Below, in pieces: positions 1 through 64,000 of a DNA stretch of 64,000 bases. Under the pieces are notes generated by a model that worked only from the letters and a program-made list of their open reading frames with translations, was not told where the DNA came from and made no database searches. The stretch comes from Erysipelothrix sp. HDW6C. GTDB taxonomy: Bacteria > Bacillota_I > Bacilli_A > Erysipelotrichales > Erysipelotrichaceae. Where the stretch lies: NCBI RefSeq assembly GCF_011299615.1, contig NZ_CP049861.1, positions 372,001-436,000 on the forward strand, in the 5' to 3' direction. The translations under genes were made by a program, and so were the position numbers. The first letter of the stretch is position 1, and each line of letters begins with the position of its first letter.

Positions 1-1470
1 CTTAAGAAAACATTGGCAGTGCTTATTGATATTAAAGCAGAACTTACTACTTTTGATGAATTTCAGTTTATTGCTGCAATCGATGGACTGCAACCTGTTT
101 TGGAAACACTAAGTAAGACTATTTGTGATGATGCCCCGGTTGCATTAAAAGAAGGTCGCACCTTTCAAAGTGGCGTTGATGATGAACTGGATGAATTGTT
201 GGTTTTATCAAAGAACGGCAAACAATGGCTCATTGAATATGAAGCAGCACAACGCGAACGCACTGGTATTAAAAATCTAAAAGTTGGGTACACACGTGCA
301 TTTGGATATTACATTGAAATCAGCAAGGGACAAATAGAAAATGTTCGTGATGATTTTGGCTACATACGCAAGCAAACACTTACAGCTGCAGAACGTTATA
401 TCAGTGAAGAACTTCAAAATTACGAAGTGAAAATTAGTCAAGCAAGCGATCGAATTCTCGAAATTGAATCTCGTCTTTTTGACCAATATTCTGAATTTGT
501 AAATGGTTATTCAAAGCAAATTCATCATATTGGTGATGCAATCGCAAATCTTGATGTGCTTGTGGCTCTTGCGGAAGTATCTTCACTTCCAGGGTATACA
601 AAGCCTCATTTTGTCGATGGAAAAGTACTGGATATACGCAATGGGAAACATCCTGTTTTAGAAACAACACTCAAAGATCATCAATACATTGCCAGTGATG
701 CAATTTTAGATGCTGACGATTATACCTTAATCTTAACTGGCCCTAACATGGGTGGTAAATCTACGTTCATGCGAATGGTTGCTCTCAATGCAATAATGGC
801 CCAAGTTGGCTGCTACGTACCATGTGAGTCGTTGACAATGAGCATCGTTGATCAGATCTTTACACGCATGGGTGCGAGTGATGATATTCTAATGGGTCAA
901 TCAACATTCATGGTAGAAATGATGGAAGCACAAGCCGCATTATCAAAAGCGACTGCACATTCGCTGATTTTGTTTGATGAAATTGGCCGGGGAACCTCCA
1001 CCTATGACGGGATGGCCCTTGCACAAGCAATCATCGAATACATTAACAATTCAATTAAAGCACGCACAATTTTCTCAACACATTACCATGAGTTGGTTAC
1101 TTTAGAGGAAATGTACAGTGGCATACGTAATGTTCATGTTGAAGTCCATGAAGAAAATGACCATGTAACATTCCTATACCGCGTCATTGACGGACGTGCT
1201 GATAAGTCGTATGGGATAAATGTTGCACGATTGGCACATTTACCACAAAGTATTATAGATCGCGCTAAGCAAAACTTAGCGTTACTCGAACTTAGCAAGG
1301 ATTCGGTCAATATTGATGCAAAGGTAGTTCAAATTGAAGTTGAACCCCAAGGCTACGCAACCATTAAACACAAACTGCAATCGGTGGATGTAAATCAATT
1401 AACACCCCTTGAAGCACTAATGTTTGTATCCGATCTAAAAAAAGCGTTAGGAGATGATTCACATGAGTAA
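1..1470 (+). CDS. mutS: DNA mismatch repair protein MutS, C-terminal part (5' end outside window)
   Basis: The reading frame is open from the first base, so this is the last ~489 residues of MutS, the ATPase that recognises mismatches and recruits MutL. Visible are the core/lever region, the clamp, and the ABC-type ATPase: Walker A (GPNMGGKST, about 734-760), the DDILMGQSTFMVEM signature, Walker B (LILFDEIGRGTSTYDGMALA) and the STHYHEL switch. The C-terminus is the short helix-turn-helix dimer tail. The N-terminal mismatch-binding domain (Phe-x-Glu) is not in the window. The stop codon lies inside the start of mutL, an 8-nt overlap, so the two are translationally coupled. Confidence 0.97.
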   Translation, partial: LKKTLAVLIDIKAELTTFDEFQFIAAIDGLQPVLETLSKTICDDAPVALKEGRTFQSGVDDELDELLVLSKNGKQWLIEYEAAQRERTGIKNLKVGYTRAFGYYIEISKGQIENVRDDFGYIRKQTLTAAERYISEELQNYEVKISQASDRILEIESRLFDQYSEFVNGYSKQIHHIGDAIANLDVLVALAEVSSLPGYTKPHFVDGKVLDIRNGKHPVLETTLKDHQYIASDAILDADDYTLILTGPNMGGKSTFMRMVALNAIMAQVGCYVPCESLTMSIVDQIFTRMGASDDILMGQSTFMVEMMEAQAALSKATAHSLILFDEIGRGTSTYDGMALAQAIIEYINNSIKARTIFSTHYHELVTLEEMYSGIRNVHVEVHEENDHVTFLYRVIDGRADKSYGINVARLAHLPQSIIDRAKQNLALLELSKDSVNIDAKVVQIEVEPQGYATIKHKLQSVDVNQLTPLEALMFVSDLKKALGDDSHE

Positions 1471-3274
1471 GGTTCATGTTCTCGATACACATCTTACCAA
1501 TATGATTGCTGCCGGTGAAGTAGTAGAACGTCCCGGTGGTATTATTAAGGAACTTGTTGAAAACTCAATCGATGCGAAAGCAACTCAGATTGAAGTGCGC
1601 ATCAGTGAAGGTGGTATGGGTTCGATTGAAGTGAGCGATAATGGCGAAGGCATGAGTGGGGAAGACCTTGTTCAGGCCTTTGAGCGCCACTCAACCAGTA
1701 AAATTTCTAACACACAAGATTTAAATGCAATTCATACGTTTGGATTTCGGGGAGAAGCCCTGCCCTCCATTGCATCCGTGAGTTACATTGAGGCAACAAC
1801 GAATGATGGTGAAACAAGCCATCGTCTTGTTATTGATAATGGAAAGAAAAGTGACGTTGAACGTTTTGCACGCAATGCAGGAACGACAATCTCAGTTCGA
1901 AACCTCTTTTTAAAGACTCCTGCTCGATTGAAGTATATAAAGAATGTTCACTATGAAACATCAATTATCCAAGATACGATGCAAAAATTTGCAATGAGTA
2001 ATCCTGCCATCGCCTTTTCATTTTACAATGAAGACAAACTTGCATTCCGCAGTTTTGGTCGCGATGACAGCTTGGATGTTTTTCATCGTATCTATGGTGG
2101 CGCAATATCGCAAGATACAGAGATATTCAGTGGTGAAAATTATGATTTCAAAATTGAGGGGATCATGGCTTTACCACAGCATAACCGCGCCAACCGCTAC
2201 GCAATTTGGCTGTACATCAATGATCGCATGATTCGCTATCCTAAAGCTCAAAAAGCAATTGTTGATGCTTATCGACGTCATATGCCTACCGATCGTTATC
2301 CGATTGTTGTCATGAAGATAACCGTAGATCCACAACTTGTTGATGTTAATGTGCACCCAAGCAAGTGGGAAATTAGACTTTCGAAGGAAGAACAATTAAT
2401 TGAGCTTATTCAATCCCAACTTGAATCCGTTTTGGATGCTCACATGCGTCCACAAAAAATAACATTCAAACCAACAAGCGAAATACCAGTGCAACAGGAC
2501 TTTAAGCAAGACTTACTCAATGACACCCAACCGCGCTATCCATTGTTTGATGTGAAGCCAACACCGATGATTTATGAGGAAGTCGTGGAAACGATTGTAC
2601 CGACAATGTCTGAAGTTGATGAAGTACCCATCGATAGTACACCACAACCAGAGATTGAAAATATCATAATGACTCCTGAACCAGAAGTAATTACCTATAA
2701 AATTGAACCGTTGAAAGTTCTGTCACAATTAAGTGGAAATTATATTCTTGCACAAGGTGATGCGGGACTCTATATTATTGATCAACATGCCGCTATGGAA
2801 CGCGTTCGTTATGAGTACTACCAAAATAAATTACTCAACCGTGATGTTCCGATGCAAGATTTTTTGATTCCCATGATGATTGAGGGGCGTAAAAACATCA
2901 TCAATCAATTGGCTAAAATTAACGATGCCTTCGCATCCTTCAACATTGAACTCGAATCTTTTGGGGATGATACATTAGTCTTGCGTTCAGTACCAGTCTG
3001 GATTGAAGACAATGAAGTTAAAGAGTTTGTGAATGAGGTGCTGGATATGTTTGAAGCGGATAAGAAAATTCGTGAAGAAGATATGCGTCGCAGTGTAATT
3101 GCAACACTGGCATGTCACTCATCGGTTCGCTTTAACGAGTATATGTCGATGGATGAAATGATGACGCTTGTTGAACAACTGCGTCAATGTGAACAACCAT
3201 TCCACTGTCCTCATGGAAGACCGACTTTTATTACAGTAGAACACAAACAACTCATCAAGGAATTCAAGCGATGA
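1463..3274 (+). CDS. mutL: DNA mismatch repair protein MutL
   Basis: GHKL-ATPase that links MutS to strand excision. N-terminal ATPase motifs are clear: ENSIDAKA, DNGEGM, and FGFRGEALPSIASV. VHPSKWEIRL closes the transducer domain. The C-terminal dimerisation domain carries DQHAAMERVRYE, which matches the DQHAx2Ex4E metal site of endonuclease-type MutL, and ends with FHCPHGRPT. An active endonuclease fits an organism without MutH. I start at ATG 1463 (603 aa) rather than ATG 1454, because the AGGAG at 1449-1453 is well spaced only for 1463. Overlaps mutS by 8 nt and miaA by 4 nt (ATGA). Confidence 0.96.
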   Translation: MSKVHVLDTHLTNMIAAGEVVERPGGIIKELVENSIDAKATQIEVRISEGGMGSIEVSDNGEGMSGEDLVQAFERHSTSKISNTQDLNAIHTFGFRGEALPSIASVSYIEATTNDGETSHRLVIDNGKKSDVERFARNAGTTISVRNLFLKTPARLKYIKNVHYETSIIQDTMQKFAMSNPAIAFSFYNEDKLAFRSFGRDDSLDVFHRIYGGAISQDTEIFSGENYDFKIEGIMALPQHNRANRYAIWLYINDRMIRYPKAQKAIVDAYRRHMPTDRYPIVVMKITVDPQLVDVNVHPSKWEIRLSKEEQLIELIQSQLESVLDAHMRPQKITFKPTSEIPVQQDFKQDLLNDTQPRYPLFDVKPTPMIYEEVVETIVPTMSEVDEVPIDSTPQPEIENIIMTPEPEVITYKIEPLKVLSQLSGNYILAQGDAGLYIIDQHAAMERVRYEYYQNKLLNRDVPMQDFLIPMMIEGRKNIINQLAKINDAFASFNIELESFGDDTLVLRSVPVWIEDNEVKEFVNEVLDMFEADKKIREEDMRRSVIATLACHSSVRFNEYMSMDEMMTLVEQLRQCEQPFHCPHGRPTFITVEHKQLIKEFKR

Positions 3275-4191
3275 TCAAGGTCTTGGTTATTGCAGGGGTG
3301 ACGGGAGCTGGAAAGAGTCGTTTGGGTGTTGCATTGGCACACCGATTAAATGGCGAAATTATCAGTGCAGATTCTGTTGCGGTGTACCATGAGTTAAATG
3401 TTGGGTCGGCAAAGCCGACGATCAATGAACAAGAAGGTGTCCCACATCATCTTATCAATGTCACAAATATCAATACTCCCTATAACGTCGCCCGGTTTCA
3501 AAAAGAGGGACGCGCATGTATTGAAGAAATTCACAGCCGTGGCAAATTGCCCATAATTGTGGGTGGAACGGGATTGTATATTAATGCATTGCTTCGTGAT
3601 TACCAGTTTGAGGAAGAACGCACACTGAGTGAGGTCGATGAGCGATTGAGTAATGAAGAACTCTACAGACAACTTCAAGAGGTTGATCCCGAGTCAGCAC
3701 AGACAATTCACATTAACAATCGCCAACGAATGATTCGTGCGTTACAAATTAATAACAGTCAAGGGAAGACAAAAGCATCATCCAATCAAGCACAAAAAAA
3801 TATCTTGCTTTATGACGCGTGCATTCTTTTCTTACAAGGGGATCGTGAGATGCTCTACCAACGTATTAATAATCGTGTTGATGAAATGATTGAAAACGGT
3901 CTTTTAGACGAAGTGAAAACACTGCAAGCTACAGATCCCGCAGTCTTTAATTTGCAATCAATGCAAGCGATTGGCTATCGAGAATTCGCACCGTACTTTG
4001 AAGGCACGCAATCATTGGAAGCAACGATTGAATTAATCAAACAAAACACACGACGTTTTGCAAAACGACAAATAACATGGTTTAAGCATCAAACTCCCTC
4101 TGTATGGGTTGATGTATTTGCACCTGATATGATGATACACGTCAATAATGCAATTGAAGCATGGGAACAAAGTATTTCCCAGGAAATATAG
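3271..4191 (+). CDS. miaA: tRNA dimethylallyltransferase MiaA
   Basis: 306 aa, normal for the family. MiaA transfers a dimethylallyl group to N6 of A37 in tRNAs reading UNN codons. The P-loop is GVTGAGKSRLG, a variant of the usual GPTAxGKT. DSVAVYHELNVGSAKP replaces the common DSMQVYRxMDIGTAKP. GGTGLYINALLRDY and QAIGYREF are conserved. The start overlaps the mutL stop (ATGA), so mutS-mutL-miaA form one operon, a common arrangement. A terminator follows directly after the stop. Confidence 0.95.
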   Translation: MIKVLVIAGVTGAGKSRLGVALAHRLNGEIISADSVAVYHELNVGSAKPTINEQEGVPHHLINVTNINTPYNVARFQKEGRACIEEIHSRGKLPIIVGGTGLYINALLRDYQFEEERTLSEVDERLSNEELYRQLQEVDPESAQTIHINNRQRMIRALQINNSQGKTKASSNQAQKNILLYDACILFLQGDREMLYQRINNRVDEMIENGLLDEVKTLQATDPAVFNLQSMQAIGYREFAPYFEGTQSLEATIELIKQNTRRFAKRQITWFKHQTPSVWVDVFAPDMMIHVNNAIEAWEQSISQEI

Positions 4192-4192
4192 A

Positions 4193-4213
4193 GAAGGCAA
4201 CTGCCTTCTTTTT
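4193..4213 (+). terminator. Rho-independent terminator of mutS-mutL-miaA
   Basis: Perfect 6-bp stem GAAGGC/GCCTTC with loop AACT, followed by TTTTT, starting two bases after the miaA stop. Confidence 0.85.
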
Positions 4214-4220
4214 ATGTGGT

Positions 4221-4249
4221 TTGCTATCTCTGTTCTACTGTGTTAGAAT
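4221..4249 (+). promoter_or_regulatory. Sigma-A type promoter of the ABC transporter gene
   Basis: -35 TTGCTA (4221-4226) and -10 TAGAAT (4244-4249) with a 17-bp spacer, just after the miaA terminator and about 28 bp before the transporter ATG. Confidence 0.7.
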
Positions 4250-4277
4250 TATGACACAACAGAAAAGGAATGATACT

Positions 4278-6563
4278 ATGCTAAGACTTGTTGATATACA
4301 TAAAAATTATGGAAGTGTGGAAGCACTCAAGGGAGTAAATCTCTCGTTTCGAAAAAATGAATTCGTATCAATACTAGGACCATCGGGTTGTGGAAAAACA
4401 ACACTATTAAATATTGTAGGAGGGTTGGATCGTTATACATCTGGAGACCTCATCATATCTGGTAAATCAACAAAAACCTACAAAGATAAACAATGGGATG
4501 CATATCGTAACCGTTCGATCGGTTTTGTCTTTCAATCATACAATCTCATTCCTCATTTGACAGTACAACAAAACGTTGAACTTTCAATGACTCTCTCAGG
4601 AATTAACAGCAGTTCAGCACAAACCCGTGCAAAAGAAGCGCTTGAAAAGGTAGGATTGCATGATCAGCTTAACAAGAAACCAAACCAATTATCAGGAGGT
4701 CAAATGCAACGGGTCGCCATTGCGCGCGCACTGGTCAATGACCCAGAGATAATCTTGGCTGATGAACCAACAGGAGCACTTGATAGTAAAACAAGTGTTG
4801 TAATCATGGAACTTCTAAAAGAAATTGCTAAAGAGAAATTGGTTATCATGGTAACACACAATGGTGACCTTGCTCATGAATACAGCAATCGCATTATTGA
4901 ACTTTTAGATGGCGAAGTTATTAGCGATAGCAATAAAGCGGAACCAGACAATGTTGAACAAGCAACAGAAAAACAAAAACTTACAGCGATGCCGTATCGT
5001 ACGGCACTCTCCCTCAGTGGTCGCAATCTTTGGGCAAAGAAAGGGCGTACCATACTTACAAGTATTGCAGGGAGTATAGGTATCATTGGGATTGCACTAG
5101 TACTGGCATTGTCAACAGGACTCTCTGGAACCATTAATCAAATGCAACAAGAGACCTTGGCAAGTTCTCCAATTACGATAGAACCTACGGCTGTAAACTT
5201 CTCACAACCGCCTTCATTTGGAATGGATAACGGTGAGGAATTTCCAGACTCAAAAAAAATTTCTGTCTATGAGCCGTATGTTGATCGTGATGCAAAGAAG
5301 AATATCATCACAAAAGAATACATTGATTATATTAAGGAACTTGATTCATCGCTCTATATTTCGATTCAAGAATCCATGGGTGTTAATTTGAATTTGATTG
5401 AAAGAAATGGTGATCAGTACAGCCTCATACAAACCAGCGATGCAAATGTTGGTGCACTTCTCAATAACAATGAATTTAATGAGAAGCAGTACGAAATGTT
5501 AGCGGGACATTTACCCCAGAATTCAAATGAACTTGTACTTGTTGTCGATTCATACAATCGTATAACGAAGCAATTGAGTGAAATGATTGGAACCGGTGAC
5601 GCGGACTTTGATGTGAACAACGCAATTGGCAAAGAGTTCAAAATGATTTATAACGATGACTTCTATGTTGAAAACGAGATGGGCTTATTTCCTACACCAG
5701 GAGTGAACCAATATGAATCACTTTATTACAACAACAATGCAAAGACACTAACAATAGTAGGTGTTATGCGTCAGGATAAAGATGCGTCATTTGAAATGTA
5801 TGATGTGGGACTATACTATCAAGATCAACTTACTAAGGATTTTGTGGAAACTACAAAGGCATCAAAGATTGTTACAAAACAATTGGAAGTTGGCACTGCA
5901 TATTCTGTAATGACGGGACAACCAATTATATCAACCAGTCCATTTATGGATGCAGATCAAATGTATCAAGAATTACTGGAGTCAATCGGTGGTTCAGACT
6001 TACCAACTCAAATTGCAATTGTTCCAAAAGATTTTGAATCAAAAGAAAAAATTAGAGAACATTTGGATGCATACAATGACAATAAAGAAGAAGTAGATCA
6101 AGTTGTCTATACAGATATGTCTGAAATTATGACCAATGTTATGGGCACAGTTATTAACACTATTTCATATGTACTCATTGGATTCTCTTCGATTTCGTTG
6201 GTTGTATCGTCATTCATGATCGGAATTATTACATATGTTTCTGTTATTGAGCGAACCAAAGAAATTGGCGTGCTTCGTAGTCTTGGGGCTCGAAAGAAGG
6301 ATATTTCGCGTGTATTCAATGCCGAAACCTTTCTAATTGGACTTGTTTCAGGTTCCATCGGAATTTTGGTGACCTATCTTCTACAGTTCCCAATCAATGC
6401 GATTGTATATGATTTAACGGGAGCTGCAAATATTGCAAATCTCAATCCTATCCATGCATTGATTCTCATAACAATTAGCATCGCACTAACTTTTATCGCT
6501 GGACTTATCCCATCACGAATGGCTGCGAAAAAAGACCCTGTTGTTGCTTTGCGTACAGAATAA
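4278..6563 (+). CDS. MacB-like ABC transporter, fused ATPase and FtsX-type permease
   Basis: 761 aa. Residues 1 to about 230 are an ABC ATPase: Walker A GPSGCGKTTLLN, Q-loop FQSYNLIP, signature LSGGQMQRVAIARAL, Walker B IILADEPTGALD. A first membrane helix follows near residues 255-285, then a large extracellular domain (about 290-600), then three C-terminal helices with the FtsX signature (ERTKEIGVLRSLGARKKDI). This is the MacB architecture, used for export of peptides, lipoproteins or toxins or for mechanotransmission. No adjacent membrane-fusion protein is present, as expected in a monoderm. I chose ATG 4278 because of the AAAGGA ribosome site and the upstream promoter. An in-frame extension to 4161 would overlap miaA and run through its terminator. 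The substrate is unknown. Confidence 0.9.
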   Translation: MLRLVDIHKNYGSVEALKGVNLSFRKNEFVSILGPSGCGKTTLLNIVGGLDRYTSGDLIISGKSTKTYKDKQWDAYRNRSIGFVFQSYNLIPHLTVQQNVELSMTLSGINSSSAQTRAKEALEKVGLHDQLNKKPNQLSGGQMQRVAIARALVNDPEIILADEPTGALDSKTSVVIMELLKEIAKEKLVIMVTHNGDLAHEYSNRIIELLDGEVISDSNKAEPDNVEQATEKQKLTAMPYRTALSLSGRNLWAKKGRTILTSIAGSIGIIGIALVLALSTGLSGTINQMQQETLASSPITIEPTAVNFSQPPSFGMDNGEEFPDSKKISVYEPYVDRDAKKNIITKEYIDYIKELDSSLYISIQESMGVNLNLIERNGDQYSLIQTSDANVGALLNNNEFNEKQYEMLAGHLPQNSNELVLVVDSYNRITKQLSEMIGTGDADFDVNNAIGKEFKMIYNDDFYVENEMGLFPTPGVNQYESLYYNNNAKTLTIVGVMRQDKDASFEMYDVGLYYQDQLTKDFVETTKASKIVTKQLEVGTAYSVMTGQPIISTSPFMDADQMYQELLESIGGSDLPTQIAIVPKDFESKEKIREHLDAYNDNKEEVDQVVYTDMSEIMTNVMGTVINTISYVLIGFSSISLVVSSFMIGIITYVSVIERTKEIGVLRSLGARKKDISRVFNAETFLIGLVSGSIGILVTYLLQFPINAIVYDLTGAANIANLNPIHALILITISIALTFIAGLIPSRMAAKKDPVVALRTE

Positions 6564-6564
6564 A

Positions 6565-6594
6565 AAATAGACAGTTCCTTGGAACTGTCTATTT
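6565..6594. terminator. Shared bidirectional terminator (ABC transporter / response regulator)
   Basis: 14-bp perfect inverted repeat (arms 6565-6578 and 6581-6594), AAATAGACAGTTCC with its complement. The stop codon of the converging response regulator lies within the right arm. A-rich and T-rich flanks support termination from both sides, though the T-tracts are short. Confidence 0.65.
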
Positions 6595-7278
6595 GCTTGC
6601 TTTAACGTTTTCACTCCAACGATACCCTTTACCGCGGATTGTATAAATTGATGAAATTGCAAGTTTCTTACGAACATTACGAATATGAACATCGACTTTA
6701 CGTTCCAATTCTTCCGTATAGGGCTCATCCCACACGCGATCAATAATATCGTGTCTGGTGAGAATGTTTCCTTTCTCACTCAAGAAAAGTGCAAGGATAT
6801 CAAATTCTATCGGTGTCAGAAGATACTCGGCGCTGTTTTTTGTGATCACGCGATTTGTCATATCAATCAAGAGATTCTCGGATTTTGAGTAAAGGGAACG
6901 GTTGTTATCTTTATCAAAGAATGCTGAGAATATAATTTGAATATAACGTAAGAGTACTTTAAGTGATTTTGATTTGTCCCAGAACAAGTCGACGCCAATG
7001 TCTAATGATTCTAATTCTCGGGATTCATCAACATCGCCGGTCATTATAATAGTTTTTGCATCGGATGCAATCCGTTTTAGTGATGAAATAAGTTTGATGC
7101 CGCTGATGTTTTGTAAGTCATAGTCGGCGATAACGAGTTGGTATGAATTAACAGCAATCAATTCAAGACCCTCAAGGGAACTCAAAGCAGAGTCAACATT
7201 ATAGCGATTCTCGAGTAAGAAATTTTTGAGACGTTTTGTGTATCCTTCGTCATTATCAATTATTAGTATGTTTATCAT
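6589..7278 (-). CDS. OmpR/PhoB-family response regulator, orphan
   Basis: 229 aa. The N-terminal receiver shows the acidic start (LIIDNDE), the phospho-acceptor Asp in VIADYDLQ, the switch Thr in IIMTGD and the Lys in FWDKSKS. The C-terminal winged helix has LTPIEFDILALFL, DVHIRNVRKKL and a final IRGKGYRW. It should bind DNA as a dimer when phosphorylated. No histidine kinase lies beside it, so its partner is elsewhere or it acts without one. Start ATG 7278 is set by GGAGGT about 7 nt upstream. A longer in-frame start at 7320 lacks a ribosome site. It converges on the ABC transporter, whose control is a possible job (inference). Confidence 0.9.
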   Translation of the reverse strand: MINILIIDNDEGYTKRLKNFLLENRYNVDSALSSLEGLELIAVNSYQLVIADYDLQNISGIKLISSLKRIASDAKTIIMTGDVDESRELESLDIGVDLFWDKSKSLKVLLRYIQIIFSAFFDKDNNRSLYSKSENLLIDMTNRVITKNSAEYLLTPIEFDILALFLSEKGNILTRHDIIDRVWDEPYTEELERKVDVHIRNVRKKLAISSIYTIRGKGYRWSENVKASK

Positions 7279-7387
7279 GGTCAATACCTCCACCGTACAA
7301 TAATAGGCGAAAATGCTCACAAAGTGTCACGATTGCTATCAAAGCCTTAATTTATGTAATATAAAGTAAATTGTTGGGCAATCATAA

Positions 7388-7414
7388 AGAAAAAAGATGC
7401 CGTTGTAGGCATCT
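7388..7414 (-). terminator. Terminator of the first DegV gene
   Basis: Read on the minus strand: AAGATGCC, a 6-nt loop, GGCATCTT, then a T-run, directly after the stop at 7417. Confidence 0.85.
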
Positions 7415-7416
7415 TC

Positions 7417-8274
7417 TTAAACAAATTCAGGTAATTTCATGTATTGAAATGCGATACTACCAATTCCACAATGTACACTGACTGTTGAAATCAGTTGTCC
7501 AACATGAAGAATCGTATTGGGAAATTCTTTCTTAAGCTTTGCAACGGTTGCATCCAATTCGTCATGGGCGCGAACATCAACAACAGTAATTGCGTAGGTT
7601 TCATCAACACCTGCTGATTTCATTTCATTAATAACTGTATCAATGGCTTTTGACATGGTACGCACTTTTTCGAAAGGCTCGATAACACCTTTAGTATCTT
7701 TGTTAAGATGCAAGATGGGTTTTATTTTCAAAAAACCACCGAGTTTTGCGGCAAGTGGTGAAAGACGACCACCACGCGAAAGATGCGTTAAGTCATCAGG
7801 AACAATAAATGTATCCGTTTTATCAATGACCTTTGCTAGAACTTCCTTAACTTGAGGAATGTCATGACCTTGATCCAGAAGCTTGCGTGCTGCAATTCCT
7901 AGATCAAATTCGACGCGTGCTGTAGTATAACAGTCAATGTAGTCAAACTCAATTTCAGCAAACTGTGCTGCAGTAACCATTGCATTAATGGTTCCAGAAA
8001 TACCGCTTGTAATAGGGATTCCTAACACACGATCATAACCTTGTTCTTTTAGATTCTTAAATAACTCTTCAATTTTTCCAAGTGATGGCAGTGATGTTTG
8101 TAACATTTTACCTTGCTCTAATAAATCATTGACTTGGTCATTGCTTATTTCAACACTTTCCAAGTATGCTTTATCGCCATCAATTATTTGTAATGGAATT
8201 GCGAAGAGTCCGTCCATCTCAAAATTTTCGTTGAAGTAGTTACTACCACTATCAACAATAACTGCTGTTTTCAT
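7417..8274 (-). CDS. DegV family protein (fatty-acid-binding, FakB-like)
   Basis: 285 aa, full length. DegV/FakB proteins bind a fatty acid and present it to the kinase FakA for phosphorylation and entry into phospholipids. Family marks are the start VIVDSGSN, the loop LQTSLPSLG, PITSGISGT, the LSRGGRLSP motif followed by KLGGFLKIKPIL, and a C-terminal VHCGIGSIAFQ (usual HxGPG variant). The start is set by AGGAGGT (8283-8289) about 7 nt upstream. A paralogue lies immediately upstream in the same orientation with 65 nt between. Such paralogues often differ in saturated versus unsaturated acyl preference (family knowledge, not shown here). Confidence 0.92.
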   Translation of the reverse strand: MKTAVIVDSGSNYFNENFEMDGLFAIPLQIIDGDKAYLESVEISNDQVNDLLEQGKMLQTSLPSLGKIEELFKNLKEQGYDRVLGIPITSGISGTINAMVTAAQFAEIEFDYIDCYTTARVEFDLGIAARKLLDQGHDIPQVKEVLAKVIDKTDTFIVPDDLTHLSRGGRLSPLAAKLGGFLKIKPILHLNKDTKGVIEPFEKVRTMSKAIDTVINEMKSAGVDETYAITVVDVRAHDELDATVAKLKKEFPNTILHVGQLISTVSVHCGIGSIAFQYMKLPEFV

Positions 8275-8339
8275 ATTCAGACCTCCTACGTAGTACTATT
8301 ATATACCATTAAACCGCCAATTACGACACGGATACTAAA

Positions 8340-9194
8340 TTAGATTTTTGGTATCCATTGTACAGCGATAGTACCAATTCCAGCATGTGCTGCAACAACA
8401 GCAGGAAGTTTTGAGTTTGAAGTTGTGAAGGTACCAATGCTTTCACTTAAATAAGCATTGAAACGATCTGCAATCTCTTCGCCTTGGCTATCTAAGTAGT
8501 AGACATCAAAAGCGTCTGGTGTAATGTCATGTTTCTTAAACTCAGCGACCATCATATCGAAAACTTTTGCCTCAGTACGAGCTGTGCCGAATTTCTCAAT
8601 CGTTTGTCCACCATTTTCAAGATAGAGTAGTGGCTTTACTTTCAAGAGTGAAGCCAGTGTTGCAGCACCCTTTGAAATTCGTCCACTAATTTTGAGCTGA
8701 TCCAAGGTTTGTGGGTATACAAATGATACTGTATGTTTTAACAGTTCTTCAATTGCACGTGTAATTTCTGCAATGGATTTATCTTCAGCATTTAATTTAT
8801 GAATAAGTTTTGCACATTGTTGTACAGGGCCAGCAATTGACATTGAGTCAATGAGGGTTACACTATCCAGTCCCACTTCTTGTATCGCGTGGTGGAATGC
8901 TGAATGTGTTCCTGATAGAGCAGAAGAAAGTGAAAGTACATAAATATGATCAAATCCTTTTGTTTTTAGCTCCTCAAGGATATTAATAATGACACCAACA
9001 TTTGGTTGTGATGTTTGTAAATGAGTCTTTTGTAACAGTAATTCATTAACATCGTCAAAGGTCATATCAATTTGGTCTAAGTATTCTTTGTTGTTATATA
9101 TGAGTGTTAAAGGGGCAACGGTGATGTTTAGATCATGTGCTTCCTCTTTTGTTAGCGCAACTGAAGAGTCACACACTATAGCAATATTTTTCAT
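8340..9194 (-). CDS. DegV family protein, second paralogue
   Basis: 284 aa, same fold as its downstream neighbour but clearly diverged. It shows IVCDSSVALT, LQTSQPNVG, SLSSALSGT, LKISGRISKG, LASLLKVKPLLYLENG and AHAGIGTIAVQ. Likely an exogenous fatty-acid carrier for FakA. It has a GGAGGT ribosome site and is driven by a consensus promoter at 9215-9243. No strong terminator is visible between the two degV genes, so they may be co-transcribed, although the gap could hold another promoter. Confidence 0.92.
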   Translation of the reverse strand: MKNIAIVCDSSVALTKEEAHDLNITVAPLTLIYNNKEYLDQIDMTFDDVNELLLQKTHLQTSQPNVGVIINILEELKTKGFDHIYVLSLSSALSGTHSAFHHAIQEVGLDSVTLIDSMSIAGPVQQCAKLIHKLNAEDKSIAEITRAIEELLKHTVSFVYPQTLDQLKISGRISKGAATLASLLKVKPLLYLENGGQTIEKFGTARTEAKVFDMMVAEFKKHDITPDAFDVYYLDSQGEEIADRFNAYLSESIGTFTTSNSKLPAVVAAHAGIGTIAVQWIPKI

Positions 9195-9214
9195 AAGCTA
9201 CCTCCAATAAAAGC

Positions 9215-9243
9215 ATTATAGATAAGAATACTTTGAATGTCAA
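9215..9243 (-). promoter_or_regulatory. Perfect-consensus sigma-A promoter for the degV pair
   Basis: Read on the minus strand: TTGACA, exactly 17 bp, TATAAT. Both hexamers are perfect matches, about 20 bp before the second DegV start. Confidence 0.92.
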
Positions 9244-9256
9244 ACTATTATCTCTC

Positions 9257-9285
9257 TTTATTCATTTTAGCAAATGAACTATAAT
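9257..9285 (+). promoter_or_regulatory. Promoter of the yigZ-like gene, suggesting a leaderless mRNA
   Basis: -10 TATAAT at 9280-9285 with weak -35 TTTATT (9257-9262), 17-bp spacer. The -10 lies only 6 bp before ATG 9292, so the transcript probably begins at or next to the start codon. Confidence 0.6.
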
Positions 9286-9291
9286 AGAATC

Positions 9292-9912
9292 ATGGAAAAA
9301 CTTGACTACAAAACAATTGCAAAGAATGTGGTGACGGAACAAGAGATTATAAAGTCGAAATTCATCACTTATCTTGCACCAATCGCAACAGAAGAAGCGG
9401 GAAAATTATTCTTGAAATCAATCAAGAAGGAACATCCTAAGGCCAGCCATCATTGCTCTGCTTTTATTGTTGGTGATATTGAGAGATCGAACGATGATGG
9501 GGAACCTGCTTCAAGTGCAGGGCTACCCATGCTTCAAGTGCTTCGAGGCAATAAAATGCAAGGGGTAATTGCTGTAGTCGTTCGCTATTTTGGTGGTACT
9601 GAATTGGGTGTTGGCGGACTTATTCGTGCTTATGGATCCAGTGTGACACAAGCAATTCAAGCGGCGGAAATTCTCTATCCACAACGCGTGTTTACCTATG
9701 CTGTGACCTTTCCGTATGAATTTATTAACGATGTTGAGGTTCTTGTAGCCGATATTGGGGAGGTCATTGACCGACACTATGATGCACTTGTGAGGTATGA
9801 TATACGTGTCACCAATCCCGAGAGTCTTGAACCACTTAATGACATATGTCGTGGACAAGCTGTATCGGAATGTATAAAAGATGATATTGAACTTATAAAG
9901 GAGGTTTCATAA
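9292..9912 (+). CDS. YigZ/IMPACT family protein
   Basis: 206 aa. Homologues (E. coli YigZ, B. subtilis YvyE, eukaryotic IMPACT) are linked to translation control, but the reaction is unknown. Family marks: KSKFITYLAPI, HHCSAFIVG, DDGEPASSAGLPML and VVVRYFGGTELGVGGLIRAYG. The C-terminal half is the DUF1949-like ferredoxin fold. I prefer ATG 9292 to the in-frame ATG 9274, since 9274 would lie upstream of the -10 box and neither has a Shine-Dalgarno. The stop overlaps the next ATG by one base (TAATG), so it is coupled to the Fur-family gene. Confidence 0.88.
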   Translation: MEKLDYKTIAKNVVTEQEIIKSKFITYLAPIATEEAGKLFLKSIKKEHPKASHHCSAFIVGDIERSNDDGEPASSAGLPMLQVLRGNKMQGVIAVVVRYFGGTELGVGGLIRAYGSSVTQAIQAAEILYPQRVFTYAVTFPYEFINDVEVLVADIGEVIDRHYDALVRYDIRVTNPESLEPLNDICRGQAVSECIKDDIELIKEVS

Positions 9913-10319
9913 TGGATATTCGTTCTGAACTAAAAGCGCATGAGATAAAATATACAAAGCAGCGTGAAGAGGTTCTCTCAATTCTCAAAGCCAGTATGCT
10001 TCCGATGACAATCAATCAATTGCGTGATCAATTGGAAGTAGAAATGGACCTCTCAACAATCTATCGTATCCTGGATGTATTATTAGAGAAAGAAATCATT
10101 ACCAAGACAGTTCCATTAGAGCCATCTCAAGCACTCTATGATTACAAGCGTCATATTCACAAGCACCATCTAATCTGTACAATTTGTGGAAAGATACAAA
10201 TTATTGAAGGATGTCCGTTACATGACTATGAACATCAAGTTGAAGCAAAAACACAATACATCATTGATCGCCATCAATTGGAACTCTATGGTGTCTGCCC
10301 AAACTGTCAAATACACTAA
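9912..10319 (+). CDS. Fur-family metalloregulator
   Basis: 135 aa. An N-terminal winged helix (KYTKQREEVLSILK through LSTIYRILDVLLEKEII) is followed by a metal-binding dimer domain with HKHHLICTICGK and a C-terminal CPNC. The two CxxC pairs form the structural zinc site of Fur, Zur and PerR. The sequence alone does not decide whether it senses iron, zinc or peroxide. It has AAGGAGG at good spacing and overlaps yigZ. A terminator follows. Confidence 0.88.
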   Translation: MDIRSELKAHEIKYTKQREEVLSILKASMLPMTINQLRDQLEVEMDLSTIYRILDVLLEKEIITKTVPLEPSQALYDYKRHIHKHHLICTICGKIQIIEGCPLHDYEHQVEAKTQYIIDRHQLELYGVCPNCQIH

Positions 10320-10355
10320 AAAAGGAAGTCTCAAGATTTAATGAGACTTCCTTTT
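10317..10355. terminator. Bidirectional terminator between the Fur-family gene and the DUF308 gene
   Basis: Perfect 10-bp stem GGAAGTCTCA (10324-10333) / TGAGACTTCC (10342-10351) with A-tract before and TTTT after, able to stop both converging units. Confidence 0.85.
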
Positions 10356-10363
10356 CATAAGTA

Positions 10364-10915
10364 CTATAAGCTGCGTGATGTCGATAAGTGTGAGATACCA
10401 TTAACGAAACTACTAATACCACCAGCCATTAGGTAGAATGAGACTAATATAATTGTTGTTGCAAGAGAAGCAACGGGATTGAAGAGTAACATGAATCCTG
10501 TGATGATACCAAGTACTGATACAATCAATGATAACCAGAATGAAGATTCACCACCAACACTGCGAATGATGCTTGAAGCAGCAATCCGTGAGATAGAGTG
10601 AGCAATAAACCAGAATGGTAAGAGCATTGTCACAACTGTAAGTGATAAGTTAATGTTGAATAACATTAATACACCAGCAATAATACTGAGGATAGCACCA
10701 AGAAGAGATATTAATGGAGCAGCTCCTGTACGACTTTCAAATTCGAAGTAGAATGCGATATCACTAATACCACTCGCAATTGCAAGAATTGCAAAGGCAA
10801 CAATAACGCCACCGATAATTGCATTTGGATTGTACATTGTGTACACACCAAGTACTACTAATAACACCCCTGTAATCATTTCGATAATACTTAAATTACG
10901 TAAACTTTTTTTCAT
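10364..10915 (-). CDS. HdeD/DUF308 family membrane protein
   Basis: 183 aa with about six hydrophobic helices and short loops, including GVLLVVLGVYTMYNP and a repeat of it near the C-terminus (GIITGFMLLFNPVASL). These NP-containing repeats are typical of HdeD/DUF308 proteins, which in enterobacteria are linked to acid stress; the molecular role is unknown. ATG 10915 is preferred over GTG 10924 because the AAAGG sits at proper distance. The start is one base after the stop of a 54-aa gene, so the two are coupled. A second DUF308 gene is at 42614. Confidence 0.82.
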   Translation of the reverse strand: MKKSLRNLSIIEMITGVLLVVLGVYTMYNPNAIIGGVIVAFAILAIASGISDIAFYFEFESRTGAAPLISLLGAILSIIAGVLMLFNINLSLTVVTMLLPFWFIAHSISRIAASSIIRSVGGESSFWLSLIVSVLGIITGFMLLFNPVASLATTIILVSFYLMAGGISSFVNGISHLSTSRSL

Positions 10916-10916
10916 T

Positions 10917-11081
10917 TCAATCACCTTTCCTTTTATTGAGGTCGATCAGATCTTGAAGAATGGAATCAATCTCATCAAGATAATGATCAGACAATTCAAG
11001 AAACTTTTTACCTGCTTCTTTGTAGAGGGCTTCAAGTTGTTCCATCTTAAGTTGAATTTCTTTATCTTGTGATTCTTTCAT
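10917..11081 (-). CDS. Small acidic, helical protein (54 aa), unknown
   Basis: Short gene upstream of and coupled to the DUF308 gene. It begins MKESQDKEIQ with a GGGAGACGG ribosome site and ends NKRKGD with a TGA one base before the next ATG. The sequence is rich in Glu, Lys, Leu and Asp with heptad-like spacing (MEQLEALYKEAGKKFLEL), so an amphipathic helix or short coiled coil is likely. No membrane segment. Function unknown. The tight coupling and a promoter at 11108-11136 support it being real. Confidence 0.65.
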   Translation of the reverse strand: MKESQDKEIQLKMEQLEALYKEAGKKFLELSDHYLDEIDSILQDLIDLNKRKGD

Positions 11082-11107
11082 CTCACCGTCTCCCTTTTGA
11101 CATCTTC

Positions 11108-11136
11108 ATCATAACCCCGTAGGTGAACGAAGACAA
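11108..11136 (-). promoter_or_regulatory. Promoter of the 54-aa / DUF308 operon
   Basis: Minus strand: -35 TTGTCT (11131-11136), 17-bp spacer, -10 TATGAT (11108-11113), about 27 bp before the small gene's ATG. Confidence 0.6.
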
Positions 11137-11174
11137 CGAACAGAAAACGCGAACTGCAAGATACCGAACAGTGT

Positions 11175-11202
11175 TTGAAAAGTGTGCGGGAAATGGTACT
11201 AT
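11175..11202 (+). promoter_or_regulatory. Promoter of the TetR gene
   Basis: -35 TTGAAA (11175-11180), 16-bp spacer, extended -10 TGGTACTAT (ends 11202). Divergent from the promoter at 11108-11136. Confidence 0.55.
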
Positions 11203-11224
11203 ATATTGAAACGGAGGCATTTTC

Positions 11225-11770
11225 ATGAAGACTGATTTAAGAGTTGTTAAGACGCACAGGGATCTAACGCAGGCACTGCTACGCCTCCTCGAAAGAGATA
11301 ACTTTGCATCAATTACTGTGAATGATATTTGCGTTGAAGCTCTAGTGGGGCGTTCAACATTTTATGACCACTTCGAAGATAAATATAGTTTGTTGGAGCT
11401 TCTTTTTAAAACAGAACGAATGTCAACACGCGAACACGCTCAAAGTGAAGCGACTCTTGACCTTATTAAATCGGTCCTATACATGATTAAAGAGAATGAA
11501 GTCATCTTTCGAAACTTATTACCCCTTAATGAAGATCAACAAATCGTTGAATTAATTCGCTCGACATGGCTGGAAGACGTACTGAAATACAACGAAACGC
11601 ACCTAGAAAATGGTGACCTTAAGGATGTGCCCCTTGAATTCATCAGTGACTTTTTGGCAGGTGGGTATACGATGGGAATTATTGATTGGATCCATAATGG
11701 CTTGAAAACGTCAGTTGAAGACATGGCTTTGTATCAATATAAAATGTTGCATCAATTTGTAAAACCATAG
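11225..11770 (+). CDS. TetR/AcrR-family transcriptional regulator
   Basis: 181 aa. The N-terminal helix-turn-helix (ALLRLLERDNFASITVNDIC then GRSTFYDHFEDKYSLLELLF) is a standard TetR DNA-binding domain. The C-terminal helical ligand domain is unspecific and of the DhaS-like kind. GGAGG lies about 8 nt before the ATG. The next gene begins only 62 nt later and is preceded by a 13-bp inverted repeat, a plausible operator for this protein (inference). The effector is unknown. Confidence 0.87.
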   Translation: MKTDLRVVKTHRDLTQALLRLLERDNFASITVNDICVEALVGRSTFYDHFEDKYSLLELLFKTERMSTREHAQSEATLDLIKSVLYMIKENEVIFRNLLPLNEDQQIVELIRSTWLEDVLKYNETHLENGDLKDVPLEFISDFLAGGYTMGIIDWIHNGLKTSVEDMALYQYKMLHQFVKP

Positions 11771-11785
11771 GTCAAATGAGTATCG

Positions 11786-11818
11786 TTCATTAACATAGTG
11801 TGTTACTATGTTAATGAA
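11786..11818. promoter_or_regulatory. Perfect 13-bp inverted repeat upstream of the VOC gene (candidate operator)
   Basis: Arms TTCATTAACATAG (11786-11798) and CTATGTTAATGAA (11806-11818) with 7 bp between. No T-run follows, so it is not a normal terminator. Size and position, 15 bp before the VOC gene's ATG and just after a TetR gene, fit a repressor site. Confidence 0.6.
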
Positions 11819-11832
11819 AAGAGGTACATATT

Positions 11833-12672
11833 ATGTTACTAAACGACAATACAAAATTAAGCCATGTAACCTTACGAGTACAAGACTTAGAGAATATGAC
11901 ACAGTTTTATACACAGATTATCGGTTTGAAAATTATAAATAAACAAGACGATAGAGTCATGTTAGGTGTGGGTAAGCAGCCAATTGTAGAACTTGTGCAC
12001 CATCGCGACGCCCAGTTACCATCAGAACATTATACAGGTCTTTACCATTTAGCAATTCTAATGCCAGATGAAAAAGACTTAGGTCAAATTCTGTATCATT
12101 TCAGTCGTGAACATTATCAAATAAGCGGTGCAGGGGATCATGACTACAGTCAAGCACTCTATATGAATGACCCAGAAGGGAATGGAATTGAAATCTATGC
12201 TGATCGTCCAAGAGAGACGTGGGTAATCCATGATGATGGAACGATTGTAGGGGGAACAAAAGCAGTTGATGTTCAAAGGCTTTTGTCACTCGTTGATAAA
12301 GAATCGTGGTCAGGTATGCCAGAAGGGACGGTTCTTGGACATGTTCATTTGCAATTGAATGATATCATGGCAGCACGTTCTTTCTATATTGATACCCTTG
12401 GGTATGAATTAAAAACAGACATGGGACACGCCATCTTTATCTCAAAAAATGGATATCACCATGATATTGGTGCCAATGTTTGGGCAGGGAATAACATCCA
12501 AAAACTCCCAAGCAACATAACCGGTATGGAGTCCTTCACGGTTCAAGTTGATAATTTGGAAGCAGTTATCACAGCATTCAAGGAAAACAAAGATTATTCT
12601 ATAATTAGTATCGATAAGAATCTTATTGTTGAAGACAAAGCAGGGATACGAATACAATTCACTGTGTTATAA
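11833..12672 (+). CDS. VOC superfamily protein, CatE-like ring-cleavage dioxygenase/glyoxalase fold
   Basis: 279 aa with two tandem vicinal-oxygen-chelate modules: LSHVTLRVQDLENMTQFYTQIIGLKI near the start and GHVHLQLNDIMAARSFYIDTLGYEL near residue 175. The metal-ligand pattern His ... His ... Glu is visible (SHVTL, YHLAI, GIEIY). The organisation resembles B. subtilis CatE/YfiE catechol dioxygenases, but a glyoxalase-like or binding role cannot be excluded. GAGGT is in place. The gene stops 7 nt before the CDF transporter. Confidence 0.8.
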   Translation: MLLNDNTKLSHVTLRVQDLENMTQFYTQIIGLKIINKQDDRVMLGVGKQPIVELVHHRDAQLPSEHYTGLYHLAILMPDEKDLGQILYHFSREHYQISGAGDHDYSQALYMNDPEGNGIEIYADRPRETWVIHDDGTIVGGTKAVDVQRLLSLVDKESWSGMPEGTVLGHVHLQLNDIMAARSFYIDTLGYELKTDMGHAIFISKNGYHHDIGANVWAGNNIQKLPSNITGMESFTVQVDNLEAVITAFKENKDYSIISIDKNLIVEDKAGIRIQFTVL

Positions 12673-12673
12673 T
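12665..12673 (+). promoter_or_regulatory. Extended -10 element overlapping the VOC stop codon
   Basis: TGTTATAAT at 12665-12673 ends 6 bp before the CDF ATG at 12680. No good -35 and no Shine-Dalgarno are seen, so a leaderless transcript is possible. Confidence 0.4.
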
Positions 12674-12679
12674 TAAAAC

Positions 12680-13801
12680 ATGAAAAAAATTAAAGATAGT
12701 TATGAACGAAACAAAATAGGTATGAAAGCAGGTTTACTGGGACTCAGTGCGAACCTGCTTCTTTCTATTTCTAAAATCGTAATCGGAACGATAGCGAATT
12801 CTCAGGCAATTATTGCCGATGGAATCAACAACGCTTCAGATTCAATGTCCTCGCTGATAACCGTGGTTGGCTTTAAAATCGCAGGGAAGCCTGCCGATAA
12901 AGAACACCCCTATGGACACGAACGTTTTGAGTCTATTGCTGGCTTCGTGATCTCGCTGATTATGATTTACTTGGGAATTGATATACTCAGAACATCTTTT
13001 GGAGAGATTTTCACTACAACACCGCTCAATGTATCGGTATATACGTTTGGCGTTTTAATCCTTTCAATAACTGTTAAGGGTTTCATGGCATGGTATTATA
13101 CAAAACAAGCGAACCGCATTGATTCCGATATGTTACATGCAAGTTCGCAGGATAGTAAAAATGATATTTTAATGACCGGATCAATCCTAATCGGTATTCT
13201 AATACAATGGTGGTTTGGCTTCAATATTGATGCATATATGGGAATGTCTATTGCACTATTTATTATTTACTCAGCTGTGATGATGGTTCGTGATTTTGTG
13301 AATGATTTAATGGGAACGCGTCCAGATGAAACACAACTACACCAAATCAAAGACATTCTTGATAATGAACAAAAAATTATTGGTTACCACGATTTACTGG
13401 TACATAATTATGGTAAGTACAATACCTATGCAAGTGTTCATATTGAAATCAATCAAGTAACTTCTCTCGTAGAAGCACATGAAATTATTGACTCAATTGA
13501 ACACGAAGTCTATGAAGAAACGAATATCAATCTTGTTACGCATCTTGATCCCTTGGATATTGATAGTGAAGAAATGACGACTATTTACGACATTATTAAG
13601 CGCTACATACGAGCCAACTATCCCGGTGTTACGTTTCATGATGTGAGAATTATTCATGAACGCCTGATGTTTGATTTGGTTTTGGATGAAGCATGCGATT
13701 ATGAAAGTGAAGTAATTATTGAAGGACTAAGAAGAGAACTTGGTAATAATAACATTGCATACGCGTTGGACATCACGATTGATACCCAGCAATTAATATA
13801 G
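12680..13801 (+). CDS. Cation diffusion facilitator (CDF) family metal/H+ antiporter
   Basis: 373 aa. Exports divalent metals (Zn, Mn, Fe, Co) in exchange for protons. Six N-terminal membrane helices. The first metal site is in ADGINNASDSMSS and the second in HASSQDSKNDILMT, with HPYGHERFESIAG between, all classic for the family. The cytosolic C-terminal domain (about 210-300) has the ferredoxin-like fold, and an extra tail of ~75 residues follows. There is no ribosome site, and the start lies directly downstream of a TATAAT, so it may be leaderless or coupled to the VOC gene. The metal is not predictable here. Confidence 0.9.
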   Translation: MKKIKDSYERNKIGMKAGLLGLSANLLLSISKIVIGTIANSQAIIADGINNASDSMSSLITVVGFKIAGKPADKEHPYGHERFESIAGFVISLIMIYLGIDILRTSFGEIFTTTPLNVSVYTFGVLILSITVKGFMAWYYTKQANRIDSDMLHASSQDSKNDILMTGSILIGILIQWWFGFNIDAYMGMSIALFIIYSAVMMVRDFVNDLMGTRPDETQLHQIKDILDNEQKIIGYHDLLVHNYGKYNTYASVHIEINQVTSLVEAHEIIDSIEHEVYEETNINLVTHLDPLDIDSEEMTTIYDIIKRYIRANYPGVTFHDVRIIHERLMFDLVLDEACDYESEVIIEGLRRELGNNNIAYALDITIDTQQLI

Positions 13802-13819
13802 AGACGAAGGCGAACTAAC

Positions 13820-15169
13820 TTGGAAAAAGAAAAAAAATTTGGACTGTTCACAACGATTGCGATGATTGTCGGAATTGTAGTTGGATCAGGAATCTTCTTT
13901 AAGACAGATGACATACTCATAGCTACACAAGGAAGTGTCATTCTCGGTGTGCTTCTTTGGGTTGTTGGCGCTTTCGGTATCATCTTTGGCGGACTGTGTG
14001 TTTCCGAATATGCAAAAAGGACATCCGAAGCAGGTGGCTTGATTACATATATGGAGCTTGCGTGGGGAAAAACGATGGGTTATCTTTCAGGGTGGTTTCA
14101 AGTTGTATTCTATTATCCAGCAATAATTGGTGTCTTGGCATGGATTACATCTGTTTATATTGGTTTGATTTTTGGAATAAGCAATCCCTTGGACTGGCGA
14201 CTTTGGGTAACGACCCTTGTTATTCTAATCGTCATTTACGCACTCAACATCATAAATACAAAGTCAGCGGGTAAGTTTCAAAATATTACTCTCATCATAA
14301 AAATTGTAGCTTTGTTATCCTTGTCGATAGTTGGAATTATCTTCGGTGAGCCACAAAACCTTGCATCAACAGCAATTAGTGGGTCTCGCATCGGTGGTGG
14401 TTTGTTTGTTGGACTTATTGCATGTGCATTTTCTTATGACGGATGGTTTGTCGCCCCAGCAGTTGCTCATGAAATTAAAAATCCAAAGAAGAATCTTGTA
14501 AAAGCACTCATTGTTGCCCCTATTATTATTCTCGCCATCTATTTGGCGTATTTTATTGGCATCAATGCAATGCTAGGACCAGAAAAAATAATGCAACTGG
14601 GTGATGGATCTGTTGGTTATATTGCCGAGCAACTCTTTGGTTCAGTCGGAACTAAGGTTATCTATACAGCCGTTATCATTTCAATTCTCGGCTCCATTAA
14701 TGGCTTGGTCCTTGGCTACATCCGGCTTCCGTATTCCTTAGCAATCCGTGATAGTTTTCCAAGATCAGATGTATTCAAAACCATGAACACGTCACTAGAC
14801 ATCCCTGTAAAATCGGCAATCCTATCGTTTGTACTTATTCTAATTTGGTTGGGTTTGCATCGACTCTCTGTATTTAATGTCCAATGGGGTCCAATCCACT
14901 TTAGTGGATTACAAATTGACAGTTTACCAATTGTGCTTACATATGTGTTCTATGGACTCCTTTACGTACGTACAGTAGTCGATGAAGTTAGATATCATAA
15001 ACTTGGTGTGTTAAAGGGCTATGTATTCCCGCTCTTAGCATTACTTGGAGCCTCATTTGTATTATATGGCGGTATGTCACAACCACAATCTATCATCTAC
15101 TTTATCATTTCGTTTGTTGGAATTGCGTGTGGCTATCTTGTCATGGGTAAGCCAAAAACAACAACTTAG
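13820..15169 (+). CDS. APC-superfamily amino acid permease
   Basis: 449 aa, about 12 membrane helices. Helix 1 carries IVGIVVGSGIFFK, the backbone substrate-binding GSGIF motif of APC transporters. CAFSYDGWFVAPAVAHEIKNPKKN is the conserved helix 6-7 loop of LAT/SteT-like permeases. Substrate not predictable. The start appears to be TTG 13820, 18 nt after the CDF stop, with a modest GAAGG site 9 nt upstream; no nearer ATG exists before the first helix. Probably co-transcribed with the CDF gene. Confidence 0.87.
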   Translation: MEKEKKFGLFTTIAMIVGIVVGSGIFFKTDDILIATQGSVILGVLLWVVGAFGIIFGGLCVSEYAKRTSEAGGLITYMELAWGKTMGYLSGWFQVVFYYPAIIGVLAWITSVYIGLIFGISNPLDWRLWVTTLVILIVIYALNIINTKSAGKFQNITLIIKIVALLSLSIVGIIFGEPQNLASTAISGSRIGGGLFVGLIACAFSYDGWFVAPAVAHEIKNPKKNLVKALIVAPIIILAIYLAYFIGINAMLGPEKIMQLGDGSVGYIAEQLFGSVGTKVIYTAVIISILGSINGLVLGYIRLPYSLAIRDSFPRSDVFKTMNTSLDIPVKSAILSFVLILIWLGLHRLSVFNVQWGPIHFSGLQIDSLPIVLTYVFYGLLYVRTVVDEVRYHKLGVLKGYVFPLLALLGASFVLYGGMSQPQSIIYFIISFVGIACGYLVMGKPKTTT

Positions 15170-15257
15170 CAATAAAAATTGACAACTCACCGTGATTTAG
15201 TGGCTCTAAGATTGGATCGATACTATGATGGTATCAACAACAAAGGAGAACTGAATT

Positions 15258-15980
15258 ATGGAAAGAATAGATAGTTATAATAAACCCATTGAAACCATTC
15301 GTATTAAAGGTGCTTCGATTAAAAGAATAATTATTGAACCAAGCATTACTGAAGAAACAGAGGTATACGTCAATGGAAACCTCTCAGAGTATGAAATCCA
15401 ACTTATGGGAGAAGTCTTAAAAATTTCTACAGTCCACTCGCGTATCATGACAATCAGCATCGATGAGATGAATACACCAAAGATTGAGGAAATGCGTATC
15501 AGCATTCCATCATCTCTAAATCCAGATTTTAAAATTGATGCTGTCGGAGCAATGGTAGTTATGGACTACAAAGAACCCTACACGATTCGAAATTTACGAC
15601 TTGATGGCGTGAAGATTGATGCCCAACTTACAAATGTGAGTGGCCTGATCGAAGTAAACTCAGTCAACTCTTCAATTTGGGTTACCAATTTCGGTGGAAG
15701 AATCTACAGCAACGGTGTCAGCAACACGATTCATCTAACCAATACAAATAATGATGTCACGGTGAAACTGAATGGACTTTCTTCACAAGCCTATTTTAAT
15801 GAAGGTGAAGCAAAGGCGAACTACCGCGTACAGCTTGCTGGGTTGAATGGAAAAATGTGCTACTATGCAGATCGTCGAACATCGTTTGGCATTCTAAATT
15901 ATACGTCACCACATATTCATGGCGCACCTGCAGTTCGTGTAGAAGGCAATGGGCTAAGTGCAAAAGTATCTGTGAACTAA
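15258..15980 (+). CDS. Unknown protein, beta-solenoid-like (DUF4097-type adhesin-like repeats)
   Basis: 240 aa, no signal peptide and no membrane helix. From about residue 90 on it shows short alternating beta-strands with regular V/I and N/G positions (LTNVSGLIEVNSVNSSIWV, FGGRIYSNGVSNTIHL), as in the putative auto-transporter adhesin-like DUF4097 fold. In other Firmicutes such proteins often sit with stress or anti-sigma loci; here it stands alone. It has AAAGGAG and a strong terminator. Function unknown. Confidence 0.6.
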   Translation: MERIDSYNKPIETIRIKGASIKRIIIEPSITEETEVYVNGNLSEYEIQLMGEVLKISTVHSRIMTISIDEMNTPKIEEMRISIPSSLNPDFKIDAVGAMVVMDYKEPYTIRNLRLDGVKIDAQLTNVSGLIEVNSVNSSIWVTNFGGRIYSNGVSNTIHLTNTNNDVTVKLNGLSSQAYFNEGEAKANYRVQLAGLNGKMCYYADRRTSFGILNYTSPHIHGAPAVRVEGNGLSAKVSVN

Positions 15981-16030
15981 AAAAGCAATTGAACTGATTC
16001 CAATATCTCGGACAGTTCAATTGCTTTTTT
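15979..16030. terminator. Strong bidirectional terminator
   Basis: Perfect 18-bp inverted repeat, arms 15979-15996 and 16013-16030, including A6 and T6 tracts (core GCAATTGAACTG), between converging genes. It overlaps the last two bases of the gene at 16029. Confidence 0.93.
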
Positions 16031-16712
16031 ACATGTAGGTAACAACAGTGTGACCAAACCAGATCACCAGCGGATAAATATAAAGAAACTTGGAGTTCTT
16101 TGATAAATCACGCCGGATGGGAAGATGAGATATGAAAGGTAGGGCAAGGATGAAGGTGAACTGATAGTTCAGTGCATCCCCACTATTCATGCGCCATAGG
16201 GAAACTATTAACAATACAAATGATAAAAACATGTAACATGCAAAGCGCACACGATCTTTCGCCTCAAATACATAAGTGATAAGCATGAATGGAATAATTA
16301 ATGATGCCTTCTCTGCTTTCCAAAGCGCAAGCAAGAGTATAATGGGAAAGAGAACAATACCAATTTTTCTAAATGTTGGATAAGATTCGGTAATATAATA
16401 TTCAAACAGGTATAAAAGTGAGAGCCCCAAAGCGAACGTGAAGTAGAGGTTACTGGAAATTTGATGTTGGGGACTGACTAGAATTGCGTTGAAAACAAAG
16501 CTTACAACACTCATGGTCAATGCAGCGGTGAAGAATTTCCCAATTAAAGAAACTTCATGCGTTGATCGCATAAACAAGCGAACCGTATAAGCAGCGAATG
16601 CAGTTACAGCGATGATAACTGCGATATTTGCCGGAATTGCCCATACGGCGCTCATGTAAGGAATACACGTTTCCAATACGAGTGGTACAAGCATTAAGAT
16701 ATAAAGTATCAT
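16029..16712 (-). CDS. Multi-pass membrane protein, TraX-like
   Basis: 227 aa with about seven membrane helices. SSNLYFTFALGLSLLYLFE and the end KFLYIYPLVIWFGHTVV resemble the TraX/acyltransferase-like fold, in which TraX acetylates pilin or other targets. The usual N-terminal DH motif is absent, so activity is doubtful. ATG 16712 is chosen over GTG 16721 because GGAG is 8 nt upstream of it. Function uncertain. Confidence 0.55.
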   Translation of the reverse strand: MILYILMLVPLVLETCIPYMSAVWAIPANIAVIIAVTAFAAYTVRLFMRSTHEVSLIGKFFTAALTMSVVSFVFNAILVSPQHQISSNLYFTFALGLSLLYLFEYYITESYPTFRKIGIVLFPIILLLALWKAEKASLIIPFMLITYVFEAKDRVRFACYMFLSFVLLIVSLWRMNSGDALNYQFTFILALPFISHLPIRRDLSKNSKFLYIYPLVIWFGHTVVTYM

Positions 16713-16822
16713 AGAGCGCACTCCTTATCTGTGTTAATCATACCTCATGTACATTGAGAAAAACATGCAATCACATAACAACACACTTACAATATTGTAA
16801 GGGAGTTCCAAAAATTATAGGC

Positions 16823-16853
16823 TTGACATGGAGTGAACTCCAGCATTTATGAT
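16823..16853 (+). promoter_or_regulatory. MerR-type promoter with dyad operator in a 19-bp spacer
   Basis: -35 TTGACA (16823-16828) and -10 TATGAT (16848-16853) are separated by 19 bp, longer than optimal. The spacer begins with the perfect dyad TGGAGT-GA-ACTCCA (16829-16842). This is the layout through which MerR-family activators untwist DNA. The operon downstream encodes a MerR protein. Confidence 0.85.
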
Positions 16854-16871
16854 ACACTTAAGGAGGAAATT

Positions 16872-17459
16872 ATGAAAAAAACATTCTATATTATGCGTCA
16901 TGGTCAAACAGTATTTAATCTCTTAAAAAAAGTTCAAGGGTTCTCAGACTCCCCTTTAACATCATTGGGAATTGAACAAGCAAAAATAGCAGGCGCCTAT
17001 TTTAAAGATAAGGAAATATACTTTGATGCGGCATTTTCATCAACATCAGAACGTGCAAGCGATACATTAGAACTGGTCACAGATATGCCATATACACGCC
17101 TGAAAGGCCTCAAAGAATGGAACTTTGGTTTATTCGAGAGTGAAAGCGAAGCTTTAAATCCAAAGCTTCCATATGGAGATTTCTTTGTCGCTTATGGTGG
17201 CGAAGGGGAGAAACCATTTCAAAAAAGGATCGTTGATACGATGAACGAGCTAGCCCAAACTCAAACAGGGTCGTCAATTCTCGTTGTTGCGCATGGAGCC
17301 GTACTTGGACAATTTGGAAAGTACTGGGAACATGAAGCAATCGCAACACGAGATAAAAAAGGTCGAATCGGAAACTGCGCAATATTCAAATATGTTTACG
17401 AAAATGAAGTATTCAGATTGGAAGAAATTATAGAGCATGACTTTAGTCATCTCGTATAA
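16872..17459 (+). CDS. Histidine phosphatase / phosphoglycerate-mutase-like protein
   Basis: 195 aa. The catalytic RHG motif is in YIMRHGQTVFN with the conserved LTSLGIEQAKIAG, FSSTSERASDTLEL and the second catalytic His in VVAHGAVLGQF. These enzymes remove phosphate from small metabolites or proteins; the substrate is unknown. ATG 16872 follows AAGGAGG; an upstream in-frame start at 16833 would lie inside the promoter. It is the first gene of a three-gene unit with MerR and a GNAT enzyme and is probably induced by the MerR protein. Confidence 0.87.
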   Translation: MKKTFYIMRHGQTVFNLLKKVQGFSDSPLTSLGIEQAKIAGAYFKDKEIYFDAAFSSTSERASDTLELVTDMPYTRLKGLKEWNFGLFESESEALNPKLPYGDFFVAYGGEGEKPFQKRIVDTMNELAQTQTGSSILVVAHGAVLGQFGKYWEHEAIATRDKKGRIGNCAIFKYVYENEVFRLEEIIEHDFSHLV

Positions 17460-17470
17460 AGGAGAAAGCG

Positions 17471-17863
17471 ATGAAAATAGCAGAAGTCAGTGAGTTAGTG
17501 GGACTTTCTACTGATACACTACGGTATTATGAGAAAATCGACTTGATAAGTACTGTAAAGAAAATCAATGGACAACGGGATTATTCAGAAGCAGACGTTG
17601 CACGTATTACGTTTGTAAGAAACCTACGAAACGCCGGTATGTCAATTGCCTCACTGAAGCGTTATCTTCAACTCGTCTACCAAGGCGATGCGACATCACA
17701 GGAACGAAAAGAAATTCTTATTGAGGAGCGCAATCGTATCTTGGAAGCGACAATTGCTCTCATAGATACGGTTGACTTACTAAATTATAAAATTGATGCA
17801 TACGAAGAGAAAATTATTGTTCGCGAGAACGAACTTCGGGAAAGTCGTGAACGCAATGAGTAA
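17471..17863 (+). CDS. MerR-family transcriptional regulator
   Basis: 130 aa. Winged helix MKIAEVSELVGLSTDTLRYYEKIDLI is the hallmark of MerR proteins. A long antiparallel coiled-coil helix follows (about 75-125). No Cys is seen in the C-terminal part, so it is not a classic mercury or thiol sensor. It most likely autoregulates through the 19-bp-spacer promoter at 16823. It overlaps the next gene by 8 nt. Confidence 0.9.
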   Translation: MKIAEVSELVGLSTDTLRYYEKIDLISTVKKINGQRDYSEADVARITFVRNLRNAGMSIASLKRYLQLVYQGDATSQERKEILIEERNRILEATIALIDTVDLLNYKIDAYEEKIIVRENELRESRERNE

Positions 17864-18452
17864 TACACCAACACTCCAGACAGAGCGATTAATCCTTAGA
17901 AAATTTACTGTACAAGACGTTAGCGCATTGTATGCAATACTTAGTAATTTTGAAGTCAATCGATTTCTACCCATGATTCCACCTAGCAGCCTCGAAGAAG
18001 CGGAAAGCTATTTGAAGGAAATGTATCTGGATACGTACACAAACCCGAAGGGGTATCGCTACGCAATCTGTTTCCAAAGTGATAATATTCCAATTGGTTA
18101 TGTTCATGTTGGCACGACTGAAGCGAAGGATTTTGGTTATGCCTTATTGCCACAACATTGGAATCAAGGCATTGTGACAGAAGCGAGCATCGCAGTGATA
18201 CGTCAGCTCTTTAAAGATCGCGTAAAATTTATTACAGCAACACATGACATAAATAACCCTGCAAGTGGCTCCGTAATGAAAAAGCTAGGGTTGGTTTATA
18301 AATACTCGTACGTAGAACAATGGATGCCTAAAAACATCACGGTAACCTTTCGAATGTATCAACTCAATTTGGATGGCGATGTACTGCGAACTTATCAAGA
18401 ATATTGGGAAAAATATCCAAATCATTTCATCGAGGAAAGCGATAGTATCTGA
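17856..18452 (+). CDS. GNAT acetyltransferase, RimJ/RimL-like
   Basis: 198 aa. LQTERLILRKFTVQDVSALY is the typical start. FGYALLPQHWNQGIVTEAS covers the acetyl-CoA-binding motif A, and TATHDINNPASGSVMKKLGL is motif B. Members acetylate ribosomal proteins, peptides or small molecules. ATG 17856 lies inside the end of merR (ATGAGTAA overlap), so it is translationally coupled. A weak terminator follows. Confidence 0.87.
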   Translation: MSNTPTLQTERLILRKFTVQDVSALYAILSNFEVNRFLPMIPPSSLEEAESYLKEMYLDTYTNPKGYRYAICFQSDNIPIGYVHVGTTEAKDFGYALLPQHWNQGIVTEASIAVIRQLFKDRVKFITATHDINNPASGSVMKKLGLVYKYSYVEQWMPKNITVTFRMYQLNLDGDVLRTYQEYWEKYPNHFIEESDSI

Positions 18453-18459
18453 AATAGAG

Positions 18460-18487
18460 AGTCAGTCACAAACAGCGGCTGACTTTT
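18460..18487 (+). terminator. Probable terminator after the MerR operon
   Basis: Hairpin AGTCAG (18460-18465) / CTGACT (18479-18484) followed by a short T-run. Weak. Confidence 0.5.
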
Positions 18488-18697
18488 CAAATACCCACTC
18501 ATCAAGCCTTAATTATCAATTAAATTAATATCAAATATCACAATAATTAATAACAAGAGCAGAGTTTTCGCAAAAGGAATTGTCTTATTACATTTTGTGC
18601 ATATTTAATTACAATAAAATCATAAACCTAACAAATCATGTTAAATTAACACTAGATTAAAACGGGTGTTTTTGTAGATGAGAAGAGAAGGTATAAT

Positions 18698-21600
18698 ATG
18701 AAAAAAAGTAAATTTAGTAAGTTAATCAAATTGACAGTTGTAGGTGCACTTGGGATTTTGATGACATCACAATGGACACGACTTTTTGCTGAAGAGACAA
18801 AAAATGATAACGAAGTCGTGACAGAACCTATTGTTTCAGATGAAGAAACAGTTGTTGAAGACGAAGAAATTATCGATGAAGAACAAACTGTTGAAGATTC
18901 AGACGATGAAGTAGAGCGCAATACGGATGAACAAGAACTAGAAATAGAAGTAGAAATCGAACCACAAGACAATAGTGATGTTTCAAATTCGAGTACAGAA
19001 GATCTCACCCAGGATTCGGATTTGAATGATTGGATGCCTGATTTGGGTTTACAAGCGGAGATTGCGAAAACATTAAAGATTAACATCGCTGATCTCAATG
19101 AAACATCGATTCTGAGACTTGATACTCTCAGAATCAGCAGTTCTAAAACTGATTTTGATTTGACAGGGTTAGACAGAGCATTAAACCTTAAGAATCTGTA
19201 TATAAACCAAGCAAACTCAGTTACAAATGTTGAAATAGTGAATCAGTTGCCCAAGCTTGAGCATTTAGAAATTAGAGCAAATTTAACCTATCTCCCAATT
19301 TTAAATTCAGAAAGTCTTATCCGATTGCGAGTTCCTTACAATAATATTAGCAAAATTGAAGGACCAATGAACCTCCCAAATCTTATTAAACTCTCAATTT
19401 CCAGCAATCAAATTGAGTCTTTAGAAGCATTTTCAACACTCTATAATTTGAAGGATATTGAGATTGCGAGCAATCCAATCAGTGAGTTAAACGTACTTGA
19501 AAACTTTCCAAATTTGGAAAGAATATATATAGGCTCTGATAACGTGCCAGAAAGCGAATTCGCGCGCTTTTCAGCATTTCAGAATCTAGAATTCCTTCAT
19601 CTTGGAAATACAAGTTTGACAACGTTGGATTCCATTCCAACCTTGCCAAATCTCAATGCACTTTACATGAATTACGCTGCTGTGACAAATTTGAACAACA
19701 TCGGTCGATTTGAGAAACTTGATAACATTAATATTACATATTCTGCACTTGAAGATATCTCAGGCGTTAGCGAAGTGTACAATTTACGACTCTTCACAGT
19801 ATTTAGTAATCCAGGTATCAAAGACTACTCCCCCCTCGATAACCTTACGGGAATTGAAGGCCTCGATATCCGAAATAATCCGCTCGGAAAATTAGAAGGC
19901 GGCGTTGATTTCGTAAAAAAACATAAGAATTTAAAATCATTAGTTATTGAAAACTCATTTGTAGAAAATCTCGACTTCGTTACGGAACTTCCAAACCTTA
20001 GAACCCTTTGGGCAGGCGGTAATCGTATCTCAGATATTACAATACTGAATGGAAATACGACACTTGAATCTGTAAAACTTGAACAACAACGAATCGATGA
20101 TGACATTATTTTAAAAAAGAATACATATGATATAACAGAGAAAATTACAAGTGTTGATGGTAGTAACGTCGAAATCGGTGCAAATTCAGGAATAAATGCT
20201 CGAGCTCACTACAACGACGATAAATCCATAACATGGACAGTTGATAAAGGAGAATCGTGGGGACTATTTGCCAATACGTGGAGCACGAATGCAGTAATAA
20301 ATGGACGAAATGTTAACTATTCGGGACGTGTTTACAAAAGTTTTGAACGCGAGAAGAAAACCATTATCATAAATTATCGTGATCAAGAGGGTAACATGAT
20401 TGCAGATTCTAAAGAATTGACGGGTTTCTATGGGGATACACAGTCCGTCGCAACTGCCGTTAGTGGATGGACATTCATGGGAGAGCTCCCAATGAATGTG
20501 GTGTTTGAAGATGGAACTGATGAAGTAAATCTTGTATACACACAAACAAAAGGTGGCACGGTAACAATTAACTATGTTGACACCACTGGCGAACCGATTC
20601 AGGATCCCAAAACGATCACAGGATTTGTTAACGATCCATTTAATGTCACAGCGGATGACATCTATGGATGGAGCCTCAAGAAAACAACCGGTGTTACATC
20701 GGGAAAACTAACAACAAAAGAGCAAACAATCACATTTACCTACGGAGCAAAAAGAGTTCAACCTTTATACATTTATTTCTTGGATGAAAATGGTGAATCG
20801 ATTCGTCAAAGACGAAGGATAACTGGGAACTTTGGCGATACGTATGAATATGAAATTGAAAAAGTGACGGGATACGATTATGCAACTCATGATGGAACAC
20901 TGAGTGGAACGTTCGATGATACAGCGAAATACATTGAGGTGCATTATACACTTGCAGAAGGTGCTCCAGTAACGCTAAATTATGTTGACGAAAATGGCAA
21001 TACGCTTAAAGAATCGGAAACATTAACAGGAATGTATGGTGAGTGGTATTTCACGTCACCTGCTGAGATAAAAAATTGGGAATTTCAGACTGGTGAAGGT
21101 AGCATGAACGGAAAATTCACAGATGAACCAAAAACAATTACGTTTATCTATGGAAGAATCGCTGCACAACCAATCACCGTGCGTTATGTGGAATTTTTAG
21201 GGGATGATATTCAAGAACCAACGTACATTAATGGTTACCAAGGTGATCGCTATACTGTAGAAATTCCAGACATCAAAGGATGGACCATCGATTCAACAGA
21301 AGGTTCAACAATGGGCTATCTTGATGATAAACCGCATACGACAACAATAAGCTACCGTCGTATTGCGCCAAAATCAGTAACAGTTAACTACATTAATACT
21401 GATGGTGAAATCTTGAAGGAACCAACAACAATTACGGGTAACTTTGGAGATCCTTATAATGTGAGTGCACCGCAAATCAATGGATGGAAACATATTGAAA
21501 CACAAGGGGAGACACAAGGCGAAATTGATGGTGATGAACACACAATCACATTCGTCTATGAAATCCCGGATGCCGCTCCAATAACGGTGCGATTTGTTGA

Positions 21601-22210
21601 TGAAGCTAACAATTCGTTAAGGGATACTGTCTTAATCAATGGTAAAATCGGTGATACATTCTCAATAGAAATTCCTGAAATTAAGGATTGGATTATTAAG
21701 GAAATTGATGGTGAACTTGAAGGGGTTCTAACGGACTCTGCGACAACAGTCACCGTAACTTACGAACGCAAGCAAGGGATGCCAATTATAATTAAACTTA
21801 CAGATGAAAATGGCACTGAAATTGCTAAAGAAATGAGTATACAAGGGTACGTTGGTGAGCGCTATATTATAAAAGCACCACAAATCGAGGGCTATACATT
21901 TAAAGGATTCCTCATCGATGGTCGTACAAGCCGCTTCATGCGAACACTTGAGACATCTTTAGAGATTACCTTTGATGAGACATCACATGTTGTTTCCGTA
22001 AACTATACCAAAGACGCACTTACAAATAGTGATGATAAAGAAACAGAAGTGGAGGCATCAGACGATTTACCGAACGTAGATATCGATATTTCTAAAAACG
22101 ATGGTCCGCAACTTCCAATGACGGGAATGGGTACATCACTACTTTGGCTTGACGCTATTAGTATTGGGACTATCTTGCTTGCCGTTGCACGAAAGAAGAA
22201 AGAAAACTAA
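18698..22210 (+). CDS. LPXTG cell-wall surface protein: internalin-like LRR plus eight MucBP repeats
   Basis: 1170 aa. Signal peptide residues 1 to about 31 (hydrophobic core LTVVGALGILM), acidic Glu/Asp-rich spacer (about 32-105), leucine-rich repeats (about 120-480, 22-residue period such as LPNLIKLSISSNQIESLEAF), an Ig-like spacer, then eight MucBP-type repeats of about 68 residues (about 545-1100; VTVNYINTDGEILKEPTTI type). The sorting signal LPMTG is at about 1138-1142, followed by a hydrophobic helix and KKK tail. Sortase A would link it to peptidoglycan. Likely role: adhesion to host mucin or receptors (family inference). AT-rich leader of ~200 bp; AGAAGG ribosome site. Confidence 0.93.
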   Translation: MKKSKFSKLIKLTVVGALGILMTSQWTRLFAEETKNDNEVVTEPIVSDEETVVEDEEIIDEEQTVEDSDDEVERNTDEQELEIEVEIEPQDNSDVSNSSTEDLTQDSDLNDWMPDLGLQAEIAKTLKINIADLNETSILRLDTLRISSSKTDFDLTGLDRALNLKNLYINQANSVTNVEIVNQLPKLEHLEIRANLTYLPILNSESLIRLRVPYNNISKIEGPMNLPNLIKLSISSNQIESLEAFSTLYNLKDIEIASNPISELNVLENFPNLERIYIGSDNVPESEFARFSAFQNLEFLHLGNTSLTTLDSIPTLPNLNALYMNYAAVTNLNNIGRFEKLDNINITYSALEDISGVSEVYNLRLFTVFSNPGIKDYSPLDNLTGIEGLDIRNNPLGKLEGGVDFVKKHKNLKSLVIENSFVENLDFVTELPNLRTLWAGGNRISDITILNGNTTLESVKLEQQRIDDDIILKKNTYDITEKITSVDGSNVEIGANSGINARAHYNDDKSITWTVDKGESWGLFANTWSTNAVINGRNVNYSGRVYKSFEREKKTIIINYRDQEGNMIADSKELTGFYGDTQSVATAVSGWTFMGELPMNVVFEDGTDEVNLVYTQTKGGTVTINYVDTTGEPIQDPKTITGFVNDPFNVTADDIYGWSLKKTTGVTSGKLTTKEQTITFTYGAKRVQPLYIYFLDENGESIRQRRRITGNFGDTYEYEIEKVTGYDYATHDGTLSGTFDDTAKYIEVHYTLAEGAPVTLNYVDENGNTLKESETLTGMYGEWYFTSPAEIKNWEFQTGEGSMNGKFTDEPKTITFIYGRIAAQPITVRYVEFLGDDIQEPTYINGYQGDRYTVEIPDIKGWTIDSTEGSTMGYLDDKPHTTTISYRRIAPKSVTVNYINTDGEILKEPTTITGNFGDPYNVSAPQINGWKHIETQGETQGEIDGDEHTITFVYEIPDAAPITVRFVDEANNSLRDTVLINGKIGDTFSIEIPEIKDWIIKEIDGELEGVLTDSATTVTVTYERKQGMPIIIKLTDENGTEIAKEMSIQGYVGERYIIKAPQIEGYTFKGFLIDGRTSRFMRTLETSLEITFDETSHVVSVNYTKDALTNSDDKETEVEASDDLPNVDIDISKNDGPQLPMTGMGTSLLWLDAISIGTILLAVARKKKEN

Positions 22211-22237
22211 GAAACTGGATTAAATTCCAGTTTCTTT
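22209..22237 (+). terminator. Terminator of the LRR/MucBP gene
   Basis: 11-bp stem AAGAAACTGGA / TCCAGTTTCTT with 6-nt loop, short T-tract. Confidence 0.7.
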
Positions 22238-22297
22238 GCAAACACATGATAGTAATCTGTAAATTCTGGGTAGCATTATGGGATTTCGAACGCATTC

Positions 22298-22327
22298 CTT
22301 GAAGGCAATGGGATTCCCTTATATAAT
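22298..22327 (+). promoter_or_regulatory. Promoter of the riboswitch-deaminase transcript
   Basis: -35 TTGAAG (22298-22303), 18-bp spacer, -10 TATAAT (22322-22327). It places the transcription start about 8 nt before the riboswitch P1. Confidence 0.75.
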
Positions 22328-22341
22328 GAATGTATTAATCA

Positions 22342-22408
22342 CCAATTTAATACTCAAAATAGGGTTGAGTAGTTTCTACTGATGCACCGTAAAAGCATCA
22401 ACAATTGG
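22342..22408 (+). promoter_or_regulatory. Purine riboswitch aptamer, guanine/hypoxanthine type
   Basis: All parts of the purine aptamer fit: P1 CCAATT/AATTGG (22342-22347, 22403-22408), J1/2 TAAT, P2 ACTCAA/TTGAGT with 7-nt loop AATAGGG, J2/3 AGTTTCTAC (22371-22379), P3 TGATGC/GCATCA with loop ACCGTAAAA, and J3/1 AC. The loop pairs GG/CC needed for the loop-loop contact are present. The base equivalent to position 74 is C, which specifies guanine or hypoxanthine rather than adenine, and U51 of J2/3 is kept, arguing against deoxyguanosine. No U-run terminator follows. Instead ATTGGGG (P1 3' side) can pair with CCTCAAT (22423-22429), and TCCTC there can pair with the GAGGA of the ribosome site, so translational control is plausible. 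Confidence 0.88.
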
Positions 22409-22475
22409 GGACACACACTTTTCCTCAATCGATTCGTGATTAATAGAAGTTTTACTTGTTACAAAGGAGGACACT

Positions 22476-23489
22476 ATGACACACGTAACAAAATCTTTTA
22501 TTTATGGCATTCCGAAAGCGGAATTGCATTTGCACCTGGAGGGGTCGTTGGAACCAGAATTGAAACTCCAACTTGCAACGAAGAATGGTATTGATATTGG
22601 GCAAACGACTGTAGAGGAAGTTCAGAAAAGTTATCAATTTAATGATCTATCATCATTCTTGGGAGTATACTATCCAGCGATGAATGTACTTCAAGAAGAG
22701 GAAGATTTCTACAATCTGGCAATGGCATACTTACGCCGCGTCAAAGAGCACAATGTTCGCTATGTAGAATTGTTCTTTGATCCACAAGCGCATACTACGC
22801 GTGGTGTTGCATTCGAAACAATTATTAATGGCTACTATCGTGCAACACAAGATGCAAAAGAGATGGGCATTCGTGCGCATTTAATTATGTGCTTCTTGCG
22901 TGATATGAGTGCTGAATCGGCAATGGAACATTATGAAATGTCGTTACCATATCATGAACTCATTCTTGGAGTTGGTTTGGATTCGGACGAACGTAACAAT
23001 CCACCATTAAAATTCCAAGAGATATTTGCACGTGCCAAGGAAGATGGACTCCATCTTACAATGCATTGTGATATTGACCAAGAGCATTCAATCCAAAATA
23101 TTCACGATGTACTTCATGTTATTGGTGTTGAACGCATTGATCATGGAACAAACATTGTTGAAGATCCAAAACTTGTTGATTATGTCATCGAGCATAATAT
23201 TGGATTTACATGTTGCCCTGTATCCAATGGTTTTGTGACCAAGGATATGAAGGGCAAAGAAATTGTCGAATTACTTCATAAAGGCGCAAAGGTAACTGTG
23301 AATTCAGACGACCCAGCCTACTTCCAAAGCTACATTTCAGATGACATGTTCGCTTTAGCAGAAAAAGAAAATTTAACCGAAGCCGATATTATTCAACTTG
23401 CGAAGAACTCATTTGAAATTGCATGGATGAGTGATGAGGATAAGAAAGTCTATCTCGATGAGATTGATGCTTACGTAAGCGCACAATAA
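22476..23489 (+). CDS. Adenosine/adenine deaminase family protein with altered catalytic motif
   Basis: 337 aa amidohydrolase. The metal-binding HLHLEG (KAELHLHLEGSLEPEL) and the late VNSDDPAYF aspartate motif are present, as is ERIDHGTNI. LEPEL, MCFLRDMSAESA and GVGLDSDE resemble adenine deaminases (adenine to hypoxanthine plus ammonia) more than adenosine deaminases. The usual HAGE motif with the catalytic Glu is replaced by MHCDIDQ, so substrate and activity need care. AAAGGAGG is present. A guanine-type riboswitch controls it, which fits purine salvage, since hypoxanthine would be sensed. Confidence 0.82.
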   Translation: MTHVTKSFIYGIPKAELHLHLEGSLEPELKLQLATKNGIDIGQTTVEEVQKSYQFNDLSSFLGVYYPAMNVLQEEEDFYNLAMAYLRRVKEHNVRYVELFFDPQAHTTRGVAFETIINGYYRATQDAKEMGIRAHLIMCFLRDMSAESAMEHYEMSLPYHELILGVGLDSDERNNPPLKFQEIFARAKEDGLHLTMHCDIDQEHSIQNIHDVLHVIGVERIDHGTNIVEDPKLVDYVIEHNIGFTCCPVSNGFVTKDMKGKEIVELLHKGAKVTVNSDDPAYFQSYISDDMFALAEKENLTEADIIQLAKNSFEIAWMSDEDKKVYLDEIDAYVSAQ

Positions 23490-23502
23490 AATACACTAAG
23501 AG

Positions 23503-23532
23503 ACAGAAGGGACCGTAAACCTTCTGTTTTTT
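23503..23532 (+). terminator. Terminator of the deaminase gene
   Basis: 8-bp stem ACAGAAGG (23503-23510) / CCTTCTGT (23520-23527) with T6 tail. Confidence 0.9.
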
Positions 23533-23624
23533 ACGCAACTTAACCTCAAAAAGAGACAACTTACTGAAAAGAAAGGCATCCGCGAAAATGGAGTGGTATG
23601 ATTGCGTTAGATGGAGGATATCCC

Positions 23625-24401
23625 ATGATTAAATTAGATAAAAAGAGAGCGATAGTTTTAGACTTGTTAAATACCGTACCCTTACTTCATGTAAAAGCAT
23701 ATGTAGAAGGGGGTCAGGGCGAAGGGTGGATTGAACCAAGCAAAAACCCAAAAACTGCCGTCGTAAATATTGATATTCTAAGTTTCTTAGGTGGTGAAGC
23801 ATCCTCAAATATTACTGGGGAACTCTTAAAACAACTTCCACAACCCGAAGATACCGATTGGATTATTGTCTTCCCACAAACAGATTCTTGGAAAACTACG
23901 ATTGAACAAGCTTTTGAAGGACGTCTTCACAAGATGCAACGTCACGCAATGAAGAAGGATACACAATTCTCTATTTCGAAACTCGAATCAATGATAAACT
24001 CGGTATCGCAACAACATAAAATCGAACAATTGGATGAATCAGCGTATGAAGCCATTCTAGCATCTGCCACGATGCAAGATTTAGTAAACAAAGACGATAC
24101 AAAAGAGAACACTTTATCCATGGGAAAAGGATTCGTTGTTCGCGACGGAGACCGTGTTGTATGTGGCGCATGTTCATTTCTACGCACCAAGGATCAAATA
24201 GAAGTACAAATCATCACCGATCCAGACTACCAAAGACAAGGTCTGGCTACAGCTTGTGGAGCAGCACTGATTCTTGATTGCATCAAAGATAATATCCATC
24301 CAAGTTGGGATGCAGCCAACCCAGAATCCTTGCGACTCGCTGAGAAACTCGGGTATGAACATGATTACGGCTATGATGCGTATGCACTAAAAATACGATA
24401 G
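23625..24401 (+). CDS. GNAT acetyltransferase (ZmaF-like, C-terminal GNAT domain)
   Basis: 258 aa. The N-terminal ~140 residues are an unrecognised alpha/beta domain (INIDILSFLGGEASSN region). The C-terminal half has the GNAT core: VRDGDRVVCGACSFL, then IITDPDYQRQGLATACGAALI (motif A for acetyl-CoA) and NPESLRLAEKLGYEHDY (motif B). It resembles GNAT proteins near antibiotic loci such as ZmaF, but the substrate is unknown. ATG 23625 follows GGAGG; the upstream ATG 23598 lacks one. Confidence 0.78.
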   Translation: MIKLDKKRAIVLDLLNTVPLLHVKAYVEGGQGEGWIEPSKNPKTAVVNIDILSFLGGEASSNITGELLKQLPQPEDTDWIIVFPQTDSWKTTIEQAFEGRLHKMQRHAMKKDTQFSISKLESMINSVSQQHKIEQLDESAYEAILASATMQDLVNKDDTKENTLSMGKGFVVRDGDRVVCGACSFLRTKDQIEVQIITDPDYQRQGLATACGAALILDCIKDNIHPSWDAANPESLRLAEKLGYEHDYGYDAYALKIR

Positions 24402-24465
24402 CGCTAAAATAAAAAAGATGAAATAAGAAAATCTTGAGAAACATTGAAAAGAGTTGGTATCGTGG

Positions 24466-24494
24466 TTGACTTCAACCGTGATAACCGATAAACT
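24466..24494 (+). promoter_or_regulatory. Candidate promoter of the pyr operon overlapping an imperfect dyad
   Basis: -35 TTGACT (24466-24471), 17-bp spacer, weak -10 TAAACT (24489-24494). The -35 lies in the dyad GGTTGA-CT-TCAACC (24464-24477), which extends imperfectly to 24456-24486. Confidence 0.4.
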
Positions 24495-24510
24495 ATAAAT
24501 AACAAAAGAC

Positions 24511-24604
24511 CTTTAACATTGTCCTGTGAGACAGCGAAGGGAAGAGTAAATATCATTCATTAGTAGCTAATGAGTCTCTTTTCGCGCAAAAGAGGCTCTT
24601 TTTT
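24511..24604 (+). promoter_or_regulatory. PyrR-dependent attenuator in front of pyrR
   Basis: The PyrR-binding hairpin has the hexaloop CTGTGA (consensus CNGNGA) closed by GTC/GAC (24521-24532), with lower stem CCTTT/AAGGG. The terminator is an 11-bp stem (24572-24582 / 24588-24598, loop CGCGC) plus T6. GAGAC of the binding hairpin can pair with GTCTC of the terminator to form the antiterminator. High UMP would let PyrR bind and cause termination. Confidence 0.9.
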
Positions 24605-24616
24605 ATGGAGGATATT

Positions 24617-25120
24617 ATGGCGAAAACAATCCTAAATGATCAGGAAATGATGCGTGCATTGACACGTTTGTCGTATGAAATAATCGAGCGCAATCACGGT
24701 ATCGAAAACTTAGTGCTTGTTGGAATTGAGACACGTGGCATACATCTTGCCAATCGAATTGCTGATAAAATCGGTTCAATCGAAGGGCCAATTGATGTCA
24801 TTACGATTAATATCGATGGATATCGTGATGATAAAGAAAATGATGCAACGGTAGCGCACCAAGATGTGCTTACTGACAAACGTATTGTTTTGGTTGATGA
24901 TGTTCTCTTCACAGGAAGAACGATACGTGCGGCAATGGATGCGGTCATCGATTTGGGAAGACCCTCAGAAATATCCCTTGCAGTCTTAGTTGATCGCGGG
25001 CATCGGGAATTGCCAATTCGCCCAGATTACATTGGTAAAAACATACCAACTTCCAAGAAAGAACGTGTCTTTGTACGTGTTGCGGAAGTAGATGGTGTTG
25101 ATGAAGTAACAATAGAATAG
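24617..25120 (+). CDS. pyrR: Bifunctional pyr operon regulator / uracil phosphoribosyltransferase PyrR
   Basis: 167 aa, slightly short for PyrR. The PRPP-binding motif is [19 protein letters not shown], with [15 protein letters not shown] and [21 protein letters not shown] typical of PyrR. It binds the leader RNAs at 24511 and 25141 when UMP is high and also has weak uracil phosphoribosyltransferase activity in relatives. ATG 24617 is preferred to ATG 24605 because GGAGG lies between them. First gene of the UMP operon, autoregulated. Confidence 0.95.
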
Positions 25121-25140
25121 ATAAACAGTGATTTCACTTT

Positions 25141-25220
25141 AATTGGTACCGAGAGTTCCAAAAGCGAAAACACCATTTAGTGGTTTCTTGCTTAAACTCT
25201 CGATGAGTTTAAGCTTTTTT
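25141..25220 (+). promoter_or_regulatory. Second PyrR attenuator, between pyrR and pyrB
   Basis: Hexaloop CCGAGA (CNGNGA consensus) at 25149-25154. GAGAGTT (25151-25157) can pair with AACTCTC (25195-25201) as antiterminator. The terminator is a perfect 10-bp stem GCTTAAACTC (25190-25199) / GAGTTTAAGC (25205-25214) with T6. Confidence 0.9.
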
Positions 25221-25234
25221 ATGGAGGTAGCGTA

Positions 25235-26122
25235 ATGAGAGATTTTCTAAGTGTTGATGATTTGACGAATGAGGATGTTCAATCATTAATTGAGAGTGCG
25301 GTTGCATTCAAAAAAGGAGAGCGAGCATATCAATCATCGGCTTCGGTCGTGAATATGTTCTTTGAAGACAGTACACGTACAAAACATAGTTTCGAAATGG
25401 CAGAGCATAAGGTTGGGATGCATATTATGAACTTTGATGTTTCCACAAGTTCTGTGAAAAAAGGTGAATCAATGTACGATTCGGTGCTGACAATGCAAGC
25501 CATTGGTGCTGAAATCGCCGTGATTCGCCATCAAAACAATGATTTCTACAAACAACTTGAACATTTGAATATATCGATTGTGAACGCAGGATCGGGAAGT
25601 GGGTCACATCCATCACAATCACTCTTGGATATGATGACGATTTATGATGAGTTTGGATGCTTCGAAGGATTGAAGGTTGCAATCATTGGTGATATCAAAC
25701 ACTCACGTGTAGCGATGTCGAACATGCGGTTGCTGCATCGTTTGGGGGCGAAGGTTTCATTTGCAGGTCCCGCAAAATTCTTCGATGAATCGTTTCTTGA
25801 ATACGGTCCGTTTATATCGGTTGATGATGCGATTAGAAACAGTGATGTGGTTATGCTGCTCCGCATTCAACTCGAACGCCATGATAAAGAAATCAGTCTT
25901 ACTGACTTTGAGTATCACACAGAATACGGGCTCACATTGGATCGTTATGAAACCATGCAAGAGCGTGCTGTTATTATGCACCCAGCGCCTGTAAATCGGG
26001 ATGTAGAAATTGCGAGTGAGTTGGTTGAATGTGACAAAGCGCGCATTGTTGAGCAAATGACCAACGGCATGTTTATGCGGATGGCAATTTTAGAGAAAAT
26101 CGTAGAAGGAAGAAAATCATGA
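25235..26122 (+). CDS. pyrB: Aspartate carbamoyltransferase catalytic subunit
   Basis: 295 aa. Condenses carbamoyl phosphate with aspartate, the committed step of UMP synthesis. Carbamoyl-phosphate motif FFEDSTRTKHSFEMAE and aspartate-site MHPAPVNRDVEI are intact. No pyrI regulatory chain follows, as in Bacillus. GGAGGT ribosome site directly after the attenuator. Ends with an ATGA overlap with pyrC. Confidence 0.96.
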   Translation: MRDFLSVDDLTNEDVQSLIESAVAFKKGERAYQSSASVVNMFFEDSTRTKHSFEMAEHKVGMHIMNFDVSTSSVKKGESMYDSVLTMQAIGAEIAVIRHQNNDFYKQLEHLNISIVNAGSGSGSHPSQSLLDMMTIYDEFGCFEGLKVAIIGDIKHSRVAMSNMRLLHRLGAKVSFAGPAKFFDESFLEYGPFISVDDAIRNSDVVMLLRIQLERHDKEISLTDFEYHTEYGLTLDRYETMQERAVIMHPAPVNRDVEIASELVECDKARIVEQMTNGMFMRMAILEKIVEGRKS

Positions 26123-27378
26123 AAACAGTCTTAAAGAATGGGAAAATAATTATCCGCGATAACGACTTAGAATTGGTGGACATCGCAGTTGAATCAGGAA
26201 AAATCATTGAAATGGGTCACAATCTAACTGGAGATACTGTTATTGACCTGGATGGAAAACTTGTGATGCCAGGACTTGTTGATGTCCACGTTCACTTGCG
26301 AGAGCCAGGATTTACGGATAAAGAAACGATTAAAACGGGAAGTATGGCAGCGGCACGGGGTGGATTCACAACAATCTGTGCTATGCCAAACACCAATCCA
26401 ATTCCAGATACTGTTGAGAAATTTCAAGCAATTGAAGCAATCATCACCCAAGATGCTGTCGTAAACGTATTACACTATGCTCCCATCACAAATGGATTGC
26501 GCAGCGATGAACTTGTAGATATGAAGGCAATTAACGCCTTTGCATACACAAACGATGGTGTTGGTGTCCAAACAGCGGGGACGATGTATAAAGCAATGAA
26601 AGCGGCAGCTGCAATAGGGAAACCAATTGTTGCTCACACTGAGGATGAGAGTCTTCTGTATGATGGTGTCATGCATGAGGGACGGCGCAGTAAAGCGTTG
26701 GAACTTCCCGGAATCATGGGAATTGTAGAATCGAGTCAAATTGCCCGAGATATTCTCATTGCGAAGGAAACAGGCTGTCACTATCATGTGTGTCATGTAT
26801 CGAGCAAAGAAAGTGTGGCCGCGATACGATTTGGGAAAGAATTGGGCGTTCATGTAACTGCGGAAGTATCGCCGCACCACCTCATTTTAAATGAGATGGA
26901 CATCCCAGGAGATGACGCGAACTACAAAATGAACCCACCACTACGAAGTGCTGAGGACCAAAAGGCATTAATCGAAGGGCTCTTAGATGGCACCTTAGAT
27001 ATCATTGCAACCGATCATGCCCCGCATACAGTTGCTGAAAAGAAACAAGGATTTCTTAAAGCACCTTTTGGAATCACAGGTAGTGAGATTGCATTTCCAC
27101 TAATTTATACAGAATTTGTAGAAAAAGGGATATTCACACTAGCCCAAGTTCAAAAATGGATGTCTCACAAACCGGCAGAAATTTTCAACTTTAAAAATAA
27201 AGAGCTAACAGTAGGGTCGATTGCTGATATTGCTGTGTTCGATATTGATTCGACCGAAGTTGTGCATCAAGATGACTTTGTATCGAAAGCGATTAATACG
27301 CCATTTATTGGACGCGAATTAAAAGGGAACTGCAAACTAACAATGGTTGAAGGGGAGATACGATGGAACGTTATTTAA
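26119..27378 (+). CDS. pyrC: Dihydroorotase (class I, PyrC)
   Basis: 419 aa. Zinc amidohydrolase that closes carbamoyl-aspartate to dihydroorotate. VDVHVHLREPGFTDKETI (metal site), MPNTNP, and ATDHAPH are conserved, and its length fits the Bacillus type. It starts inside the pyrB stop and ends 16 nt inside carA, so it is translationally coupled on both sides. Confidence 0.96.
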   Translation: MKTVLKNGKIIIRDNDLELVDIAVESGKIIEMGHNLTGDTVIDLDGKLVMPGLVDVHVHLREPGFTDKETIKTGSMAAARGGFTTICAMPNTNPIPDTVEKFQAIEAIITQDAVVNVLHYAPITNGLRSDELVDMKAINAFAYTNDGVGVQTAGTMYKAMKAAAAIGKPIVAHTEDESLLYDGVMHEGRRSKALELPGIMGIVESSQIARDILIAKETGCHYHVCHVSSKESVAAIRFGKELGVHVTAEVSPHHLILNEMDIPGDDANYKMNPPLRSAEDQKALIEGLLDGTLDIIATDHAPHTVAEKKQGFLKAPFGITGSEIAFPLIYTEFVEKGIFTLAQVQKWMSHKPAEIFNFKNKELTVGSIADIAVFDIDSTEVVHQDDFVSKAINTPFIGRELKGNCKLTMVEGEIRWNVI

Positions 27379-28367
27379 TTTTAGAAGATGGTACGGTATT
27401 TACGGGAAAAGCATTTGGAGCCATCCAAGCGCAGCAAGGCCCCATTCGTATTTTTACTGGAGCACAAGGGTATCAAGAAGTGATGACCGATCCAGAAATG
27501 AGTAACAGTTTGGTACTCTTTACATACCCATCAATTGGGAATACAGGCATTAATTTATACGATGAAGCTTCACTTACAATTACCTGTGCAGGGATAATCG
27601 TTAGGGAACATGTTGGGAAGCCATCAAACTGGCGCACACAAATGGCATTGGAAACGTATATGATACAACAAGGGATACCAGGAATTTATGGTATTGATAC
27701 TCGTGCCCTAACCAAACATATTCGTGAAAAAGGTGCGATGGAAGCCAAACTTGTGGATATCTTGGATACCCAAGCATTCACAAAAAAGGCAATGGTTGAT
27801 GTCTCCACGAAGTCGCCGTATCGCATTCAAGGTCAAGGCAGTCACATTACAGTTTTAGACCTGGGTGTCACACAAAGCGTGATTCAATCCCTCACAGACC
27901 GAGGATGTAGGGTGCAAATACTTCCATTCTCAAGTAGCGCTGAGGATATTCTCGCAACATATCCTCACGGTGTTTTGATTAGCAATGGACCTGCAATCAA
28001 AGAAGACTTAGAATCTGTAAAACTAGAACTGACAAAGCTCGTTGGTCATACGCCAATCTTGGGACTCGGGTTGGGTGCACACTTGCTCGCACATACGATT
28101 CCCAGCAATCGAACCTTCCTTTCCCAACAAACAACTAACATTAACCCACAGATTGTAACCTCAAACTATGGAGGACTCCAATCCTTGGATAAGAAATTGT
28201 TGGTTTTAGAACAAGACCTTAATACCAAAGTGCCACTTGCATTCAAGTACCCTTATGATTCTGTTTATGGATATGATTATACTGAAACCGACCCAAGAAC
28301 CGCAGTAATTATGGATGCATTTATTGAACGCATCGCCAATACAAAGGAGAACCGTTATGAACAGTAA
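27363..28367 (+). CDS. carA: Carbamoyl-phosphate synthase small subunit with degenerate glutaminase domain
   Basis: 334 aa, shorter than the usual 355-385. The N-terminal domain that contacts CarB is well kept ([55 protein letters not shown]). The C-terminal glutamine amidotransferase domain is recognisable ([20 protein letters not shown]) but its active site is gone. The nucleophile motif GICLGHQ reads GLGLGAH, so Cys is lost. The GHRG/NHPV substrate loop is absent, and the HPE motif with catalytic His and Glu is replaced (AFKYPYDSV). It probably still supports CarB structurally, with free ammonia as nitrogen source. Confidence 0.9.
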
Positions 28368-31300
28368 TATTAAAAGAATCCTTGTTATTGGATCAGGACC
28401 AATTGTGATTGGGCAAGCAGCAGAGTTTGACTATGCAGGAACCCAAGCCTGTCTTGCATTACGCGAAGAAGGGTATGAAGTTATTCTTATAAATTCAAAT
28501 CCAGCAACCATTATGACGGATGCAAATATTGCCGATAAAGTATACATCGAACCGCTAACCAAAGAATTTGTTGAGATGATTCTTCGAAAAGAGCGTGTTG
28601 ATGCAATTCTTCCTAATTTGGGCGGTCAAACAGGTTTAAACCTGGCCATTGAACTTTATAAAAGTGGCATCTTGGATGAACTTAAAATTACATTATTGGG
28701 AACATCGGTTGAAGCCATTGAAAAAGCTGAAGACCGTGAACTTTTCAAAAATCTTATGGAAACTTTGGATGAGCCAATTGCCCCATCGGCGATTATTCAT
28801 ACGGTAGAAGAAGCATTGGAAGCAGTCGCCACCATCGGATATCCAATTATTATACGTCCCGCTTACACCCTTGGAGGGTCTGGTGGGGGCCGTGCGGAGA
28901 ATGAAGAAGCGTATATTGAAATCGTAAAATCAGGATTACTCATGTCTCCTGTGAATCAATGCCTTGTTGAACAAGACATCTCGGGATTCAAAGAGATTGA
29001 ATATGAGGTAATTCGCGACAAAGATGATAACGCAATGGTTATTTGTACGATGGAAAACTTTGATCCAGTGGGTGTCCACACGGGCGATTCAATCGTCTTT
29101 GCTCCGGCACAAACCCTGACTCAACGTGAGATTACCATGTTAAGAAATGCTTCACTAAAAATTATCTCGGCGCTTGGTATTGAAGGTGGCTGTAATGTTC
29201 AGTACGCTCTAGATCCCTTCAGCGATACGTATTATGTTATTGAAGTTAATCCTCGTGTATCACGCTCTTCAGCACTTGCAAGTAAAGCAACAGGCTATCC
29301 AATTGCGAAGATTACTGCAAAGATTGCTGTTGGTCTAACGCTTGATAAAATTGACCATCCAATTATCCCCAATCACAAAGCCTTCCGTGAACCGGTTGTT
29401 GACTATGTGGTTGCGAAAATTCCGCGCTGGCCCTTTGATAAATTCTTAAGCGCAGACCGTCGCTTGGGAACACAAATGAAGGCAACCGGTGAGGTTATGG
29501 CCTTGGGTCGAAACCTTGAAAGTGCATTGCTTAAAGCCGTTCGCTCACTTGAACTCGGCATAGACTATCTTAATCTTGAGAGTCTAAAAAAATACGATGA
29601 TGCCCAAATCAGTCAATTACTAACCAAACCAACGGATGAGCGACTCTTTGTACTTGTAGAGGCGATGCGACGTGGCTTTAGTGTTGAGGATATCTATCAA
29701 CTCACCCACATTGATCGTTTCTTCTTGAACAAAACTCGTCACATCCTTGAACTGGAAACATCAGAAAATATCGCTGAACAAAAATTCTTTGGATTGCCTG
29801 ACTCAGTAACGGGTCCAAATACACTCCAACCCGTTTATAAAAAAGTAGATGCAAGTGGCGGTGAGTTTGAAGGAACAGCACCGTACTTCTACAGTACGTT
29901 TGAACAAGAAACAGAAAGTGTTGTTAGCGATGCGAAGAAAATCGTTGTCTTGGGATCGGGTCCTATCCGAATTGGACAAGGGGTTGAATTTGATTATGCA
30001 ACGGTTCACTGTGTAAAAGCACTTCAGAGCATGGGATATGAAGCAATAATTATCAACAATAATCCCGAGACCGTATCGACAGACTTTGAACTTGCTGACA
30101 AATTATACTTTGAGCCACTCACACATGAAGATGTCATGTACGTTATAAACCATGAGAAACCCGAAGGAGTCATTGTACAGTTTGGGGGACAAACCGCGAT
30201 TAACTTGGCCGAAGGTCTTCAAGAAAAAGGCGTCAAAATATTTGGTACCAACTTAGAGGATATCAATCGCGCGGAGGATCGTGAGAAATTCACCGATACA
30301 ATGGTTGCACTAGGAATCAAACAGCCAGAAGGTTCGAGTGCAATGGATGAGGCAAGCTTGATAAAGATTGCGGAGCGTATTGGATATCCAGTATTAATTC
30401 GCCCCAGCTTTGTTCTGGGTGGACAATCGATGAAGATTGTAACTTCAAGTCAAGAATTACACGACCATGTATCAACACTTTCCTTCAAACATCCTGTACT
30501 CATTGATCGCTATGTATCCGGTATTGAAGTTGAAGTCGACGCTATTAGCGATGGGGATACGGTGGTGATACCTGGAATTATGGAGCATATTGAACGCTCG
30601 GGAGTGCACTCGGGTGATTCAATGGCGGTTTATCCCCCTCAAAACCTAAGTTCTAAGATAATTGAAGAAATTACTGAAATCACGACAAAACTTGCTAAAG
30701 GATTAAATACAATCGGAATGATGAACATTCAATTCATTGTTCAAAAAGAAGATATCTATGTCATTGAAGTAAATCCACGGGCATCAAGAACGGTTCCTTT
30801 CATGAGTAAAGTCACGGGAATCCCCATGGCTCAAGTTGCAACCAAAGCAATGTTGGGAGAGCGTATCCCTTATGAATCCGGACTTGTTCCAAACGTAAAT
30901 GGCGTACATGTTAAAGCACCTGTGTTTAGTTTTGCGAAGCTGCGTAGTGTCGATACCTACTTGAGCCCAGAAATGAAATCCACGGGTGAAGTTATGGGTT
31001 CAGACTATACACTGGAAAAAGCACTCTATAAAGCGTTCATTGCCAGTGGTTACCGATTCAACACACAAGGCAAGATTCTCTTAACGGTAGCTGACAAATA
31101 TAAAGAAGAAGTACTGCCAATGGCGCAAAAACTATATGACCTAGGCTTTGAACTGCTGGCAACAGAGAATACAGCGAAGTTCTTAAGTGTCCATTCAATT
31201 CCAACGCAAACTGTATCAAAAGTAAATGAAGATGCTATTGATATTTTGGATATCATCCGTTCGCAAGAACTCAACTTCATTATCAATACAGTGAATGGCG

Positions 31301-31448
31301 ATAGCCAAGTATTCAGTGATGGATTCATGATTCGACGTGTTGCAGCTGAGCAAGGAATTCCGCTTTTCACCTCATTAGATACTGCGAATGTGCTCATCAA
31401 TGTGCTTGCATCACGGATGTTTAGTCCATGGCAATTGGAGGAGAAACG

Positions 31449-31452
<4 letters not shown>
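28357..31452 (+). CDS. carB: Carbamoyl-phosphate synthase large subunit
   Basis: 1031 aa. Two homologous ATP-grasp halves: the first begins [24 protein letters not shown], the second [23 protein letters not shown] near residue 530. ATP-grasp motifs ([25 protein letters not shown]) and metal-binding EVNPR are present in both. The C-terminal MGS-like allosteric domain (about 925-1031) is somewhat short. Catalyses bicarbonate phosphorylation and carbamate phosphorylation. ATG 28357 has AAAGGAG and overlaps carA by 11 nt. Confidence 0.96.
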
Positions 31453-33784
<2,332 letters not shown>

Positions 33785-33785
<1 letters not shown>

Positions 33786-34414
33786 TGACCCTAGCCAAGA
33801 ACATTGCCAAACATCTCTTAGAGGTGAAAGCAGTAACGTTAAGTCCCAACGAACCCTATACATGGGCAAGTGGACTCAAAAGTCCAATCTATTGTGATAA
33901 CCGCATCACCATGAGTTTTCCCGAAACGCGTAATACAATCGCCCAAGGGTTTGCGCAACAAATCAAAGCAATTTACCCAGATGTTGAATACATTGTGGGG
34001 ACTGCAACAGCGGGAATTCCACAAGCATGCTGGGTTGCAGAGATCCTCGGCTTGCCCATGGCATATGTAAGACCGAAACCCAAAGATCACGGGAAGAGTA
34101 AACAAATCGAAGGGTTCATTCCTGAAGGAGCAAAGGTTGTCGTTATTGAAGACCTCATTTCAACAGGTGGAAGTTGCATTAAAGCATGTGAAGCACTCCG
34201 CGTTGAAGGAATCGAAATACTTGGAGTTATGGCGGTATTCACTTACGAATTGGAATCGGCAAAAACAAACTTTGAACATGCAGATATCGAACTGGTGACG
34301 TTATCAAACTATACGACGTTGATTGAAATTGCTAAAGAGCAAGGGTATATCGACCAAGGTGACGTGCTGCTTTTACAATCGTGGAAGGCCAGTCCCCATA
34401 GCTATGGGATTTAA
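33785..34414 (+). CDS. pyrE: Orotate phosphoribosyltransferase
   Basis: 209 aa. PRPP motif VVVIEDLISTGGSCIKACEAL, orotate-site SGLKSPIYCDNR, and RPKPKDHGKSKQIEG typical of PyrE. ATG 33785 overlaps the pyrF stop (TAATG) with GGAGGAAG upstream. Last gene of the operon, followed by a UUCG terminator. Confidence 0.96.
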
Positions 34415-34441
34415 TCATTGACCCTAAGGGATGGTATAGAT

Positions 34442-34468
34442 AAGGATATCTTCGGATATCTTTTTTTT
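34442..34468 (+). terminator. Terminator of the pyr operon
   Basis: Stem AAGGATATC / GATATCTT closed by a TTCG tetraloop and followed by a T-run to 34468. Confidence 0.93.
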
Positions 34469-34535
34469 GTGTCAAGAGTGTAAATCATGCAATTCTCGTA
34501 AAATCACATTATAATAGAGAAAAAGGGGGATGTGC

Positions 34536-35072
34536 ATGAAAACACATACAAAGTTGGAGCTTCAAACGTTTCGAGCAACTGTGACTTCAGAAGTAAGGGA
34601 GGGGACATTCAGCATTGTACCGCTAGATACGAAAAGTGCGGGATACAACGATATGATGATTGTTCACACACAAAAGACAGAGTTTCAGTTTGAGAATAAA
34701 ACACCAGCAACAGTTGAATCAATTCGCGAAGGCATTGAAATTGAAGTAACAACAAACGGCATTATGACAATGTCATTGCCACCGCAAATCAATCCGTTGG
34801 CCATTAAGATACTGCAGCCAAAGTTTAAGTTTGAGGCAAATGTGCTTGAAGTAACAGAAGTAATTCGTGTGGCACCAACTGAAACTGGAGAAATGCCAGT
34901 GGGTCCAGAAGTTATCGTGCGAATCTCTGAAACATCAATTATTAATGGTGATGGAAAACTTGTAACAATTAAAGATATTAAGAACAACGATGAACTCATC
35001 ATTGAATACAATGGCATGATGACACGCTCATTTCCGCCGCAAATTAATGCAACAAAGATATCAATTAAGTAA
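34536..35072 (+). CDS. Unknown protein of two tandem ~80-residue repeats (DUF3221-like)
   Basis: 178 aa, no signal peptide. Two related halves, each opening with a beta-strand (FRATVTSEV; FEANVLEVTE) and closing with a common motif: NGIMTMSLPPQINPLAIKI and NGMMTRSFPPQINATKISI. The pattern suits a small OB-like beta barrel of the YobA/DUF3221 type, but relatives are usually secreted lipoproteins with one copy. ATG 34536 has GGGGG at 7 nt. A TATAAT lies at 34510-34515. Function unknown. Confidence 0.65.
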   Translation: MKTHTKLELQTFRATVTSEVREGTFSIVPLDTKSAGYNDMMIVHTQKTEFQFENKTPATVESIREGIEIEVTTNGIMTMSLPPQINPLAIKILQPKFKFEANVLEVTEVIRVAPTETGEMPVGPEVIVRISETSIINGDGKLVTIKDIKNNDELIIEYNGMMTRSFPPQINATKISIK

Positions 35073-35074
35073 TG

Positions 35075-35098
35075 GCATATGTTCAACATATGCTTTTT
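35075..35098 (+). terminator. Terminator of the tandem-repeat gene
   Basis: 7-bp stem GCATATG/CATATGC with loop TTCAA and T5. Confidence 0.85.
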
Positions 35099-35099
35099 G

Positions 35100-35745
35100 A
35101 ATGTAAAAACCCCCAGATAGTCTGGGGGTAACGTATAGCTTTAGCGATGTATTCATTAATTAACCTCCATTTGGTATTATTGAGGTATAGGCTGTGAACT
35201 ATTCACAATTGTTCAAAGGCGATTCCAATGAAGGATACACACAGTTTATCACATACATCTTGGAGCTGTAAATATCACGTAGTATTTGCTCCAAAATACA
35301 GAAGATAGGTATATTATGGAACGCGTCGACTAGAAATAGGCGCGATATTAAGAGAACTATGTAGATGGAAAAGCATCAATATAATAGAAGCAGAAGTCTG
35401 CGTAGATCATGTGCATATGATTTTAGAAATCCCACCCAAAATGAGTGTCTCTGGTGTCATGGTTTTTTTGAAAGGAAAAAGTAGTGTAATGATTTATGAC
35501 AAATGGGGAAATATGAGATACAAATATAGAAGTCGACAATTTTGGTGTCGAGGATATTATTTGGATACCACAGGAAAGAGAAAAATAAAGAAATACAATG
35601 CAAATTAGTTGAAAGAAGATAAAGTCGTGTCGCAATTGACGCTGGAAGACATTGACCCGTTTACAGGTAGTAAGTACTCGATGTGAAAGGTAGTCTACAT
35701 TTGCGCTGTAAAGCACCACGGGCATAACATGGCTATGCCCGCATA
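35100..35745 (+). mobile_element. Decayed IS200-type insertion sequence (IS200/IS605 family)
   Basis: About 650 bp. The left-end hairpin is a perfect 9-bp stem (35109-35129, ACCCCCAGA with its complement), a likely incoming-transcription terminator as in IS200. A second pair ACCTC (35163-35167) / GAGGT (35182-35186) is of the kind that hides the ribosome site. A TnpA-like gene with two stops follows. The right-end hairpin is CGGGCATA / TATGCCCG (35719-35741). No tnpB is present. Exact ends are not defined. Confidence 0.8.
35228..35686 (+). pseudogene. tnpA: IS200-type Y1-transposase TnpA with two in-frame amber stops
   Basis: One continuous frame of 152 codons, the normal TnpA length, broken by TAG at codon 27 (35306-35308) and codon 127 (35606-35608). 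Clear family marks are SHTSWSCKYHVVFAPKYRR, the HUH metal motif in DHVHMILEIPPK, LKGKSSVMIYDKW, FWCRGYYLDT and DPFTG. The putative catalytic Tyr near codon 123 (KKYNAN) is kept. Both stops fall where homologues usually carry Gln, so each could stem from a single C-to-T change. Probably inactive. Confidence 0.88.
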
Positions 35746-35994
35746 AGTAAAACTACCAGCAAAACGGGTGGATATTTAATATCACACTGGAAAACCGCAC
35801 GCCATGTATGTGAGAATATAGACTTATAGAGTTGTAACGAAAAGCTCTTCAAATTAATGATATTTGTGATATGTGAATCACTTAAAATCATGTCATGAGA
35901 ATGAATACTATGATGTTGCTGTCGTCCATAATCAAATTAAGGGCATAGAAAATCATAATTTTAATAAAACTCATCATTCAATATAAGGGCCGTA

Positions 35995-36003
35995 TGATAT
36001 AAT
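35995..36003 (+). promoter_or_regulatory. Extended -10 promoter of ncRNA copy A
   Basis: TGATATAAT (35995-36003), a perfect TGnTATAAT. No strong -35. It lies about 19 bp before the shared CTCGCA motif. Confidence 0.55.
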
Positions 36004-36009
36004 CAGCAT

Positions 36010-36313
36010 GTAATAATAAATCTCGCAAGCCATACAATCTGGTCAAGCTCGAATCAGAGTACTTGCTTGCGATGAGTTCTACCAATATGAAATGTGAATT
36101 CGAATAGCATGGATTGTTGCATAGGCTCAACTTGTTTATGAATTGCCTACACACGAAATTCGTCTCAGGTCGTTGGTAACACTGGGACTCCATCATAAGC
36201 TGACAACCAAAGCAGTCTTGTGAACGGAGAGTAGTGTGGCGAGCGAGGATTAGATAAGAATTCTACTTAAGTAGTCAAGAGAGAGTAGGCTGGCCAGTCT
36301 GCTCTTTTTTTTA
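36010..36313 (+). ncRNA. Putative structured non-coding RNA, copy A (novel family of three)
   Basis: About 300 nt without a credible coding frame, between the IS200 remnant and the beta-helix adhesin. It starts with TCTCGCAAGC, which closes an 8-bp helix TCGCAAGC (36023-36030) with GCTTGCGA (36064-36071). An internal hairpin TAGGC (36122-36126) / GCCTA (36145-36149) holds TCA-ACTTGTTTA-TGA. It ends with a terminator AGAGTAGGCT-GGCC-AGTCTGCTCT plus T8 (36282-36312). The start motif, ACTTG loop and GGCC-loop terminator are shared with copies at 45275 and 45787. Function unknown. Confidence 0.6.
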
Positions 36314-36463
36314 TGGAGTTCTGAATTTAATTATAAACAAACAAAATATATAATATCAACAAAACACACGTTTATTACATAAAACACACAGTCTGTTACA
36401 TTCTCCGCTCTTTTGTATGGTTTCTTTGTACAATGGGTTATGTAATAGAGGAGGACCTATTTT

Positions 36464-39382
36464 ATGAAGAAAACATTCATGATAATGCTTTCCATCCTAC
36501 TTATTGGTAGTGTATCGCTACCGATACTAGCAATCGAAAATTCAGAAGTAACGCCAGAAATAACAGATGTTCAAGAATCTGAAATTGATGATGCGGAGAT
36601 CGCTGAAGATTTAGATGATGAAATTAAAGTAGAAGTAGAAGAGACGACAGAAGAAACAATAATTGAGGAAGATATCGAGGAAGAAGTGCTCGAAGAGACT
36701 GCTCAACTTGAAGTCGCGATTGAAACAACAGGGGAAGAAAAGAGCACAAAGTTAGTGCAACCCGTTGCGGACACGGGAGAAATAACAAATGCAATTCAAT
36801 TAAAAGCGGCGATTGAGAATGCAACTGCGGATCGCGTAATTGTATTGACTGCTGATTTTGATCAAACAACACTGAATAACCTCATAATCAACAAGACAAA
36901 TGCTCATAGTATCGTAGTTGATGGTGGCGGGTTAACGTATGCCCCGACAGCAAATAAGCAATTCTTTATTCAAAGTAATACTGCAGGAACACTTGAGTTC
37001 CGTAACTTTATCTTTGATGGTCAAGGAACTGGGGTAAGTGGAATAAATATTAATGGAGATGTTCAAGGTTTGACACTTGAAAACCTAACATTTAAAAATA
37101 ATACGTCAACATCAGTGTATGTACAGGCAACCGGTGATGTCACAATTAATAACAACTATTATACAAATAACTCAGGGGCTTTTGGTGGGGGAATTGAAGT
37201 TTCCAAAGGAACGATTCTAATCTCAAACAGTTCGTTCATAAGTAACCGAAATGATGCCGGTGGTTATGATGGAGGTGCGATTGCAGGAAAAGATTTCCTC
37301 GGTAACTTAACAATTACAAACAGCAAGTTTATCGACAATCATGCTACAGGAGCTGGTGCAGTTGCTGGGGGACGTGGTGGTGCGATTGCAATGGTCTACG
37401 CACCATCAACATCAGAACTCAATAACTCACAAACCTTAATTAAAGATTCCTATTTTGAAGGGAACACAGCAACCCTTAATCGCCCGACAGTTATGGGTGA
37501 TGGTGGTGCTATTGCGGTCATTAACTTGAAGAAAAACGCAACATTTACAGTAGAAGGTTCGACGTTTGCGTACAATGAAGCGGGTGACGATGGTGGAGCA
37601 ATCTTGTTCCAAGGTCGTGAATCCGGCGGAATCTTTACTGTTAAGAATTCAACATTCTTCAAAAATGCAGCCCATGGTAATGGCGGAGATGCAGGTTTGA
37701 GTGGTGGTGCAATTCAGTTGTTTGCTAACTCATCCATGACTGCAAATTTTATCTCTAATACATTCGTTGAGAACACAGCATATGCATATGTTGAGAATCA
37801 AGGACAACGTGGTGGAGCTGTTGCTGGAAGTGGTAGTTTCCTTACAGGACGTGGACAATATGCGAATAACTTATTTGTAAATAATCATGTTTACAGCAGT
37901 CCTGGTGTCGAAGATACCGAATCAAAATACCGAAACATTGTCTCAGCAACCAACAAGCTTGGGAATGTCGGATTTGATAATGGAACAACGATTCAATATA
38001 CAACAAATATGGAAGCGTTCGGTACAGATACACCGCAACTTGCGGCGAACGGAAGTGTAATTACTGCGGGATCATCAGGTGATGCAATTGTGGTTCCAAC
38101 GCTCATGATTGCTCCTGATACAGGATTAAATGAAACAGGGGCAATCAGTCCCGATAGTGCAGGACAGATTGGCGACTTAGCATACGATCAACGTGGTAAA
38201 CTAAATGGTACAGATGCAGGTTCAGTAGAAATTGCGGTTCATAACTATAATGCAAACGGTGGAACATTCGCATTGGATGCAATGGGTGCGTATACAGGTG
38301 ATATATACTACTTAGGAACAGAACCTACAAATTATTATAATATTAGTGAAAATGGGGGTTCGGGAACAGTACTTACAGGATCATCCCTTAATGCAACACG
38401 GGCGGGGTATACATTCCTCGGATGGGCTACAACTGCAGATGCAACCGTTGCGGATATCACAGAAGGTGATTCAATCCCATTCAATGTTGAGAATACGATT
38501 CTTTATGCCGTATGGAAACAGGATGTTGAATATACTGTCACATATGATGGAAACCAATCAACCAGTGGTAGTGTACCAACAGGTACAACCCAATTAGAAG
38601 ATACCGACTATACAGTGCTCGCAAACAGTGGAAATCTCGCAAGAGACGGATATACCTTCACGGGTTGGAATACTGCTGCAAACGGTACTGGAACACCCTA
38701 CAAGGCCGACGACGTCTTCAGTCTTACTGGAAATGTAACACTCTATGCACAATGGGAAGAAATTCCAGTGGTCGTCACACAGTATACTGTAACTTATAAT
38801 GGTAACGGAGCAGTTACAGGAACGCTACCTGTATCTTCTTCAATCGATGCAGGTACAGACTATAGTGTACTTGGTAACGTTGGGTATTTGAGTCGCCCTG
38901 GCTTCACCTTTGCAGGGTGGAATACAGCGGCTGATGGAAAAGGAACACCTTACCAAGCGGATGATATCGTGACGCAACATACAAACACCGTTCTTTACGC
39001 TCAATGGAAGCAAATTCCTGACATTCAATCTGTGTCGGTTATGTATTTAGGGAATGGTGCAGATGCAGGTAGTGTTCCAAATGGTATTACTGTTCCTGCA
39101 GGAACACAATATACTATTATTGGGAATACTGGGAAATTAAGTAAAACGGGTTATACGTTCTCTGGTTGGAACACGAAGGCAGATGGTACTGGAACAGCAT
39201 ATGCTGGTGCTGAGATCATCCAAGTAACTGCGGATATTACGCTTTACGCACAGTGGACCGCACAAGGTCCGAAACTCCCTTCAACTGGAATCGCAAGCCA
39301 AGGATTAGAAATTATAGGATTTACAACAGCCGCTCTTGGTATGTTATTTATCATTATAAAAAAACACAATGAAGTTAAATAA
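36464..39382 (+). CDS. LPXTG surface protein: beta-helix domain plus four InlB-type repeats
   Basis: 972 aa. Signal peptide residues 1-24 (MLSILLIGSVSLPILA core), Glu-rich spacer (about 25-95), then a right-handed parallel beta-helix (about 100-500) with repeated GGAI and N-x-F/Y strands (NSSFISNRNDAGGYDGGAIAG type), as in Pmp-like and pectate-lyase folds. Four Listeria-Bacteroides (InlB B) repeats follow (about 590-930; GYTFTGWNTAANGTGTPY type). LPSTG is at about 938-942, then a membrane helix and KKHNEVK. A sortase substrate, likely adhesive. GGAGG ribosome site. Independent of ncRNA A upstream, which ends in a terminator. Confidence 0.93.
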   Translation: MKKTFMIMLSILLIGSVSLPILAIENSEVTPEITDVQESEIDDAEIAEDLDDEIKVEVEETTEETIIEEDIEEEVLEETAQLEVAIETTGEEKSTKLVQPVADTGEITNAIQLKAAIENATADRVIVLTADFDQTTLNNLIINKTNAHSIVVDGGGLTYAPTANKQFFIQSNTAGTLEFRNFIFDGQGTGVSGININGDVQGLTLENLTFKNNTSTSVYVQATGDVTINNNYYTNNSGAFGGGIEVSKGTILISNSSFISNRNDAGGYDGGAIAGKDFLGNLTITNSKFIDNHATGAGAVAGGRGGAIAMVYAPSTSELNNSQTLIKDSYFEGNTATLNRPTVMGDGGAIAVINLKKNATFTVEGSTFAYNEAGDDGGAILFQGRESGGIFTVKNSTFFKNAAHGNGGDAGLSGGAIQLFANSSMTANFISNTFVENTAYAYVENQGQRGGAVAGSGSFLTGRGQYANNLFVNNHVYSSPGVEDTESKYRNIVSATNKLGNVGFDNGTTIQYTTNMEAFGTDTPQLAANGSVITAGSSGDAIVVPTLMIAPDTGLNETGAISPDSAGQIGDLAYDQRGKLNGTDAGSVEIAVHNYNANGGTFALDAMGAYTGDIYYLGTEPTNYYNISENGGSGTVLTGSSLNATRAGYTFLGWATTADATVADITEGDSIPFNVENTILYAVWKQDVEYTVTYDGNQSTSGSVPTGTTQLEDTDYTVLANSGNLARDGYTFTGWNTAANGTGTPYKADDVFSLTGNVTLYAQWEEIPVVVTQYTVTYNGNGAVTGTLPVSSSIDAGTDYSVLGNVGYLSRPGFTFAGWNTAADGKGTPYQADDIVTQHTNTVLYAQWKQIPDIQSVSVMYLGNGADAGSVPNGITVPAGTQYTIIGNTGKLSKTGYTFSGWNTKADGTGTAYAGAEIIQVTADITLYAQWTAQGPKLPSTGIASQGLEIIGFTTAALGMLFIIIKKHNEVK

Positions 39383-39389
39383 TTAGTGT

Positions 39390-39428
39390 AAGGCCTGGCT
39401 GTCATATCGACGGGTAGGCCTTTCTTTT
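39390..39428 (+). terminator. Terminator of the beta-helix adhesin
   Basis: Stem AAGGCCT / AGGCCTT (39390-39396, 39416-39422) followed by TCTTTT. Confidence 0.75.
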
Positions 39429-39488
39429 GACTAAACTAGGATTAGAGGACGTGTTGATGGTATAGTATTGTTAAAGTAGGTGAACAAT

Positions 39489-40103
39489 ATGAATCAGATA
39501 GAAAAGGGAACTATAACTGAATACAATCAAGAAATTTCAATGCCATATATCGATGGAGAACCACTAAACATTCACCTCAGTAAGCAAACCTCGGACAAGT
39601 CTTTAGCTCAACTTTGGTCAGCCTGGGAAGGGTTGAACAATGTAAATGAACAAGCATATATTAAGCAGTTGTTATGCTATCAAATTGATGGAATTGTTCC
39701 CATCTTGATATGCCCCGATGATATGGATTTAAGCTGCATAACTATTGTTGCAGACGTTAAATCAACCAACAATACAGTATATTGGAAACGTGTGGGAGTC
39801 CTAAAGGCGAAGAACTGGTCAAATCAAAAATGGGTAAGTTCAGGAATACGCAATACGACACGCTGGAGCAATGAACAATTCCAATCATTAGACTATTTGC
39901 GTCTACTTGATAAGGAAAATCCAGAGTGGGATCAGTGGATTTGCGCAAATTGGCCGTATGAAGAGTCAATGCGATTGTGGAATTATCACTTTGTGTATAT
40001 GAATAATCAGGAAAATATTGAGTGGTACGATGTCCCATCGTTTGAATTTAACAGATTATCATACCGACAATGTGTAGAACAGATTCTTGTTTCAAATATT
40101 TGA
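39489..40103 (+). CDS. Unknown cytoplasmic protein (204 aa)
   Basis: No signal peptide or membrane helix. Trp-rich (LWSAWEGL, VYWKRVG, EWDQWICANWPYEESMRLWNYHF) with mixed alpha/beta character. I do not recognise a family. The size, Trp content and isolated place among surface proteins recall immunity-type or stand-alone accessory proteins, but this is only a guess. ATG 39489 (after AGGTGA) is preferred over GTG 39480. Confidence 0.6.
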   Translation: MNQIEKGTITEYNQEISMPYIDGEPLNIHLSKQTSDKSLAQLWSAWEGLNNVNEQAYIKQLLCYQIDGIVPILICPDDMDLSCITIVADVKSTNNTVYWKRVGVLKAKNWSNQKWVSSGIRNTTRWSNEQFQSLDYLRLLDKENPEWDQWICANWPYEESMRLWNYHFVYMNNQENIEWYDVPSFEFNRLSYRQCVEQILVSNI

Positions 40104-40290
40104 AAGTTAATAATCATGCAATATGACATTGATTCAATGTTAATGATTTGGCAATTTAGACGATTGTTAAATGAGTGGAATTGCACACAATGCGCGAAAT
40201 TTGTTAAGATATAACGACAAGACATCGTTTTATGGATGTTGAATGGAATAGTAATGCAGACTCGGGGATGTCAAAACAAAGGAGATAATT

Positions 40291-40779
40291 ATGAATTACT
40301 ATATTGTTGATGATAAACAAATCCCGGTGAAGTTTACGGATGATGGAAAAATAGTTGATGCCAAGACATCTCAAGAATATGTCGATACAAAAAAAGCTGA
40401 GGAAATCATTGATGTAAAATCAAGTGGTAAGAAACTCCATGGTGGGGCTGTGTCGATTCTATCTATTCTAATGATACTGTTGATTATCGCACTCAATGGA
40501 TCAAAAGTCGATAAGGTTTACAGTTCCGGAGGAAAAGGAACAATTGCTGCTATCACGAATAGTTTTAATGATGCTTCATATAAAATGACAGAATCAATCT
40601 TAGCACCTGTTATCATTGTTTTAATGCTGATTGTAACAATATTGGTTCTGCGATATTTTGTTGATCCTCATGTTAGAGAAGTCGAAATTATCGATAAGGA
40701 AATGACACATCGTGTATTTGTTCGAGAACGTGTGTATAACAATCACCTTGCTCAAATAAATTTAAGAAAAGCACATTAA
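40291..40779 (+). CDS. Unknown two-helix membrane protein (162 aa)
   Basis: Cytosolic N-terminal part (about 1-50, YIVDDKQIPVKF), then a first helix (VSILSILMILLIIAL), an exposed loop of ~40 residues rich in Gly/Ser, a second helix (APVIIVLMLIVTILVL) and a charged C-terminal tail. AAAGGAG 7 nt before ATG and its own terminator suggest a monocistronic gene. Not recognised. Confidence 0.7.
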   Translation: MNYYIVDDKQIPVKFTDDGKIVDAKTSQEYVDTKKAEEIIDVKSSGKKLHGGAVSILSILMILLIIALNGSKVDKVYSSGGKGTIAAITNSFNDASYKMTESILAPVIIVLMLIVTILVLRYFVDPHVREVEIIDKEMTHRVFVRERVYNNHLAQINLRKAH

Positions 40780-40796
40780 TAGATAAGCATTCTTAG

Positions 40797-40827
40797 AGAT
40801 GGTGCAGAAAATCTGCATCTTTTTTTT
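40797..40827 (+). terminator. Terminator after the two-helix protein
   Basis: Bulged stem AGATGGTGCAGA / TCTGCATCT followed by T8. Confidence 0.85.
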
Positions 40828-40907
40828 GTAAATTCACGCAAACATTAAATGCATATGATATTTGTGTGGAGAATCGCTAATTTCAAGAAAAGAAATACAG
40901 TCTGTCT

Positions 40908-40958
40908 TATAATTAAGGAAAGGGGGCGACATTGACAGCGTGACCCAAGGGAACTTGG
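40908..40958 (+). promoter_or_regulatory. -10 box and GNRA hairpin in the leader of the bile-salt-hydrolase-like gene
   Basis: TATAAT at 40908-40913 with weak -35. In the leader, CCAAG-GGAA-CTTGG (40945-40958) forms a 5-bp hairpin with a GGAA tetraloop. Role unknown. Confidence 0.4.
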
Positions 40959-40998
40959 ATCAAATAGAAATATCAATCAAATACGAGGAGGACTTATT

Positions 40999-41949
40999 AT
41001 GTGTACAAACATTACACTGAAGAATAATAATGGCGATTACTTGTTAGCACGAACGATGGATTTCTCATTTGAACTTGAACCGGAGATGCTAATTATTCCG
41101 CGAAACTATCCAATGAAATTTGCATTGAAAGATTCACCACTCGAGAACCATTATGCTTTTGCAGGATTGGGTAAGAATATTGGTTCTTATACAATTGCAG
41201 ATGGCGTTAATGAATTCGGATTATCGGGAGCGGCGTTATACTTCGCAGGCTATGCTCATTATGATGATATTGTTGAAGATGTAAATGCGTTGGCTCCACA
41301 CGAATATATCATGTGGATGTTGGCAACATGCAAGACGATTGATGATGTAAAAGACGCTATCGCAGAACATGCAGTATCGGGAGTTGAACTTGAATTTTTG
41401 GGAACAACACCGCCACTTCATTGGTCATTTCAAGATATCAGTGGAAATGCAATTATTGTAGAACCAACAATTCGTGGAATTGAGATACATGAAAATAAAA
41501 TTGGTGTTCTTACCAATAGCCCTGATTATGCATGGCATCTTACAAATGTTAGAAATTATATTGGCTTGGATCCAGTTCAAGTTGAGTCGCGGACGCTGTT
41601 TGGTCAAGAGTTCGAACCGTTTGGTCAAGGAAGTGGAACGTTTGGTGTACCAGGAGACCTCACACCGCCTTCACGATTCATTAAGACACTTTATACCAAG
41701 CTCAGTGCCAAAAAGACTGATACCGAGCGAGATATGGTTATAGCTGCTTCACACATACTTAATGGCGTTGATATTCCAAAAGGGAGTGTCATTACGAAGC
41801 GTAACACAATAGACTATACACAGTATATGTCCTTTATGGTCGCAACGACACAGACATATTATTATAAGTTATATGATGATTTCACAACACATGTCGTAAA
41901 ACTACAGGATTACGATCTGGATGCACGTGAAATTATTAAAGTTATTTAA
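40999..41949 (+). CDS. Choloylglycine hydrolase family protein (bile salt hydrolase / penicillin V acylase)
   Basis: 316 aa Ntn-hydrolase. The nucleophile Cys2 directly follows Met1 (MCTNI), so it is exposed after Met removal. Other active-site parts are visible: ARTMDF (Arg/Asp), NEFGLSGAALYF (Asn), LTNSPDYAWHLTNVRNYIG (Asn) and SRFIK (Arg). Members cut amide bonds of conjugated bile acids, penicillin V or acyl-homoserine lactones; which one applies is open. Bile salt hydrolysis fits a gut-associated host life. GAGGAGG ribosome site. No signal peptide, so cytosolic. Confidence 0.9.
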   Translation: MCTNITLKNNNGDYLLARTMDFSFELEPEMLIIPRNYPMKFALKDSPLENHYAFAGLGKNIGSYTIADGVNEFGLSGAALYFAGYAHYDDIVEDVNALAPHEYIMWMLATCKTIDDVKDAIAEHAVSGVELEFLGTTPPLHWSFQDISGNAIIVEPTIRGIEIHENKIGVLTNSPDYAWHLTNVRNYIGLDPVQVESRTLFGQEFEPFGQGSGTFGVPGDLTPPSRFIKTLYTKLSAKKTDTERDMVIAASHILNGVDIPKGSVITKRNTIDYTQYMSFMVATTQTYYYKLYDDFTTHVVKLQDYDLDAREIIKVI

Positions 41950-41981
41950 TTTATGAATAAAACAGAAAAAGGGGAATTTAT

Positions 41982-42281
41982 ATGGGAAGATTTTTTAGTA
42001 TAAACTGGGTTGTTATTTTGGTTACATGCCTGATTATTGGCGGGGGATATTATCTTCAAAAGTCAAGCAACTTCATTTCTAAAACATTAAAGGTAGAACC
42101 CAAGAGTTTTTACATCATTATGGGGATGTTGGGAATTATTCTATCACTCGTAAACTATATTGCGGTTGTTGTATTTGGGTCATGGCAAACATTAATCTTT
42201 ACAGCAATTGGTGCAGTAGTGGTAGTATACGGCGTATTATTTTACTTGAAACGTCGCTCTAACAATACAAAGAAAGACTAA
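41982..42281 (+). CDS. Small three-helix membrane protein (99 aa), unknown
   Basis: Three hydrophobic helices (NWVVILVTCLIIGGGYYL; FYIIMGMLGIILSLVNYIAVVV; TLIFTAIGAVVVVYGVLFYL) and a basic tail RRSNNTKKD. AAAAGGGG ribosome site. It starts 32 nt after the hydrolase stop and 16 nt before the next membrane gene, so an operon of hydrolase plus three membrane proteins is likely. Not recognised. Confidence 0.7.
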   Translation: MGRFFSINWVVILVTCLIIGGGYYLQKSSNFISKTLKVEPKSFYIIMGMLGIILSLVNYIAVVVFGSWQTLIFTAIGAVVVVYGVLFYLKRRSNNTKKD

Positions 42282-42297
42282 AGGAGGAGAATAAAAT

Positions 42298-42624
42298 ATG
42301 AGACGCTCGTACTTTGAAGGAACGGTTTGGTCCTATGTAAAGCTTCAATTGGTAAATATCTTGATTGCAGCAATCACGTTTGGTTTTGGTACACCATGGG
42401 TCTTGGTGCGAACCTATAAATGGGAATCAGAAAATGCAGTCATTGGAGGCAAGCGATTCCGATTTACGGGGACCGCAATGGACTTGTTTGGCCATTGGCT
42501 TCTTTGGTGGCTCTTAACAGTGGTAACGCTTGGTATTTATGCAATTGTAGTCAGAGTGAGAATTATCGAATGGCGCGTTGAAAATACAGTATTAATCGAA
42601 GGAGAGGACACATATGAAGAATAA
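42298..42624 (+). CDS. DUF898-like membrane protein (108 aa)
   Basis: Resembles one half of YjgN/DUF898 proteins: YFEGTVWSYVKLQ, then FGFGTPWVLVRTYKWESENAVIGG, RFRFTGTAMDLFGHWLLWW and LTLGIYAIVVR-like segments with two to three helices. Role unknown. AAGGAGGAG ribosome site; its end overlaps the next start by 11 nt. Confidence 0.72.
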   Translation: MRRSYFEGTVWSYVKLQLVNILIAAITFGFGTPWVLVRTYKWESENAVIGGKRFRFTGTAMDLFGHWLLWWLLTVVTLGIYAIVVRVRIIEWRVENTVLIEGEDTYEE

Positions 42625-43132
42625 CAGCACAGTATGGACTAAGATTGTATCAGCACTAAGTGGAATCGTATATGTAGTATTTGGGATACTAATGATTAAT
42701 AATCCAATCACGACATTGGCCTCACTTTCATTACTTATGGGGTGGGTCGTAACGATATCCGGTATTCTATCATTAGTAAATGCGTTCCGATTTAGAAATC
42801 ATCCCGATGCAAACGTAAGCTTTGTCGACGGACTATTGTTGCTTCTTTTAGGTCTCATGTTTCTCTTTGGTGACTTCATTCGCAACACACTAGTACTATC
42901 CTATCTCTTAGTGTTCTGGATCATCTTGGATTCAATGCTCCAACTGCAATTTGTCCTTAGTATTAAAGGAGGCGGATGGGCGAAGATTCTAACAATCATT
43001 CTGGATGTTATTATTATCGTTTATGGTATTAATCTCTTATTCAATCCTGGAAGGGCAGAAGGATTCCTCGTATTCTCGCTGGGATTTGCATTTATAGTTA
43101 CGGGAATCAGTAAAGTAACAAAAGTAATGTAA
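42614..43132 (+). CDS. HdeD/DUF308 family membrane protein
   Basis: 172 aa, about six helices, with the NP repeat motif seen in this family (VVFGILMINNPITTLASL and VYGINLLFNPGRAEGF). Paralogue of the gene at 10364. Translationally coupled to the DUF898-like gene by an 11-nt overlap, with GGAGAGG. Linked to acid or envelope stress in distant relatives only. Ends in a strong terminator. Confidence 0.82.
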   Translation: MKNNSTVWTKIVSALSGIVYVVFGILMINNPITTLASLSLLMGWVVTISGILSLVNAFRFRNHPDANVSFVDGLLLLLLGLMFLFGDFIRNTLVLSYLLVFWIILDSMLQLQFVLSIKGGGWAKILTIILDVIIIVYGINLLFNPGRAEGFLVFSLGFAFIVTGISKVTKVM

Positions 43133-43153
43133 CGAGACGTTATCAGAGTCTTC

Positions 43154-43180
43154 AAGCCGCTAATAATTTAGCGGCTTTTC
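43154..43180 (+). terminator. Terminator of the membrane-protein operon
   Basis: Stem AAGCCGCTA (43154-43162) / TAGCGGCTT (43169-43177) followed by TTTTC. Confidence 0.85.
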
Positions 43181-43182
43181 AT

Positions 43183-43212
43183 TTGCAGAAAACACGTGAC
43201 ATGTTGTATAAA
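43183..43212 (+). promoter_or_regulatory. Promoter of the sortase-like gene
   Basis: -35 TTGCAG (43183-43188), 18-bp spacer, -10 TATAAA (43207-43212). It implies an unusually long leader of about 270 nt. Confidence 0.6.
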
Positions 43213-43218
43213 TTACTT

Positions 43219-43490
43219 CGTTTTTACAATGCATAAATTAATATGAACTTCACACTTTAAAATAAGTGGCGAGTTCAAGAGCTCGATTATCGGTGCGAAT
43301 AACAAAATGTATATTTAGAATCCATTCAGTTGCTGCCACCAGTCAATGTCTTTGTGCATCACAACCGGGCGTTGTATTATGTGTACATCTTCAAACAGAA
43401 GATGAAGATAACAAGCTGTTTGCAACGCTTAGTAGATGTGAAGACGTGCGCACGTTGACATATCACATGCAAAGACGGGGATGTAACATT
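43219..43490 (+). promoter_or_regulatory. Long structured 5' leader, candidate riboregulator
   Basis: Helix GCGTTG (43369-43374) / CAACGC (43423-43428) encloses hairpin CATCTTC-AAACA-GAAGATG (43386-43404). Downstream, ATGTGA (43436-43441) / TCACAT (43463-43468) encloses the 12-bp palindrome ACGTGCGCACGT (43444-43455), 35 nt before the ATG. An in-frame reading of this leader lacks any start with a ribosome site. I do not match it to a known riboswitch. Confidence 0.4.
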
Positions 43491-44345
43491 ATGAAGAAAT
43501 ATATGAAGATATTTGTGGCTTTGGTCACAGTTTTAAGTGTCGCTTCAATCGGAACGACAATCTACGCTGATAGCACTGCGCCTAGAGGTCAGAGTCTAGG
43601 ACTATCAGAAAAGGAAAGACAAATTCGTAAAGGTTATTCGTCAATCCTAGAGAAAAGTAATCTCAATAACAATCACAGTATCCAAGCAAACGGAACAAGC
43701 ATAACACTTGGTGAAAGTAAAAGTATAAAACTCTTAGATCAAGTTCTGCAATTACGTGACATGGATACAAACGTCCGAAACTCAATGAACAAATACTGGA
43801 ATCCAATCAATGAACACGCTTTAAATAAAATTGCTGAAAGACAAGCCGCAGAAGAGGAAGTTGTCACTCAAGAAGTTAGTGTTCAAGAAACAACAATACA
43901 ACCAGTATCAACTGGTACACCTGCTCCAACAGCAGTTGCGCCAGCATACCAACAATACATAGAGCACAATGGTGCCTACTATCCTTTTAGCCAACTTGCA
44001 GTGGATACAGGTGTCGCTCAAAATTTCATTGACAACAATCCAGAGGCTTTTGGAATGTGGAATGGGGTTACGTACGCTACAACAATGGATGTACTCTTTG
44101 CGCATAACTACGCAGCAGGTGTCCTTGTGTATAATACGGCTGTAGGGGATACAGTGACTTTACATTATGCTAGTGGTGAAACCGTTAGCTATCAGGTACA
44201 GTCTAAAACTGTCGCATCCGTCAATGACTACTATGACTCGAATTCGAGCTTATGGCAGAACGTTGGAACAAATTTCAATCTTATGATAAAAACTTGCTAT
44301 GATGTCAATGTCACTGACTTGGTCATAACGTTGGTGAGAATTTAA
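43491..44345 (+). CDS. Secreted sortase-fold protein with possible His-Cys-Arg site
   Basis: 284 aa. Signal peptide residues 1 to about 23 (IFVALVTVLSVASIGTTIYA). Low-complexity linker rich in Glu, Thr, Pro (about 120-150). The C-terminal ~130 residues resemble a sortase barrel: VLFAHNYAAGVLVYNTAVGDTVTLHYASGETVSYQV, then NLMIKTCYD and LVITLVRI. These align in order with the sortase His, the TxTC Cys and the Arg, but His is in AHN, not AGH, and there is no membrane anchor. It could be a divergent transpeptidase or an inactive binding domain. The upstream in-frame extension to 43266 is leader RNA. Confidence 0.65.
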   Translation: MKKYMKIFVALVTVLSVASIGTTIYADSTAPRGQSLGLSEKERQIRKGYSSILEKSNLNNNHSIQANGTSITLGESKSIKLLDQVLQLRDMDTNVRNSMNKYWNPINEHALNKIAERQAAEEEVVTQEVSVQETTIQPVSTGTPAPTAVAPAYQQYIEHNGAYYPFSQLAVDTGVAQNFIDNNPEAFGMWNGVTYATTMDVLFAHNYAAGVLVYNTAVGDTVTLHYASGETVSYQVQSKTVASVNDYYDSNSSLWQNVGTNFNLMIKTCYDVNVTDLVITLVRI

Positions 44346-44387
44346 TCCTCTTCTATAATATGAGGATTGGGCCCTGCGGGGTCTTTT
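44344..44387 (+). terminator. Terminator after the sortase-like gene
   Basis: Hairpin AATCCTC (44344-44350) / GAGGATT (44362-44368), then a second GC-rich hairpin GGGCCC-TGC-GGGGTC and T6. Confidence 0.75.
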
Positions 44388-44484
44388 TTGTATGTTCATG
44401 ACAAATTTCAGCCCATTAAGCCATAGAAGGACTAAATAACTTATAATTTGATATAGTAAGTTGATATTAAATGGGAGACTGAAA

Positions 44485-45060
44485 ATGAAAATTAGAAACA
44501 TATTTATCGGTGTTTTGATGACACTTGCGTTGGTGGGGTGTTCAAGTGGTGAATCCATGATTAAACCTGAAACAATTGAAGTACCATATGAAATCGAAGC
44601 AGGAATCACAATTGTACCATTTGGGAACAAAGCCGAATACGGAACACTTGAAGTAACAATGAACGGATACAAAGTTACCAATCGTATTACAGGAATGGGA
44701 AAAGAATACTTCACACCAGCAGACGGTAGCACATTTATTGCAACCTACTTTACAGTAACAAATAATGGTGAGGAGAGCGCAAAACTCGTCGACACGATGA
44801 ATGGCGCATGGGTCCATGATGTACTACTCTTTGTTGAAGACGATATCGAAGCAGGTGGCTACGAGATGGTTGATGAATTTGGTTTGAAGGGTGCAGCACA
44901 CTCCGATTCAATTGAACCTGGAGAAACAAAAGATGTTGCAATATTCTTCCACGTCGATCAAGCTGATGCAGAAATCGAGGGAAACTACCTCTTATCATTT
45001 GAGAAAGAGAATCGTATTGATGATACACAATACTACGAATTATTCGTCGAATTTAAGTAA
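44485..45060 (+). CDS. Lipoprotein with DUF4352-like domain
   Basis: 191 aa. Lipobox LALVGCSS puts the lipidated Cys at residue 21, so it sits on the outer face of the membrane. The mature part has the DUF4352 immunoglobulin-like pattern: IVPFGNKAEYGTLEVTMNGYKVTNRI, then FIATYFTVTNNGEESAKL, and an EPGETKDVAIFFHV strand. Such lipoproteins are common in Firmicutes; role unknown. ATG 44485 after GGGAGA; the earlier in-frame ATG 44461 gives a poor signal peptide. Confidence 0.82.
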   Translation: MKIRNIFIGVLMTLALVGCSSGESMIKPETIEVPYEIEAGITIVPFGNKAEYGTLEVTMNGYKVTNRITGMGKEYFTPADGSTFIATYFTVTNNGEESAKLVDTMNGAWVHDVLLFVEDDIEAGGYEMVDEFGLKGAAHSDSIEPGETKDVAIFFHVDQADAEIEGNYLLSFEKENRIDDTQYYELFVEFK

Positions 45061-45071
45061 TAACAATTGCA

Positions 45072-45105
45072 AGGAGAATGAATCACGATTCGCTCTCCTT
45101 TTTTT
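45072..45105 (+). terminator. Terminator of the DUF4352 lipoprotein gene
   Basis: AGGAGA...GAATC / GATTC...TCTCCT, a stem with an internal loop (45072-45099), then T7. Confidence 0.85.
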
Positions 45106-45274
45106 ATGAAATGCAAAATGTATTTTAAGCAAAAATCCTAATCGTGTTAAGAAACGATGTGGAAATCATGATGAAAACAGAGAAAAAATGGAATTATATT
45201 CTGTTGGTGACATCAAGTAGAAAGTTTGCGACAAATCGTAAAAGAGGGAGTAATATTATCCTATACTTTACAAG

Positions 45275-45630
45275 CGATGATTTTTAGAATCTCGCACTCA
45301 TTGCCAACAGTACAAGGAATTCTGTAGCAATGGGCGTTCTGTGAGTGTCTGAGTATCTGATCGATTTCGAGATTGATTGGATAAACAGCATGATACAAAA
45401 CAAACACTTTATGCAATGCAACAAGTGAGCAATGAACAAATGATGCTTCAAATTCGAGATTGAATGATACACAAACTACAACTTGGAAGTAGAATGTGAT
45501 TGGACTGATAAAACCAAGCTTGACGTCTAAAATGATCAGTTGGTATCGAGGATAATGCATCAAACGTGCAGAGTTTAGGAGTTATTTTGCAAAAGGGAAA
45601 GAGACAGGTCGGCCAACCTGTCTTTTTTTG
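45275..45630 (+). ncRNA. Putative structured non-coding RNA, copy B
   Basis: About 355 nt with no supported gene. CTCGCA at 45291-45296 begins a nested hairpin: CACTC/GAGTG outside, CATTGC/GCAATG inside, ACAG/CTGT at the tip (about 45295-45347). At 45476-45492 CTAC-AACTTGGAA-GTAG matches the loop of copy C exactly. The terminator is AGACAGGT-CGGCCA-ACCTGTCT plus T7 (45602-45629). A TATACT lies at 45262-45267. Boundaries at the 5' side are approximate. Confidence 0.6.
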
Positions 45631-45771
45631 TAGAATATCAAAAAGAATCGATGTGTTATATTAAGAATCAGTTAAGGAAAAGCGCGGTTAAGTATAGTAT
45701 TAATGCTAAAAAATTTGGTTAATGACATCGAAGGTACATTACGGAACAAATCGAGGCACAGTACGGTGATG

Positions 45772-45780
45772 TGTTATATC
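45772..45780 (+). promoter_or_regulatory. Extended -10 promoter of ncRNA copy C
   Basis: TGTTATATC (45772-45780), TGn plus a near-consensus -10, about 26 bp before the shared CTCGCA. Confidence 0.45.
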
Positions 45781-45786
45781 ATATCT

Positions 45787-46120
45787 ATGCGAAGAAATTC
45801 TAATTCTCGCACATTATTGGTATATAACTCAGTGGCTCAGTATCGAGAGCTGAGTTGCTTGAAATATGTACCACTATAAACCAAATCTCGAACGCTACAA
45901 TGGAAACGTGGCGGGAATGAATTGAGTATTGGAACTGAAACAACAAAATCCACAATGTCACAACTTGGAAGTGACAAAGTGATTCGGAGAACATGATCCA
46001 AGCTGTTCCCTGGAATTGAATGCGTTGCAACGGAAACAACATTCAAAACAAACTCAATACAACTCTGGTGTAGCACTAGAGAGAAAGAAAGACAGGTCGG
46101 CCAACTTGTCTTTTTTTTTG
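45787..46120 (+). ncRNA. Putative structured non-coding RNA, copy C
   Basis: About 330 nt. CTCGCA at 45806-45811. Hairpin TGTCAC (45956-45961) / GTGACA (45971-45976) has the same 9-nt loop AACTTGGAA as copy B but a different stem, which is compensatory change. The terminator AGACAGGT-CGGCCA-ACTTGTCT plus T9 (46090-46119) differs from copy B by one C-to-T that keeps pairing as G-U. It precedes the thioredoxin-like lipoprotein and the giant adhesin. Confidence 0.62.
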
Positions 46121-46315
46121 CGTAGTTTTCTAGACTATATAAAGGGCGAGAATTAGATTAAGAAAAATACATAATAGTCATTTATATTAACAATATTGTA
46201 AAGATTATGTGCGTAATGTGTCGTTTGTTACGAAAATACGTCGTTTGAGCACACTTAAATATTTGATCATTTCTATATATGTAATAATTTAATGGCACAA
46301 AAGGAGGAGAGGAAT

Positions 46316-46792
46316 ATGCGAAAAATATTCTCTTTAGTACTTCTCGTGCTGTTAATAGTTGGCTGTTCTACTCAAACAGACAACAGAGCAGATATGAAGG
46401 ATTATGAGAATCTTTCAAAGAAACATCACTACATTGACAGTGACTATGTAGAGTCAACCTTAAAATTGAAAAATCTCGAGCAGGGTTACTATACATTTGG
46501 ATTCACAGACTCAATGTCATCACAACTTCTAATTGAAGCGTTTGAAGAAGTTATGAGTGATAAGGATATCACGTCCTACTACTACGATTTAAAATCAGAT
46601 GATTTCTCGACTTTGGTTCATCGGCGTTTGGATGAGTTTTTTGTGCATTTATCACCCAATCAATTAAGCGGTGATCGCTGGCCAGCGATTATTGTGGTGA
46701 ATGAGAATGGTGATGTGAAGGTGTTTAATAGTATAAACACTGAAGATGTCGAAAGAATTAAAGAAGATATCGTAACGGCGTTATTTGAATGA
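46316..46792 (+). CDS. Thioredoxin-fold-like lipoprotein lacking the CxxC motif
   Basis: 158 aa. Lipobox LLIVGCST gives a lipidated Cys at residue 18. The mature domain follows the layout of bacteriocin-transport-accessory/thioredoxin proteins: YYTFGFTDSMSSQLLIEAFEEV, SYYYDLKSD, and WPAIIVVNENGDVKVF (cis-Pro strand). Where relatives have C-x-x-C this protein has D-S-M-S-S, so it cannot act as an oxidoreductase. GGAGGAG ribosome site fixes ATG 46316 over ATG 46292. Assignment is moderate. Confidence 0.65.
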   Translation: MRKIFSLVLLVLLIVGCSTQTDNRADMKDYENLSKKHHYIDSDYVESTLKLKNLEQGYYTFGFTDSMSSQLLIEAFEEVMSDKDITSYYYDLKSDDFSTLVHRRLDEFFVHLSPNQLSGDRWPAIIVVNENGDVKVFNSINTEDVERIKEDIVTALFE

Positions 46793-46948
46793 TTTAATAT
46801 CATATAAACTAAACTATAAAAACTAAAAAATAACTTATTGGAATCTATGGAAAATACTGAAAACTGCGGACTTTATTGAAACTGGGCAAATTACTGATGA
46901 TTACTGAATGAATTAAAGAAATAAAGCAATTGAATGAAAGGAGCCTGC

Positions 46949-49900
46949 ATGAAGGCAACACTAACAAAATTAGGAAAGAAACTCTTTTCCTTACTTGTTG
47001 CAACAGCAATTATACTTGGAACATTCGGCTTATCTCCAACCTATGCAGACGAAACGAATAATCGAGGTTTTGAAGAAATACTAGAAGTTACAAAAGAAGA
47101 TGTACCAGACTTCTATAAGTTTATCAATGAAGGCAAAGATAAAATCGATGCTGATTGGATAAGCTCAGATGTTGCAAAAATGATTTACCACTTTACACAA
47201 TTTGATGGCACAGACGAATATCGTGTCTATGGAACATACAATGGTGTAAATGAAGGATATTACAAAATTGATAAAGAATTTAAAACAGTTGAAGAAACCC
47301 GCATTAAAGTAGCGGATGATAAAAAATCTACCGAGGATCAAAGAATACTAGAAGAGGTGTCTCCAACACCGGAAGCTCCTACTACAGAAGTTGATCCTAT
47401 AGAAGAAACACCAAATACTGAAGTACCACCTACTTCAGAAGAGGCAGGAAAGCCAACTAACTTTGCAGCAGGAGACTTCTCAGAAGTTACACCAGCTGAA
47501 AACATTCCTGCATACTATTCAGAATATGCAAAAGTTGGTCCAGAAAACATACAAATTTATACATATATTAATAGATTAGGGCGTACAGAATACCGTGCCT
47601 ATGGTATGGTAAGTGGAGCAAACAAAGGCTTCTATCCAATGAACCAATACGCTGAGTTACAGTCGGAAAATGTAATTGATTTGATTTCTGAATATAAAAC
47701 TACAGCACCATTTGATTTTAAAGGTAAATCATACATTGGAACGATTCCTACATCATCCACATTTGTGAAAGACACCGTGCTAACAGGAATTCTAGGATAT
47801 GATGTCTATTCATATACATCAAACGCAGAGAAAGTAGTTTATCGTGCATTTGGTGAGGTAGTGAATGTTGATGACAGTATTGGATCCGCAGGTTGGTACG
47901 ACATTGACCAGCATGGTCAACTAGTGGTTCCAATCAATACCGGAAATCATTTGTTAGCGAAAATTAAAGATATTAATGTGGAATTCATTAATCTTTCAAA
48001 GGACGGCTTCATTGAAGGGACTGCGATAACTGTACCGTCGTTCTACCAAGGCCCGAATCCTAAAGATGACATAGATACAATTACGAAGCGATCAGGTTTC
48101 TATAGTTACACAGATAGAAATGGTACGGGAAGATACCGGGTTTATGGAACGCTAAATGGAACAGATTATGATTTCTACGAGACAGATGAATTTGGAAACG
48201 TTTCAAGCAACCCAATTAAAATAGATTTGGTTGATGAAGAAAAGAACTTGAAACCAATCGGAGAGATTGCAGGTGGGAATCTATGGGATGCCCCGAACGA
48301 AGCAATCATAACAGAGGCAACAATTCTTAAGACAATTGATGGTAGTGGTCCCTGGGATGCAGACGATGTACCTGGTAATGACTCTAATGATGCAAACGGA
48401 ATAGTTAGAAGTTTCGATAATGTTACTTATGATATTGAAGTGAAGATGAATATTCGTGAAGGATCGAGTTACATGTCATTTGACCAAGGTTATGTTCATA
48501 TAAGATATACACTTCCGGTTGATTTTGATACTGCAAGTTTTGATCTTGATGCGATGTCAGAAATCAAAGACGTTAAATTAGATAAGAGTACTCCTGGAAA
48601 ACAAGTGTTGACGGGTAAAATACTCATTCAGAAAAGTTCAGATGGGCAACCACCAATTAATGGTTCTAAAACAATTCCGGTTTACTTAAAAGTAAAAGGG
48701 GCAACAGATAAAACGAAAATCACACCCCAATTTGAGTATTGGTTAGATGGAAACAATGAAACTGAGAATGGTCCTGATGTCAAAAAGACTGTATCAAAAG
48801 AATTGACTGTATCAGCTGCTCCAAAATATAACGTAAAAATCAAAACAGCAACTTACGCAAACCAAAAAGGGTTCTTTGATTTTACAAGTGGTGAGATATC
48901 ACAAAGTCAAAATGGAAACAGCAAGCACGGTCGTGCGTTCGGCTACGCATTGACTATAGAACTCTACAATGACAATCGTGCAAAAGGCCTCAAAGGTGTA
49001 GAGGTACCAAGTGGGGACTTCTCATTTGATGTCGATATGCTATATACGCAAAAAGCAGTATCAGCAACAGCAGAATCTCCAACACCGGCAAATCTTCAAC
49101 CATTACTATGGGATTACAAAATGAATGTTGCTACGGGGAGTTATTATGGACAATTGAAACGGAACATGTTCTTAGGAAGTGTTAACGCATTGACTGCAAT
49201 AAACGCAGCTCCGTATGCAGGAAAATCGACGGCTACGGATACAAGTCAGATATACAATACCCCAGGAAATGTTTCAATGGTTCAAAATGGAAATACAATC
49301 AATGTTACATTCAAAGACTATAAATTTGATGATGATATGATGAGATTTCCTGACAGAAACTATATTGCGAATGCACCAGATGCTGACATGGGTGCAAATG
49401 TTGGTAGTTTTAGTGCTGGTTATTTTATGGTACTTAATCAAATGCCTGAGAGTGTAGTTGAGAGTACAGACTATTACATTGATATGAACATCAAAAACCT
49501 AAATGCAACCTCAAGCAGTGGGAAATCAGTGAAAACTCAAATGAAGACAACGGATGATCGAGTGAAACTTCGAGTAGAGATGTTCCCTGAAGGAGGAGTA
49601 TCTAAGTTAAACTTCTTCTCGCCAAAAGATCACGCAGGTTGGTCATCAGTCCCAACATACTTCTCCAATTATGCCATGGGTGACTCCTGGACATATCCAG
49701 ACCAAGATATCCAACTGTGGAGTCATATTTACTATGATAGAGGAGATGAGGATCAAGTATTAACATCATTTAATTTACTACAGAAATTTGATGATAAAGG
49801 ATTTGTCCCAACCAACGAAACAGATGGAAGGGTATCAAGACTACATAGGATGACAACCTCGGCCACAAACATAGACTTGAATAAGGTTAAAGTCTTGTAT

Positions 49901-52900
49901 GGTGCAAAGCCAAATATTAATAATCAAGGATGGGATAATTTCGATGAAATGGAATATGCCAAGGAAGAAGATTTAATTTATTTTTCTTCAATTGATGAGC
50001 TTCACAATGCTGGCTATACAGCCGTTGCGCTTCTATATGAGTATCGCGACAATGTAAATCCAATTGTTCCGACAACACGTTGGGGCTTCAGTTACTTTAT
50101 GAATATTCCAGCAGATACTCCAACAGGTGTAGTTTATACTACAAGTAACTCTTTTAGAGCTTGGGACAAAACGCGACCTATAGAAATGTCGAAGACAATG
50201 TTAGGAAATGATCCAAGTAATCCAACTAATTTTGGAATTGAACCAACATTATGGAAAATTAATGGAGAAAGAAATCCAGGCGGAACACTGTCTCAGGCTC
50301 ACTATTCCCCACAACTATATTCTGAAAATGGTGCCCTTGCTGGTGGTCATGCAGGTGGATATCAATCAGGACAATCATTACTAATTGTGGGTAAAGAAAC
50401 TACGGTAACAAAGAAAATCGAACAAAATCAAGGAACAGAAGCATCAGGATATATTTTTGACCTTGATACTGGAAAACGTACGGTCGACTATGCAATTGAT
50501 AGTTCGTATAAATATGCAGATAACAAGGCTTCAGAGGGTAATGTTGAGTATGGTGATGTCACAATTACTGATAAGCTTCCACCCAATATAACATACATAC
50601 CTGGATCAACTTCTATTGGTGGAGACTATACACCACATGAATCAATAGGTGGATCTGGGACAGTGTCGGGAGGCTATGCATTTGAACCCGTAGTAACAAC
50701 AGAGCCATATGTACACTACGATGGCAATGGAAATGTCGTGTCAGGACATCCTGATCAAGGAAAAATAAGACAAGTACTTACATGGAAATTTTCAAATGTT
50801 AAAGTCGATTCTGACTTAGAAACAATTCATTTTAAAGCAACAATTGGAGATGTTAATGATCCATCAAAAGATGTTATAAATAACTACAGTTTTAATAACA
50901 CTGTAGAAGTTAGAGCAACAGGTGATGGTCGAGCATTGAATGATCACAATAATAATAGATACAGTGTATCTGCATCTGTTAAGAAAACTGGTGCAACGCA
51001 ATTTGTTAAGAGTGTTGAAAAAGATGTTGTCGAAATTGGTGAGGATGTTGGCTTTAATATCACATACGCAAACTCGTCAACCAATGTACTTGGTAGTGTA
51101 AAATTATTGGATATTCTACCATATAATGGTGACGGAAGACGTACAAACTTCGAAGGAAGTTATTATGTTGATAAAATCACAATTGAGTATTCAAAAGTGC
51201 CAACTGCTCCAATGAATCCAATGGAAATTAGGTATACGAATTCCATGGATATTAGAAATCAAAATATTAATGCATCAAATGTTAATACGACAGGATGGTT
51301 AACTGCCTCAAGATCGGGAAGTGGTAAGACTTATACCTATAGTATTTCTGGAACTCAAATGAAGGGATTCATCGTTGAGGGAAATCTAGATGCGATGGCT
51401 GGAATGAAAATTACCTATCATCTAAAAATAACCGGGAATGCACCAGCGAATATATACGGAAATGATTCGTCTGTTGTAAGTGGAACATCGACGCAACCAT
51501 TAATGGCGACTCCAGTACGATCACAAGTGGCAAGAAGATCAATTTCTGGATTGGCTTGGATTGACAGTAATCGAAACGGAAGACAAGATGCTTCAGAGAA
51601 AAAACTATCTGGAGTAAAAGTTGAACTTCGTGATGATAAAGGTCAACTCGTAACCACAGACGTAACTGGATCACCTATTCCAGTAACATATACAAATAGT
51701 GCAGGTAGATACTCATTCACCAACCTAAAAGAGGGAACATACAATGTATATTTTGTCGATGGTGGAACAAGTATTAATGATTACACTGTCACTGAGTTAA
51801 GAGCGCCAGGAGTATCGACGAGTTTAAATAATGATGCAGTCGGTAACTATACCGGGGATCAATTAACGAGTGCTGTTGTCTCAGACATAGTTTTACCAGC
51901 ACTTGCAGATATGCGTGAAGCAGATTTCAATGCAAACTATCTTGATATGGGAGTTCATTCAGAATTCTATGTAGAGAAGACAAGTACTCCAGATGGAGGG
52001 ACGGAATCAAGTCCTGCAGAACTAAAAGAAGGTGATGTCGTTACTTATACTGTTTCGGTACATTCACCAAAATCAGCACAAAATAGTGTCGTAGTAACGG
52101 ATAAACTTCCTGTAGGTATGAACTTTGTACCTGGAAGTATCTCGTATAAATTACCCGGAAGTGCAACATCCAAAACACTTCCAGATTCCCGCTATAATGT
52201 AGCAGCGCGTACCATTACCTGGAACGATATCGTTGGTACAGGGGTAAATATCCCAGTGGGAACAACAACATTTACATTTAAAGCGGTGGTTGGGAAATTA
52301 CCTGTTGGCTCTAATGAGTTAGCAGTAAAGAACCAAGCATTTGCGAAGATTACAGGTGAAGACTATGATTACCCTTCAAATGAGGTGTATCACAAAGTAG
52401 TCTCACGCAGTGCAAGCATTGCAAAACAATCAGCACTCGTAGTCAATGGATTACCGGGATCTGTCAATAACGGAACTGAAGGAAATCCAATCCAAGCAGG
52501 TCTTGGACAAGAAATCGAATATACATTAATTGTTAAGAATACAGGTGCTGCAGGAACAAAGAGTGGCGCCATCAATGTTGAAGATGTTGTTCCAGCAGGA
52601 ACAACCTTCACAGGAACACAAAATGTAAGTTTCTATGATAGTAATAATGTTGGAACAAGTCTGCCAGGAACAACGGCAACACAGAGTTTCAACAGCGGTT
52701 CGACCACAAACCTTAAATGGACACTCAATAACATGAGTCCAAATGAGGAAGCTCATATTAAATTTAGAGTTAAAACAGATATGACAGCAATAACTGGAAC
52801 GGGTGAGACCACAAGTTACATCAAATTAATTGATAACATCGCATCCATGACAGACGTACAAAAAGAATCGCTAACATATAAAGAAACAGCATGGGATGCC

Positions 52901-54814
52901 AATGGCAAACCAACGTTAGTGAAAAATGAAACGGTTTATAAAGAAACAGAAGTAAACCTAGAATCAAATGAAACACATCACTACATTGCCGAACCAGCGA
53001 TAACTATCGTGAAATCGAGCAATCCAACAACAGGTCAAACTGTTAATGGCGGTGACACAATTACTTATACATTGGTCGTTACAAACATTGGTAAGGACAA
53101 TGCAAAGAAAGTTGTTGTTGAAGATTTAATTCCAGCGGGAACAAAGTATGTTGCAGACTCAATGACATCTTCAATTGAAGGTCAAACAGTCAAAGCGTAC
53201 GATGCAACTGTTGGAAGTGAAAAGGTAGTCTATACACTATCAGATCTTGCGGGTGATGGTACGAAAGCAACCTTAACATTTAAAGTTACCGTAGACAGTT
53301 TCGGTGAAGTTGGAACCAACATCATTGAAAACCAAGCGAAGGCAACGTTGAATGATACTAAGGAAGAAACCTCTAATAAAGTAGAACATCACCAAGATTT
53401 AAGTTATACAATTGCGAAATCAAGCAATCCGGCTGATGGTGCTACAGTTAAAGGTGGTCAAGTTATTGAGTACTTCATTACCGTTATTAATACAGGTAGT
53501 GAAACAATCAATGGGTTTGAAATCGAAGATGTAATCCCTGCAAACACGAAAATTGTGGCAGGAAGTATGACTTCGAATATGACCGATACTACAATGACCG
53601 AAGGCGCAACAAACTTGAAGTGGGTCGTTAATGGCATCAAATCTGGTGAACTTAATAAGGCGGTTGTCTCATTCAAAGTTACGGTCGATGCACTCACAAC
53701 GATTACGCCAAAAGATGCACCTCGTTTAATTACGAATACCGCACAGTACAAGTTGTCTGATGATGTCTCGACAAAAGACACCAACACAATTACACATAAG
53801 CAAGACGCAAATTTCACGATTGAAAAAAGCGCCGATCCAGCATCGGGATCATTCGTGAATGGTGGCGAGCCGCTAAAATACAGTGTGAAAATAACGAATA
53901 CAGGAAGTGATGACCTACAAAATCTGAGCATCCAAGACACTGTTCCTACGAATACTGTTTACAGTGCAGGAACAATTGGATTTACAGCGAAGACGGGTGT
54001 AACATTCACAACTGACGATACAGATCCAAATCTTATGAAGTGGTCGGTTAGTGGATTAAAATCTGGGGAGTCGGCATATGTTGAATTCACAGTTATTCCA
54101 GATGCATATATTGGTGATGATGTTCGTGAAATAACGAATACTGCAAAAGCAAAATTACCAACAGATGCAGCATGGAAAGATTCCAACGAAACAGTTCATA
54201 AACAAAAGTATGGATTTACAGTTAATAAATCAAGCAATGTCACAGCGGATTATGTTGATGGTGGTAAAATTATTGAATATACCATTACAGTTACAAATAC
54301 CGCTACAGAATCAATTAATGGTTTTGTATTGACGGATGCAATTCCTGCTAATACAACGTATATCACGAATAGTGTTACTGCAGGAGGAACCTATAACACA
54401 GATTCAAAAGTCATAACTTGGAATGATACCATCCCAGGTAAGGTCAATAACAATCCTGAAACTGAAGATGTTGTGAGAACTTACAGCTTCAAAGTACGCG
54501 TGAATCCATTGCAATCAGAGAGCGAACGTGACATTGTCAATAGCGCATTCTACAAGACAACGGGTGATCCGGAACTTAAAGAAACAAATGAAATTGTACA
54601 CAAACAAAAAGCATCCTATACAATCGTAAAATCTGCAACACCAGATACAAACGAGACAAACCCAACCTTGGTTGATGGTAGTGATGCAACAAAAAATACA
54701 ATTACATATACGATTACAATTACAAATACAGGACAAGAAACACTGAACGGATTGATTGTGAAGGATCTTGTTCCGACAAATACAGAGTATGTTGAAGATT
54801 CAATTCAGCCATAA
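46949..54814 (+). CDS. Giant surface protein, N-terminal part (ends at an in-frame TAA)
   Basis: 2621 aa up to the stop. Signal peptide 1-32 (FSLLVATAIILGTFGLSPTYA). About 40-450: four copies of a 60-90-residue module with Y-x-Y ... YRxYG ... Y-x-D (TDEYRVYGTYNG, TEYRAYGMVSG, VVYRAFGEVV, GRYRVYGTLNG). About 450-1525: large unassigned adhesin-like region. About 1530-1615: SdrD_B/Cna-B domain (ISGLAWIDSNRNGRQDASEKKLSGV). Then DUF11 repeats 1-6 and the first half of 7 (KSSNP ... VNGGDTITYTLVVTNIG type). Without the downstream part it lacks a wall anchor and would be secreted. ATG 46949 has AAAGGAG; the earlier ATG 46934 is unsuitable. Confidence 0.85.
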   Translation: MKATLTKLGKKLFSLLVATAIILGTFGLSPTYADETNNRGFEEILEVTKEDVPDFYKFINEGKDKIDADWISSDVAKMIYHFTQFDGTDEYRVYGTYNGVNEGYYKIDKEFKTVEETRIKVADDKKSTEDQRILEEVSPTPEAPTTEVDPIEETPNTEVPPTSEEAGKPTNFAAGDFSEVTPAENIPAYYSEYAKVGPENIQIYTYINRLGRTEYRAYGMVSGANKGFYPMNQYAELQSENVIDLISEYKTTAPFDFKGKSYIGTIPTSSTFVKDTVLTGILGYDVYSYTSNAEKVVYRAFGEVVNVDDSIGSAGWYDIDQHGQLVVPINTGNHLLAKIKDINVEFINLSKDGFIEGTAITVPSFYQGPNPKDDIDTITKRSGFYSYTDRNGTGRYRVYGTLNGTDYDFYETDEFGNVSSNPIKIDLVDEEKNLKPIGEIAGGNLWDAPNEAIITEATILKTIDGSGPWDADDVPGNDSNDANGIVRSFDNVTYDIEVKMNIREGSSYMSFDQGYVHIRYTLPVDFDTASFDLDAMSEIKDVKLDKSTPGKQVLTGKILIQKSSDGQPPINGSKTIPVYLKVKGATDKTKITPQFEYWLDGNNETENGPDVKKTVSKELTVSAAPKYNVKIKTATYANQKGFFDFTSGEISQSQNGNSKHGRAFGYALTIELYNDNRAKGLKGVEVPSGDFSFDVDMLYTQKAVSATAESPTPANLQPLLWDYKMNVATGSYYGQLKRNMFLGSVNALTAINAAPYAGKSTATDTSQIYNTPGNVSMVQNGNTINVTFKDYKFDDDMMRFPDRNYIANAPDADMGANVGSFSAGYFMVLNQMPESVVESTDYYIDMNIKNLNATSSSGKSVKTQMKTTDDRVKLRVEMFPEGGVSKLNFFSPKDHAGWSSVPTYFSNYAMGDSWTYPDQDIQLWSHIYYDRGDEDQVLTSFNLLQKFDDKGFVPTNETDGRVSRLHRMTTSATNIDLNKVKVLYGAKPNINNQGWDNFDEMEYAKEEDLIYFSSIDELHNAGYTAVALLYEYRDNVNPIVPTTRWGFSYFMNIPADTPTGVVYTTSNSFRAWDKTRPIEMSKTMLGNDPSNPTNFGIEPTLWKINGERNPGGTLSQAHYSPQLYSENGALAGGHAGGYQSGQSLLIVGKETTVTKKIEQNQGTEASGYIFDLDTGKRTVDYAIDSSYKYADNKASEGNVEYGDVTITDKLPPNITYIPGSTSIGGDYTPHESIGGSGTVSGGYAFEPVVTTEPYVHYDGNGNVVSGHPDQGKIRQVLTWKFSNVKVDSDLETIHFKATIGDVNDPSKDVINNYSFNNTVEVRATGDGRALNDHNNNRYSVSASVKKTGATQFVKSVEKDVVEIGEDVGFNITYANSSTNVLGSVKLLDILPYNGDGRRTNFEGSYYVDKITIEYSKVPTAPMNPMEIRYTNSMDIRNQNINASNVNTTGWLTASRSGSGKTYTYSISGTQMKGFIVEGNLDAMAGMKITYHLKITGNAPANIYGNDSSVVSGTSTQPLMATPVRSQVARRSISGLAWIDSNRNGRQDASEKKLSGVKVELRDDKGQLVTTDVTGSPIPVTYTNSAGRYSFTNLKEGTYNVYFVDGGTSINDYTVTELRAPGVSTSLNNDAVGNYTGDQLTSAVVSDIVLPALADMREADFNANYLDMGVHSEFYVEKTSTPDGGTESSPAELKEGDVVTYTVSVHSPKSAQNSVVVTDKLPVGMNFVPGSISYKLPGSATSKTLPDSRYNVAARTITWNDIVGTGVNIPVGTTTFTFKAVVGKLPVGSNELAVKNQAFAKITGEDYDYPSNEVYHKVVSRSASIAKQSALVVNGLPGSVNNGTEGNPIQAGLGQEIEYTLIVKNTGAAGTKSGAINVEDVVPAGTTFTGTQNVSFYDSNNVGTSLPGTTATQSFNSGSTTNLKWTLNNMSPNEEAHIKFRVKTDMTAITGTGETTSYIKLIDNIASMTDVQKESLTYKETAWDANGKPTLVKNETVYKETEVNLESNETHHYIAEPAITIVKSSNPTTGQTVNGGDTITYTLVVTNIGKDNAKKVVVEDLIPAGTKYVADSMTSSIEGQTVKAYDATVGSEKVVYTLSDLAGDGTKATLTFKVTVDSFGEVGTNIIENQAKATLNDTKEETSNKVEHHQDLSYTIAKSSNPADGATVKGGQVIEYFITVINTGSETINGFEIEDVIPANTKIVAGSMTSNMTDTTMTEGATNLKWVVNGIKSGELNKAVVSFKVTVDALTTITPKDAPRLITNTAQYKLSDDVSTKDTNTITHKQDANFTIEKSADPASGSFVNGGEPLKYSVKITNTGSDDLQNLSIQDTVPTNTVYSAGTIGFTAKTGVTFTTDDTDPNLMKWSVSGLKSGESAYVEFTVIPDAYIGDDVREITNTAKAKLPTDAAWKDSNETVHKQKYGFTVNKSSNVTADYVDGGKIIEYTITVTNTATESINGFVLTDAIPANTTYITNSVTAGGTYNTDSKVITWNDTIPGKVNNNPETEDVVRTYSFKVRVNPLQSESERDIVNSAFYKTTGDPELKETNEIVHKQKASYTIVKSATPDTNETNPTLVDGSDATKNTITYTITITNTGQETLNGLIVKDLVPTNTEYVEDSIQP

Positions 54815-54835
54815 GATAATCCAAATATCAATGAG

Positions 54836-57800
54836 ATGTTGGTCAACGACAGCCCACAATGGATTGTAAATGGTCTTGCTGCTGGAGAAAGTATTGATGT
54901 ATCGTTCCAAGTGAAGATTAAAGCACTTGAAGTTGAAGATGATCGTTTAATCGAGAACACTGCAACTGCAAAACTTCCGGATGATACAAAAGAGAAAGAA
55001 TCAAACACAGTAACACATGAACAAAAACTATCCTATGAAGTCCATAAGACAAGTGATGTCACAAACAATACTGTGGTAGATGGTGATGATATTATTACCT
55101 ATACAATTACAGTAACAAACACAGGACATGAGACGTTGAATGGCGTGATTGTAAACGATCCAATTCCAAACCATGTTGAAGTTCTTGAAGCGACAGTAAG
55201 TAATACATTGAGTGAGCAAACAGTTTATGATACGCACGTTCAATGGGTAGTCAACGGCGTAACTGTTGATGAACCTGTAACGCTAATACTCAAAGTTAAG
55301 GTTAAACCAATGAAAGATGTTGGTACGGAGACCATCGTTAATACGGCGACATACCGTTTGGCGAGTGATGATCCAACCGATGAAAAAGAAACAGAAACAA
55401 TTACACATACACAAGATGCAGAGTACTCAATCGTAAAATCCAGTAAAGTGGGCGATGTCGAGGGAAATGGTGTCGTTAACGGTGGTGATGTGATTGAATA
55501 CCGTCTCACATTAACCAACGACGGACAGGAAACACTCAAGGATCTTTCTGTAACAGATGATATACCGGAATTTACAACATTCAAAGAGATTCTTGCAATC
55601 GAAGGAAGTGGTACGGTTACATCAAGTAAAACAGGAGATACGATTACGTGGAATGTTAGTGACTTGGCTGCGGGTGAATCCGTCACGTTAAGATTTACAG
55701 TTACTGTAAACAACTTAAATGTGAATGGAACAACATCCATTAAGAACATGGCACATGCACAACTTCCTGAACAAGATGTTCCTAAAGATTCAAACGAAAC
55801 GGAACATGAGCAAAGCATGAACTACACCGTGGTCAAAGAAAGCAATCCCGATCCACAAGTGGATGGTGAAATGGTCAGCGGTAACGATATTATTACATAC
55901 TCCATTGTTGTCACAAACAATGGGTCTGAAAGCATAAGAAATTTAGAAGTTCTCGATAACATTCCTGAAAATACGACATTTGAGGGTAACATAACATCAA
56001 CCGGTGACATTTCAGTTGCAGGTTCACATGATACTGTTAATGATCGTGTAAAATGGACTATTGAAGAGCTTGAAGGTGGTAAGAGTGTTACATTGAAATT
56101 TGATGTTCGCGTCAATGTGTTAACCTACACAGGAAACCGTGACATTATCAATACAGCACAATACAAACTACCAAGTGATATTGAACACAAAGATACCAAT
56201 ACAATTACGCATAAACAAGCATCAGAATACTCAATGGTTAAATCCGCTGAAGTAATCAGTGGATCTGTTGATGATACAGCAAATATTGTTGATGGTAATG
56301 CTGTGATCGAGTATACATTGACACTAACAAATGATGGTCATGAAACACTCGAAAACCTTAATGTCTATGATGACATTCCAGAATTCACAACGTTTGCAAA
56401 TGAAGCAGGATTCCCAACAAATGGTGGAACCTTTGATTCAACCGCAGGTGATACGGGTAATGGACGTGTGTCATGGATAGTCAATGGTCTCGAAGCTGGT
56501 GAGACAATTACATTGAAATTCCGCGTAATTGTAGATGAACTCAATGTTCCAGGCGTCACTGAATTTACAAACAGTGCTGTCTATCACTTACCAACAGATG
56601 CACCAAGAGATACAAATGAAATAACACATACACAAGATTTAGCGTATGAGGCACACAAGACAAGTGATGTCGCTGAAGGTTATGTTGATGGTAACCAACC
56701 AATCACATATACAATCACTGTTGAGAATAAAGGACATGAAACGCTACGAGATATTGTCGTGACGGATAAAGTACCAAACAATACAACATTGAAAGAAAAC
56801 AGCATTACTTCAAGTCACAGTGCAACAATTACACAAGACACAACATCTGGAACGGAAATTAAATGGGTTATTGAAGCAATTCCTGCGGGTGAAACCGCAA
56901 CGGTAACATTTACTGTAAACGTAAACCCAATGCGTGATGTCACAGGTGATGATGATCGTGTGATTGAAAATACGGCGTTTGTGAAACTTCCTGAAGAGGT
57001 GGATGAGACGCCAACTGAAACAATCGAACACAAACAACAAGCAGCTTACAAGGTCACTAAATCAGCAAGTCCAGTCGATGGATCTTCTGTAAATGGTGGC
57101 AGCGTGATTCGTTACCAAATGGTTGTTGAAAACCAAGGTGAAGAAACATTACGTGATCTTGTTGTAACTGATGCAATTCCAACCCATACAAAGTATAAGG
57201 TAGGAACGATTGATTACTTGAAACAAGCAGGTTCACCTGTAACTGTAGCTGTTGATGATACAACATCAACACTAAAATGGACAATTGATGGTTTGAAGAA
57301 GGGTGAGAAATTAACGCTTAGCTTCGATGTTATCGTTGATCCGCTCAACAACCCTGAATCAGTAACCATTGAGAATACTGCTTATAGCAAATTGCCTGAT
57401 CAAGATGAAGAACCAACTAATACGGTTGAACATCATCAAAACTATGGCTTTGAAATCAAGAAATACGCAGACCCTGCATCTCCAAATGCAGTTGGTGACA
57501 TTGAAACAGTGGATGGTAAACAAGAAATTACCTATACCGTCGAAGTCAACAATACAAATACAGAATCAATACGCGACATTGTCGTTGAGGATGTTATCCC
57601 TGCCTTTACAAAATACAAGAATGGCTCAATTGCCATTACAGTTACAGATGGTGTCTCATCAAGTATTGATGGTACAACCTCAAGTGTGAGTGGCAACAAT
57701 CTTCGATGGACAATCGCAGAAATTAAACCTGGACACAAGGCGTTGGCCACATTTACAGTCATTGTAGATGTCATGCCAAGACTTGATGTTGATGGACGCA

Positions 57801-60800
57801 GTATTGAAAATACAGCGAGTGTTAAAGTTGGAACACAAGACCCACAAGAAACAAATACAGTGGTCCATAAACAACAATTAGATTATGCTGTTGAGAAAAG
57901 CAGTAATGTAACTGAAGGGGCACTTGTCGACAACAGCGATATCCTTGAATATACCATTACAATTGCAAACAATAGTACAAAAGAAACATTGCGTAACTTC
58001 CATGTTCGTGATGTGGTTCCTTCGGGGACACGTTATGTTGATGGGTCAATTGCTATGGATCTTAATGGAACAAAAACTGTCAACAGTGCTAAAACAGAAA
58101 TGGATTGGATTATTGAAGAAGTTCCAGCCGGAACGTCTACAACAGTTTCGTTCAAAGTTGAAGTACTTGCGCTTGAAGCACAGGGAGAGAATGAGATTAC
58201 GAATACGGCCTACCATAACATGGAAGACCTTCCCGAAGTCCCAACAAACCCTGTAACACATAAACAACAAGCGGAATACAGTATTGTAAAATCAAGTGAT
58301 CCTACATCACAAGCCGTAACTGGTGGCGATGAAATCACATACTACCTAACTGTTAAGAACGAAGGTAATGAAACACTTCAAGACCTTGTTGTAACAGATA
58401 TGATTCCAGAATTTACACGCTATAAATCCGGATCAATGACATTTACATCAGGATTTGATGTAACAATTGATGATTCAAGTGAAACATTGAAATGGACAAT
58501 AAATGATTTAGCGAAAAACGAGGTTGTAGTGTTAGAATTTGTTGTTATTGTTGATGATCTCGACACTATCAGCGAACGTACAATCTCAAACGTTGGTCAA
58601 ATTAACTTACCAAAGGAAACACCAACGGATACAAATGAAGTAGAACACACTCAAGATCTCAGCTATGTATTGCATAAATCAAGTAACCCACTACCATCAA
58701 TGGTAGACAATGGTGATACGATTACCTATACAATTGAAGTTGAGAATACGGGAAATGAGACATTGAAAAATGTACTTATTAAGGATGAAGTTCCAGTAGG
58801 AACAACGTTCGTAAGCGGATCAATGACAGGATCACATACTGTTGTGGAAATGAATGAGGGCACCGAGCTAAGTTGGGTTATCAGTGATATTCCAGCAGGC
58901 GATCGTGGTACTGTTACGTTCCAAGTAACAGTAGACCCAATGGAAACGCAAGGTGATAAAGAGATTATCAATATTGCCTATGCAAAAATACCAACAGCAC
59001 CTGACTTTGAGCCAAGTAATGAAATTAAGCATACGCAACAAACATCGTATACATCGGTAAAATCAAGTGACCCAGTCTCAACGCCTACAAACATTGCAAA
59101 TGTTACAGGTGGACAAAAGATCAAGTACATCATTACCGTTGAAAACACAGGAAACGAAACTCTTCAAGATCTGAAGATAATCGATACAATTCCTGAGTTT
59201 ACGACTTATGAAGTTGGCTCAATTGGATTCACACCAGGATACGATGTAACATTTGATGACAGTAGTACTACGAAAGCGTGGACTATTAACAATCTTGCTT
59301 CAGGAGAAACGGTTGAAGTATGGTTTACTGTAACTGTGAACGACTTAGAATTAGAAGGTGAGCGTAGCATTAAGAATGCTGCAATTACGAAACTTCCTGG
59401 TGAACCTGAAGTTCCAGGAAATGAAATTGAACACAAGCAAGAACTTGGTTATGAAATTAAAAAATCAAGCAATCCTGCAACAACACCGGAAACTATCACA
59501 ATGGTGAATGGTGGCGATACAATTACCTATACAATTGAAGTAAAAAATACGAAGTTTGAAACCCTAAAGGATGTATTAGTCAATGACTTCATTCCTGAAG
59601 GTACAACATATGTTTCAGGAAGCATGACATCGACGCATTCGGCCACAACAACAGAAAGTGCCGTGGCACTTGAGTGGGTGATTGCAGAAATTAAAGCGAA
59701 TGAAACAGCATACGTTACCTTTGAAGTCAAAGTTGACCCAATGCGTAAGGTAGGCGATAAAGCAATTAAGAATACGGCTGAAGTAAAACTTCCAAAAGAA
59801 GATGAACCTACGCCGACAAATGAAGTCGAACACAAACAACAGGCTTCATATACAATCAATAAGAGCAGTAATCCAGTGACACACTCACTCGTTACTGCAG
59901 GTGATATTATTACCTATTCAATTACGATTGAAAATACAGGAAACGATACACTCCAAGATCTCGAAGTCACGGATAGTGTTCCTGAAAATACAACCTACGT
60001 TGATGGCTCGATATCATTCACACCTGGCTTTAATGTCATTGCGGATGATTCAACAACGCCATTCACATGGACAATCAATGATTTAGATAAAGGTGAAATT
60101 GTTGTCGTAAGCTTCCAAGTAAGCGTCAATGAATTGGGAAGCAATACAGAATCAAGCATAAAAAATACTGCTTATGCTGGGCTCCCAGATGAACCGAAAG
60201 TACCTTCACCAGAAGTTGAACACAGTCAAAAGGTTGGTTATGACATTACAAAGTCAAGCCTCCCAGTGGACGGAACACGTGTCAATGGTGGCGATACAGT
60301 TACATATAGTATTGCAATCGAGAATACTGAATTTGAAACCTTGAATAACTTTATTGTTCAGGATAACATTCCCGAACATACAACGTTTGTTCCAGGAAGC
60401 ATGACATCAACACACTCAGCTGTGACTACAGAAGGCGAAACACTAGAGTGGGTCGTCAGTGGTATTAAAACCGGTGAAACGGCAATTGTGACATTTGATG
60501 TCATCGTCGATACATTAACCTATACAGGCGAACGTGTTCTCGAAAACACCGCCGCTGGCAAATTGGAAACAGAAATCGACTTTGTTGAAACGAATACAGT
60601 GACACATTCTCAAAAAGCAGCCTATACAACTGTTAAAACGAGTGATCCTGTTAGTGGATCAATCGTCAGCGCTAACGATATTATTACTTATACAATTTCA
60701 ATTACAAATACTGAGCACGAAAGCTTGCGTGACTTCATCGTCAAAGATGCTGTCCCAGCTGGAACTGAACTTGTTGCAAATTCGATGACTTCAAGTGATA

Positions 60801-61534
60801 TCGCGAATACAACAATGACTGAGAATAACAATGAATTACGATGGACATTCAGTGAGATTACATCTGGTGATACGGTTTCCGTAACATTCAGAGTAAAAGT
60901 GATTGAAAAACCAGGTGATGTGACAATTAGCAACGTTGCCTATACACACTTACCAGATGAGCCAGAAATTCCAACAAACGAAGTTGAACACTTTATGAAT
61001 ACGGGTTATGTTATCAGTAAAGAAAGTAATCCAATGAGTGGTTCAACCGTTAAAGAAGGTGATGAAATCACCTACACAATCCGTGTTAAGAACACAGGAA
61101 CAAGTCGTTTACAAAACATGATGGTCCAAGATGCGATTCCTGAATTTACAACATATGTTCAAGGAAGTGCAACATCGAGTGATGTAAATGCGAAGGTTGA
61201 TGAAAGTGGAAATACACTCAACTGGACTATCTCGGAAATTGCTCCAGGAGAGACAGCGACGGTTAGCTTTAAAGTAATCGTCAATAAACTTGAAAACCGT
61301 AATGCAGCAACAATTAGAAATACGGCGTTTGCGAAACTTGAAACGGAAGAAGCATTCCGATCAACAAATGAAGTAACTCATAATGTAGCAAGCCCAACAT
61401 CTCCAGTATTGCCTTCCACAGGTATCGGTAACGATTACAGTGGCTTAATGATTACTGGTCTTGGTATTCTCGTCATCGCACTCACAAAAGTGCTCGAGAA
61501 GCGAAAGAAAAAAGAATCAAATTTTGCTCACTAA
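54836..61534 (+). pseudogene. Giant surface protein, C-terminal part with LPSTG anchor, cut off by a stop codon
   Basis: Continues in the same frame right after the TAA at 54812-54814; residues DNPNINEMLVNDSPQWIVNGL complete DUF11 repeat 7. It holds 16 more DUF11 repeats (8-23) of about 120-140 residues, each ending in a THEQ/EHKQ-like linker, then LPSTG (residues 2192-2196 of this piece), a membrane helix and a basic tail. There is no signal peptide and no ribosome site at the first ATG (54836), so it is unlikely to be made alone. Readthrough, a sequencing error, or a nonsense mutation would each explain it. Together the gene has about 4,860 codons. Confidence 0.8.
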
Positions 61535-61668
61535 AAGCGTCATCTCGAAACGCTTGAATCCATCGCGAAGACTCGAATCTTCGACGAAATAATTGTCTTG
61601 TATCGCTCACATAAATTTGAAGACTGAAACTATCGTAGACAGTGTCCAAAAATAGAAAAGTGGTATGT

Positions 61669-61723
61669 TACAATTACAATGAAGCAATGGTTAAATACCT
61701 CGTGAAACTCACTCGAGGTATTT
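61669..61723 (+). promoter_or_regulatory. -10 box and 10-bp hairpin upstream of the last gene
   Basis: Extended -10 TGTTACAAT (61666-61674) followed by stem AAATACCTCG (61693-61702) / CGAGGTATTT (61714-61723) just before the ribosome site. No T-run, so a leader hairpin or mRNA stabiliser is more likely than a terminator. Two smaller hairpins lie in 61535-61600. Confidence 0.4.
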
Positions 61724-61745
61724 GCCATTAGGAAGGAAGCAAAGC

Positions 61746-64000
61746 ATGAAAAAGAAAATAATCCTAACATTAACACTATTTGTGTTTTGCTCTTTCCTAA
61801 TGGTTGCACCGATCGCGGCACAAGAAGTCGAAACGGAACACTTGAATATTACGCTTAAAGAAGCACAAGCAATAACAGAGGCATCACTCATCAAGACAAT
61901 TAAGTCAAAAAATAATGACTATAAACATGATGTATCTATTCAGACTTCAGTGGCAGCCCTTAATGGACTCAAACAAAGTATCCACGAACCCATTGCTATT
62001 GAATACACTCAAAATGAAATATCACAAACACTACCGATCTATGTATATGATAGTCTTGATAAGCTAAAAAATATTGGATTGAACGCTGTTTCTTTTGATG
62101 CAACGATCAGTGATTTTCAAGATAAAAAGACAATTCTAAACCGTGGTCATGTCGTTATTTATGATATTGCCACCCGACAAAATATTACCAACCATACAGA
62201 GGTAACTCTGAAACGCGATACGTACACAAGCGGGCTTAACCGTTCTGTTATTTTTGAAGTGCCTCAAACTACGATCTCTGCTAATATCAGTGTTGATATT
62301 TATGACACAATGGTTGGTGATTTGGGAATCATGTCAAAGGCATTTAAAACGCAACAAAAAGATATCAAGTCAGTGGATGATTTGATTACACATGCCAGTG
62401 TTTCCGTTTATAGAAATGGAGAGAATATTACAGATAGATTGACCTACTCAGCAAAAATCCCTCTTGAAACAGGACTCAATCAAACCATACCAATGACAAT
62501 AAATGAACAGAATGAAGTGTTTAATTTGTACGCAGATGTTTTTGATGTCGCCGATTCGCAAAAGGGGATTTCTGCACATGATTTTAATGCAATCATTGGT
62601 GAAGTAAAAACCGCTGATGATATTCTCCGTTTATCAGATGCGAAATCATTTCAATTGAGTGAGAACAGTCAGGCCTGTAAAGTAACGGTTGATAATAGCG
62701 CATCACTCAATCCTGGTATAAATACAATTCGGTTGAGATCGTGTGATCTTACACTGGATATTCAGGCAGGGCTCTTTAATACGATTGATCCACAACAGAA
62801 TAGGGGGATTACTTATGAAAGTGCATATTTAAGCGATTCTGACCTTAAGAACAAAACATTAGTATCGGGTTCCTTCGCAGTCAAAACGTATGCATTAAAT
62901 ACTGGTATTGAAACTTCAAATACATATGATTTCATACTTCCACAAGGGGTCGGAATTAATCAAGAGACGCAACTAGTTATTAATGGGAAATTGCAGAATA
63001 TCTTTATGATGACACATATTTACACAGCACTTGACCGTGAAAATAGTATCGGAGTAATCGGAAACGATATTGTAGCAAAAGTTGAGGATGTTACAAGCAA
63101 AGCTGGTATAGTTGATCGTATGAATCTGAGTGCGTACATCTTACCAAGCAATGAAACCATATTGACACGAAAAATCCGCATCGATACGGACAAATTGGAT
63201 GTTGGATTAAACCAAAAAATAAATATAACTATTGCAGGATACGATACAATGTTGGCAATAAATGCAGATGTTTACAATGATATTAATGCCAATCAGGGAT
63301 TGTTAGCGCATGGGTTCAATGCAAGTGTAGATGAAGTAGACAATGTCGCTAAGATACAGGCAAAAGCACGAGCAGATGTGTATGATTTGGCGACAAAAAA
63401 ACCCATGAAATTGAATCTCTCGGTAACAGAGCTCAAGACTAAGGGAAACAATCAGCAAGTTACAATATCAAACGGACTACTTCATACAACCGTCACAGCG
63501 AATCTCTTTGATGTATACGATGAAGCAAATCAAGAAGGCATGAATGCGCAGCCGATTTCGCTTATTCTTGGCCATGTTAACAGCTACACGTTAAAATATT
63601 TAAGTGAGGTTGAAGCGTGGGATACACAAACGATGACACAAATTGCGTCACGAAAGATAACAATGGTATCAAATATACCTCAAGCAGTTGGATCGATGCA
63701 AACACGTTTTGCAACAGAACGAGGAACACAAATTAATGTCCCAACAACAATTTACGACAATCGAATTTCAATTGCGGCCAACAATATTGCGATTACATTT
63801 GATGAGGCTTATTCACTTGATGCTGAGAACGTTCTAAAACTTATGAACGCAACCGCTGTTGACAACTATTCGGGCGCTGATGCGACATCCGTAACGCTGG
63901 TTGGGTGGGAGCTAATCAATCAAAGCAAGATACCCAAGGCTCAACCCATACGATTAAGTATCGAAGCCCGATACGAACGCTATACATCACAAATTAATGT
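61746..64000 (+). CDS. Large secreted protein with ~80-residue repeats (3' end outside window)
   Basis: 751 codons without a stop to the window edge. Signal peptide residues 1-26 (KKIILTLTLFVFCSFLMVAPIAAQ). From about residue 180 a motif of the form (A/V)DxxD ... N-x-G-I/L recurs every ~80 residues at about 182, 262, 341, 423, 506 and 584: VDIYDTMVGDLGI, ADVFDVADSQKGI, AGLFNTIDPQQNRGI, THIYTALDRENSIGV, ADVYNDINANQGLL, ANLFDVYDEANQEGM. These form a tandem beta-rich repeat I do not recognise. GGAAGGA ribosome site. Position after the giant adhesin suggests another surface protein; an anchor is expected beyond the edge. Confidence 0.8.
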   Translation, partial: MKKKIILTLTLFVFCSFLMVAPIAAQEVETEHLNITLKEAQAITEASLIKTIKSKNNDYKHDVSIQTSVAALNGLKQSIHEPIAIEYTQNEISQTLPIYVYDSLDKLKNIGLNAVSFDATISDFQDKKTILNRGHVVIYDIATRQNITNHTEVTLKRDTYTSGLNRSVIFEVPQTTISANISVDIYDTMVGDLGIMSKAFKTQQKDIKSVDDLITHASVSVYRNGENITDRLTYSAKIPLETGLNQTIPMTINEQNEVFNLYADVFDVADSQKGISAHDFNAIIGEVKTADDILRLSDAKSFQLSENSQACKVTVDNSASLNPGINTIRLRSCDLTLDIQAGLFNTIDPQQNRGITYESAYLSDSDLKNKTLVSGSFAVKTYALNTGIETSNTYDFILPQGVGINQETQLVINGKLQNIFMMTHIYTALDRENSIGVIGNDIVAKVEDVTSKAGIVDRMNLSAYILPSNETILTRKIRIDTDKLDVGLNQKINITIAGYDTMLAINADVYNDINANQGLLAHGFNASVDEVDNVAKIQAKARADVYDLATKKPMKLNLSVTELKTKGNNQQVTISNGLLHTTVTANLFDVYDEANQEGMNAQPISLILGHVNSYTLKYLSEVEAWDTQTMTQIASRKITMVSNIPQAVGSMQTRFATERGTQINVPTTIYDNRISIAANNIAITFDEAYSLDAENVLKLMNATAVDNYSGADATSVTLVGWELINQSKIPKAQPIRLSIEARYERYTSQIN

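Follow-up and report, generated by a model that had tools for sequence, protein, structure and literature searches.

We favor, and consider probable, the explanation that a leader RNA in the window (the whole 64-kb stretch of DNA analyzed here, 64,000 nucleotides) acts as a product-sensing translational OFF switch: a guanine-class riboswitch placed on an adenine-deaminase-type gene and sensing hypoxanthine, the likely product of the enzyme, or guanine. Without ligand, the 5′ strand of aptamer helix P1 would be held by positions 22432-22444 in one helix, PX, and its 3′ strand by positions 22423-22429 in a second helix, H. Since H holds the pyrimidine strand, that strand would be sequestered and the ribosome site would be free. 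With ligand, P1 would close, H would be lost or shortened, and the freed pyrimidine strand would cover the Shine-Dalgarno sequence and turn translation off. Plentiful hypoxanthine or guanine would then shut off synthesis of the deaminase, a form of product feedback.

A complete guanine-class aptamer in the leader

A scan of the 64-kb window with Rfam covariance models gave one match that reached its gathering score, the purine riboswitch RF00167 at 22323-22424; the match is full length and scores 72.1 bits where 37 are required. Junctions J1/2 (UAA) and J2/3 (GUUUCUAC) and loop L3 (CCGUAAA) were read as intact in the alignment, and the core (J1/2, J2/3, J3/1 and L2/L3) fits the RF00167 consensus with the exception of pair 21-75, which is U-A. 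Specificity position 74, read by eye from the Rfam alignment, is a C (C22402). We therefore assign the aptamer to the guanine class, with guanine or hypoxanthine as the predicted ligand, and an adenine-type reading was rejected on the same base. A previous, sequence-only reading of this DNA had described a complete aptamer with C at the specificity position, and the full-length match bears this out.

From a promoter-like site just upstream, the transcript would be expected to start near 22332-22335, and the aptamer ends about 50 nt ahead of the ATG at 22476. The features of the leader and gene are as follows.

22299-22327, + strand: promoter-like TTGAAG-17-TATAAT (consensus scan, 10/12)
22334-22346, + strand: 5′ strand of PX, AUUAAUCACCAAU, overlapping the 5′ strand of P1 (reading, free-state fold, covariation over eight leaders)
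22342-22347, + strand: 5′ strand of P1, CCAAUU, in which U22347 is U21 (Rfam alignment and reading)
22351-22371, + strand: P2-L2 hairpin (Rfam alignment, RNAalifold)
22372-22379, + strand: J2/3, GUUUCUAC (Rfam alignment)
22380-22400, + strand: P3-L3 hairpin (Rfam alignment, RNAalifold)
22402, + strand: specificity base C74, guanine class (Rfam alignment; C in 63/63 aptamers read)
22403-22408, + strand: 3′ strand of P1, AAUUGG, in which A22403 is A75 and pairs with U21 (reading; U21-A75 in 8/8 deaminase leaders)
22404-22410, + strand: 5′ strand of H, AUUGGGG (pairing probability 0.96 free, 0.39 bound)
22422-22429, + strand: pyrimidine (mid) strand UCCUCAAU, with the 3′ strand of H at 22423-22429 and the candidate anti-Shine-Dalgarno UCCUC at 22422-22426
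22432-22444, + strand: 3′ strand of PX, AUUCGUGAUUAAU (free-state fold, covariation, RNAalifold)
22466-22470, + strand: Shine-Dalgarno GGAGG, 5 nt ahead of the ATG (reading)
22476-23489, + strand: adenine-deaminase-like gene, 337 aa, TIGR01430/PF00962 family (profile matches; start agrees with orthologue L034)

The gene product resembles adenine deaminases

Profile searches place the product (337 aa) in TIGR01430 (332.8 bits) and PF00962. When a profile of 14 relatives was compared with solved structures, the nearest was 3ou8 (E 1.9e-104), followed by 3rys (E 4.5e-94) and then by 6n9m, an adenosine deaminase (E 9.3e-43). We take 3ou8 to be Pa0148, which is reportedly the enzyme studied by Goble et al. 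in 2011. In a structure comparison, an AlphaFold2 model of the product (mean pLDDT 93.2) matched 3rys first, with Z 46.7 and an rmsd of 1.6 over 324 residues; the title of that entry reads "adenine deaminase (AAur1117)". By these matches, the product groups with solved adenine and not adenosine deaminases. The enzyme therefore probably converts adenine to hypoxanthine, which would be its direct product.

In adenosine and adenine deaminases, the glutamate of the HAGE stretch is catalytic. All 14 aligned relatives, which come from Firmicutes, Actinomycetota and Acetobacteraceae, carry HCDIDQ (residues 197-202 in the product of the window gene) in place of this stretch, a two-residue insertion relative to the H-A-G-E of solved relatives. 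The HCDIDQ proteins apparently form a subfamily without a characterized member. Given this replacement, we regard the reaction as likely rather than proven and call the product adenine-deaminase-like. The earlier assignment to an adenosine/adenine deaminase family that makes hypoxanthine is upheld by 3rys and 3ou8 being nearest but is weakened by the altered catalytic stretch. The same alteration in 14 of 14 relatives is what speaks for an enzyme that deaminates some other purine (e.g., isoguanine, 2,6-diaminopurine or a methylated adenine), so that control would not be simple hypoxanthine feedback, a reading compatible with an OFF switch. We consider such a substrate unlikely, though worth weighing, given that 3rys and 3ou8 match best in fold and sequence and that ade-type deaminases of the genus also sit behind purine switches (see below).

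We searched 315 genomes of the order and found the gene (E up to 1e-50) in eight, seven of which have an RF00167 match just upstream; the exception is L112 in genome G061. A further 44 relatives were found and 14 of them were scanned for RNA families: L107 carries the switch and the other 13 do not. The deaminase leaders compared below are those of the window, L034, L035, L107, L109, L110, L111 and L113. In a tree of 27 proteins, the eight switch-bearing genes fall on one side of a single branch (support 88/97), which is compatible with a single gain of the switch. The gene copies in G002 and G003 are closer to L109, a gene from another genus, than to the window gene, and this nearness hints at transfer.

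Two alternative helices predicted to capture both strands of P1

PX joins 22334-22346 with 22432-22444 in 12 of 13 pairs, as read from the sequence, and H joins AUUGGGG (22404-22410) with CCUCAAU (22423-22429) in seven pairs, one of them G-U. The free-state fold of the window leader consists of PX, P2, P3 and H. Among 200 dinucleotide shuffles of the window platform, none reached PX and two reached H. The AUUGGGG/CCUCAAU helix had been proposed from the sequence, and these results indicate that it is real; the proposal missed the other half of the alternative fold, PX, which captures the 5′ strand of P1.

Across the eight deaminase leaders, 85.6% of PX cells are paired and five pairs have changed on both sides, whereas slid versions of PX have at most two such pairs. 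The covariation score of PX in this alignment, whose rows are not independent (L034 and L035 are nearly identical), is 0.266 compared to a shuffled mean of 0.194, and 0 of 500 shuffles scored as high; RNAalifold also picked PX unprompted. H was left out of the covariation count because its columns in L107 and L110 are shifted in the alignment. With one row per lineage, comparison with platform shuffles gave Fisher p values of 3e-5 to 2e-4 for PX and 0.011 to 0.017 for H.

The loci were also surveyed for capture of the P1 5′ strand, folding only the 75 nt after J3/1 and dropping three of 66 loci (L004, L058 and L063). At most 3 of 60 shuffles were as high in 4/8 deaminase leaders, 7/10 permease-B leaders and 14/45 other leaders, and within these 75 nt no excess of PX was seen for L111 and L113. 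Such capture is common among the remaining purine switches of the genus and occurs in the family as well, and PX as a unique novelty was rejected.

Predicted masking of the ribosome site in the deaminase leaders

The ribosome site GAGGA (22467-22471) can form five pairs with UCCUC (22422-22426). We folded each of the eight leaders up to the AUG with the aptamer either free or imposed (bound). With the aptamer imposed, the Shine-Dalgarno sequence is masked in seven of the eight leaders, the window being the exception. Pairing between the Shine-Dalgarno and mid strands went from 0.00 free to 0.01 bound in the window, from 0.17 to 0.92 in L034, 0.01 to 0.74 in L035, 0.09 to 0.97 in L107, 0.75 to 1.00 in L109, 0.14 to 0.99 in L110 and 0.61 to 0.96 in L111, and was 1.00 in both states in L113. 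The change in masking thus exceeds 0.6 in four leaders and is 0.25 to 0.35 in two, while L113 is masked in both states. When 27 nt of coding sequence were added, L034, L035, L111 and L113 were masked in both states, and L107, L109 and L110 still changed.

Bound masking, counted here over a wider pairing range than the free and bound figures above, was reached by platform shuffles in 126 of 200 cases for the window, 26 for L034, 60 for L035, 8 for L107, 2 for L109, 3 for L110, 35 for L111 and 0 for L113. With one row per lineage, the combined Fisher p for bound masking was 0.0008; the free-to-bound difference was weak against shuffles (p 0.05 to 0.2, window included, one row per lineage). Translational OFF control is therefore supported for the family, and the window copy shares in that support only through descent, barring a pseudoknot. 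With the aptamer imposed, 126 of 200 platform shuffles pair the window's Shine-Dalgarno sequence at least as well as its own 5-bp mask, and the GAGGA/UCCUC pairing was rejected as proof of switching. Since this mask is no better than chance, we infer the last step in the window from the leaders of its relatives. The earlier proposal that CCUCAAU can mask GAGGA, with control probably at translation, finds its backing in the seven related leaders and not in the window taken alone.

It is conceivable, though in our view rather unlikely, that the window aptamer binds its ligand with weakened or changed coupling, outer PX staying closed and the junction alone moving, so that translation barely responds or masking is left to a pseudoknot. 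Outer PX in the window is indeed at 0.99 free and 0.95 bound, exposure of the Shine-Dalgarno sequence is 0.33 in both states (folded to the AUG) and the mask does not exceed shuffles. The 5-bp mask can be forced only at a price of about 3 kcal/mol, and no other leader among the eight has so weak a platform-Shine-Dalgarno duplex (-7.7, compared with -9.4 to -16.4 in the others). However, PX and H in the window surpass shuffles (reached in 0 and 2 of 200), H falls from 0.96 to 0.39 once the aptamer is imposed, and 7/7 relatives end masked; moreover, nested folding cannot score a pseudoknot and thus cannot show masking of that type.

Improbable transcriptional control and a possible link to permease switches

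Control by transcription or mRNA decay (Rho, RNase), in place of ribosome access, would be in keeping with the dominance of transcription attenuation in Firmicutes (PMC2258182). Sister permease leaders form a local hairpin with a U-tract when the aptamer is imposed, and short T-runs, found by reading, are kept in L111 and L113. Yet, in agreement with the sequence-only reading, no terminator-like site is present on the + strand from 22200 to 23620, which led us to reject intrinsic-terminator control (an xpt-type transcriptional OFF switch), and the mid strand is complementary to the ribosome site in the seven relatives. We hold control by transcription or mRNA decay to be improbable. An ON switch, in which ligand would increase expression as it does for the adenine-sensing add switch (PMC8191784), is very improbable, since imposing the aptamer never exposes the Shine-Dalgarno sequence more in any of the eight deaminase leaders.

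The core pair suggests a tie between the deaminase leaders and the permease switches. It was read in 63 of 66 loci: C74 is found in all 63 aptamers and the usual A-U orientation of pair 21-75 in 48, whereas the pair is U-A in all eight deaminase leaders and in five permease leaders. The permease leaders with U21-A75 also have PX and H. In the sister permease leaders a local hairpin and U-tract form upon imposing the aptamer, and deaminase leaders are without them. The deaminase switch may thus be an offshoot of the permease switches in which the terminator was lost and the pyrimidine strand was redirected to the ribosome site.

In seven permease switches (L003, L013, L021, L023, L025, L028 and L031), P1 has only three Watson-Crick pairs followed by an A-C mismatch, and PX is completed after the U-tract of the terminator.

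Purine switches and purine salvage in the genus

Four purine switches were found in the genome of the window: two ahead of permease genes (called by reading), the one described here, and a fourth that precedes a gene for an ade-type adenine deaminase and is separated from it by a 76-aa ORF. Genes of the ade type lie behind a purine switch in G000, G002, G003 and G004, the G004 switch scoring 39.6 bits in one scan and being unlisted in another. In five further genomes (G001, G005, G006, G007 and G011), the distance from a purine switch to an ade-type gene downstream on the same strand is about 3.7 kb. The ORFs were read in G006 and G007, where they form an apparent ABC-transporter operon ending in the ade-type gene; G001, G005 and G011 were compared by coordinates only. 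The genus thus places an unrelated second kind of adenine deaminase behind the same C74 sensor class.

A C74 switch upstream of an ade-type (amidohydrolase) deaminase is seen in L134, L135, L136 and L137 (the latter at G000:C1:944800-947600, aptamer 2000-2096, minus strand), and in three species a poorly conserved ORF of 76-85 aa separates switch and gene. In the L137 leader, the 5′ strand of P1 seems to be captured by a pairing peculiar to that leader (AUUCCG/CGGAAU). Tandem purine aptamers 23-24 nt apart (L138/L141 in G006, and also in G001, G005 and G011; single in G007, L142) precede the apparent ABC-transporter operon ending in the ade-type gene, and both are C74 in G006. Purine switches also precede a gene with purE-like first codons, by reading only, in G009 (L026) and G008 (L027).

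Of 13 genomes from the genus, four have a full match to purH, and G000, G002 and G003, the three with the deaminase gene, are not among them; hpt is present in all 13. Adenine salvage via hypoxanthine is therefore plausible, and a deaminase gated by guanine or hypoxanthine would fit purine salvage.

Elsewhere in the window, a PyrR binding site (RF00515) at 24506-24606 scores 45.7 bits against a gathering score of 54 (E 2e-4) just ahead of pyrR and the pyr operon. Upstream of the leader, 18698-22210 encodes a 1170-aa surface protein with leucine-rich repeats, eight MucBP domains and an LPMTG-like end.

Comparison with known purine switches

The sensor is of a well-known type; its use on a deaminase gene and its mode of switching look unusual. 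With the Bacillus subtilis xpt-pbuX/yxjA type (RF00167), the window leader shares the C74 aptamer class and, as predicted, the OFF logic. In yxjA, a guanine OFF switch, a central helix competes with P1 (PMC9756952), and the window leader likewise has a free-state helix that competes with P1. Unlike this type, it lacks a terminator, captures both P1 strands, has a deaminase as target, probably has ribosome access as output and has its 21-75 core pair inverted. The add switch of Vibrio vulnificus senses adenine and is a translational ON switch (PMC8191784). Both that switch and the window's place a purine aptamer ahead of a gene of the adenosine/adenine deaminase superfamily, with translational control (predicted in the window), but add senses the substrate adenine and turns on, whereas the window aptamer has C74, faces the guanine/hypoxanthine product side and is predicted to turn off. 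Closest to home are the permease switches of the genus (L003, L013, L021, L023-L025, L028, L030 and L031), which share the aptamer style, PX and H, five of them with U21-A75, and, unlike the deaminase leaders, retain a local hairpin and U-tract. In the open-access literature that we searched, no adenine or adenosine deaminase gene is named as carrying a guanine riboswitch; such a report may be in print.

Beyond the window, we tentatively suggest, with less confidence than we place in the OFF switch itself, that a riboswitch lineage with U21-A75 couples ligand binding to translation through a moving three-way junction, in which PX, H and P1 exchange pairs, and that it moves as a cassette with the HCDIDQ deaminase for product-sensing control of adenine breakdown. 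The eight natural leaders, with their exchangeable set of PX, H and P1, bear on how the output of a purine aptamer shifts from a terminator to control of the ribosome site, and the inverted core pair that they share bears on whether binding depends on the A21-U75 orientation. The textbook purine switch of this gene superfamily senses adenine and turns expression on; in the window, end-product shut-off appears to be the task of a guanine-class aptamer. If true, the junction-moving U21-A75 lineage would be the product-sensing reverse of the adenine-sensing add switch.

Follow-up and report, generated by a model that had tools for sequence, protein, structure and literature searches.

The locus considered here raises the question whether three intergenic stretches, A, B and C, are genes for structured RNAs, whether they are related to each other, and how such RNAs might act. 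All three lie in surroundings of surface-protein genes within the window, by which we mean the whole stretch of 64,000 nt that was analysed. The host genome, a single contig of 2.36 Mb, was compared with 12 other species of the genus. A preliminary description of this DNA had proposed three copies of one RNA family. The stretches are indeed present and intergenic, each with a strong terminator hairpin that has GGCC in its loop; the relationship was confirmed for the pair B and C, and not for A. The stretches and the genes around them are as follows.

35998-36313, plus strand: A, a possible separate sRNA, with TATAAT at 35998 and a terminator at 36277-36310
36464-39382: gene for a protein with a beta-helix and Listeria-Bacteroides repeats
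about 44476-45060: DUF4352/DUF5067 lipoprotein gene
45274-45629, plus strand: B, a proposed sRNA gene of ~355 nt (from its similarity to C, a covariance model match and its non-coding nature)
45789-46119, plus strand: C, a proposed sRNA gene of ~331 nt (from its likeness to B and a folding z-score of -4.1 without the terminator)
46316-46792: lipoprotein gene without a Pfam family
46934-54814: first gene for a giant DUF11-rich protein
54836-61534: second gene for a giant DUF11-rich protein, with a wall-anchor motif

A close relative of the DUF4352 lipoprotein was sought in the genus and none was found, while the lipoprotein encoded at 46316-46792 has only distant relatives there (identities of 24-39% in most matched stretches). 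Since neither lipoprotein has a close relative in the genus, the island of surface genes around B and C looks species-specific.

Judged by their alignment, B and C are paralogues. With the terminators removed, their local alignment scores 242, whereas 500 dinucleotide shuffles average 151 and do not exceed 218; a slightly longer stretch scores 265, and some 400 real fragments taken from the window reach 233 at most. Overall the two are about half identical, with similarity starting about 85 nt 5' of the motif CTCGCA, and the terminators (89% identical over 36-38 nt) are more alike than the rest of the units. A six-frame comparison restricted the similarity to the terminator, on either strand, which agrees with the non-coding nature that had been ascribed to B and C.

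The shared region includes signals upstream of the putative transcripts.

45208-45238, plus strand: B, upstream boxes TGACATC (45208-45214) and ACAAATCG (45231-45238), 16 nt apart, matching C in sequence and spacing
45262-45267, plus strand: B, -10-like box TATACT without a recognisable -35 (read directly)
45274-45295, plus strand: B, P1, predicted 5'-terminal hairpin GCGA-u-GAUUU/GAAUC-UCGC, with CTCGC as 3' arm (minimum-energy fold)
45723-45753, plus strand: C, upstream boxes TGACATC (45723-45729) and ACAAATCG (45746-45753) (genome match search)
45777-45782, plus strand: C, -10-like box TATCAT without a recognisable -35
45789-45810, plus strand: C, P1, predicted 5'-terminal hairpin GCGA-a-GAA/UUC-UCGC (folds)

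Exact matches to TGACATC-N16-ACAAATCG occur in the genome at B and C only; the five matches with two mismatches all fall within open frames or at their ends. In B the boxes lie at about -66 and -43, and the distance from the box pair to the -10 box is equal in both units. The box pair is likely a binding site for an activator, which is postulated because a -35 element is missing and the boxes are conserved. If transcription is assumed to start some 7 nt past the -10 box, both RNAs open with GCGA, in both cases 12 nt from the -10 box, and this tetranucleotide can pair with the UCGC of CTCGCA. The resulting hairpin P1 has a pairing probability of 1.0 when the 5' domain of B is folded, and it takes the same geometry when B and C are folded separately to minimum energy: a single base bulges out at the same position in each, and the third pair above the bulge switches between U-A and A-U. 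An opening of this type was also obtained with about 10 of 600 random starts, and taken alone it is mild evidence. Given the assumed start, CTCGC closes the 5'-terminal hairpin of B and C as its 3' arm (GCGA..UCGC), and the earlier idea of a long hairpin opened by CTCGCA does not hold for these two. Thus far, the promoters, the 5' ends and the transcription of B and C, as well as the activator, are what we infer from the DNA sequence.

Downstream of P1, the two units can be folded into a common arrangement, in which a long hairpin and a short hairpin are followed by a core.

45297-45334, plus strand: B, P2, predicted hairpin without counterpart in C, loop UACAAGGAAUU (fold; located at gaps of the B-C alignment)
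45441-45562, plus strand: B, core, predicted enclosing helix UGAUGC/GCAUCA around H1 and H2 (match to model R1, see below; compensatory changes)
45470-45498, plus strand: B, H1, CACA-AA-CUAC and GUAG-AA-UGUG around the loop AACUUGGAA
45503-45541, plus strand: B, H2, GACUGAU/AUCAGUU, with CCAAGC in the loop complementary to the H1 loop (script check)
45596-45629, plus strand: B, terminator, loop CGGCCA
45921-46058, plus strand: C, core, predicted enclosing helix AUUGAGU/ACUCAAU around H1, H2 and H3
45951-45981, plus strand: C, H1
45983-46014, plus strand: C, H2, loop UGAUCCAAGC
46016-46046, plus strand: C, H3
46082-46119, plus strand: C, terminator, loop CGGCCA (identity to that of B as given above)

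Inside the core helix, about 24 nt precede H1 and H2 in both units. That stems change while loops stay, as first noticed from the sequence, is true of B and C at both hairpins: the H1 stem reads CUAC/GUAG in B and UGUCAC/GUGACA in C around the same loop, and the H2 stem reads GACUGAU/AUCAGUU in B and GAACA/UGUUC in C around CCAAGC. Covariance models were built from the C core only (45919-46060), with the predicted base pairs (R1) or without them (R3). A search of the 64 kb with R1 placed B at 45438-45565 (24.3 bits, E 0.0011), whereas R3, applied to the same sequence, did not recover B at E values up to 10. The alignment fitted by the model has 95% of its cells paired, with double-sided changes at 11 pairs. 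Since such an alignment is biased towards structure, the count was repeated on a structure-free MAFFT alignment, in which 87% of the cells pair and 6 pairs are changed on both sides, as compared to 0-2 when the partners are slid; these counts refer to two sequences, a single paralogue pair from one genome. According to the alignments and the covariance models, B and C thus share a conserved secondary structure that goes beyond their letters.

Folding energy alone gives weak support, with z-scores without the terminator of -1.9 for A, -1.65 for B and -4.1 for C, and the minimum-energy fold of B (-101.2 kcal/mol) departs partly from the shared architecture (-97.1 kcal/mol for the completed shared fold). 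Within the core, the H1 and H2 loops are complementary, as CUUGG with CCAAG in B (duplex energy -6.5 kcal/mol) and as CUUGGA with UCCAAG in C (-8.1 kcal/mol), which would allow a loop-loop contact between the two hairpins. Covariation is uninformative on this contact because both loops are invariant. The pattern CTTGG-N-CCAAGC has 26 matches in the host genome, against 14 for a reversed control, with B and C recognised among them.

Outside this genome no further members were encountered. In a search of 118 genomes in all, including the genus (12 congeners and about 105 further relatives), models R1 and R2 retrieved B and C alone; this search is non-exhaustive, as its first filter missed B itself with the model from C alone. 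The best other matches to R1 and R2 (22.5 and 18.6 bits) were rejected as coding. BLAST searches of relatives with B, C and A gave no homologue, and the weak DNA matches that were examined are located in or beside coding genes. A scan of GTDB genomes for the hairpin motif yielded 16 matches, most of them inside open frames, and none with the two-part stem of H1. Nothing convincing was found in viral contigs (motif scan) or in phages and plasmids (blastn). Comparison with Rfam 15 gave no match at the gathering cut-off and nothing meaningful at permissive settings, in line with the earlier remark that no described family with these features was known. The absence of homologues with covarying stems, named beforehand as an outcome that would speak against the proposal, applies in half: no homologue was found beyond this genome, and the covariation comes from the one pair of paralogues, B and C. 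On comparison and modelling, B and C appear to be a real and new pair of orphan genes for structured RNAs, known so far, as judged from these searches, from a single bacterial species. That they occur in one genome without homologues in relatives, and that B is weakly folded outside its terminator, would also fit a decaying duplicate of an intergenic segment that has no present function. We regard this as rather improbable, since stem changes on both sides that keep the pairing, with loops and spacing fixed, are not favoured in a decaying copy.

The case of A is different. What A has in common with B and C is limited to ATCTCGCA after the -10 box, which is TATAAT in A, and the terminator with its GGCC loop; the motif ATCTCGCA is found in A and B, whereas C reads TCTCGCA at this place. 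The terminator is the best argument for including A in a single family of three members: GGCCA-N5-10-CTTTTT has 8 matches in the genome, and terminator hairpins are formed by the three at A, B and C; four of the other five were checked, all of them located in open reading frames and none folding as a terminator. The alignment score of A with C was matched by just 1 of 500 shuffles with the terminator included, but by 11 of 500 without it; in the comparison with real window fragments, A and C score 178, under the 95% level of 185. Without the terminator, A and B align below the shuffle mean, i.e. at chance level. The upstream boxes, P1 and the two-hairpin core (loops AACUUGGAA and CCAAGC) were sought in A and are absent, and R1 gave no credible match in A even with its filters off. 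A family of three is consequently unlikely; from sequence comparison and modelling, A is probably no relative of B and C, and it may be an sRNA gene in its own right.

If B and C are transcribed, they could be either free RNAs or leaders. Tandem riboswitches lie upstream of a gene and have a terminator in each unit. B and C resemble these and T-boxes in that two homologous structured units follow one another, both ended by a terminator, upstream of a gene, here the lipoprotein gene at 46316-46792 on the same strand, and the compact core with its possible loop-loop contact could be thought to sense a ligand. The pair might accordingly be seen as tandem cis-acting attenuators with conditional terminators. 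However, neither B nor C contains an upstream stretch of at least 6 bases complementary to the 5' arm of its terminator, and truncated folds gave no shared antiterminator. B and C further differ from tandem riboswitches and T-boxes in having separate upstream boxes and a -10 box for each unit and in the lack of an Rfam match. About 195 nt separate the C terminator from the start codon of the lipoprotein gene, and no such RNA was seen upstream of the homologues that this gene has in 11 further genomes from the genus. Attenuation of the lipoprotein gene is in our opinion an unlikely explanation. Free RNAs are favoured over leaders because each unit has its own promoter elements and its own terminator and because no shared antiterminator was found. 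In this respect the view of B and C as free transcripts is supported by the predicted signals; of the earlier reading, the non-coding, free-standing and structured character of the pair and its place outside Rfam were retained, and the family of three was given up.

The favoured reading, to which we give slightly better than even chances, is that B and C, paralogous genes in tandem, specify structured regulatory RNAs, which are non-coding, controlled by an activator and active in trans. Each RNA would be made from its own promoter, consisting of a -10 box without -35 and the duplicated box pair as putative activator site, and the transcript would begin at GCGA and stop at its own terminator. 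The RNA would start with a 5' cap hairpin and continue with one or two long hairpins; in the core that follows, two hairpins would be enclosed by a closing helix, and their conserved loops, CUUGG and CCAAG, would be able to pair with each other. Envelope or surface genes might then be regulated through contact with RNA or protein, in response to a condition that the activator senses. The regulatory role and the target of B and C are guesses. No target sites were found at the starts of 45 genes in the window. The H1 loop has complementary sites, TTCCAAGT, in the repeats of the surface gene at 54836-61534; these sites are 8-9 nt long without extension and encode a recurring F-Q-V motif.

Searches of the genome for Hfq and for CsrA gave no match, with control genomes positive for both. 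A classical Hfq-dependent mechanism is unlikely because no Hfq was detected. CsrB/CsrC and RsmX/Y/Z are free-standing paralogous RNAs with activator-dependent promoters, which bind CsrA/RsmA with GGA in hairpin loops. By the same logic, B and C, which are likewise several paralogues with GGA in hairpin loops, could be multivalent RNAs that capture an RNA-binding protein. Among the 64 trinucleotides, GGA shows the strongest enrichment in hairpin loops predicted for B and C (5 loops as compared to 0.67 expected), a maximum over all trinucleotides that was reached in 3 of 400 shuffles, and the P2 loop region of B is GUACAAGGA. On the other hand, the motif was picked post hoc, two of the five GGA loops are homologous and hence non-independent, the GGA of H1 is next to or part of the proposed loop-loop pairing, and CsrA, the partner of the CsrB/Rsm RNAs, is missing from the genome. 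The latter RNAs also carry many more GGA sites than the 2 and 3 GGA hairpin loops per RNA of B and C. Protein capture of this kind is quite improbable, and the more specific idea of a new family of free RNAs, about 340 nt long, with a loop-loop contact in an enclosed core, which would offer GGA loops to an RNA-binding protein other than CsrA and thereby tune the production of surface proteins in a bacterium that has neither CsrA nor Hfq, should be considered very improbable.

Other Gram-positive RNAs offer further comparisons for the reading as trans-acting RNAs. VR-RNA of Clostridium perfringens and RNAIII of Staphylococcus aureus are 390-510 nt long, are served by direct-repeat response-regulator sites and control secreted or surface proteins. 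A comparable regulatory role for B and C is a guess; a VirR or AgrA box was not recognised, and the comparison with Rfam gave no sequence relation to these RNAs. The nearest analogue in logic may be LhrC1-5 of Listeria monocytogenes, encoded by multicopy paralogous sRNA genes with their own promoters and conserved promoter-upstream elements (PMC4132741). These RNAs are controlled by the envelope-stress system LisRK and act on the mRNA of the surface protein LapB (lapB); the copies are 111-114 nt long, almost identical and present in all Listeria, and they use UCCC motifs and bind Hfq (PMC4132741). Several paralogues, own promoters (predicted for B and C) and conserved promoter-upstream elements are common to both groups. 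Of a control like that by LisRK, the box pairs upstream of B and C would be the only sign. In contrast to LhrC, B and C have three times the length, agree in about half of their positions and are confined to a single species in the searches made here; their accessible segments include no UCCC or C-rich motif, and the genome has no Hfq match. They are thus no members of LhrC, and perhaps work like it.

If B and C are expressed, they would represent a new RNA family, located amid surface-protein genes, in a group of bacteria in which small RNAs have hardly been studied. They would need a mode of action other than the best-known ones, as neither Hfq nor CsrA is detectable in the host. The combination of two paralogues, a structured model and a structure-free control provides a way in which an orphan RNA can be tested.

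The proposed paralogous sRNA genes B (45274..45629) and C (45789..46119) have terminators (45596-45629 and 46082-46119, respectively) that resemble each other much more than the RNA bodies do. The loop of both terminators contains a GGCC palindrome, which could allow RNA-RNA kissing; alternatively, gene conversion may have kept the two terminators alike.

The sequence TTCCAAGT is complementary to AACUUGGAA, the conserved loop of hairpin H1 in the B and C cores. It occurs at 54905, 58919 and 60113, within the repeats of a DUF11 surface gene (54836-61534), where it probably recurs because the repeats encode an F-Q-V motif. Searches of the whole source genome for the RNA-binding protein families Hfq (PF17209) and CsrA (PF02599) gave no match, while the same searches detected the control genomes.

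Elsewhere in the window, a purine riboswitch (22323-22424, 72 bits) lies upstream of the following gene:

22476-23489, adenosine deaminase gene, downstream of the purine riboswitch

Directly upstream of A (35998..36313), a possible separate sRNA, is a truncated IS200-type transposase (35411-35608; PF01797, E 1.8e-13), and 35700-35790 looks like the right end of the same element. A long non-coding leader (43190-43489, ~285 nt) precedes a secreted-protein gene starting near 43490; it has fairly strong predicted folding (z -2.4) and no meaningful match in an Rfam comparison. The leader also weakly resembles A (score 185, against a 95% background of 168), a similarity that may be due to chance.
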